Positions 1 to 33,513 of a DNA stretch of 33,513 nt are shown here, piece by piece; positions within the stretch are counted from its first letter, which is position 1; every line of letters begins with the position of its first letter. Source of the DNA: Acidobacteriota bacterium. GTDB lineage: Bacteria > Acidobacteriota > Vicinamibacteria > Vicinamibacterales > 2-12-FULL-66-21. Under the pieces are notes generated by a model. That model saw only the letters and a list, made by a program, of their open reading frames with translations. It made no database searches and was not told where the DNA came from. A program made the translations under genes and the position numbers. The stretch spans positions 1 to 33,513 of the forward strand of contig JACCRT010000039.1 of the NCBI GenBank assembly GCA_013813355.1, given 5' to 3'.

Positions 1-2
1 TG

Positions 3-194
3 ATGGCGGCCGACAGCTGGCAGGCCTTCCAGGAAGCTGACGGGCCCTGGGACCGGACGGTGGCGGACCGCATGCGCAGGTACATCCTCTCGGAAGGGAA
101 CACCAGCGACCGTGCGGAAGCGTACCGACTGTTCCGCGGCCGCGAGCCTGACGTGCGTGCGCTGCTGCGGGAGCGGGGGTTTCCGACGAAATAG
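3..194 (+). CDS. C-terminal end of M3-family oligopeptidase / dipeptidyl carboxypeptidase (5' truncated by window edge)
   Basis: Translation ...RRYILSEGNTSDRAEAYRLFRGREPDVRALLRERGFPTK* matches the typical M3 peptidase C-terminus (GN..D...AY..FRGR.P...ALL..RG); gene presumably begins upstream of the window. Confidence 0.75.
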   Translation: MAADSWQAFQEADGPWDRTVADRMRRYILSEGNTSDRAEAYRLFRGREPDVRALLRERGFPTK

Positions 195-200
195 ACAACG

Positions 201-443
201 GTGCGCGGGGGGCGCAGGGTGCTGTGGGGGGGCCGGGAGAACCTCTTGCGGTCGCTGGAGGACTCCGTCACGCTCACGACGGCCCTGATGCCCTGGACGG
301 TGTCGGCCGTGTTCATGGCCAGCACCCTCGGCGTGCCGACGATCGCGTATGCGCCGTGGGCCGTTTTCTGCTGCGCCGGGCCGGCAGTCTCGCTGCTGAT
401 CGCGGCGCTCTACCGGCGCACGGGCTTCGGCATCCGCCGGCTG
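201..443 (+). pseudogene. Relic of Na+/H+ antiporter NhaC C-terminus
   Basis: RENLLRSLEDSVTLTTALMPWTVSAVFMASTLGVPTIAYAPWAVFCCAGPAVSLLIAALYRRTGFGI resembles the last part of NhaC (..LSR.LEDSGT.TSPL.PWN.CG.FM..TLGV.T..YAP.A.FN...P...); the rest of the transporter is absent. Confidence 0.6.
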
Positions 444-516
444 GATGGGGGTCGTCGCGACACGCCTGGTGAGCACTTGATGTCGGAACGTGCTTCGGTC
501 GCCGCACCCGAGCGGG

Positions 517-3177
517 TCAGGGGCGCGGCTGTCCCACGCGCCTCAACTCGGCGAACCAGTTCAGGATGACATTGACCCGGCGCTGCGGCCCCGTGTCGGG
601 GAGCTGGACCATCAGGAACCGCTCGCCGTCCGGCGTGACGTCGTACGAAAAGCCAGAGAGATTCTGATACGGCGCCTCGAACAGCAGGCGAGGGGATCCG
701 GCGGTGAAATCCGGACCACTGCCCACCTCCACCGCCATCCACTTGTAGCCAATGCGGTAGAACAGCTCGCGGCCGTCGCGCGACCAGACCGGCTCCTCGC
801 CGCCACCGCTGGAAATCTGCCACTGTCCGCCCTCACCTGAGGCCAACCGCACGTACACCTCGTAGCGCCCCGACGCGTCGGACGTGTATGCGATCCACCG
901 CCCGGTGGGCGAAAAGGCCGCCCCCCATTCGGTGGACGGCGTTGTCGCGATCGGGCGCGGGCGCCGCTCGCCCTCCATGGCCAGCACGCAGATGTCGTTT
1001 CCCGTGTCGCCGCACTGGATGGCGAGCATCGATCCGTCAGGCGACCAGGACCAGGGCGCCTCGCTCTGCCCGGACCAGACGACCTCCTCCGCGCCACTGC
1101 CGTCGGCCGGCCGGGTCACGATGGCGACCCCGTCATCCCGCAGGCTCAGATACGTGACCTGCCGGCCGTCCGGCGTCCACGCAGGCAGATGACTGCGGCC
1201 GTCCTGCGTCAGCCGGCTGAAGGTGCCCCGCACGGTTTCGTAGACCCAGATGTCACTGCCGGCGCCACGGACCTCGATCGCGATGCGCGAGCCATCGGGT
1301 GACAGCCGCAGCTGCGCGTAGCTGCCGGTCGGCATGCCCACCGGGGTCGCGGCGCCGTCCCTGGTCACCCACACCGGCCGACCGATCCAGGCCGGACCGC
1401 CTTCGACGTAAGCCAGGGTGCCGTCGGAAGCCAGCGCCACCTGGCCGGGGCCAGACTGCTCGCTGCGAATTCCGTCGAGCACCGGAACGGGGGAGCCGGT
1501 CGTGACGAGCCGAGTCACGTCGAACGGGACGGCAAACAGCGACGCGCCCCTGAGGAACAGGATGTGGCCCGTCGCCGCATAGAGCGCGTGCGTGCCGCCC
1601 TGGATGATGGTGTTCTGTTCCCCGGTTTCGATCGACAGCACCTGGATGGGCGCCTGGTCGTTGCTGCCGGACGTCCACTCGCCCATGAGCACGCTGTGCC
1701 CGCCCGGCAGCGCGGAATAGGTGATGAACGTGGGCCGCGGTGCCGAGACGATTGCCCGGGGTGTGCCGCCGGTCGCCGGGACGCGGACGACCCGGCCGCC
1801 TTCCTGGTCCCAAAAGATGACGGTGTCGTCGGGCATCCAGATGCCGCCGAACGCGTTGCGGGCCTCGCAGACCGTGGCCGGATCGCCACCGCTCAGCGAG
1901 ACTCGCCTGAGCACCGTCCCGCTGAAGAAGCCCACCGAGCTGCCGTCGGGCGAAAAGAACGGACCGTACGCGCCCTCGGTACCTGGCAGCCGGCGCGTCT
2001 CAAACCGGTTCAGCGCGCGTACAACCAGCTCCGAGGTGCCGTTCCGCTCCACGACAAGGACCAGCGTGGATCCGTCCGGCGAGATCGCGATCGACGTCCG
2101 GCCGTCGGCAAGCGGGGCCACCTGCGCGAGGCCGAGCCACTCGTGCTCCGGCAACACGACGGCCAGGCGGCGCATCGCGGACTCTTCCGCCGGCGCCGCC
2201 GTTCCGCGCCCGAGCATCCATGCCCCGACGGCCACGGCGACCAGCACCGCGCCTGCGGCCGCGTACCTCGCAAACGCGGGCGTCCTCCGGACCGTCAGCG
2301 GCGTTCCGGGGAGCGAGCCGCTACTTCCGAGCGTCTGCAGCGCGAACGCCAGGTCGCCGGCCGACTCGAACCGCCGTTCCGGCCGCTTGGCGAGGCAGCG
2401 GCGGACGATGCGATCCAGGACGAGGGCGGTCGACGTCTCCAGCCCTGACAGCTCCGGCGGATCCTCGTTGAGGACCGCGGCCATCGTTTCGATGGCGGAG
2501 TCACGCGCGAACGCGCGACGCCCGCCGAGCATCTCGTAGAGGATCGCCCCCAGGGCAAAGATGTCGGCGCGATGGTCGGCCGGTTCGCCGCGCACCTGTT
2601 CGGGCGCCATGTAGCCAGCCGTGCCGAGCACCTGGCCCGCGCCGGTACCTGCCGATTCGGGCACGAGCGCGGTCGGGCCGTCGGGATGCACGACTGGACC
2701 CTGCAGCTTGGCCAGGCCGAAATCGAGAATCTTCACGCGGTCGTCTCGCGTGACGAATAGATTCTCCGGCTTCAAGTCCCGGTGGACGATCCCCTTGTCG
2801 TGCGCCGCCGCCAGCCCTTCCGCGATCTGGACGATGTATCCGATTGCCACCTGGACCGGGAGCGGCCGGCCGGCCAGGCGCTCCCGCAGCGTCTGCCCCT
2901 CGAGCAGCTCCGCCACGAGGAACAGCGTGCCGTCGTGACGGCCCACATCGTGAACCGCGACGATGTTCGGATGATTGAGGGCCGCCGCGGCACGCGCCTC
3001 CTGCTCGAACCGACGGACCCGATCCGCGTCCGCGCCAAAGATCGGCGGGAGGATTTTGACCGCGACGGGTCGCCCCAGACGCGTATCCTGCGCCCGGTAG
3101 ACCTCTCCCATTCCGCCGACGCCCAGGAGAGACTCGATCAGGTAGGGGCCGATGCGCGTTCCCGAAACAAGTGCCAT
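517..3177 (-). CDS. Transmembrane Ser/Thr protein kinase with C-terminal PD40/TolB-like beta-propeller
   Basis: GVGGMGEVYRAQD glycine loop, VAVKIL, GIVHRDLKPENLFV, KILDFGLAKL, TM segment (AGAVLVAVAVGAWMLG), then repeated SPDG/WS.DG propeller motifs. Confidence 0.95.
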   Translation of the reverse strand: MALVSGTRIGPYLIESLLGVGGMGEVYRAQDTRLGRPVAVKILPPIFGADADRVRRFEQEARAAAALNHPNIVAVHDVGRHDGTLFLVAELLEGQTLRERLAGRPLPVQVAIGYIVQIAEGLAAAHDKGIVHRDLKPENLFVTRDDRVKILDFGLAKLQGPVVHPDGPTALVPESAGTGAGQVLGTAGYMAPEQVRGEPADHRADIFALGAILYEMLGGRRAFARDSAIETMAAVLNEDPPELSGLETSTALVLDRIVRRCLAKRPERRFESAGDLAFALQTLGSSGSLPGTPLTVRRTPAFARYAAAGAVLVAVAVGAWMLGRGTAAPAEESAMRRLAVVLPEHEWLGLAQVAPLADGRTSIAISPDGSTLVLVVERNGTSELVVRALNRFETRRLPGTEGAYGPFFSPDGSSVGFFSGTVLRRVSLSGGDPATVCEARNAFGGIWMPDDTVIFWDQEGGRVVRVPATGGTPRAIVSAPRPTFITYSALPGGHSVLMGEWTSGSNDQAPIQVLSIETGEQNTIIQGGTHALYAATGHILFLRGASLFAVPFDVTRLVTTGSPVPVLDGIRSEQSGPGQVALASDGTLAYVEGGPAWIGRPVWVTRDGAATPVGMPTGSYAQLRLSPDGSRIAIEVRGAGSDIWVYETVRGTFSRLTQDGRSHLPAWTPDGRQVTYLSLRDDGVAIVTRPADGSGAEEVVWSGQSEAPWSWSPDGSMLAIQCGDTGNDICVLAMEGERRPRPIATTPSTEWGAAFSPTGRWIAYTSDASGRYEVYVRLASGEGGQWQISSGGGEEPVWSRDGRELFYRIGYKWMAVEVGSGPDFTAGSPRLLFEAPYQNLSGFSYDVTPDGERFLMVQLPDTGPQRRVNVILNWFAELRRVGQPRP

Positions 3178-3200
3178 CTGTGTGTTGGACCGACGGGCGG

Positions 3201-3206
3201 ATTATA
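3201..3206 (-). promoter_or_regulatory. Candidate -10 element (TATAAT) for the kinase at 517-3177
   Basis: Perfect TATAAT on the minus strand 24 bp upstream of the ATG, between the pheA stop and the kinase; -35 is weak. Confidence 0.3.
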
Positions 3207-3245
3207 GCTGCATCCACCACCGCGTGCCGGGCGCGATCGGAACGC

Positions 3246-4097
3246 TCACGGCAGCATCGACAAGGCCTGCTCCGCACTCGCCGACGCGCCCCAGGCGCGA
3301 TAGCTGCCCAGGACGCGCACCCACTTCGCCACCTCGCCCAGGTGCGTGATCGCCCGTGCGCAGGACGGTGCATGCCGCGCCGCATCGACATCCACGTAGA
3401 ACATGTATTCCCACGCCCGGCCGCGGATCGGACGTGACTCGAGCTTCGAGAGATTGATGTCACGCAGTGCGAAGCAGCTCAACGCCTTGAACAACGACCC
3501 GGGCGTGCTCGAGGTCGTGAACACCAGCGAGGTCTTCGTCGCCTCGGCTTCGGGCGCCGGTGCCCGCCCGATCACGACGAAGCGCGTGATGTTCGAGGCG
3601 AAGTCCTGGATCGCCTCCGCCAGGACCTCGAGCCCGAACAGTTCGCCCGCCCGGCGCGACGCGATGGCGCCCGCGTCCGTGCGCCCGCTCTCCGCGACCA
3701 TCTTCGCGCTGCCCGCCGTATCGTAGACGGCGACGATCTCGACGCCCTCGAAGCGCCGGAGGTATTGCTCGCACTGGGCGAGCGCCTGCGGATGCGAATA
3801 GACGACCTTCAGAGCCGTGGCCGTGGCGCCCGGCCGCGCCAGCAGGCAGTGGTCCACATCGAGCTCGACTTCCGCGACGATGTGCAGGTCGTGTTCGAGG
3901 AGCAGGTCGTAGTTGCGATGGATGCTGCCGCCGATGGAGTTCTCCATCGGCACGATGCCGCGGCTCACACGACCCGCGGCCACAGCCGCAAAGACGTCCT
4001 CGAACGACTGGCACGGAACGGTCTCGGCGTCTGGCACCAGGCGCCGCGCCGCGGCTTCACTGTACGCTCCCGGCTCCCCCTGGAATGCAATCCACAT
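3246..4097 (-). CDS. pheA: Prephenate dehydratase (PDT + ACT domains)
   Basis: MWIAFQGEPGAYSEAAARR, GIVPMENSIGGSIHRNYDLLL, NITRFVVIGR, ACT-like TSSTPGSLFKALSCFALRDINLSKLESRPIRGRAWEYMFYVDVD. SD-like AGGAG just upstream. Confidence 0.95.
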   Translation of the reverse strand: MWIAFQGEPGAYSEAAARRLVPDAETVPCQSFEDVFAAVAAGRVSRGIVPMENSIGGSIHRNYDLLLEHDLHIVAEVELDVDHCLLARPGATATALKVVYSHPQALAQCEQYLRRFEGVEIVAVYDTAGSAKMVAESGRTDAGAIASRRAGELFGLEVLAEAIQDFASNITRFVVIGRAPAPEAEATKTSLVFTTSSTPGSLFKALSCFALRDINLSKLESRPIRGRAWEYMFYVDVDAARHAPSCARAITHLGEVAKWVRVLGSYRAWGASASAEQALSMLP

Positions 4098-4113
4098 TTC
4101 TGGCTCCTCAAAT

Positions 4114-4145
4114 GAACAAAGCCCGCCAGGGTCATCTGGCGGGCT
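4114..4145 (-). terminator. Intrinsic-terminator-like hairpin in the pheA leader (candidate attenuator)
   Basis: Minus strand AGCCCGCCAG-ATGACC-CTGGCGGGCT followed by TTGTT; perfect 10-bp stem, 6-nt loop, 22 nt upstream of the pheA ATG. Confidence 0.65.
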
Positions 4146-4281
4146 CGAGTCGTCTCTCGCGTGTGCTGGTGCTGGATCTTCTCAGCGTGCTCTCGTGACA
4201 GGACTTCGCCCGGGCGGGCTGCTAAAGACGGCCCGGCTGACAAGCCAGAAGCTGTTCACGGAGAAGCTGTCCACGGGGTCG

Positions 4282-4311
4282 AGATTACCTGTGCGGCTGC
4301 ACGGCTGTCAA
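4282..4311 (-). promoter_or_regulatory. Candidate sigma70-type promoter of pheA leader
   Basis: Minus strand TTGACA - 18 bp - TAATCT; perfect -35, -10 retains the T1/A2/T6 positions. Confidence 0.4.
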
Positions 4312-4351
4312 ATTCGCTCTGCCCATGGGCGCCTGAGCGGGCCAACCGACG

Positions 4352-5950
4352 CTACATCAGCGAACCCACCATCTCTTCGTAGGCGCCCTTGAAGTCGGTA
4401 ATGGTCCCGCCCTCGAAACGCCACACCCGCGTGCCGACTTCCTCGAGCAGGTCCTGGTCGTGGGTCACGAGCAGTACCGTCCCCTCGAACTTCTGGAGCG
4501 CGACGTTGAGAGCGTTGATCGCCTCGAGGTCAAGGTGGTTGGTGGGCTCGTCGAGCACGAGGACGTTCGGCTTCTGCAGCATGATGCGGCAGAAGAGCAG
4601 CCGCGCGGTTTCGCCGCCCGACAGCGCGTCGGTCGGCTTGTGGCCGTCCTCCCCGCTGAACAGCATCTGCCCGAGCAGGCCGTGGATCTCCTGGCGGGCG
4701 GCATCGGGATCGAAGCGGTGCAGCCATTCCACGACCGTGGTGCCCTTGTCGATGAGCCCTGTCGGATCCTGCGGAATATAACCGATTGAAACCTCGTGCC
4801 CCCACCGGACCTTGCCGGCGTCGCGATCGTCGGGCGACGCGGGCTGATCGGGGGCGTCGGCCAGCAGCGCCTTCAACAGCGTCGTCTTGCCGACGCCGTT
4901 CCTGCCGACCAGCACGATCTTCTCGCCACGGTTGATCACGGCGCTAAAGTCCGGGACGACCTGCAGGTCGCCGTGCGCCTTGGCCAGGCCCTCGAACTCG
5001 AGCGGGACCTTGCCGGACGGCCTGCGCGGCACGAAGCGGATGTAGGGGCGCTGGATGTTCGACCGCGCCAGCTCGGTGGTCTGCAGCCGCTCCACCTCCT
5101 TGCGCCGCGAGGTGGTCTGGCTGGCGCGGGTGCCGGCGCCGAAGCGCGCGATGAAGTCGTTGAGCTGCGCGATCTTCTTCTCGCGCTGCGCGTTCTCGGA
5201 CTCGATCTTCGAGCGAATCTGCGTCTTCGCGACGACCATGTCATCGTACCCGCCGGTATAGGTGATGATCGTCTGGTAGTCGATGTCGGCGATGTGGGTG
5301 CAGACCTGGTTCAGAAAGTGGCGGTCGTGCGAGATGACGATGAGCGCGCCTTCGTAGCGGGTCAGGAACTGCTCGAGCCAGTGGATCGACTCGAGATCGA
5401 GGTGGTTCGTCGGCTCGTCGAGGAGCAGCGCCTCCGGATTGCCAAACAGCGCCTGCGCCAGCAGCACGCGCACCTTCTGGCCGCCCTGCAGCTCGGCCAT
5501 CGGCCGCTCGTGCAGTTCGTCGGCGATGTCGAGCCCCTGGAGCAGGATGGCCGCTTCGCTCTCGGCGCTGTAGCCGTCCTCCTCGCCCACGATCCCCTCA
5601 AGCTCGCCGAGACGCATCCCGTCCTCGTTGGACATGTCGGCCTTGTCATACAGCGCATCGCGCTCCGCCAGCGCCTGCCAGAGCCGCTGGTTCCCCATGA
5701 TCACGGTGTCAATCACGCGGAACTGATCGAACGCGTACTGGTCCTGGCGCAGCACGCCCAGCTTCCGCGGCCGAACCACCGTCCCACGCTGCGGTTCGAG
5801 CTCACCGGTGAGCAGCTTCATGAAGGTGGACTTGCCTGCCCCGTTGGGGCCCGTCAGGCCATAACGGTGCCGGGCCGAGAACGTGGTCGCCACCTCCTCG
5901 AAGAGAATCTTGGAGCCGTACCGCATCGACACACCGCTAACCGAAATCAT
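4352..5950 (-). CDS. ABC-F family ATPase, YbiT-like
   Basis: Two ABC domains: GPNGAGKSTFMKLLTGE / LQGGQKVRVLLAQALF / LLLDEPTNHLD and GRNGVGKTTLLKALL / LSGGETARLLFCRIML / LVLDEPTNHLD; no TM segments; ABC-F linker. Confidence 0.95.
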   Translation of the reverse strand: MISVSGVSMRYGSKILFEEVATTFSARHRYGLTGPNGAGKSTFMKLLTGELEPQRGTVVRPRKLGVLRQDQYAFDQFRVIDTVIMGNQRLWQALAERDALYDKADMSNEDGMRLGELEGIVGEEDGYSAESEAAILLQGLDIADELHERPMAELQGGQKVRVLLAQALFGNPEALLLDEPTNHLDLESIHWLEQFLTRYEGALIVISHDRHFLNQVCTHIADIDYQTIITYTGGYDDMVVAKTQIRSKIESENAQREKKIAQLNDFIARFGAGTRASQTTSRRKEVERLQTTELARSNIQRPYIRFVPRRPSGKVPLEFEGLAKAHGDLQVVPDFSAVINRGEKIVLVGRNGVGKTTLLKALLADAPDQPASPDDRDAGKVRWGHEVSIGYIPQDPTGLIDKGTTVVEWLHRFDPDAARQEIHGLLGQMLFSGEDGHKPTDALSGGETARLLFCRIMLQKPNVLVLDEPTNHLDLEAINALNVALQKFEGTVLLVTHDQDLLEEVGTRVWRFEGGTITDFKGAYEEMVGSLM

Positions 5951-6030
5951 CAGGACCTAACCTCTGCTGACATGGAACACACACAACGAGGAACCTGCCA
6001 TTGTAACAGGTGTCTGGCGGCAGCCCGTTG

Positions 6031-6306
6031 TTACGGTCGGTCTTCGGGCTCGTCGGTGACCACCCGCCCCAGGCCGGCGCCTGCCAGCAGGGACCGGCAA
6101 TACTGGGCCTGCCCGGCCGGGACGTAGAAGCCCGCGCCGTGCCTCGGGGAGCCAAACAGGGTCGTCCGGCCAAGCTCCTCCACCTGCGCGACGTAGTCCA
6201 CGCCGTTGCCAGTCAGCAACTCCTCCACCTGCCGGGCTTCCCCCAGCGAGGCCGCAAGATAGACCAGCTCCCCGTCCCTGAGCGCATCCGCTTCCACCCG
6301 TCCCAT
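6031..6306 (-). CDS. Small DUF2007-like (putative signal-transducing) protein
   Basis: MGRVEADALRDGELVYLAASLGEARQVEELLTGNGVDYVAQVEELGRTTLFGSPRHGAGFYVPAGQAQYCRSLLAGAGLG; 'VYLA...EA..VE.LL...G..Y....FYVP......R.LL' pattern. Start chosen at internal ATG (6304-6306). Confidence 0.5.
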   Translation of the reverse strand: MGRVEADALRDGELVYLAASLGEARQVEELLTGNGVDYVAQVEELGRTTLFGSPRHGAGFYVPAGQAQYCRSLLAGAGLGRVVTDEPEDRP

Positions 6307-6325
6307 CGCGCGTTCGACTACGGGA

Positions 6326-6547
6326 TCAGTGGTAGTGGCCGTGCTCGGCCGACCACACGCGGTTCGGCCCGGCACCCCGGTCACGGTCCATCAGGGCGAA
6401 GCCCACCAGGATGACAGCCAGGACGGCACCCAAGACCACCAGGACCATGGTGCGGGTCCTCGACTGCCCCGCCGACGTCTCGCAGCACCGCTTGTACTTC
6501 TTCCCACTGCCGCAGGGGCAGGGCTCGTTTCTTCCGGCTCTGGCCAT
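6326..6547 (-). CDS. Short SEC-C metal-binding motif protein with one TM helix
   Basis: MARAGRNEPCPCGSGKKYKRCCETSAGQSRTRTMVLVVLGAVLAVILVGFALMDRDRGAGPNRVWSAEHGHYH*; canonical SEC-C CPCGSGKKYKRCC plus hydrophobic helix. Confidence 0.75.
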   Translation of the reverse strand: MARAGRNEPCPCGSGKKYKRCCETSAGQSRTRTMVLVVLGAVLAVILVGFALMDRDRGAGPNRVWSAEHGHYH

Positions 6548-6674
6548 AAATCCTCTCCGCAAGAGGATACTATGGCGAACCGTGCGCGCACTTGCGCAGT
6601 GCCTGCCGCCCGACCCCCGCCGCCCGCCGCTGCGATCCCTCAGAGCCATCACCCGCGGCCGCGCACTCTCCGAC

Positions 6675-6687
6675 GGGACAGTGTCCC
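6675..6687. promoter_or_regulatory. Palindrome GGGACA-G-TGTCCC overlapping the predicted -35 of the OsmC-like gene
   Basis: Perfect 6-bp inverted arms with 1-nt spacer; a TACAAT -10-like hexamer lies at 6706-6711, so the palindrome covers the -35 position. Confidence 0.35.
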
Positions 6688-6729
6688 GGGTCGAGACTTC
6701 AGTACTACAATCAGTGGCGGGAGACCGCC

Positions 6730-7056
6730 ATGCCCGACAACACGATTCGTGAGGCCCTCGAGCGCAATGCGAAGGCTGTCGCGCTTCGCCCATCCGTCGG
6801 GCAGAAGACCGGCAAGACGGCCGTCCACCTGAAGCCAGGGCTCACCTGTGGAGTGTCAGAAGGCGCATGGAGCATCACGGTTGGCATGGGCACCGCTGGC
6901 GGCGTCGAGGCGGGCCCCGGTCCGGGCACTCTCGGACGCGGCGCGCTCGGCTCGTGCCTGGCGCTGTCGTACGCGATGTGGGCCGCCCGGCTCGGTGTCG
7001 TGCTCGACACGGTGGACGTGACCGTCGAGGCAGACTACGACAGCCGCGACGCGTGA
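6730..7056 (+). pseudogene. OsmC/Ohr-family protein, C-terminally truncated
   Basis: MPDNTIREALERNAKAVALRPSVGQKTGKTAV...GTLGRGALGSCLALSYAMWAARLGVVLDTVDVTVEADYDSRDA*; OsmC core with GSC cysteine, but ends before the C-terminal helix/second-Cys region. Confidence 0.65.
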
Positions 7057-7148
7057 CGGCGCGCACGCCGAGTACCTGGCGTCGATCGACGCGTGGCGCG
7101 ACGGATCGGTGTATGACGTCCCGGGCGAGGTCGTCCTTGCCAGCGGCG

Positions 7149-7871
7149 TCAGCGTGGAGCCGGGGCCGCGGCACAGCCTTCGCCGGCCATTGTCGACAGC
7201 AGGATGAGCGGATTGCGCCCGGTCTGGGTCAGCGTATGGGGCACTCCGCTCGGGATGAACAAGAGGACGCCCGCCCGGAGGCGCTCCTCGCGCCCGTCCA
7301 GCCTGGCCGCCCCTTCACCCGCAATGACATACAGGAACTCGTCCGCCTCGTCGTGCGCATGCTGCGCCAGCGGCTGATTCAGCTGGATCAGGGTCGCGGT
7401 GCCATGGCTGCCACACGCAAGTGACGATGTGCGCTGCGGGGCCCGCCCGATGAAGTCCTTCTCGATGGTGTCCGGCAGCGCGAACACTGCCGGCCTCGCG
7501 TCACTCCGTGGGGGCGGCGGAGGCGCCTCCGGTTCAGGGGGCGGCGGAACGGGTGACAAGGTCACGTTGACCTCCATCGGCGCCCCCGCGCGCGCGGTCA
7601 GCTCGCGCTCCAGCGTGACGAAGCCTTCCCGTTCGAAGCGGAGCCGGTAGGCGCCCGTCGGGATCTTCTCGAAGACCACCCGTCCCCGCTCGGTGCGGGT
7701 GGCCCGATCGGCCGGGCCCTCCGCGGTGACCAGCACGCCGGGGAGGGGGTTTCCTGCAGGGTCGGACACGACAATGACCAGGGTGGCGACGGCGCGGCCG
7801 CGTCCCTGCCCGCTGACGCTCGCGGTGGCGGCCGCGAGCACGATGGTGACCAGAACACTCACGGCTCGCAT
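7149..7871 (-). CDS. Secreted protein: carboxypeptidase-regulatory-like (beta-sandwich) domain + Pro-rich linker + C-terminal cupin
   Basis: Signal peptide MRAVSVLVTIVLAAATASVSG; DPAGNPLPGVLVTAEGPADRATRTERGRVVFEKIPTGAYRLRFEREGF; PPPPEPEAPPPPP; cupin HAHDEADEFLYVIAGEGAARLDG...GVLLFIPSGVPHTL. Confidence 0.8.
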   Translation of the reverse strand: MRAVSVLVTIVLAAATASVSGQGRGRAVATLVIVVSDPAGNPLPGVLVTAEGPADRATRTERGRVVFEKIPTGAYRLRFEREGFVTLERELTARAGAPMEVNVTLSPVPPPPEPEAPPPPPRSDARPAVFALPDTIEKDFIGRAPQRTSSLACGSHGTATLIQLNQPLAQHAHDEADEFLYVIAGEGAARLDGREERLRAGVLLFIPSGVPHTLTQTGRNPLILLSTMAGEGCAAAPAPR

Positions 7872-8137
7872 GATGTCTCCCTGCCAGCAGTCCTCATCCG
7901 CGGCCACCCGCCTGATCCCGGGGACTCACGGCCACTCGCCGTCTTGCGGGTAGCTACTCCGCATCATGTCCACCGTCGAGGTCCGACGTCAACCGCCGCA
8001 TCAGGTCCCATGGCTGAGGTTCTGGCTCGGCAAGCGGTGCAGGTGAGCGGGTACCTCGATTGCAACCGATGACGGAACGTTCGACGAGCGGATCTCCGCC
8101 GTCAGCATCAGCATTCGGAACGGAGAGGAGGAAACGT

Positions 8138-8953
8138 ATGAGGTGGACCCATTGTTTCGCGCCGGCGCTCGCGCTGGCTATCGCGCTGCCGGCCGCCACG
8201 GCCACGGCCCAGGTCACGCAGCAACAGACGCAGCAACAGCAGCAGACTCAGGATCCGCAGCGGCCTGACGCGCGGGTCGATCAGCAGCGGACCGGCCAGT
8301 ACGAAGTCGTCCGGGCTGACCGGATCATCGGCCAGACCATCCGGGATCGGAACGATCAGCGGCTGGGTCGTATCGACGATCTCGCCATCAACACCGAGGA
8401 CAAGAAGGTGGCCTACGCCGTGGTCACCCGCGGCGGGATGTGGGGGATCGGCGGCGAGCGCGTGGCCCTGGCATGGGACGAAGTCCGGCCTGATCACGAA
8501 GCGCGCGTGGTGAGACTCGACGAACAGCGTCTTCAGCAGGCCCGCCGTATCGAGACCGGCCAGACCTGGCCGGTCAACATCGGGGACGGGCCCGTCGGCA
8601 CGGCAGGCGCCGCGCCTGAACATCGCGTTCTGCCAATGAGCAACATCATCGGCATGGACGTGCACAACAAGCAGGGTGAGAGCCTCGGACGCATCGACGA
8701 CGTGGTGCTGAACCGCGATGGTTCGCTCAACTACGCCGTCATCGCGCACGGCGGCTTCCTCGGGATCGGCGACAACTACATCGCCGTGCCGTGGGATCGC
8801 CTGACGCTCGACGCACAGCGGCAGGGCGCCGTGATGGACGTCACGCGGGATCAGCTCGACCGTACGGAGCGGTTCGAGTACCGCGATGGCGCGTGGCCGA
8901 ACCGGGTCAACTGGCCGTTCGGCGGCGGTGACGCGGGCCGCGACCGCCGCTAA
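8138..8953 (+). CDS. Exported protein with two PRC-barrel domains
   Basis: Signal peptide MRWTHCFAPALALAIALPAATATAQ; Q-rich linker; two PRC-barrel units (RADRIIGQTIRDRNDQRLGRIDDLAINTEDKKVAYAVVTRGG.. and MSNIIGMDVHNKQGESLGRIDDVVLNRDGSLNYAVIAHGG..); GGAGAGGAGG upstream. Confidence 0.85.
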   Translation: MRWTHCFAPALALAIALPAATATAQVTQQQTQQQQQTQDPQRPDARVDQQRTGQYEVVRADRIIGQTIRDRNDQRLGRIDDLAINTEDKKVAYAVVTRGGMWGIGGERVALAWDEVRPDHEARVVRLDEQRLQQARRIETGQTWPVNIGDGPVGTAGAAPEHRVLPMSNIIGMDVHNKQGESLGRIDDVVLNRDGSLNYAVIAHGGFLGIGDNYIAVPWDRLTLDAQRQGAVMDVTRDQLDRTERFEYRDGAWPNRVNWPFGGGDAGRDRR

Positions 8954-9007
8954 GCCACGAGCACACGCGCACACGCACGCTCGCGGAAACGCGGGTGTCG
9001 ATTTTCA

Positions 9008-9039
9008 GGGGGTCGGCTCTCAGGAGCCGGCCCCCTTTT
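9008..9039 (+). terminator. Rho-independent terminator after the PRC-barrel gene
   Basis: GGGGGTCGGCTC-TCAG-GAGCCGGCCCCC-TTTT: 12-bp stem with one G-U pair, 4-nt loop, T tract. Confidence 0.8.
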
Positions 9040-10699
9040 CCTTCGTCCGCTTCCGCCCGCTTCGATTCTTCTTCCGCGTCTTCCGGCTCGCGTCGCCCCA
9101 GTGCGAAAGAAACCGCGTGATGAACGCGTGCTCCCCCGCAGAACCGACCGCCAGCGGGGCCAGCGCCATCGCGACTGTCAACGCGGTGTGATAGCCGCCC
9201 GACCGGGACACAGTGGCGCGCACGTAGGCGGGGTGGGCCTCGTTGATCCAGATCGTGCTGTCAACGAGGCGGCCGAGTTCGGAGTCCTCCGGCCGCGCCT
9301 CGAACTGCACGAGCAAGCCATACCGCGCGGGGCGGCGCCGACCGCTGACGGTCGCAAGTGTGCCGACGATGACACGCTCGTCGCCGCCATCACCACTCTC
9401 ACCGTCAGCGTCTGCTGGCGCCGATGGCTCGGACGGCACACTCTCACCCCCCGGCCCGGATGGCGGCGTGGGCATTTCGTCGCCGGGCGGGCCCGGCTCC
9501 CCCGGAGGATCCTCTCTCTGCGGCAGCGCGGCCGCCCTGTGGCCGTCTGCATCCGTGCCGGTCGACAGGTCCGCGAAGAGCGGTCCTGGCACCCGGTCCG
9601 AGCCACGGCCCGGCAGCGGCAGCCGGTTCTGCCCGCCGGCGCGCTGATCGACGAGAGATCGCAGCAGGGGAAAGTCGTCGGCGAGGTCCTCCAGCACACG
9701 CTCCAGGTCACGTTCGAGGCGAATCGTGCGAGGCCGCGCCTCATCGCGGGCATCGCCCCAGGCGTTCAACTGGCGGGAGACGACTTCCTGGATGGCCTTC
9801 CGGTAGGCCAGATAGGTGGCGCCACGCGGGCCCGTCCGGACGAAGTCATTCTTGCTGAGCGTCAGGCAGGCCGCGAGATCGGGAGCCTCGACCACCGCAC
9901 TGATGCGAAAGGGGGTCGCGGGAGTGAGCCCCAGCCAGTCCCACCCGCCCTTGATGACCTTGCCGAACGTGCTCACCGCGATCCCGTGCTGGTCGTCTGG
10001 AAGGGGCACCGTATGGCGTTCGAGCACTGCGATTGCCGACGGCAGGCGCTTGCGACCGAGCCTGATAGGGATGGTGACGCGCTCGCGTGAGGCAGTCGAC
10101 ACCGGTTTCAGCGGCAGCGCGTCCACCTCGAAGGCGATACCCTCCGGATAGTGCCTGCGGAGGAGTTCGTCGAACGCCGAATCGAGCAGCGGCGCGAAGT
10201 GGTGGCGGAGCGCCTCTTCCAGGTAGCCGGCGTCGAGCAGCGGCGACAGGGGATTGTTCAGGCGCAGGCGCACGGCGGTGCCGCGGCCGCCTGCCAGACC
10301 CGGCGGCGGCATCCACTTCCAGGGTGCCCGGTAGCGGCTGGCGAGGTGCCACGTGGTCGCCACGTGCGTCTTGCCGCGGCGGGTCTCGGTGACGACCTCG
10401 TCGGCGACGAGCAGGCCCAGCTTAATCCCCACCCCGGCAAAGCCGATGCCCTCGCCCCGCGATTTCGTGCTTGCCGCGACGTTATGGTAGCGGGCCAGAT
10501 CGCGCCGCTGCATCCCTCGCCCGTCGTCCACCACTGTCAGGGTGCCGTCCCCGGCGTTGGGCTGGAAGCGGATGCGGGTCGCGCCCGAATCGAGGGCGTT
10601 GGCCGTGATCTCGGTGAGGATCGTCTCTTCGAGTGCGCCCGTGTAAGCATCCCGGAGGTCTTCGAGGAGATGCTGGAGGTCAACGCGTGTTTCGCCCAC
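9020..10699 (-). CDS. GHKL-type (MutL/MORC/Hsp90-like) ATPase with uncharacterised C-terminal domain
   Basis: N-box EETILTEITANALDSGATRIRF, G1 VVDDGRGM, G2-like GIGFAGVGIKLGLL; Pro/Gly-rich linker; C-terminal STIWINEAHPAYVRATVSRSGGYHTALTVAMALAPLA; Lys/Arg-rich tail. Confidence 0.8.
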   Translation of the reverse strand: MGETRVDLQHLLEDLRDAYTGALEETILTEITANALDSGATRIRFQPNAGDGTLTVVDDGRGMQRRDLARYHNVAASTKSRGEGIGFAGVGIKLGLLVADEVVTETRRGKTHVATTWHLASRYRAPWKWMPPPGLAGGRGTAVRLRLNNPLSPLLDAGYLEEALRHHFAPLLDSAFDELLRRHYPEGIAFEVDALPLKPVSTASRERVTIPIRLGRKRLPSAIAVLERHTVPLPDDQHGIAVSTFGKVIKGGWDWLGLTPATPFRISAVVEAPDLAACLTLSKNDFVRTGPRGATYLAYRKAIQEVVSRQLNAWGDARDEARPRTIRLERDLERVLEDLADDFPLLRSLVDQRAGGQNRLPLPGRGSDRVPGPLFADLSTGTDADGHRAAALPQREDPPGEPGPPGDEMPTPPSGPGGESVPSEPSAPADADGESGDGGDERVIVGTLATVSGRRRPARYGLLVQFEARPEDSELGRLVDSTIWINEAHPAYVRATVSRSGGYHTALTVAMALAPLAVGSAGEHAFITRFLSHWGDASRKTRKKNRSGRKRTKEKGAGS

Positions 10700-10780
10700 G
10701 CGAGGATCCTATTACAAGGGGTCCCGGGTTGTGACATCAGCGCACGGGTTCCACAGGAGACAGGCGGGTCGAGCACAAAA

Positions 10781-11725
10781 TCACCGGGCGGCGAAGTACT
10801 CGCGGCGGGCGCGGACTTTCATCCCGCGCTCGGTCACGCGGACCTGCAGCTTGTGCATCTTGTTGTCGAGTGCAGGCGGTTCGAACCCGATCAGGTACTG
10901 GCGATGCAGTTCGTCGGCGACGCGCGCGAAGGTGCTGGCCAAATCCTCGGCGCGGTTGAGTTCGAAGTAGCCGCCGCCTGTTTCGTCGGCAATAGTGGCG
11001 AGGCCGGGATCCGGCCGCTCGGAGCGCATGCCACCGCCAAAGCCGCCGAGCCCCCCGCGCCCGGGCTGGCGGAGCGTGGTGCTCTGCAGGCCGATGGCGT
11101 ACACCATGACGTTCTCCTCGTGCGAGCGGCGCATGACGTCCATGATCGAGCGGTTGCGCAGCCGGAAGTTCATCGGGAAATCGCCACCATCACTGAAGAC
11201 GAGCACGACACGACGGCCCTCCTGGTCGCTCAGCGCGGTGATCGCGGCGTCCAGGGCGTTCCACAGCGGCGTCGGTCCCTGGTCCTGCAGCTCGTGCCGG
11301 ATGATGCGGATCAGCTCGTCCTGGTCATTTGTGAATCCCTCGGGATCGATCTGGATGCGCTCGGCAAAGCTGCCGATCCGCGCCTTGTCTTCCGGACGTA
11401 GACGCCGGACGAACGCCTCCGCCCCGGCTTCCAGCAGGCGGAAGTTCTGCCGCATGCTGCCGCTCCGATCGAGCATCATCACCACGGAGATCGGCTGGAT
11501 GTCGTTGGAAAAGACGGTGATCGGCTGCGGTTTCCCGTTGTCGCGGATCTGGAAATGGTCGCGTTCGAGATCTGGCACCAGCCGTCCCTGCCCGTCGCTC
11601 ACGGTGGCGTAGACCGCGACCGTATTGGCGCCGGTGCGAAACGGCTGCTGCTGAGCCGGTAGTGGTGTCACGAGCAAGGCGCCGGTGAGGGCGAGCGTCA
11701 GTAGTGAGAAAGTCCAAGGTTTCAT
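10781..11725 (-). CDS. Secreted VWA-domain protein (VWFA-related, acidobacterial type)
   Basis: Signal peptide MKPWTFSLLTLALTGALLVTPLPAQQ; MIDAS-like VVMMLDRSGSM; VLVFSDGGD; conserved DFxIxDNGKxQxI-type start. Start moved to internal ATG at 11723-11725. Confidence 0.88.
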   Translation of the reverse strand: MKPWTFSLLTLALTGALLVTPLPAQQQPFRTGANTVAVYATVSDGQGRLVPDLERDHFQIRDNGKPQPITVFSNDIQPISVVMMLDRSGSMRQNFRLLEAGAEAFVRRLRPEDKARIGSFAERIQIDPEGFTNDQDELIRIIRHELQDQGPTPLWNALDAAITALSDQEGRRVVLVFSDGGDFPMNFRLRNRSIMDVMRRSHEENVMVYAIGLQSTTLRQPGRGGLGGFGGGMRSERPDPGLATIADETGGGYFELNRAEDLASTFARVADELHRQYLIGFEPPALDNKMHKLQVRVTERGMKVRARREYFAAR

Positions 11726-11790
11726 CGGTCCGGTGATTCCCCGACAGGCTGGCCTCCCCATGATCGCACGTTCGCCGTCCTCACCGACCA

Positions 11791-11825
11791 CCTTCAGCCT
11801 TTAACCTTCAGCCTTCGGCCTTTCC
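11791..11825 (+). repeat. Heptanucleotide repeat, 5 units (CCTTNNN; minus strand CTGAAGG-type)
   Basis: CCTTCAG-CCTTTAA-CCTTCAG-CCTTCGG-CCTTTCC, strict 7-nt period; overlaps the 3' end of the 11808-12110 gene. Confidence 0.75.
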
Positions 11826-12110
11826 TTCGACGCTCTGGACCTTGTCGGCGAGCGTCTGGGGGCGGTCGATTCGTGTCGACAGCTTCAGCGACGTGCTGAC
11901 CCGCGGCGCGCCCATCTGGTGCACGGCCTCGTGGCATTGCCGAACCGCCGCCATCACGGCCTCCCACTCCCCTTCGACGTTGGTGCCAAACGCGTGGAGC
12001 TTCGGGTCCAGCCCCGCCGCGCGTAACACCCGCTCGCAGGCCGCAACATAGTCCGAAATCGACACGCCGACGCCGAGGGGGATCACTGAAATCTCTGCAA
12101 GGACCTTCAT
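11808..12110 (-). CDS. MTH1187/YkoF-like thiamine-binding family protein (UPF0045)
   Basis: MKVLAEISVIPLGVGVSISDYVAACERVLRAAGLDPKLHAFGTNVEGEWEAVMAAVRQCHEAVHQMGAPRVSTSLKLSTRID is diagnostic for this family. Confidence 0.9.
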   Translation of the reverse strand: MKVLAEISVIPLGVGVSISDYVAACERVLRAAGLDPKLHAFGTNVEGEWEAVMAAVRQCHEAVHQMGAPRVSTSLKLSTRIDRPQTLADKVQSVEGKAEG

Positions 12111-12152
12111 GGCTCATCCTTCCCGTTGATCAGGTTCATGGAGTTCAGCAAA

Positions 12153-14294
12153 TCAGGAACGCCGGACCCGGTCAAGTAACTCGGGCGTGCCAGCCAGGAC
12201 GAGGCGGTCGGCCGCGGCGAGCGGACGCTGGGGGTCGGGTGCGGCCATGGTGTGGTCGCCACGGGTCACGGCCACGACCGTGACGCCGAAGCGCTTGGGG
12301 AGCTGGAGGTCCGCGAGGCTGCGCCCCGCCCAGCCAGGCATGGCGCCAACGGCCAGCTCCTGCACGACGAAATCCTCCTGCTCATGCCCAGCGCCTGTCG
12401 GCTCTACGCGGCCGAGGTAATCTACCGCGCGATCGAGGCCAGCCGGCTCTCCTGAAAGGATCAACCGGTCCCCGGGGAACAACTGGAACGACGGGCCAGG
12501 ATTGAAGAAGCTGCGGCCGGCGCGACTTACCGCCAGGACGGTGACGCCGAACTCGTCGCGCACCGGGACTTCGGCAATGCGGCGCCCCGCCCACATCGAG
12601 CCCGGGCTGAGCCGCACCTCGCGCAACCCCGGGGTCGCCGTCGCAATCGCCGAGAGGCGGTCCATCGCCGAGGTGATCGCGTCGGCGGCCTGCTCGGCCG
12701 CGTCGGCGTACGGCCGCAACAGCACGTCCACACCCTTCAGCCGCAGCAGGTCGCCGTCATCGGCCGACCGCGCCGAGACCGCGACCTTTCCGTCGTACCC
12801 GCGCGTGCGCAGGTGGTGCAGCAGCACCTGGCTGGTATCGAGGTCCGGCGCCGTGCTCACCACCCACTTCACGTCGTCGAGCGGCAGGTGATCGAAGAGA
12901 TCCGCGTCGTTGGCGTCGCCGTACAGCACCGGCACCCCTTCCGCCCGCCAGTAAGCGAGGGCGGCCGGGTCGAAGTCGATGCCCATGACGCGCCGGCTGC
13001 GCAGCAGCAGGTGACGGACGATGCCGCCGCCGTAGCGGCCAAGCCCGAAGACGATGACGTCCGCGGACTCGTGGGCGGGCGCGCCGGTGCCCATCTCCCG
13101 GTACGGCGCACGCCGCTCGAACACGCCGAGCCAGGGCGCCAGCCACTCGTACAAGCGGGCTGAATAAATGATCATGTAGGTGGACAGGCCGATGGTGATG
13201 AGCCCCACCGTCGTGATCAAGCCCATCGTCTCGGCGGTGATGTGACCGACGCTCACGCCGAGCGCCCCCAGGATGAGCGAGAACTCGCTGATCTGTGCCA
13301 CCGTCAGGCCGGCGAGAAAGGACGTGCGCTTCCGGTAGCCCATCACGCCCATGATGATCATCACGATGATCGGATTGCCGACCAGGACAAAGAGCGAGAA
13401 GATGACCGCGCTGCCGAGCGTCATGCCGAGCAGCGACAGATCCAGGCGCGCGCCGAGCTCGATGAAGAAGAACAGGAGCAGGAAGTCGCGGACGGTCACG
13501 AGCCGGCTGCCGATCGTGTCGCGGTAAGGCGTCGGCGCGAGCGAGGCGCCGGCCAGGAAAGCGCCGACCTCGCGGCTGAACCCGAGCACCTCGCCTGCCG
13601 CCGCAAGGGCGATCGCCCACGCGATGGCCGACAGCACCAGCAGTTCGGGTGACCGCGCCAGCCTCGCCGTCAGCGCCGGCAACACCCAGACGGCAAGCGC
13701 CACAATCACCGCGACGAATGCGATCCCTCCCGCGAACACCACCGCCGCCTGCACCGCGAGGCTGCGATCGCCGGCCGGCTCGGCGCCCAACGCCGTGATG
13801 CCGATCATCGCGACGATGACGGCGATGTCCTGGACGATGAGGAAGCCGACCGCGATCCGGCCGTGCAGCGCATCGATCTCGCGCTTGTCAGACAGCAGCT
13901 TGACGATGATGATGGTGCTCGAAAACGTGAGCGCGACGGCGACATAGGTGGCCGTGAGCGGCGTCATGCCCAGCCCCAGCGCGATCAAAAAGCCGATGAT
14001 CGACGTAAAGGCGATCTGCCCTACGCCAGTCGCCAGCGCCACCGGGCCGAGCGTGCGCACCACCGTGAGATCGAGCTTGAGCCCGACGACGAAGAGCAGG
14101 AGCGAGATGCCAAAGCTGGCGAGCAGCTCGATTTCTTCGTGCTGCGTCACGATCCCGAGCCCGGCGGGGCCAACCAGGATGCCGACGCCGATGAACGACA
14201 CGATGAGCGGCTGGCGCAGGGCGCGGCCGATGAAGCCGACGATTGCAGCGATCAGAAGGATCGCCGCAATCTCGACGAAGGGACTCACAGTCAT
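12153..14294 (-). CDS. CPA2/KefB-type cation:proton antiporter with TrkA-N and two TrkA-C (RCK_C) domains
   Basis: ~12 TM N-terminal exchanger (GVGILVGPAGLG, LTFSSTIIIVKLLSDKREIDALHGRIAVGFLIVQDIAVIV), VIVFGLGRYGGGIVRHLLLRSRRVMGIDFDP, and two C-terminal RCK_C-like repeats (FGVTVLAVSRAG.., FGVTVVAVTRGD..). Confidence 0.93.
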   Translation of the reverse strand: MTVSPFVEIAAILLIAAIVGFIGRALRQPLIVSFIGVGILVGPAGLGIVTQHEEIELLASFGISLLLFVVGLKLDLTVVRTLGPVALATGVGQIAFTSIIGFLIALGLGMTPLTATYVAVALTFSSTIIIVKLLSDKREIDALHGRIAVGFLIVQDIAVIVAMIGITALGAEPAGDRSLAVQAAVVFAGGIAFVAVIVALAVWVLPALTARLARSPELLVLSAIAWAIALAAAGEVLGFSREVGAFLAGASLAPTPYRDTIGSRLVTVRDFLLLFFFIELGARLDLSLLGMTLGSAVIFSLFVLVGNPIIVMIIMGVMGYRKRTSFLAGLTVAQISEFSLILGALGVSVGHITAETMGLITTVGLITIGLSTYMIIYSARLYEWLAPWLGVFERRAPYREMGTGAPAHESADVIVFGLGRYGGGIVRHLLLRSRRVMGIDFDPAALAYWRAEGVPVLYGDANDADLFDHLPLDDVKWVVSTAPDLDTSQVLLHHLRTRGYDGKVAVSARSADDGDLLRLKGVDVLLRPYADAAEQAADAITSAMDRLSAIATATPGLREVRLSPGSMWAGRRIAEVPVRDEFGVTVLAVSRAGRSFFNPGPSFQLFPGDRLILSGEPAGLDRAVDYLGRVEPTGAGHEQEDFVVQELAVGAMPGWAGRSLADLQLPKRFGVTVVAVTRGDHTMAAPDPQRPLAAADRLVLAGTPELLDRVRRS

Positions 14295-14327
14295 GTTCAG
14301 GCGGCGGTGATGGCGGCAGCCGGATGG

Positions 14328-15089
14328 TCAGGCACGAAACGACACCAGCAGGACCGTCACGTTGTCGCGGCTGCCGGCGTCGAGGGCCGCGGTGAGCAGC
14401 CGGTCGGCGAGCGTGGGCACGTCTGCAGGCTGGCTGAGAAGAGCGGACATGGCGCTGCTGTCGAGCGGGCCGCAGACGCCATCCGAACAGAGGAGCAGTA
14501 GTTCGCCGTCCCGCAGCCTGCGTTCCTGCACATCCACGGCGGTGTCGGCGTTGGCGCCTATGACGTTGGTGAGCACATGCCGCAGCGGGTTGGCCGCGAC
14601 CATCTCGTCGGTGATATCGGGATGGTCGGCCCGGATGCGCGTCACCCAGGAGTCATCGACGGTCAGCTGCGTCAGCTCGCCGTCGAAATACGAGTACACG
14701 CGGCTGTCGCCCACGCCCGCGTAGCTCATCACGTCGTCCCGCACCAGGGCGGCGGCAATGGTGGTGCCCATCCCGGCGTAGTCCGGGTTGGTCTGGCTGG
14801 CGTTGAACACGTGCGTGTTCGCCAGCCTGATGGCCGTGCCGAGGCGATTGGCTTGCAGCGAGAGCGTGGGGTCGATGCCAAACGGCATCGTGATGTCGGC
14901 GTCGCGGCCGCTCCTGCTGATGAAGTCCTGGAGCGTGTCCACGGCGAGCTGGGAGGCGATCTCCCCGGCGTTGTGGCCGCCCATGCCGTCGGCCACAATG
15001 AAGATCCCGAGGTCGACGCTCCAGTAGAGCGCGTCCTCGTTGGCCTTTCGGACCCGGCCCTTGTCGGTGATTCCGTGCGCTATGAGCAT
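14328..15089 (-). CDS. PP2C-family Ser/Thr protein phosphatase
   Basis: GITDKGRVRKANEDALY, FIVADGMGGHNAGEIAS, GMGTTIAAALV, YAGVGDSRVYSY, LLLLCSDGVCG, GSRDNVTVLLVSF. Start moved to internal ATG 15087-15089. Confidence 0.93.
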   Translation of the reverse strand: MLIAHGITDKGRVRKANEDALYWSVDLGIFIVADGMGGHNAGEIASQLAVDTLQDFISRSGRDADITMPFGIDPTLSLQANRLGTAIRLANTHVFNASQTNPDYAGMGTTIAAALVRDDVMSYAGVGDSRVYSYFDGELTQLTVDDSWVTRIRADHPDITDEMVAANPLRHVLTNVIGANADTAVDVQERRLRDGELLLLCSDGVCGPLDSSAMSALLSQPADVPTLADRLLTAALDAGSRDNVTVLLVSFRA

Positions 15090-15267
15090 GCCGCCTGGTT
15101 TCTTGCCTCGCTGGTGAGCGCGTTGAGTTCTGGATCCGGCGGCGACCGGGTCCCCGGTTGACACGTGCTGGCGCCGAGTTCCAGTTCTGCCGGTCGAGGC
15201 CCGGATGATATCAACGCCTCCCGGGGCAATCAACCGGGCGGGCCCCAGCGACCGGCTGTGCGCGTGT

Positions 15268-15297
15268 TTGCCCGAGCCGCGCCGGCTGCACTAGAAT
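15268..15297 (+). promoter_or_regulatory. Candidate sigma70-type promoter for the CsgG-like gene
   Basis: TTGCCC - 18 bp - TAGAAT, 37 bp upstream of the ATG; AAGGAGG Shine-Dalgarno at ~15324-15330. Confidence 0.4.
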
Positions 15298-15334
15298 AGG
15301 CCGCCCCCGTCAGTTGGACCAGCAAGGAGGAACA

Positions 15335-16252
15335 ATGAAAAAACTCGCCCTGTGCCTCGGGCTTGCCGTGGCGCTGCCGCTGCTGGCGCCCGTCAACGCG
15401 TCCGCGCAGGCAAAGGTGCGGATTGCGATCTGGGACTTCGAGAACAATTCCCAGGAAAGCCGGTGGTTCGCCAGCCAGCTCGGCCCCGCCGTGCGCAATC
15501 ATATCGACACCGCCTTTTCGGAGCATCCGCAGCTCGCAAAGCACTTTTCGGTCGTCGAACGCGACAAGCTGGCCCTGGTGCTGAAGGAGCAGGGCCTCGC
15601 CACATCGGGTGCGGTCGACGCCAAGACGGCGGCGAGCGTCGGCAAGCTGCTCGGCGTCCGCTACATTCTCACCGGCGCCATCGACAGCTTCAGCCTCAAC
15701 AGCGCCAGGGCCTCTACCAGGATGCTCGGCGGCGTCGGCGGCAGCATGGTCGAAGCCGAAGCGGGCATCAGCATGCGCATCATCGATACGACCACCGCCG
15801 AGCGGCTCGTGGCCGTGTCTGCCGAAGGCGGGGTCAAGAAGGGCGGCGGCGCGTTCCGTGGCACCGCGATCAGCCGGGACGCCGAGTGGGGCATCGCCAG
15901 CGAGGCGATCGAAAAGGCCGCGCAGGACCTGGTCAAGAAGTTCGTCAACGGCAACTACGCGAGCCGCTTCGTGACCGAGGGCGTCAACGCGACGCTCGAA
16001 GGAAAGGTGATCCGGGTCGATGGCGACCGCGCCTGGATCAATCTCGGGACATCGGCCGGCCTGAAGGTCGGCGATCGGTTCCAGGTGCTGCGGATCGGCG
16101 ACGAGCTCATCGATCCCGACACCGGTGCGAAGCTCGGCGCCGACGAGGAACAGACCGGCACGGCCGAAGTGATCGATGCGCAGGAGAAGTTCTCGATCGT
16201 GCGCGTCACCGGCGCAGTGGACGCGAAGTCGCTGCTGCGCAAGCAGCCGTAG
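15335..16252 (+). CDS. Secreted CsgG/HfaB-family protein
   Basis: Signal peptide MKKLALCLGLAVALPLLAPVNASA; VRIAIWDFENNS, VVERDKLALVLKEQGLATSGAVDAKTAASVGKLLGVRYILTGAIDSF, then a C-terminal GKVIRVDGDRAWINLGTSAGLKVGDRFQVLR beta domain. Confidence 0.85.
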   Translation: MKKLALCLGLAVALPLLAPVNASAQAKVRIAIWDFENNSQESRWFASQLGPAVRNHIDTAFSEHPQLAKHFSVVERDKLALVLKEQGLATSGAVDAKTAASVGKLLGVRYILTGAIDSFSLNSARASTRMLGGVGGSMVEAEAGISMRIIDTTTAERLVAVSAEGGVKKGGGAFRGTAISRDAEWGIASEAIEKAAQDLVKKFVNGNYASRFVTEGVNATLEGKVIRVDGDRAWINLGTSAGLKVGDRFQVLRIGDELIDPDTGAKLGADEEQTGTAEVIDAQEKFSIVRVTGAVDAKSLLRKQP

Positions 16253-16329
16253 TTTCGGGCGGCCCGCGCCTACGGCCCGCAGATGAGACGAACTCAGAGT
16301 GTCGAACCCGGAGGCACCCGTCCCGCGTT

Positions 16330-16364
16330 CCTCATTCTGAGTTCTGAGTTCTGAATTCTGATTT
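16330..16364 (+). repeat. Heptanucleotide repeat (CTGAGTT-type), 4-5 units, with an upstream inverted copy at 16291-16297
   Basis: CCTCATT-CTGAGTT-CTGAGTT-CTGAATT-CTGATTT, 7-nt period; AACTCAG at 16291-16297 is the reverse complement. Confidence 0.75.
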
Positions 16365-16368
16365 TCAC

Positions 16369-17412
16369 TTGCTTCCCCTACAGGTCCGCTTCATCAGCGG
16401 CTCGCGGCGCGGGCAGAAAACTGCCTTTCACCACTCCCCGGTTCGCGCCGGCCGGAGCCGCGACAGCGACCTCCTGGTTCCCGAACTGACCGAACCCCTG
16501 TCGAGCGGCCGCCATGCGGAGTTCGTCTTCGAGGACGGCCACTGGTGGGTCGTCGATTGCGCATCCACGAACGGCACTCGGCTCAACGGCCTGCCGGTGA
16601 GCCGGGCACGGCTGCAGGACCGCGACCGCCTCTCGTTTCGCGATGTCGATCTGGAGGTCCGTGTTGGCGCCGCCCGCCATCTCGGCCGCGCCGCGCTCGG
16701 CGCAGCGCTCATCGTGTTGCTCGCGATCATGGGCTGGGTTGCCTGGGAGGCCACGCGCCGCCCCCTCGACGCCATCGCGTCCGCGGCGCGCCGCTCCGTG
16801 TACCTGCTGACGATCCACGACGCCGAGCGGCGGACGGCCGTCGGGACCGCGTTCGCCGTGGACGCCTCCGGGCAGCTCGTGACCAACGCGCACGTCGCGG
16901 CGCCGCTGGCCGCGCTGCTGGCCACTGCGCAGTCCCCCATCCCGTATGCCGTCGGCGCCGACGATCCCGAGCGACCGCGACGCATCACGGGCATCAGGCT
17001 TCATCCCGGCTGGAGGGAGGGCTCCATCTCGAACGATGTGGCGCTGGTCACCGTCGAGCAGGGGCCCGCGCTCTCGCCGCTCCAACTGGCGCGCAGCGAC
17101 CAGCTTGCAGCCCTCGAGCCCGGAGTGACGGTCGCGATCTTCGGCTTCCCGGCGGCCTTCACCTATCCGGACCGCCCGCTGGGAAGTCTCGCGGTCAACG
17201 TCCTCAGGGAGGTCCGGGGCTCACGCTATCTGGTGGTCGGTGTGGCGGTGACCGCGGGATCGAGCGGCAGCCCCGTCTTCGCGATTGACGGCACCGTGGT
17301 CGGGATGATCGTGGGAAGCGGCCGGGCAGGTGCCGGCAACGTCGGCACCGAGGTGAACACCAGCCCCGGTGTCGCGCTCAGCGCGGCCGTGGTCCGCGAA
17401 GTGCTGCAGTAG
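16369..17412 (+). CDS. FHA domain - TM helix - trypsin-like (S1/HtrA-type) serine protease
   Basis: FHA: AGRSRDSDLLV..LSSGRHAEFVFEDGHWWVVDCASTNGTRLNG; TM ALGAALIVLLAIMGWVAW; protease triad LVTNAHVAAP, SNDVALV, TAGSSGSPVFAIDG. Start codon (TTG) uncertain. Confidence 0.85.
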   Translation: MLPLQVRFISGSRRGQKTAFHHSPVRAGRSRDSDLLVPELTEPLSSGRHAEFVFEDGHWWVVDCASTNGTRLNGLPVSRARLQDRDRLSFRDVDLEVRVGAARHLGRAALGAALIVLLAIMGWVAWEATRRPLDAIASAARRSVYLLTIHDAERRTAVGTAFAVDASGQLVTNAHVAAPLAALLATAQSPIPYAVGADDPERPRRITGIRLHPGWREGSISNDVALVTVEQGPALSPLQLARSDQLAALEPGVTVAIFGFPAAFTYPDRPLGSLAVNVLREVRGSRYLVVGVAVTAGSSGSPVFAIDGTVVGMIVGSGRAGAGNVGTEVNTSPGVALSAAVVREVLQ

Positions 17413-17499
17413 CCCTCGTCCCCTGGAAGCGTGATGAGTTGCACGAGTCCCGGGGCGCGGCGCCCGGATCGCAAGGCGCGACGACCGCGCAGAGTGGGC

Positions 17500-19542
17500 C
17501 TAGCCTCCGCCCTTCACCATGAACGCCTTGACCCGCGCCAGCGTGTCGATCGCCACAACCCGCGCATTCTCGTTCGCGCGCTCCGCGCCGAGGCGCTGAT
17601 CGAAACTGAACGTTCGCGCGGGGGCCATCGGGATCACGCGGTCCAGTTTCGGTGCGTCCCCCATCACCTCGATCGAATACGTCCGCACGGCCATCACTGT
17701 GCCGAACTGCTGCTCGCGCCGCTCGTCGATGGCCGTGGCCGTCGCGACAAGGATGATGTCGGCGCGATCCGACGAGCGGGCGATGCCCAGGCGCTCGCGT
17801 TCGAGCGCCTGGTCGAAGGCAGCTCGCACGGCGCCGCACACCTCGCCGGCGCCGCGGCATTCCACGAACACGGACGGACTGGCCGGCAGCGCTTGCACGC
17901 CTTGCGTGGACGGCGCGGGCGGTGACGCGGCACCTACCGGGGGTGGCGCGGCCCCCGTGAGAGGTGACCCCGTAGTTGCGGGAGGCACCCCACTCGCCGG
18001 AGGTGGCGCAGCCTGAGTAGATGGGGCTGCCGCACCGGCGTTCCCGGTTCCGCTGGATGCCGCGGATCCGCCCGGCGCACGCTGCGGCGGCGTGGTCGCG
18101 CTGCCACCGCCACCAGGCGCGCCGCTGGCCGAGGCGGACGCCGCCGCCGTCTCACCGGGAGCAATTACCTGGTCTGCTGGCGGACCTGCTGCGGACGTTG
18201 ATGCTCCTTCGGCCCGATCAATCGGCGGCAATGCTGTTGCCAATGACGCGTCCGGCGGGTGCGACCCTGTGTCCGTCGTCGCCTGCGGCGTCCCGCCGCC
18301 CGCCCGCTCGGTGAAAAACCAGAGCGCCCCGCCCAGGCCCGCGATAAGGGCGATGATGGCGGCGATCGAGCCGAGTGCGCCAAGCGAGCTCCCGGGTTTC
18401 GGCGTGAAGCCGGCCTCTGGTGTGACGGGCGGGGCTGGCACCGTCGGGCGGGTTCCCCGCAGGCCAACATCCGGCGCGGCGAGCGCCTGCTCCATCCCGG
18501 CCTGCGGCGTGGGCATGGTCAGGTCCGGGTCATCAAGCGCCCCTCGGAGGGCGCCCACGGCAAGTGATGGCGACGCGCCGAGCGGTCTCGCGGGTTCCCT
18601 GCCGGCGCCCGCTTCCAGCGCCGCGGCAAGTTCCTCCGCGGTCTGGTAGCGGTTGGCGGGATCCTTCTCGAGACACTTGAGCGCGACCGCCTCCAGGAAT
18701 GGCGGGATGCCGATGTCGGGTCGCCGCCGGGACGGCGGCGCCGGCGTTTCGGTCATGTGCTTGACCAGGATCGCCGGCGTGGACGGATCGGTGAACGGCA
18801 CCTCGCCGACCAGCATCTCGTAGAGCATCACGCCGAGCGAGTAGAGGTCGCTCCGCCCGTCCACGTCCTTCCCCATCGTCTGCTCAGGCGACATGTACTG
18901 GGGCGTGCCGAGTGCGTAGCCGGGCGCGGTAAGCTCGGTCTGTACCTCGTCGAACGTCTTCGCGATCCCGAAGTCGAGGAGCTTGGTTATCTCGCGCCCC
19001 TCGCTGTCACGCGTCAGCATGACGTTCTGCGGCTTGAGGTCTCGATGGATGATGTGGTGCCTGTGCGCAAGGGCGAGGGCGCTGGCGACCTGCCGCACGA
19101 TTGACACGATGCGCGGCGGGTCGATGCGGCCCTGGCGCCGGATCTCGTCTTTGAGGCTCCGGCCATCGACGAGTTCCATCGCGATGTACAGGGTGCCGTC
19201 GTCGGTCTGACCGAGGTCGTAGACCGCCACGATCCCCGGGTGGTTCAAGCTGGTGGCCGCGCGTGCTTCGCGCTGGAAGCGCCGGACCACGTCGTCGGAG
19301 CTGACGAGCTCAGCCTTAATCAGCTTGACGGCCACCGGCTTGTTCAGCATGACGTGCGTGGCACGGAAGACGGCACCCATGCCGCCGCTGCTGAGATGGC
19401 TTTCGAGGCGATACTTGCCCTGCAGCACCGCGCCCACGAAGCGTTCTTCAGTCGGGCGGTGGCCCTCGAGAACCGTGCCGTCCTTCGGGCAGAGCCGTAC
19501 GTTGGGAGGATAGGACGTTCCGCAGTTGGGGCAGGCGATCAT
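17500..19542 (-). CDS. Ser/Thr protein kinase with N-terminal zinc ribbon, TM helix, low-complexity linker and CsgG/FlgO-like C-terminal domain
   Basis: MIACPNCGTSYPPNVRLCPKDGTVLEG zinc ribbon; SSGGMGAVFRATH, VAVKLI, HHIIHRDLKPQNVML, KLLDFGIAKTF; TM LGSIAAIIALIAGLGGALWFF; A/P/G/S/T linker; C-terminal RADIILVATATAIDERRE.. domain. Confidence 0.92.
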   Translation of the reverse strand: MIACPNCGTSYPPNVRLCPKDGTVLEGHRPTEERFVGAVLQGKYRLESHLSSGGMGAVFRATHVMLNKPVAVKLIKAELVSSDDVVRRFQREARAATSLNHPGIVAVYDLGQTDDGTLYIAMELVDGRSLKDEIRRQGRIDPPRIVSIVRQVASALALAHRHHIIHRDLKPQNVMLTRDSEGREITKLLDFGIAKTFDEVQTELTAPGYALGTPQYMSPEQTMGKDVDGRSDLYSLGVMLYEMLVGEVPFTDPSTPAILVKHMTETPAPPSRRRPDIGIPPFLEAVALKCLEKDPANRYQTAEELAAALEAGAGREPARPLGASPSLAVGALRGALDDPDLTMPTPQAGMEQALAAPDVGLRGTRPTVPAPPVTPEAGFTPKPGSSLGALGSIAAIIALIAGLGGALWFFTERAGGGTPQATTDTGSHPPDASLATALPPIDRAEGASTSAAGPPADQVIAPGETAAASASASGAPGGGGSATTPPQRAPGGSAASSGTGNAGAAAPSTQAAPPPASGVPPATTGSPLTGAAPPPVGAASPPAPSTQGVQALPASPSVFVECRGAGEVCGAVRAAFDQALERERLGIARSSDRADIILVATATAIDERREQQFGTVMAVRTYSIEVMGDAPKLDRVIPMAPARTFSFDQRLGAERANENARVVAIDTLARVKAFMVKGGG

Positions 19543-19579
19543 TCGAGATGGCGTCTCCTGAGACGTCGAAAGGATCAGA

Positions 19580-19609
19580 ATTGTAGCCGTTTCGTCCACT
19601 TGACAACAA
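19580..19609 (-). promoter_or_regulatory. Candidate promoter of the zinc-ribbon kinase
   Basis: Minus strand TTGTTG - 18 bp - TACAAT upstream of the ATG at 19542 (alternative TTGTCA with 15-bp spacer). Confidence 0.35.
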
Positions 19610-19800
19610 GGCTCCCCGCGCCCATATTGAACCCATACTCTCCTCATTCCACAGGAGGCCGTTCGTTGGACACACCGCCGGATTCGCAAACGGGCTGAAC
19701 GGGGTTCCACCGAACCCGCGCCGTGTGGCCTCCGGTTGACTCCGGGCACACAGCCCCACCACTACCGGTGGGACCCCGTCTCCGCCCCCCGCCGCCATCC

Positions 19801-19887
19801 GCGCCGACTGCGTCAGTCCAACGCACCCTGTGCGTCACTCCCCGCACCCTCTGCGACAGTCCCCACTCACCCTGTGCGTTCGTCCCC
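19801..19887 (+). repeat. Imperfect ~21-nt direct repeats (3 clear copies plus 1 degenerate)
   Basis: GCACCCTGTGCGTCACTCCCC / GCACCCTCTGCGACAGTCCCC / (AC)TCACCCTGTGCGTTCGTCCCC, preceded by degenerate GCGCCGACTGCGTCAGTCCAAC. Confidence 0.65.
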
Positions 19888-19909
19888 CTTTCAGATATAG
19901 GATTTCCGC

Positions 19910-20647
19910 GTGACGATCCTGTTCTGTTTCGCCCACCCTGACGACGAAAGCTTTTCAGGGGCTGGAACCGCCATGCGGTGCGCGGCCGCGGGGGCGAAGA
20001 CCGTCCTCGTCACGGCAACCCTCGGCGAACGCGGGAAGCGGGGAGACCCGCCCGTCTGCGAGGAGGCGGACCTGCCCGCGGTGCGCGAACACGAGTTGCG
20101 GAACGCGGCGGCCGTCATCGGGTTCGACGAACTCCACCTGCTGGGATACCGGGATCGTGAGCTGGCCGACGCGCCGCCGGAGGCCATGCGGCGGGTGCTG
20201 GTGAGCCACCTTCGGCGGCTGCGGCCCGCGGTGGTCGTCACGTTCGATCCGAATGGCTTCAACGCGCACCCCGACCATGTGGCCATCAGTCGCTTCTGCA
20301 GCGAGGCGATTGCCGCGGCAGCCGATCCCCGATGGCACCCGGACGCCGGCGCGCCGCACCAGGTTCGGAGGCTCTTGTGGACCCCGCCCGTCGCTCCGTG
20401 GGACGCCGTGGCCCTAGACCTAGACCTGGCCGCGCAACCGGGCGCGGACTTCGTCATTGATGTGTCGGCGTTCCGGAAGCGCCGGATCGCTGCGCTCCGG
20501 GCACACCGGACGCAGCACCTGTCGGTCGATCGCTATTTCTTCGATCGGCCAGAGCTCGACCGCATTGTGGACGTGGAGATCTGGCGACAGGCATGGGGGC
20601 CGGCCCTGGCCACGCGGCCGAGCCGCGACGTGTTCGACGGCCTCTGA
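19910..20647 (+). CDS. PIG-L/LmbE-family deacetylase
   Basis: MTILFCFAHPDDESFSGAGT (AHPDDE metal-binding motif), VLVTATLGERG, LGYRDREL, FDPNGFNAHPDHVAIS. Confidence 0.92.
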   Translation: MTILFCFAHPDDESFSGAGTAMRCAAAGAKTVLVTATLGERGKRGDPPVCEEADLPAVREHELRNAAAVIGFDELHLLGYRDRELADAPPEAMRRVLVSHLRRLRPAVVVTFDPNGFNAHPDHVAISRFCSEAIAAAADPRWHPDAGAPHQVRRLLWTPPVAPWDAVALDLDLAAQPGADFVIDVSAFRKRRIAALRAHRTQHLSVDRYFFDRPELDRIVDVEIWRQAWGPALATRPSRDVFDGL

Positions 20648-20733
20648 GCAACAGCTCAAGAGTCCTGCTACAATTATGCGCACCCCGCAGCAGCCGCTGC
20701 CAGTTGTGCACCTGGCGCCGCCGTGTCAACCGC

Positions 20734-23604
20734 ATGGCCCCGACCCTGATTTCGCATTACCGCCTGCTCGACCAGCTTGGCGAAGGTGGCATGGGCGTGG
20801 TGTATCGCGCCGAAGACGTGCGCCTCGGCCGCGAAGTCGCCATCAAGCTGCTGCGCACCAGCGAGGTCCCGTCGGCGGAATGGCTCGCCCGCTTCGAACG
20901 GGAGGCTCGCCTTGCCTCGTCGCTGCAGCACCCGCACATCTGCACCATCCACGAGCTGGGCGAGCACGAGGGGCAGCCGTTTCTCGCCATGGAGCGGCTC
21001 GAGGGCCGCACCCTCCGGCAGGTGATCGACGACCCGATGCCAGCCCAGCGGGTGATTGGGCTGGCACGGCAGGCGGCCGACGCGCTCGACGCGGCACACC
21101 GCCGCGGGATTATTCACCGCGACATCAAGCCAGCCAACCTGTTCGTCAGCTATGGCGACCATCTGAAGGTCCTCGATTTCGGCCTCGCCAAGCTTGCGTC
21201 GGCCGGAGACGTTCACGGCGAGCGCGCGCCGTCGAGCCCGACCCTTCCCGCACCGGCCGGGCTCGACCTCACGCGCGCCGGCGATCGCGTCGGCACGACC
21301 GCCTACATGTCTCCGGAGCAGGCGCTTGGGCAGCCGCTCGACGCGCGGACGGACCTGTTCTCGCTCGGCAGCGTGATCTACGAGATGGCGACCGGCCGAC
21401 GGGCCTTCGGGGGCGACGACATCGCGCTCATCGTCACGAAGATCATCAACGGGATACTCGTCCCGCCCTCCACGGTCAATGCTGCCATCCCGGCGCAACT
21501 CGAGGCGATCGTCCTGCGACTGCTCGCGGTGGACCCTGCGAACCGGTACCAGACGGCCGCCGAACTGATAATCGATCTTTCCGCGGCGGCCGAATCCCTC
21601 GAGCCACGGGAGGAAGCTGCCGCGCTCTCACAGCCCCGTCCCATCAAGCGAGCTCGCCTGCAGGCCGTTGTGCCGCTCGTACTGGGCGCGCTGGTGCTGG
21701 CGGGGGTGGCGAGGTGGACGCTGGCACCCCGCGGCGCGGCATTGACGGATCGCGACAGCCTGCTCGTGGCGGCGTTCGAGAACACGACGGGCGATCCCAT
21801 GTTCGATGACGCGCTCATCCATGGCCTCAAGGTGCAGCTCGGCCAGTCACCCTTTCTCGATATCGTTCCCGACGCGCGCGTCCGCGAGACGCTGCGGCTG
21901 ATGGGCCGTCCAGACGACGAGGCCCTGACGGCGTCGACGGTGCGCGAGGTCTGCGAGCGGATGGGCGTGCGTGCGATGCTCGAAGGCTCGATCGCACCGC
22001 TCGGTGCCAACTACGTGCTCACGTTGAACGCCACCGAGTGCCAGACCGGCGAACCTCTGGCGCGGGCACAGGGCGAAGCCACGAGCGATGCACGCGTGCT
22101 GGCGGTCCTCGGCTCGATCTCGTCGTCCATCCGTCAGACGCTTGGTGAGTCACTGCCCACGCTGGAGCGGTTCGATGTCCCGATCGAGCAGGCCACGACG
22201 CCGTCGCTGGCAGCGCTGAAGGCGTACACGCTGGGCCTCGAGGAACGCCGACGGGGCCGCGAGCTCGAATCGGTCGCATTTTTCAACCAGGCGACCGAGC
22301 TCGACCCCCACTTCGCCGCCGCCTACGCAACGTTGTCGACGGTGTACGGCAGCCTCGGCGAATGGCGTCGAAGCGAAGAGTTCGCCCGCAAGGCGTACGA
22401 CCTCCGGGACCGCGTCAGCGAACGCGAGCGGCTGTTCATCACCTACCAGTTCCACGACCGGGTGACCGGGGACCAGGACAAGGCCGCTGCCACGCTCGAA
22501 CTGTGGCGAACCCAGTACCTGCGTGAGTCGCGGCCGTCCAACGCCCTGGCGGTGATTCACAACCGTGTCGGCCGCTACGAGCAGGCGGAGGCCGAGGCCC
22601 GCGAGGCGCTGCGGCGAACGCCCGGGCATCCGTTCCCCCTGTCGAACCTCGCCTTGACCTATCGCGCGCTCGGGCGCTATGACGACGCGCGCCGGGTGGC
22701 GGAGGAGGCGGTTGCGCTCGGCGTGGAAACGTCCCCGACGCGCCGGTTGCTGTATCAGCTCGGGATGCTGACCGGCGACGGATCGGCGGACGCGCACGTC
22801 ACCTGGGCGAAGGACCGGCCGCGCGAGTTCGACCTCGTCTCGGCGCAGGCGGAGGTAGCGGCGTTCGACGGCCGGATGCAGGAGGCCGGCGAACTCTACC
22901 AGCGTGCGGCGGACATGGCGCTGGCACGCCGGCTGCGCGGCACCGCCTCCGGGTACGCGGCACGGGTCGCCTGGACGGAGGTCCTCTATCGTCCGGCGCC
23001 AGAGGCTGCCGCGCGCGTCCGCCGCGTCGTGGCGCTCATCGAGGGCGGGCGCGAGGGGCCCGGCTCCGTGCCGCGCTTCCGCGGGGCGGCGGCCTACGCG
23101 CTGGCCGGCATGACGACCGAAGCGCAGGCTATTGTCGCGGAGGCCGAGCAGCGATACCCGGAGTCCACGCTGGTCCGTGACGTGCTGGCCCCCTCGACCA
23201 GGGCTGCGCTGGCGCTGCGGCAGGGCCGTGCCCAGGCCGCGCTCGACGCCCTGGAGGCAACCAGGCGCACCGAAACCGGCACGATGGCCGGCCTGGTCCC
23301 CGTGTATTTGCGCGCCGAAGCGATGCTGATGGCGGGGTCCGCCGCACCGGCCGCGCGGGAGTACCAGAGGATCCTGGAGCATCGCGGGGTCGATCCCTTT
23401 ACGCCGCTCATCCCGCTCGCGCATCTCGGCATCGCGCGCGCCAGGGCGCTGGCAGGCGACGCCGCCGGCAGCCGTCAGGCGTACGAGGCGCTCTTCGAGC
23501 TCTGGCGAGACGCGGATGCCGACCTGGCCCCGCTGACGGCCGCACGGGCGGAGTACGCCCGCCTCAGCACGCTCGGCCCGGTGCCGGAGCATTCGTCCCG
23601 GTAA
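20734..23604 (+). CDS. Transmembrane Ser/Thr protein kinase with FlgO/TolB-N-like and TPR sensor region (catalytically intact)
   Basis: LGEGGMGVVYRAEDVRLGREVAIKLL, GIIHRDIKPANLFV, KVLDFGLAKL, TTAYMSPEQ; TM VVPLVLGALVLAGVARW; VRAMLEGSIAPLG domain; multiple TPRs. ATG at 20734. Confidence 0.93.
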   Translation: MAPTLISHYRLLDQLGEGGMGVVYRAEDVRLGREVAIKLLRTSEVPSAEWLARFEREARLASSLQHPHICTIHELGEHEGQPFLAMERLEGRTLRQVIDDPMPAQRVIGLARQAADALDAAHRRGIIHRDIKPANLFVSYGDHLKVLDFGLAKLASAGDVHGERAPSSPTLPAPAGLDLTRAGDRVGTTAYMSPEQALGQPLDARTDLFSLGSVIYEMATGRRAFGGDDIALIVTKIINGILVPPSTVNAAIPAQLEAIVLRLLAVDPANRYQTAAELIIDLSAAAESLEPREEAAALSQPRPIKRARLQAVVPLVLGALVLAGVARWTLAPRGAALTDRDSLLVAAFENTTGDPMFDDALIHGLKVQLGQSPFLDIVPDARVRETLRLMGRPDDEALTASTVREVCERMGVRAMLEGSIAPLGANYVLTLNATECQTGEPLARAQGEATSDARVLAVLGSISSSIRQTLGESLPTLERFDVPIEQATTPSLAALKAYTLGLEERRRGRELESVAFFNQATELDPHFAAAYATLSTVYGSLGEWRRSEEFARKAYDLRDRVSERERLFITYQFHDRVTGDQDKAAATLELWRTQYLRESRPSNALAVIHNRVGRYEQAEAEAREALRRTPGHPFPLSNLALTYRALGRYDDARRVAEEAVALGVETSPTRRLLYQLGMLTGDGSADAHVTWAKDRPREFDLVSAQAEVAAFDGRMQEAGELYQRAADMALARRLRGTASGYAARVAWTEVLYRPAPEAAARVRRVVALIEGGREGPGSVPRFRGAAAYALAGMTTEAQAIVAEAEQRYPESTLVRDVLAPSTRAALALRQGRAQAALDALEATRRTETGTMAGLVPVYLRAEAMLMAGSAAPAAREYQRILEHRGVDPFTPLIPLAHLGIARARALAGDAAGSRQAYEALFELWRDADADLAPLTAARAEYARLSTLGPVPEHSSR

Positions 23605-23607
23605 TCC

Positions 23608-26394
23608 GTGCCGTCCCAGCGCATCTCGCATTACGAACTGCTCGACCGCATCGGCCGCGACGGGCCGACCGAGATCTACCGCGCCCGCGACCTGCGCCTC
23701 GAACGCGAGGTCGCCGTGAAGATCCTGCGCAGCGAAGTGCGCGACCTTCCAGGCGCCGTCGCGCGCTTCAGTCGAGAGGCCCGCATCGCGTCGCTCGTCA
23801 CGCACCCGCACGTCTGCGCCGTGCACGACTTCGGCGACGAGAACGGCCGGGCCTTCCTGGTCTGCGAGCTGCTCGAGGGCCGCGCGCTCGACGAGCTGAT
23901 GGCCGGCGCGCCGCTTCGGCCCGACCGGCTCATCGACATCGCGATCCAGCTGGCCGATGCGCTCGTCGCCGCGCACCGCCGTGGTGTCGTGCACGGCGGC
24001 GTGAAGCCGTCGAACGTGTTCGTCACGACCGACGGGCACGTCAAGCTCCTCGAACTCGGCGCCGTCGCGGCGGCCAGGCCGGATCCCCGTCCCGCCGACA
24101 GCCCCTCGGCCGACACCTCCAGCCATGTGGGGGACGCGCAGGTGGATGCGGTCGAGTACTTCCACCCGTACCTGTCGCCGGAACAGGTCGCCGGGCGCCC
24201 ACCCGACGAGCGCAGCGATATCTTTGCCACCGGCGCGCTGCTCTACGAGATGGCCACGGGCAGGCCTCCGTTCGAGGGACCAACACTCCCTGAGCTCGTG
24301 CAGGCGATCGCCGGCCGCGATCCACAGCCGCCGCGCACGCTGAATCCGAGCTTGCCGGGAGCGCTCGAGCCGATCATCATGCGGGCGCTTGCCCGGGCCC
24401 CGGCGGCCCGCTACCAGGCCGCCGCCGACCTGTTCGAGGATCTCCGCCGCGTCCGGCGGGCGATCGAGACGCCAGGCCCGGGACCGACGAGCAGCCGGCG
24501 CCGAGCGCTTCCGCTGACCGCCGCGGCCATTGTCGTCGGCCTTGCGGCCGTCGTGGCGATTGTCGCGCTGCCCTGGCGGGGGAGCCGGGCAGACTCCGGC
24601 TTGGCCCTGCGCAGCAGCGTGCTGGTCGGTCACCTCTACAACGGTACGGCCGACCCCGACTTCGATGGAACGTTGCGCGAAGCGGTGACGGTCTATCTCG
24701 AGCAGTCTCCGCACCTGGAGCTCGTCTCGGACGCGCGCATCCGCGCGCGGCTGCGCATGATGGGCCTCGACGCGACCAGCCGCATGACCCACGGGGTCGC
24801 CTTCGAAGTCTGCCAGCGCCTCGGCATCCAGGCCATGATCGAGGGCAGCGTGTCGGCGGTCGGCCGTTCGACCGTCATCGCGCTCGTCGCCACCGACTGC
24901 ACGAGCGGCGAACCGATCGCGCGGGAACAGGCCGAGGTGGAACGGAAGGAAGACGTGCTCGGGGCGCTCGGCACGATCACGGCCTCGGTGCGGGCCGCGC
25001 TCGGCGAATCGGGTGTCTCGCTGGCCAGTCACAACGTGCCAATCGAGGATGCGACGACCCCGTCGTTCGACGCGCTGAAGGCCTACACCGAGGGGGCATC
25101 CCGGCGGGCGGCGGGCGCCGAACTCGAAGCCATTCCGTTCTTGAAGCGAGCCATCGCCATCGATCCTCAGTTCGCACTCGCGTACACGACCCTGTCGAGC
25201 CTCTATGGCGGGCTCGGCGAAACGGGACGGAGCGAGGAACTGGCGCGCCTCGCCTACGAACACCGCGAGCGTGTCAGCGAGCGCGAGCGGCTCTTCATCG
25301 CGTACCAGTACCACGACCGCGTGTCCGGGGACCAGTTGAAGGCCCGGGAAGCGCTGGAGGTCTGGAAACGCACGTACCCGCACGACTATCGCCCCGCGAA
25401 CGCCCTCGCGGTTCTGCTGAACCGGCTCGGGCAGTATGACGCGGCCGCCGGCGAGGCGGAGGAAGCCCGCCGCCGAAACCCGGACCACGCGTTCCCGTAC
25501 TCGAACCTCGCCTATGCGCACCGCGGCGCGGGCCGCTATGGAGAGGCGCGTGCCGTGGCGGAACGAGCGCTCCAGGACAACCTCGAGACGCTGCCGATGC
25601 GCCGGCTCCTGTACCAAGTGGCGGAAATTGAAGGGGACGAGCCGGCGGCGCGCCGGCAGATCGACTGGGCCCGTGGCCGCGGGCGTGAATTCGACTTCAC
25701 CGGTGCTCGGGCACAGGTGGCTGCGTTTCGGGGACGGGTCGACGAAGCGCGCGCGCTCTACCGAACCGCGATCGCCGGGGCCAGGGCGGAAGGTTTCGGC
25801 CAGGTCGCCGACGGATACGGGGCGCAGGCCGCACTGATGGAGGCGCTCTATGGCTTCAGCCGGGAGGCCCTCGAGATTGCGAGGCCGATTGCCCGTGGCT
25901 CGACCGCCCCCGAAGCCCAGCTCCGCGCCGCGACGGCCATGGCGCTCGCAGGCGCCGCAGGCGAGGCCGAAGGGGTGCTCAGGGGCCTGCGGACCCTCCG
26001 GCCGGAAGATACGCTCCTGCAGGCGGCCTATCTCGCCCCCGCGGAGGCCGCGGTGCAGCTCGCCGCCGGCAGAACCGGCCCGGCGCTCGAACACCTGCGC
26101 CGCGCTTCGCCTTACGAGTACGGGATAGTCGCCGCGCTCGTGCCCGGCTACCTCCGGGCCGAGGCCCGGCTGCGGGCCGGTGCTCTCGACGAGGCGGCTC
26201 GCGAGTTCGCCGCCGTGCTCGACCACCGCGGCGCTGACCCGTTCTCGCCCGTAATCCCGGTTTCCCGGCTCGGCCTGGCGCGCGCACTGGCGCGGAGCGG
26301 CGACCGTACCCGCAGCACCGAATCGCTCGACGCACTCCGCGCCGAGTGGAAGGACGCCGATCCGGTCATGCGCCGCCTCCTCGACGCGCGGTGA
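23608..26394 (+). CDS. Paralogous TM kinase-fold/TPR receptor; predicted pseudokinase
   Basis: Colinear with the preceding protein but with IGRDGPTEIYRA (glycine loop lost), VVHGGVKPSNVFV (HRD->HGG), LLELGAVAAA (DFG->ELG); VAVKIL Lys and SREARIA Glu kept. GTG start 3 nt after the upstream stop. Confidence 0.9.
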   Translation: MPSQRISHYELLDRIGRDGPTEIYRARDLRLEREVAVKILRSEVRDLPGAVARFSREARIASLVTHPHVCAVHDFGDENGRAFLVCELLEGRALDELMAGAPLRPDRLIDIAIQLADALVAAHRRGVVHGGVKPSNVFVTTDGHVKLLELGAVAAARPDPRPADSPSADTSSHVGDAQVDAVEYFHPYLSPEQVAGRPPDERSDIFATGALLYEMATGRPPFEGPTLPELVQAIAGRDPQPPRTLNPSLPGALEPIIMRALARAPAARYQAAADLFEDLRRVRRAIETPGPGPTSSRRRALPLTAAAIVVGLAAVVAIVALPWRGSRADSGLALRSSVLVGHLYNGTADPDFDGTLREAVTVYLEQSPHLELVSDARIRARLRMMGLDATSRMTHGVAFEVCQRLGIQAMIEGSVSAVGRSTVIALVATDCTSGEPIAREQAEVERKEDVLGALGTITASVRAALGESGVSLASHNVPIEDATTPSFDALKAYTEGASRRAAGAELEAIPFLKRAIAIDPQFALAYTTLSSLYGGLGETGRSEELARLAYEHRERVSERERLFIAYQYHDRVSGDQLKAREALEVWKRTYPHDYRPANALAVLLNRLGQYDAAAGEAEEARRRNPDHAFPYSNLAYAHRGAGRYGEARAVAERALQDNLETLPMRRLLYQVAEIEGDEPAARRQIDWARGRGREFDFTGARAQVAAFRGRVDEARALYRTAIAGARAEGFGQVADGYGAQAALMEALYGFSREALEIARPIARGSTAPEAQLRAATAMALAGAAGEAEGVLRGLRTLRPEDTLLQAAYLAPAEAAVQLAAGRTGPALEHLRRASPYEYGIVAALVPGYLRAEARLRAGALDEAAREFAAVLDHRGADPFSPVIPVSRLGLARALARSGDRTRSTESLDALRAEWKDADPVMRRLLDAR

Positions 26395-26403
26395 CCCGCG
26401 GGC

Positions 26404-27414
26404 CTACCGCCCCATCCGCGAGATCGTCCAGGAAATACCGAACCCTGCGAAGATGAAGGCCAGCCCACCGGCCACTTCACCGCCGGTCGGACCGACCGGC
26501 TGGCGACGGTAGTACTTCGTGTCCACCGCCTTCACCATTTCCGGCGTGGTCAGCTCGATCGCGCGGATGACATCCCCCACCTGTGGCGCGACGGTGGCGG
26601 TGAACGGCCACAGCCCGATCACCGCGCCCAGCAGGAGCCCGAGCAGGAACCCGAGCGTCACCCTCTGGTAGCGTGCGAGCAGCAATTTCACCAGGTTGCT
26701 GACGCCGACAACACCCGCCGCCACGCCGAAGAGCACCGGGATGAAGACGTGCATTGCTTCCCCGAACATCGCGAGGCCACCGCCCCGCAGACCGTCGACC
26801 GCCAGCGCCACGGCACCGACAATCGTCCGGTACTGCCCCAGCACCAGCAGCAGGTAGGCGCCGGATACGCCCGGGAGAATCATTGCCGCACCGCCAGACA
26901 GACCCGCCAGGAACAACAGCGCGTAGCCGGCGAGGCTGCGCTCGGTCCCGCCGCCGATCCGCTCCGGATCGACGAACGCGAGCAGCGCCATCAGGACGAT
27001 CGCTATCGCGGCACTGATCGCCACCTTCATGTCGAGCGGCCGCAGCATCCGCCACAGCAACGGGACGCCGCCCAGTGTCAAGCCGATGAAGAGCGAGTAC
27101 ATCGCCCACTGGTGGGTGTCGAGCAGCAGACCGATCAACCGGGCGAACGCGGCAATCGCCACGAGCGCGGCGATGACGACGCATGCGAGCAGGAGGATGA
27201 CCTTCGGGCGGAACCTGAACGTCGAGACCTCCGCCACGCTGCCGATGAACTGCGGATAAATGCCGACGGCCAGCAGCATCGTGCCGCCCGAGATCCCCGG
27301 CACGAGGTTGGCGAGACCCATCAGGGTGCCGCCGACCGCCGCGCGGATTGCGATACCCCGGGTCGTGAACGCGGAAATGTCGAGTGGAGCGGGAGGATCG
27401 GAACCAGCAGGCAT
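26404..27414 (-). CDS. DUF368 family membrane protein (polyprenyl-phosphate transporter PopT family)
   Basis: GTLMGLANLVPGISGGTMLLAVGIYPQFI, SGGAAMILPGVSGAYLLLVLGQYRTIVGAV; internal duplication of the PG(I/V)SG motif; multiple TM helices. Confidence 0.9.
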   Translation of the reverse strand: MPAGSDPPAPLDISAFTTRGIAIRAAVGGTLMGLANLVPGISGGTMLLAVGIYPQFIGSVAEVSTFRFRPKVILLLACVVIAALVAIAAFARLIGLLLDTHQWAMYSLFIGLTLGGVPLLWRMLRPLDMKVAISAAIAIVLMALLAFVDPERIGGGTERSLAGYALLFLAGLSGGAAMILPGVSGAYLLLVLGQYRTIVGAVALAVDGLRGGGLAMFGEAMHVFIPVLFGVAAGVVGVSNLVKLLLARYQRVTLGFLLGLLLGAVIGLWPFTATVAPQVGDVIRAIELTTPEMVKAVDTKYYRRQPVGPTGGEVAGGLAFIFAGFGISWTISRMGR

Positions 27415-27537
27415 AGAGCACGATTATGTCTCAAACGCGGATCGGCTGTCGGTCCCGTCACGACCGACGGGAGATCAGGAGAAGCTCCTGGAACTCTCCG
27501 TGTCCGGCGAACCGCCGCACCGGGCAGATTCGTGCGC

Positions 27538-29109
27538 TCAGGGCAAGCCGCCGCCGGGGCGCTTGAAGAGGTCGCGCAACCGGCGCTTCAATTCGTCGCC
27601 CAGCCCTTCTTCGATCGCCGTCATCAGGTCGATGTCGAACGAGGGAGCGTCGGCGGTGCCAGAGATGGACAGCGGAAGCCGGATCTCGCCGCCTGGACTC
27701 CGCAGCCGTGCAAGCTCGCGGACACGCGCCACGGCTTCGGCCACGCGCTCAGCGGCAATGGCCGCGGTGCCCCGAAGTGCCAGCGCCCTGTCGAACCCGA
27801 TCGTTCCGCCTACCCGGACGTTCACGTGCCCGGCGTCGACCCGCAGGTCGGACGTGGTGGCCCGCGCGTCACTCAGCGTGAAGGTGCCTGACAGCCTCTC
27901 GAAGCGCGTATCGCGACCTTCCGTCTCGGCCAGGCGCAACGCGTTGTTGACCGCGGCGACCAGCGGGAACTCCCGCAGCACGCCGTTGGTGACGAGCAGC
28001 TCCACTTGCCCCCTGACCGTCTGGTCCAGTGCGGCGTCGATGCGGCCCTGCAGCGAGGCCGTGACGTCTGCCCGGCCGTCCACGCGCTGGTCCCGGCCGG
28101 TTAACGCGGCCAGGAAGGCGGCGATATCCAGCTCACGCACTCGGCTCTCCATCGTCCAGCGCGGGACGCCGCGGCCGAAGTGCACGACGAGGGTGCCTTG
28201 GTGGGTCCCGCCGTACAACGCGAAGGTGGCGGGCTTGAACGAGAGCCGGTTCCCCTGGATTGCGAACGGCGCTTCGAACCTCTCGAGCCGCAGCGGGTCG
28301 AGCGCAACCTGCGGGGCGCTCAATCTGCCCTCGCCAGAGAACCGCAGGGAGGAGCGGTCCACGCGCAGGTCCGCGGTAACGGACGCCGGCGCCTGGAGCC
28401 GCAGGAACTCGGGGCGATCGCTGCCGGCGAGGCGCAGCAGCTGCGGCAGGTCACGATCCTCGATCGCGTCCGCCGTGAACGCCATGCGCACCACCGATGC
28501 GTCGGTCCGGGCCTCACCGGCGATCTGCGCGCCGCCGATCCGAGCGGTGACGTCTGAAAGCCGCAGCCCCCCCTCTTCGATAGTCACGTGCGCGGTGATG
28601 TCATCGATCGCCCCTGTCTCGCCAGGCGCTTCCCCCCGCTCCCCGTCGAAGACGAGCACCCGGCCGTTGACGACCCGGACGCGCTCGATCGAGATCCGGC
28701 CATCGGTGGTGGTCGCGGGCGCCGGGACTGCCGCGGGGACGTGCCATTGCCCGTCGGCGTCGCGCAGCACGGAGACGGTCAGTCCGTCGAGCTGCACCTC
28801 TTCGATGTCGGCGCGACCCGAGAACAGCGTGCCGGTTCGAGGCAGGATACGGATGCGCTGGATGTCGAGCGCGGGCGCCTGCTCGCTGGCATCACCGACG
28901 CGGACCGCGCGCCCCGTGAGCGCCACCCGCGGCACGAACGAGACGGAGAGGTCCCCAATCGTGACCGGCTGGCCGAGCGCCTCGCTCAACCGCTCCTCGA
29001 CCGCTGCGAGCAGCGGCCCCTGCCGCAGCGATTGCCGCACGGCGAGCGCCGCCAGTACCAGCAGGGCGAGAACGACAACGCCAGCTATCGCAACCCGTCG
29101 CATGCTCAA
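27538..29109 (-). CDS. AsmA-family protein
   Basis: N-terminal TM (VAIAGVVVLALLVLAALAV), EERLSEALGQPVTIGDLSVSFVPRVALTGRAVRVGD, ...PRTGTLFSGRADIEEVQLDGLTVSVLRDADGQW..; C-terminal AsmA_2-like region. Confidence 0.85.
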   Translation of the reverse strand: MSMRRVAIAGVVVLALLVLAALAVRQSLRQGPLLAAVEERLSEALGQPVTIGDLSVSFVPRVALTGRAVRVGDASEQAPALDIQRIRILPRTGTLFSGRADIEEVQLDGLTVSVLRDADGQWHVPAAVPAPATTTDGRISIERVRVVNGRVLVFDGERGEAPGETGAIDDITAHVTIEEGGLRLSDVTARIGGAQIAGEARTDASVVRMAFTADAIEDRDLPQLLRLAGSDRPEFLRLQAPASVTADLRVDRSSLRFSGEGRLSAPQVALDPLRLERFEAPFAIQGNRLSFKPATFALYGGTHQGTLVVHFGRGVPRWTMESRVRELDIAAFLAALTGRDQRVDGRADVTASLQGRIDAALDQTVRGQVELLVTNGVLREFPLVAAVNNALRLAETEGRDTRFERLSGTFTLSDARATTSDLRVDAGHVNVRVGGTIGFDRALALRGTAAIAAERVAEAVARVRELARLRSPGGEIRLPLSISGTADAPSFDIDLMTAIEEGLGDELKRRLRDLFKRPGGGLP

Positions 29110-29272
29110 GAGGATACCGCCTCGACACGCTTGCGGGCCCGGCCTGCCACTTTCGTGCGAAAGGGCTGGCGGACCTCGCCGCCGCGTTGATGGAGACGGC
29201 CTGTTTCATCCTGGACGCCAGGTTCCTGACGTGCAGCGACACGGCAGGCCGGCCCTACGGTAAGCTTCACCC

Positions 29273-30637
29273 ATGATGCGCACCGGGTCCGGCATGTTCA
29301 CGTACTACGGCGTCGTGCGCGGGATGGCGCTGGTGACGGCACTCTCGCTGGCGGCCTGTGGCGGCGGAGCGAGCGGCTGCGCCGTTGCTCTGCCGTGGGC
29401 CCAGGCGACGCCGGACCTGAGCGACGGAAGCGGCGGCACCAACCGCCCGGAGCACCGCGACAAGCCACACCTCGTGCTGGTGTCGCTCGATGGATTCAAG
29501 CCGGCTTACCTCGAGAAGTTCGAACTGCCGAACCTCCGTCGCGTCGCCGCGCGTGGCACCCGCGCGCGCGCCATGATCCCGGTATTTCCAACCCTGACCT
29601 CCCCGAATCATTACTCGCTGGTGTCGGGCGTCTACCCCGAGACCCACGGCCTGGTGGCCAACAGCTTCTGGGATCCAGATCGCGGCGAGGGGTTCTCCCT
29701 CTCGAGCCAAGCAGTGGCCGACGGCACGTGGTATCACGCGGAGCCCATCTGGGTCACGGCCGAGCGACAGGGCATGGTCTCAGCCTGCTTCTTCTGGCCA
29801 GGCTCCGAGGCCGCGATCCGGCCGACGGACGCGGGCGACGATCAGCCCGGCATTCGGCCCACGATCTGGAACAAGTACGACGGGTCGGTGCCGAACGAGG
29901 ATCGCGTCCGCACGGTGCTCGAGTGGCTGCAGATGCCCGACGAGCGCCGGCCCCACCTGATCACGCTGTACTTCAGCGAACTGGACAGCGCACAGCACGA
30001 CGGGCCGCTCGATGACCCGGCGGTGGAGGCGGCCGCGAAGTCGCTGGACCATGCCATCGGTTTGCTGCTCGACGGCCTCGACGCGCTGCCCATCCGCAAT
30101 CGCCTGTACCTGCTCATCACGTCCGACCACGGCATGGTCGAGACCTCGGGCGAGCAGACGATCCGGCTCGACGGGATGATCGACGTGACCGAGATCGAGC
30201 GCGGTTTCAGCGGGCCGGCGGCGAGCCTCCACTTGAAGGACCCGGCGCGCGCCCCCGCCCTTCGCGATCAGATCAACGACGCGCTCGAGCGCGGGCGCGC
30301 CTATCTGCGCCAGGAAGTCCCTGAGGAATTCCACTACCGCGCCAGCCCGCGCATTGGCGACATCGTGGTCATCATGGACGAGGCGTGGACGCTCGCGGCT
30401 TCCTCGCGACCGTCGACCCGCGACGTGGAGCGCTGGGGGATGCACGGCTGGGATCCGTCACTCCCGTCGATGCACGCGCTGTTTATGATCACGGGGCCGG
30501 GTATCCGCCAGGGGGCGGTGGTCCCGGAAGTCCACAACGTGGACGTGTACCCGTTGATGACCGAGCTGCTCGGTCTGCGGCCGGCGGGAGGCCTCGCCGG
30601 CCGGAGCGGGCACATCCAGCGAAGCATCATCGAGTAA
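29273..30637 (+). CDS. Lipoprotein-type alkaline phosphatase superfamily / ENPP-like nucleotide pyrophosphatase/phosphodiesterase
   Basis: Lipobox LSLAAC; HLVLVSLDGFKPAYLEKFELPNLRRVAARGTRA, PVFPTLTSPNHYSLVSGVYPETHGLVANSFWD, YFSELDSAQHDGP, LITSDHGM, MHGWDPSLPSMHALFMITGPGI. Confidence 0.93.
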   Translation: MMRTGSGMFTYYGVVRGMALVTALSLAACGGGASGCAVALPWAQATPDLSDGSGGTNRPEHRDKPHLVLVSLDGFKPAYLEKFELPNLRRVAARGTRARAMIPVFPTLTSPNHYSLVSGVYPETHGLVANSFWDPDRGEGFSLSSQAVADGTWYHAEPIWVTAERQGMVSACFFWPGSEAAIRPTDAGDDQPGIRPTIWNKYDGSVPNEDRVRTVLEWLQMPDERRPHLITLYFSELDSAQHDGPLDDPAVEAAAKSLDHAIGLLLDGLDALPIRNRLYLLITSDHGMVETSGEQTIRLDGMIDVTEIERGFSGPAASLHLKDPARAPALRDQINDALERGRAYLRQEVPEEFHYRASPRIGDIVVIMDEAWTLAASSRPSTRDVERWGMHGWDPSLPSMHALFMITGPGIRQGAVVPEVHNVDVYPLMTELLGLRPAGGLAGRSGHIQRSIIE

Positions 30638-30641
30638 GCCG

Positions 30642-30815
30642 GTCCTCGCGGGAACCGGCGCGCTGCGCTCCGTGATGGCCGGGTTCACCGGCTTCGATCC
30701 GGTCGTCTTCGCCGGCGCTGTGGGGCTGCTCTCCGCGGCGGCGATCCTCGCCAGCTACGTGCCGGCCCGCCGGGCGACCCAGGTCGCCCCCCTCACCGCG
30801 CTGCGGACCGAGTAG
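30642..30815 (+). pseudogene. Relic: C-terminus of an FtsX-like (MacB/ADOP-type) ABC transporter permease
   Basis: In-frame translation VLAGTGALRSVMAGFTGFDPVVFAGAVGLLSAAAILASYVPARRATQVAPLTALRTE* is the classic permease C-terminus (..DP..F.......A..A.Y.PARRA..V.P..ALR.E); not preceded by the rest of the gene. Absent from the ORF track because there is no start codon. Confidence 0.75.
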
Positions 30816-30977
30816 GGAGCGCCGTCGCGCCTGTTTCGGTTCCTGGAATTACAGAACCGTCGGAGCCTGGCACCGAACTGTAAGGGACTCCGCCACCACC
30901 CGACGGATTTCCGCGAAGATTTAGCCGATCCCCGCGGCCTTGAAGTTGCAGTGTGCCCGTTGGAGATCTGGTTCCGC

Positions 30978-32606
30978 ATGGACTTTCGCGAATACGCCTC
31001 CCACGAAACATCCGCAGTTGTCAGCCGCCTCCTAACGAGCCAGGCCGACGCGCAGATCCGTCGCGCACGCGAGGCGCTCGACCTAGCGGCCCGGGAGCTC
31101 GATACCTCGGTCGCGCCGGTTGGAGCGGAGGACGAGATCCGCGACCTGGTCCAGCGGATCGAGGCAGCGGCCGGCATCGCCGTCCAGCGCGTGCAGCAGG
31201 AAGCCCAGAAGACGCTGCACGCCGTCGGTGAAGAGCTCGCCGCGGCACGTCGCGAGGCCGCCGACGCCAACCTCGTGGTGACGACCCTGCGCGGTGAGGT
31301 CGCAGCGCTGGTCGATCGCGCCGGCACCGCCGAAGCCGACCTCGACGCCACCATCGAAGCACACCGCCAGATCGAAATGGAGCTTGGCGGGCTTCGCGAA
31401 CTGCTCGAAGGGAGCCGCGCGGAGGCGACCAGGCTCACCGCGGAGCTCGAGGCCGGGCATGCCGAGCGGGGCCTCCTGGTTGAGACCCTTGCGGCCGCCA
31501 GGGAATTGCAGGCCCGGGTGGAGTCTGCGCTCACCGCCGCGGAATCCGCGGTTGCGGAGGGAGCCGACTCGCGCGCCACCCTCCAGGAAGAGCTCGTCGC
31601 CGCGCGGGCCCGGATGACGACGCTCGAAGAAGCACGCGCCGCGCTGCAGGCCGATCTCGAGACGTCGCAGGCCGCCCTCAGGGCGAGTGAGACCGAGGTC
31701 GATGCGACGCGGGCTGCGCTGGCGGAGGCCGAAGCAAACCTCGAGACGTCCCGGACGGCGTTGAACAGGGCCGAAAGCGAACGCGACGCCCTCGGCGGCG
31801 CGCTGAAGGCGGCAGAGGCCGAGCGGGATCGCATGACGCTGCTCGAGGCCGCCGCGTCAGCCTGCCGGGAACTTGGTGCGGCCGACTCCATGAGCGGGCT
31901 GCTCGAGATGCTCGTGTCACAGGTCTCGAAGCAGTTCACGCGCGCCGCGATCTTCCGGGTCAAGGCCCACCACCTCGAGGGGGAGCACGCCGTTGGATTC
32001 GATGCCGCCACCGACGTATCGAAGCTGATCATCCCGCTCACGCTGGATTCGCTCGTCACGCGGGCGCATGCCTCTGGCGCGTTCGCTCGGCTCGGGCCCG
32101 GTGACGGCTCGGCGGGACCAGCCCCTTTCGATGGATCCCCGCACGTGGCCATCGCGGTACCTATTACGTTTCAAGGTGACATCCTCGCCGTACTGTATGC
32201 AGATTCCGACGACCCGGCGGCGGGGCCGCACGAGGAGCGCCCGGCCTTTGCATCGGTCCTGGCCGGCCACGCCACGGTGCTGCTGGGACGAATGTCACAG
32301 GAACTGAAGACGCTACAGGAGTTGCGCGATTACGCGTCGATGCTGCTTCAGGAGGCACAGCAGATGTACGCGGCCGATGTCGAATCGGGGCGCGGGGAGG
32401 CCGAACGGCGCCGGCGCCTGCAGGACACCCTCGACTGCGCCCGCCAGCTCTACGCCCAACGCGCCGCCCTCGAGGGATCCGCCGCCGCTGGGCTGCTCGA
32501 CGAGCAGATTGCGGCCGCCATCACCGCCGCCCCAGACACGCCCTTCACCGAGGATCTCGCCTTGGCCGCCGGCCACGGAGAAAACGCGCGCCGCAGCGCC
32601 TCCTGA
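30978..32606 (+). CDS. Long coiled-coil protein with C-terminal GAF-like domain
   Basis: ~230 aa of Ala/Glu/Leu-rich coiled coil, then SGLLEMLVSQVSKQFTRAAIFRVKAHHLEGEHAVGFD...HVAIAVPITFQGDILAVLYAD (GAF-like) and a C-terminal helix. ATG at 30978. Confidence 0.75.
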   Translation: MDFREYASHETSAVVSRLLTSQADAQIRRAREALDLAARELDTSVAPVGAEDEIRDLVQRIEAAAGIAVQRVQQEAQKTLHAVGEELAAARREAADANLVVTTLRGEVAALVDRAGTAEADLDATIEAHRQIEMELGGLRELLEGSRAEATRLTAELEAGHAERGLLVETLAAARELQARVESALTAAESAVAEGADSRATLQEELVAARARMTTLEEARAALQADLETSQAALRASETEVDATRAALAEAEANLETSRTALNRAESERDALGGALKAAEAERDRMTLLEAAASACRELGAADSMSGLLEMLVSQVSKQFTRAAIFRVKAHHLEGEHAVGFDAATDVSKLIIPLTLDSLVTRAHASGAFARLGPGDGSAGPAPFDGSPHVAIAVPITFQGDILAVLYADSDDPAAGPHEERPAFASVLAGHATVLLGRMSQELKTLQELRDYASMLLQEAQQMYAADVESGRGEAERRRRLQDTLDCARQLYAQRAALEGSAAAGLLDEQIAAAITAAPDTPFTEDLALAAGHGENARRSAS

Positions 32607-32613
32607 CCACACA

Positions 32614-32731
32614 GGCAGTAGGCAGCGGGCTGTAGGGCCGTGTCTTCCGTGGCTATAGTCCCTCCACATTCAAGGCAGAGAACAGGTGGATGAACACTGC
32701 CGACTGCCGACTGCCCGCTGCCCGCTACCCG
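32614..32731 (+). repeat. Heptanucleotide repeat pair in inverted orientation (CTGCCGA/CTGCCCG-type)
   Basis: Left arm GGCAGTA-GGCAGCG-GGCTGTA (32614-32634); right arm CTGCCGA-CTGCCGA-CTGCCCG-CTGCCCG-CTACCCG (32697-32731); 62-bp spacer. Confidence 0.75.
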
Positions 32732-32811
32732 CGACTCTGTGGTACAACCAATTCGGCTACTGGCGGTCAGCCGGTGGCGTGTTTGTGTCCAGAACCAACG
32801 AGGAGCAGCTC

Positions 32812-33495
32812 ATGCGCAAGATGCTCGTGATGGCGGCGGCGATCGCCCTCCTGGTCCCTGTCGTGCCCAGCGCGCAGGATCAGGATGCGGATCGAAAGGT
32901 CGCCGGCGGGGGAATCAAGGCAGCCGGCTGGCAGGGCCGAATCGATCCCGCCGCCGCCAAGAAGGGCTCGACGATCAACGACTCGAAGTTCGAGCAGCAG
33001 GGAGATGCGCTGCATCTCTCGGTCGGTCCGGCGGCAATTTACTGGAACCCGAAGCACACGGCCAGCGGAGACTACACGGTCAAGGCGACCTTCCGGGAGG
33101 CCAAGCCCGACACCAGTCATCCCCACCCGTATGGAGTCTTCATCGGCGGTCACAATCTCGACACCCCGGATCTGTCGCTGGTGTATTGCATCGCCTACAG
33201 CGACGGCACGTTTCTCGTCCGCGGCTTCAACGGACCCTCCGTCGTCCAGGTTGGCAAGCGCCAGCCACACGCGGCCGTGCAGAAGCCCGGGACCGACGGC
33301 AGCGTCACCAACGAGGTCGCCTGGAATGTACGTGGGGGCCGAGCCGAGTGCGCCATCAACGGCACGACGGTCGCCAGCTACGAGCGCGCCGAGCTGGTCG
33401 CGCCCGGGCGCCTCGAATCGACTGACGGGCTTGCAGGAATCCGCGTGAGCCACAACGTGGACGCTGTCGTGACCGGTTTCGGCATCAGCAAGTAG
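32812..33495 (+). CDS. Secreted concanavalin-like / DUF1080-like (3-keto-disaccharide hydrolase-like) protein
   Basis: Signal peptide MRKMLVMAAAIALLVPVVPSAQ; GDALHLSVGPAAIYWNPKHTASGDYTVKATFREAK..HPHPYGVFIGGHNL..VYCIAYSDGTFLVRGFNG...AECAINGTTVASYERAEL..GLAGIRVSHNVDAVVTGFGISK. Start moved to internal ATG 32812. Confidence 0.6.
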   Translation: MRKMLVMAAAIALLVPVVPSAQDQDADRKVAGGGIKAAGWQGRIDPAAAKKGSTINDSKFEQQGDALHLSVGPAAIYWNPKHTASGDYTVKATFREAKPDTSHPHPYGVFIGGHNLDTPDLSLVYCIAYSDGTFLVRGFNGPSVVQVGKRQPHAAVQKPGTDGSVTNEVAWNVRGGRAECAINGTTVASYERAELVAPGRLESTDGLAGIRVSHNVDAVVTGFGISK

Positions 33496-33513
33496 ACACA
33501 AGAAGGGCGGGAC

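Follow-up and report, generated by a model that had tools for sequence, protein, structure and literature searches.

A central question raised by this locus is whether four neighbouring genes of an acidobacterial genome constitute one signalling circuit. The window, meaning here the whole stretch of 33,513 nt that was analysed (Acidobacteriota bacterium, GCA_013813355.1 JACCRT010000039.1:1-33513), carries at positions 14328-19542 genes for a PP2C phosphatase, a secreted CsgG/FlgT-like protein, a protein in which an FHA domain is joined through a transmembrane (TM) helix to a trypsin-like protease, and a transmembrane Ser/Thr kinase (STK) (Table 1). An earlier note on this DNA had read these as eraser, partner or substrate, phospho-reader and writer of a single circuit. 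The four genes and their domains are present where they had been placed, with minor boundary corrections only. The circuit as one unit fails, whereas a smaller unit inside it, formed by the kinase and CsgG-like genes, does hold across genomes.

The PP2C and CsgG-like genes are divergent, and the FHA-protease and STK genes convergent. With the PP2C and STK genes on the minus strand, opposite to the CsgG-like and FHA-protease genes, the four do not form one operon. Each of the FHA and kinase domains precedes the only TM helix of a protein that has no signal peptide, and both are thus predicted to be cytoplasmic. Hydropathy places the two together on one side of the membrane, and the opposite-side topology that had been named as fatal to the circuit was not found. 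The protease domain and the C-terminal ectodomain (CTD) of the kinase are predicted to be periplasmic. The genome containing the window consists of 1.22 Mb and is 57% complete, so that absence of a gene from it weighs little.

Table 1. Locations of the genes and domains discussed. Positions are those of the window unless another locus is named.
Feature	Location	Strand	Remarks
PP2C phosphatase	14328-15089	-	ATG start; the program's mechanical ORF extends to 15233
Secreted CsgG/FlgT-like protein	15335-16252	+	305 aa; member of the conserved core pair
FHA-TM-trypsin-like protease	16369-17412	+	347 aa; TTG start; lineage-specific, between the pair
FHA domain	16444-16638	+	aa 26-90; carries the motif residues GR, S-x-R-H and N-G
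FHA-protease TM helix	16690-16746	+	aa 108-126; by hydropathy, sole TM outside folded domains
Trypsin-like peptidase domain	16843-17307	+	aa 159-313; H175, D223, S299
Transmembrane Ser/Thr kinase (STK)	17500-19542	-	680 aa; member of the conserved core pair
STK CTD	17503-17886	-	aa 553-680, about 125 aa; predicted extracytoplasmic; beta-alpha-beta-beta-beta-alpha, predicted FlgT/LptE/CsgG-like fold
STK TM helix	18322-18378	-	aa 389-407; by hydropathy, sole TM outside folded domains
STK protein kinase domain	18634-19413	-	Pkinase 5e-49; HRDLKP, DFG and GTPQYM motifs present
TIR-TM-linker-CTD protein	L092 (G027) 3660-5057		Convergent with CsgG-like gene
CTD-kinase, then FHA, STAS and FHA-GAF-SpoIIE genes	L079 (G063) 4052-9574		Same strand, small gaps
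FHA-TM-trypsin proteins, other acidobacterial families	L145 6509-7765; L147 6216-7514

The kinase begins with a short ribbon-like motif, CxxC...CxxD, followed by the kinase domain, the TM helix, a long low-complexity linker rich in Pro, Ala and Ser, and the CTD. Zinc-ribbon models score under the Pfam cut-off. With the PknB/PrkC-type kinases (Stk1/PASTA model NF033483) it shares a PknB-like cytoplasmic kinase, a single TM helix and an extracytoplasmic C-terminal domain; the model gives 339 bits, under its cut-off of 450, and the kinase part alone matches. It differs from the PASTA type in that a domain search of the ectodomain finds no PASTA repeats, the ectodomain is LptE/FlgT/CsgG-like and without a Pfam family, and a gene for a secreted candidate partner lies adjacent.

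Four kinases are encoded within the 33 kb. Apart from the STK of the pair, there are two adjacent, similar kinases at 20593-23604 and 23608-26394 (plus strand), of which the first has TPR repeats according to Pfam, and, at 517-3177 (minus strand), a kinase that ends in a WD40-like (PD40) propeller. The post-kinase region of the 20593-23604 kinase ('LLVAAFENTTGDP...') matches no Pfam family and by eye is TolB/FlgO-type-like.

The CTD has no family in Pfam that describes it and no sequence match among PDB sequences, and its profile does not match that of the CsgG-like neighbour (hhalign probability 0.2%); no convincing sequence kinship to any of the three was found. The AlphaFold2 model of the domain is confident (pLDDT 90.8), and a Foldseek search places the FlgT/LPHT ring (3e-6), LptE, GNA1162 and CsgG at the top of 38 matches at E <= 0.001, with moderate query-normalised TM-scores of about 0.3-0.6. 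The proposal that the C-terminus of the kinase is CsgG/FlgO-like in fold is therefore supported by the predicted structure, not as detectable sequence homology to the neighbouring gene product. Invariant positions in the CTD alignment are Cys10, Cys17, FG, RTY and FD. Cys562 and Cys569 of the window STK are conserved, and a Cys pair seven apart follows the TM helix in every protein examined, an arrangement that would fit an oxidised periplasmic domain. The protein of a single genome, G027, has a TIR domain (TIR_2, 1.6e-13) in the kinase's place on the same TM-linker-CTD, with 35% identity over that part of the kinase.

Conservation of the kinase and CsgG-like genes as a pair was followed in 162 genomes of the order, in a phylum sample of 396 genomes and by searching named genomes with an alignment of the CTD. 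The pair is found in convergent orientation in six genomes: the window, G013 (L093), G018 (L095), G027 (L092) and those with loci L096 and L097. The two genes are directly adjacent in four of these (G013, G027, L096 and L097), and in the window and G018 the FHA-protease gene alone intervenes. The CTD is rare, being present in 8/162 genomes of the order and 4/396 of the phylum sample. Strong CTD matches (E < 1e-18) occur in six genomes of the order, four of which carry the pair, and with a domain this rare chance adjacency is implausible. The scan of named genomes yielded seven Acidobacteria loci, among which L096 and L097 carry the pair. Their flanking genes, by eye trmFO-, topA-, dprA- or xerC-like, are alike in these two and unlike the flanks in the order; elsewhere the flanks differ in each background. 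The L096 and L097 genomes are not close relatives, as identity is 57-59% between the L096 TopA and that of several members of the order and class to which the window belongs.

The gene-neighbourhood comparison proposed in the earlier note thus has a divided outcome: the kinase/CsgG-like pair recurs in six genomes, but besides the window the FHA-protease accompanies it only in G018 and the PP2C in none. The idea that the CsgG-like protein is a partner of the kinase is supported by the conservation of the pair. No description of the pair was found in the literature searched, mainly open-access texts. Two genomes, G063 and G064, have a CTD-kinase without a CsgG-like neighbour of the clade described below; the run of genes behind the G063 kinase resembles a partner-switching arrangement. 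A role in anti-phage defence was also considered and set aside, as what PADLOC matched were kinase, protease and TIR domains of a generic kind, which did not count as evidence.

The closest relatives of the window's CsgG-like protein in an order-wide search are those of G046, G018, G027 and G013. In a maximum-likelihood tree of 51 CsgG-like proteins, comprising seven clade members and 44 other Acidobacteriota relatives, the six paired proteins and that of G046 form one clade with support of 100/100 and a stem of 0.99. Clade members score >530 bits as against <=239 for other CsgG-like relatives. No CTD was found in the G046 genome, which is 86% complete, nor in the 231 bp between its CsgG-like gene and the contig end; pairing therefore stands, at best knowledge, at six of seven clade members.

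The FHA-protease has FHA (3e-13) and Trypsin_2 (2e-14) domains. The complete H-D-S triad that had been attributed to it is intact by motif and is kept in the G018 homologue (41-43% identity), as are the FHA motif residues. This homologue is the only full-length relative detected in the 162 genomes of the order, and a pattern scan of genome contigs yielded no close relatives. Proteins with an FHA-TM-trypsin architecture are found in other acidobacterial families, at L145 and L147 with one predicted TM helix between the domains and at L146 by sequence. An FHA-FHA-Trypsin protein of Bacteroides thetaiotaomicron, NP_811686.1, was listed in 2008 (PMC2605481). All of these have an N-terminal FHA domain and a C-terminal trypsin-like protease, as does the window protein, but the L145, L146 and L147 genes differ in lying among genes unrelated to the kinase/CsgG-like pair. 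The neighbours of the L145 and L147 genes are by eye of glycosyltransferase/heptose type and not kinases. The architecture is thus a recurrent one, placed beside the pair in two known genomes. Two further candidates, FHA proteins of 438 aa from G368 and G438 (L148, L149), were rejected, as by eye they are FHA-kinases. Participation of the FHA-protease in a circuit is accordingly weakly supported, by its identical place in G018, and is countered by the occurrence of the architecture elsewhere without the pair.

The PP2C matches PP2C_2 (5e-15) and the Stp1/IreP PP2C model (2e-61; 207 bits, under the model cut-off of 230). It lies beside the pair only in the window genome, 33 bp upstream of a co-oriented gene for a Kef-type Na/H-exchanger/TrkA antiporter (12153-14294). 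In G046, G140 and G064 a PP2C adjoins a different kinase. The role of eraser assigned to it is not borne out, since its closest homologues in relatives have other neighbours, in several cases a different kinase, and it probably falls outside the conserved unit. The minus-strand run at 10781-15089 comprises the PP2C, the Kef-type antiporter, a thiamine-binding-like protein and a secreted VWA protein, with gaps of 33, 42 and 16 bp, and is possibly one transcription unit.

The nature of the secreted protein bears on how the pair is to be explained. It has a signal peptide, a CsgG domain (aa 22-203; PF03783, 6e-20, 71.9 bits against a cut-off of 20.8) and an FlgT_C-like region (aa 230-293) whose match is weak (2e-5, 25.3 bits under a cut-off of 27; 18.2 bits in L096). 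The Pfam match, together with Foldseek matches to CsgG, could suggest an outer-membrane secretion pore of curli type to which the signalling genes are incidental. This appears highly improbable: a lipobox Cys is present in 0/7 clade members, and neither CsgF nor curlin repeats were detected in the seven genomes searched, of which that of the window is 57% complete, although an E. coli control was detected. In addition, the model of the protein (pLDDT 62.7, moderate) matches FlgT (3e-16) better than CsgG (8e-8). FlgT forms the H ring of Vibrio (PMC7693769); it aligns with the CsgG-like protein over about 290 alignment columns and is among the top structural matches of the kinase CTD too, with sequence identity to FlgT and CsgG no higher than about 14% in the structural alignments. 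An obvious flagellar FlgT is not indicated either. FlgI is present in G018 but was not found in G013 (97% complete), G027, G046 or the incomplete window genome, which speaks against a general flagellar role. The protein thus differs from CsgG/LpoB/PelC/GNA1162-type proteins and from FlgT in its signal peptide without lipobox, its lack of curli partners and the missing FlgI of several carriers. With curli pore and flagellar ring both unsupported, it may be a soluble periplasmic protein capable of oligomerising.

Another explanation, possible though doubtful, is that the pair is merely a co-inherited or co-transferred block in which the kinase responds to a ligand of its own and the CsgG-like protein performs an independent task in the envelope. 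The pair is known from only six genomes, two CTD-kinases occur without it and one CsgG-like protein of the clade is apparently unpaired; its convergent orientation also means that the two genes are not co-transcribed. Yet the pair persists while the flanking genes change between backgrounds, and hitchhiking is difficult to square with an adjacency that survives divergence of the CTD down to about 35% identity and the exchange of kinase for TIR. The full circuit, in which the kinase writes, the PP2C erases and the FHA domain reads phosphorylation to gate periplasmic proteolysis of the CsgG-like protein, is unlikely. All of its parts are present with intact catalytic motifs, the FHA domain is predicted to share a side of the membrane with the kinase, and G018 retains the order CsgG-like > FHA-protease > < STK. 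Against this, the PP2C adjoins the pair in the window only, where it abuts an antiporter gene, and its relatives in G013, G018 and G027 are on contigs other than those of the pair; the FHA-protease is missing from between the pair in 4/6 genomes and has counterparts elsewhere in the phylum that occur without the pair.

The reading preferred here, for which the chances are judged about even, is that the kinase ectodomain and the secreted CsgG/FlgT-like protein make up a two-gene envelope-sensing pair with exchangeable cytoplasmic outputs. The secreted protein and the like-folded ectodomain probably contact each other, and the state of the former, whether oligomerised or bound to an envelope ligand, would be relayed over the inner membrane to the kinase. 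The output could be exchanged, as the TIR protein of the single genome G027 suggests. Beside the CsgG-like gene, the window lineage and G018 may have gained an FHA-protease anchored in the membrane. Its FHA domain might bind either the kinase in phosphorylated form or a phosphorylated substrate, and this binding could bring the periplasmic protease close to the sensor, by recruitment or clustering. Such phosphorylation-gated periplasmic proteolysis is plausible but unproven as a lineage-specific branch. A more elaborate scheme, quite unlikely at present, is a FlgT-like split signalling assembly in which the kinase or TIR ectodomain docks onto a ring of the secreted protein and FHA-read phosphorylation switches proteolysis there.

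Apart from the PASTA type, only a minority of transmembrane Ser/Thr kinases in bacteria have a known ligand. The occurrence of a specific kinase ectodomain and a secreted protein encoded next door offers a direct, testable candidate for a sensor and its ligand. The exchange of TIR for kinase on one ectodomain suggests that the envelope-sensing module may be portable.

Follow-up and report, generated by a model that had tools for sequence, protein, structure and literature searches.

A receptor kinase and an adjacent, apparently dead paralogue are maintained as a conserved gene pair in Acidobacteriota

Why would a bacterium keep a dead receptor kinase directly beside a live one? The question is raised by a 33,513-nucleotide stretch of DNA (the window) from a genome bin that is 57% complete. 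In this DNA, whose host is apparently a soil-type acidobacterium, two adjoining genes, A and B, appear to code for a pair of similar membrane receptors, of which one is a normal protein kinase and the other a dead one. Inactive co-receptors of this kind are well known in animals. The initial annotation had described the two products as colinear kinase-TM-TPR paralogues, with every catalytic motif kept in A and with HRD, DFG and the glycine loop lost from B; its positions for the reading frames, the stop, the GTG start and the HRD, DFG, HGG and ELG triplets all proved exact (Table 1). The two proteins aligned colinearly from end to end, with 45% identity over 954 columns. The Pfam Pkinase family matched both A (4e-42) and B (5e-28), and TPRs were matched in both. 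Gene A has the features of a Hanks-type receptor Ser/Thr kinase, namely all catalytic motifs, a TM segment and a sensor whose predicted location is extracytoplasmic.

Table 1 Features of the A-B gene pair in the window. Domain limits are residue numbers.
Feature	Position	Strand	Evidence or detail
Gene A, canonical receptor Ser/Thr kinase, 956 aa	20734..23604	+	ORF, Pfam, alignment
Domains of A			Kinase ~6-280, TM ~312-330, TolB-N/LpoB-like ~338-480, TPR ~481-945
HRD of A	21115..21123	+	Intact in 8/8 A orthologues
DFG of A	21175..21183	+	Intact in 8/8 A orthologues
A-B junction, TAA-TCC-GTG	23602..23610	+	A stop 23602-23604, B GTG start 23608
Gene B, receptor pseudokinase, 928 aa	23608..26394	+	ORF, Pfam, alignment, AF2 model, fold search
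Domains of B			Pseudokinase ~6-275, TM ~303-321, TolB-N/LpoB-like ~334-474, TPR ~476-920
Degenerate glycine loop of B, IGRDGPT	23650..23670	+	Second Gly = Asp in 8/8 B orthologues
HGG replacing HRD in B	23992..24000	+	Position 131 = G/N/N/Q/H/H/H/N across 8 B orthologues
ELG replacing DFG in B	24052..24060	+	Position 149 = E/E/E/G/S/G/G/E across 8 B orthologues
TolB-N/LpoB/CsgG-type periplasmic-class domain of B, two invariant Cys (C402, C431)	24607..25029	+	

We compared the catalytic motifs across eight orthologues of each protein and 13 outgroup kinases. HRD-Asp and DFG-Asp were present in all eight A orthologues and missing from all eight of B; these two residues, the second Gly and the DFG-Phe were canonical in A and in the outgroup kinases and altered in every B. 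A normal HRD or DFG in some B orthologue, which would have pointed to a recent mutation or an assembly error in the window, was not encountered among the eight. The residues that occupy the two Asp sites in B vary freely, while HRD-His, DFG-Gly, the Pro-Glu of the SPEQ motif, the alphaF Asp and Gly and the alphaI Arg are retained. As a kinase fold that lacks at least one of VAIK-Lys, HRD-Asp and DFG-Asp, B is a pseudokinase; two of the three residues are lost in the window, G010 and G008, and all three in family f4 and in G004. The VAVK Lys and alphaC Glu, which the initial annotation had listed as kept, are indeed present in the B of the window, but this does not extend to the family as a whole. 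The ATP Lys site reads K, K, K, R in family f1 and Q, L, Q, Q in f4, so that retention is lineage-specific: both residues are found in most f1 orthologues and are absent from f4, where the Glu is replaced by Gln. The catalytic-loop Asn is likewise kept in most f1 orthologues and lost in f4. Since the ATP Lys and alphaC Glu are gone from half of the orthologues, the function of B is probably independent of ATP. Sixteen residues are fixed or nearly so in the B pseudokinase domain and rare elsewhere, and A has 21 of its own, indicating that both proteins have diverged. At positions 10 and 27, A carries R and E and B carries E or Q and R/Q, a charge swap suggestive of cross-strand pairing in the beta1-beta2 hairpin. 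Any enrichment of the N-lobe in residues specific to A or to B was too weak for use.

Orthologues were sought in relatives, in the order, in the class (193 genomes) and in a 396-genome sample of the phylum. The eight B orthologues fall into two families of the order, f1 (G000, G004, G008 and G010) and genus g12 of f4 (G014, G027, G037 and G055). Across the 193 class genomes and the phylum sample, A and B occurred together in eight genomes and B alone in none. Wherever the junction was readable, B lay immediately 3' of A, with the genes overlapping by 4 nt at one extreme and lying a few tens of nucleotides apart at the other, so the close linkage seen in the window recurs in other Acidobacteriota. 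The 3-nt in-frame gap is confined to the window, GTGA overlaps are found in G037 and G008, and the other genomes have short spacers. In G004, B runs on to a second contig, and that assembly has a frameshift in A; in G160, A is truncated by the contig end and no B was recovered. No clear Shine-Dalgarno sequence precedes the B start in the window; this is consistent with translational coupling, though not proof of it. Within the flanks compared, no flanking genes were common to f1 and f4, or to the window and G010, so the pair itself is the conserved unit; flanking genes are partly common within f4. A related-locus search of the genome contigs gave no match.

The full-length tree placed A and B in separate clades (100/100 each) that are sisters at 99/98, with the single canonical kinases of family f7 (G017 and G049) outside at 97/95, in agreement with the tandem duplication proposed at the outset. 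Kinase-only and sensor-only trees also recovered both clades; the sister relation was kept in the sensor tree (92/89) and left undecided in the kinase-only tree by the long B branch. This topology shows a single duplication of a canonical kinase followed by loss of catalysis on the B stem. The loss predates either the split between f1 and f4 or a transfer of the pair between them, and the patchy occurrence of the pair is compatible with losses and transfer alike.

We next consider the constraint on B. Under the GY model, omega was 0.039 for the A kinase domain, 0.051 for the B kinase domain, 0.05-0.085 for the sensor parts and 0.28 for the B linker, values that are rough, dS being probably close to saturated over such distances. 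The B kinase domain is thus under purifying rather than relaxed selection, and with eight orthologues this upholds the initial view of B as an intact pseudokinase and not a product of plain decay. Between the window and f4, kinase-domain identity was 65% for A and 50-53% for B, whereas TPR-region identity was 55-57% for A and 61-64% for B. The TPR regions of the two are similarly conserved relative to the window (61-66% in B vs. 55-69% in A). The kinase domain of B is less conserved than that of A and may therefore be less important to the protein than the sensor. Overall, this pattern suggests that B is retained for its sensor plus a folded, non-catalytic kinase domain.

We utilized AlphaFold2 (AF2) models to examine both parts of B. 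The pseudokinase domain was predicted to adopt a full kinase fold resembling PknB (TMt up to 0.92), and its closest relatives in the PDB are PknB chains; model confidence was low in the activation loop and linker. At the site equivalent to PknB L33, every A and B protein has Leu; at that of D76, A always has E and B has D or N. The N-lobe dimer surface would therefore be available in both proteins, yet it is common to this type of kinase, so its retention is not specific. The middle domain matched no Pfam family; modelled alone for B (pLDDT 91), it matched the folds of LpoB-C, TolB-N, GNA1162, PelC, FlgT and CsgG, all of them envelope proteins. The 'FlgO/TolB-N-like' label given to it earlier is therefore correct by fold. 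Most A and B proteins have one hydrophobic TM-like segment at ~290-340, and all 14 A/B proteins checked have two Cys 29 residues apart on its C-terminal side. The TM-like segment and the spaced Cys pair fit a periplasmic, disulfide-bonded sensor, and with the fold matches they lend weight to the periplasmic-type sensing first proposed for the pair. The pair also matched TIGR04510 (peptide modification system cyclase) at 187 and 176 bits, under the curated cutoff of 400 bits and hence outside the family. These matches are confined to the TM-sensor-TPR region of A (21748-23541) and of B (24604-26391); cyclase-type receptors thus seem to draw on this sensor module as well.

We propose that A, as the active receptor kinase, and B, as its dedicated non-catalytic co-receptor, would form one signalling unit made from adjacent genes. 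Both would sit in the inner membrane with their TolB-N/LpoB-like and TPR sensors facing the periplasm, and would associate by way of their kinase N-lobes and their related sensors, in the manner of the back-to-back dimers of PknB, PknD and MviN. B might then tune or activate A allosterically, or serve as a docking or phosphorylation platform for it. Back-to-back N-lobe dimers activate PknD and PknB allosterically (PMC3601408); the pseudokinase domain of MviN dimerises in the same way (PMC12599244). We favour a heteromeric co-receptor because of this precedent and because the dimer surface is available in both proteins. That the two genes form a functional unit with a non-catalytic B is rather probable, and the chances of the co-receptor or scaffold explanation as a whole are evenly balanced. 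A physical A-B heterodimer falls just short of even, and specific allosteric activation of A by B is unlikely. Against reading the pair as a unit, the two genes lie side by side partly as a legacy of the tandem duplication, and kinase genes are often arranged in tandem in these genomes.

Several other roles for B were weighed. B could be a scaffold or substrate whose juxtamembrane region or linker is phosphorylated by A and then recruits an FHA reader, as with mycobacterial PknB, MviN and FhaA. Besides the MviN precedent, the window itself contains an FHA-trypsin gene and a PP2C gene, but no window neighbour, these two included, was matched in the flanks examined in other genomes, and the linker is poorly conserved; we regard this role as rather improbable. 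Much the same low probability attaches to B as an antagonist or decoy that captures either A or the periplasmic ligand common to both, and so holds A off and sets a threshold. Its sensor is conserved like that of A and its kinase domain is unable to signal, as a decoy would have it, but a pure decoy needs no kinase domain at omega ~0.05 with 16 fixed residues of its own.

A different catalytic activity in a remodelled kinase site, like AMPylation by SelO or glutamylation by SidJ, is highly improbable. The kinase fold is kept, and most f1 orthologues retain the Lys, the alphaC Glu and the catalytic-loop Asn, but all three are gone in f4, and both Asp sites drift to no conserved replacement. Decay of a duplicate gene, or an error of assembly, is a scarcely credible account of B: although its catalytic residues are gone and its kinase domain evolves faster than that of A, the reading frames of the eight orthologues are open to the contig limits, omega is 0.05-0.06 and the loss is common to two families. 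We regard these conserved orthologues as ruling it out.

The window holds further phospho-signalling genes. A PP2C-type phosphatase (- strand, 14328-15233), a CsgG/FlgT-like protein (+) and the FHA-trypsin protein (+, 16369-17412) lie within 14328-17412, and two more kinases, at 17500-19749 (-) and 517-3177 (-), occur near the PP2C and FHA genes. This local cluster was not seen beside the pair in relatives, within the flanks compared.

Next, we surveyed kinase domains in the complete genome G027. It gave 46 matches, nearly all canonical and several in tandem arrays; degenerate domains numbered only a handful, and B was the only clear stand-alone receptor lacking both HRD-Asp and DFG-Asp. Tandem kinases are thus ordinary in these genomes, whereas it is out of the ordinary to find a dead sister receptor beside a live one. 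We rejected chance adjacency in such kinase-rich genomes: tandem canonical kinases are common, but dead domains are few. As a side observation, a 632-aa ORF (L110:1178-3076, -) joins an N-terminal canonical kinase to a C-terminal degenerate domain (VAIR, without HRD or DFG). In a 1411-aa ORF (L109:1381-5616, +), the N-terminus is NERD-like and there are two kinase domains, one degenerate (HRA) and a second with HRDIKPDN; the protein resembles BREX PglW-type proteins. A stand-alone TPR-type receptor of G027 (L112:4824-7559, -) has a degenerate kinase domain (HGLLSPDN, VVIR). In G313, distant within the phylum, two canonical TPR kinases lie in tandem (L059:4256-9998, +), an independent duplication without loss of catalysis.

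A second tandem pair of a pseudokinase and a canonical receptor kinase was found in G027 (L111:1772-4312 and 4333-7134, the pseudokinase 20 nt upstream of the kinase) and in G037 (L115 and L119). Its pseudokinase carries VILA/VVLA, HRDL[S/T]TRQ and VPFG motifs and has lost the ATP Lys, the catalytic-loop Lys/Asn and the DFG-Asp, and both proteins have C-termini that read as WD40-like propellers. This pair arose independently, as other residues were lost and the sensor differs.

The A-B pair resembles several known systems in part. Xanthomonas PknS shares the layout of A and B, with a cytoplasmic kinase, one TM segment and a periplasmic TPR region (PMC13147305), but PknS, like PknB and PknD, works as a single kinase or homodimer, whereas here a dead paralogue is encoded next door. 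Actinobacterial MviN (ActPs3) is a membrane-linked pseudokinase without ATP motifs that forms a back-to-back dimer and has a receptor-kinase partner. It is, however, a peptidoglycan-synthesis membrane protein and not a TPR receptor, whereas B and its presumed kinase partner are sister paralogues. The ActPs3 hallmarks of an activation-loop deletion and complete motif loss in Actinobacteria are not those of B, in which the activation loop is close to that of A in length and, in the window, the ATP Lys is present. GLW pseudokinases of Proteobacteria also have a TM segment C-terminal to the dead kinase domain, and Leu for the ATP Lys as in one f4 B, but they replace HRD with GLW where B has HGx or HAN (HGG/HGN/HAN/HGH/HGQ), and no paired kinase is mentioned for them. 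CP1 pseudokinases lack a TM segment and have a linked COG3899 domain, unlike B with its TM and TPR/TolB-N-like region. The HER3-type receptors of metazoans and the kinase/pseudokinase receptor pairs of plants and nematodes are, like A and B, paralogous receptors of which one is dead. They belong to other kinase families without orthology to the pair, and functional pairing is demonstrated for them and predicted for A and B. The sequence features of a HER3-like heterodimeric receptor are nevertheless present: a paralogous pair kept together, one member of it dead.

In the open-access literature searched, we found no report of a tandem Hanks-type kinase/pseudokinase receptor pair in bacteria, and a 2025 review of bacterial pseudokinases mentions neither Acidobacteria nor tandem pairs nor TPR receptors. 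It is a tentative and somewhat doubtful idea that this order has repeatedly evolved HER3-like heteromeric Ser/Thr kinase receptors, in which a tandem active kinase is allosterically controlled by a dead paralogue sharing its sensor; two such cases would be the TPR pair of the window and, in two relatives, the independent pair with beta-propeller sensors. Bacterial pseudokinases have been catalogued mostly without known partners. For the A-B pair, the sequences show which protein is the presumed partner, what the ancestral state was and in which direction it changed. With this readable history and the presence of the pair in complete genomes, whether dead paralogues serve as co-receptors in bacteria becomes a directly testable question.
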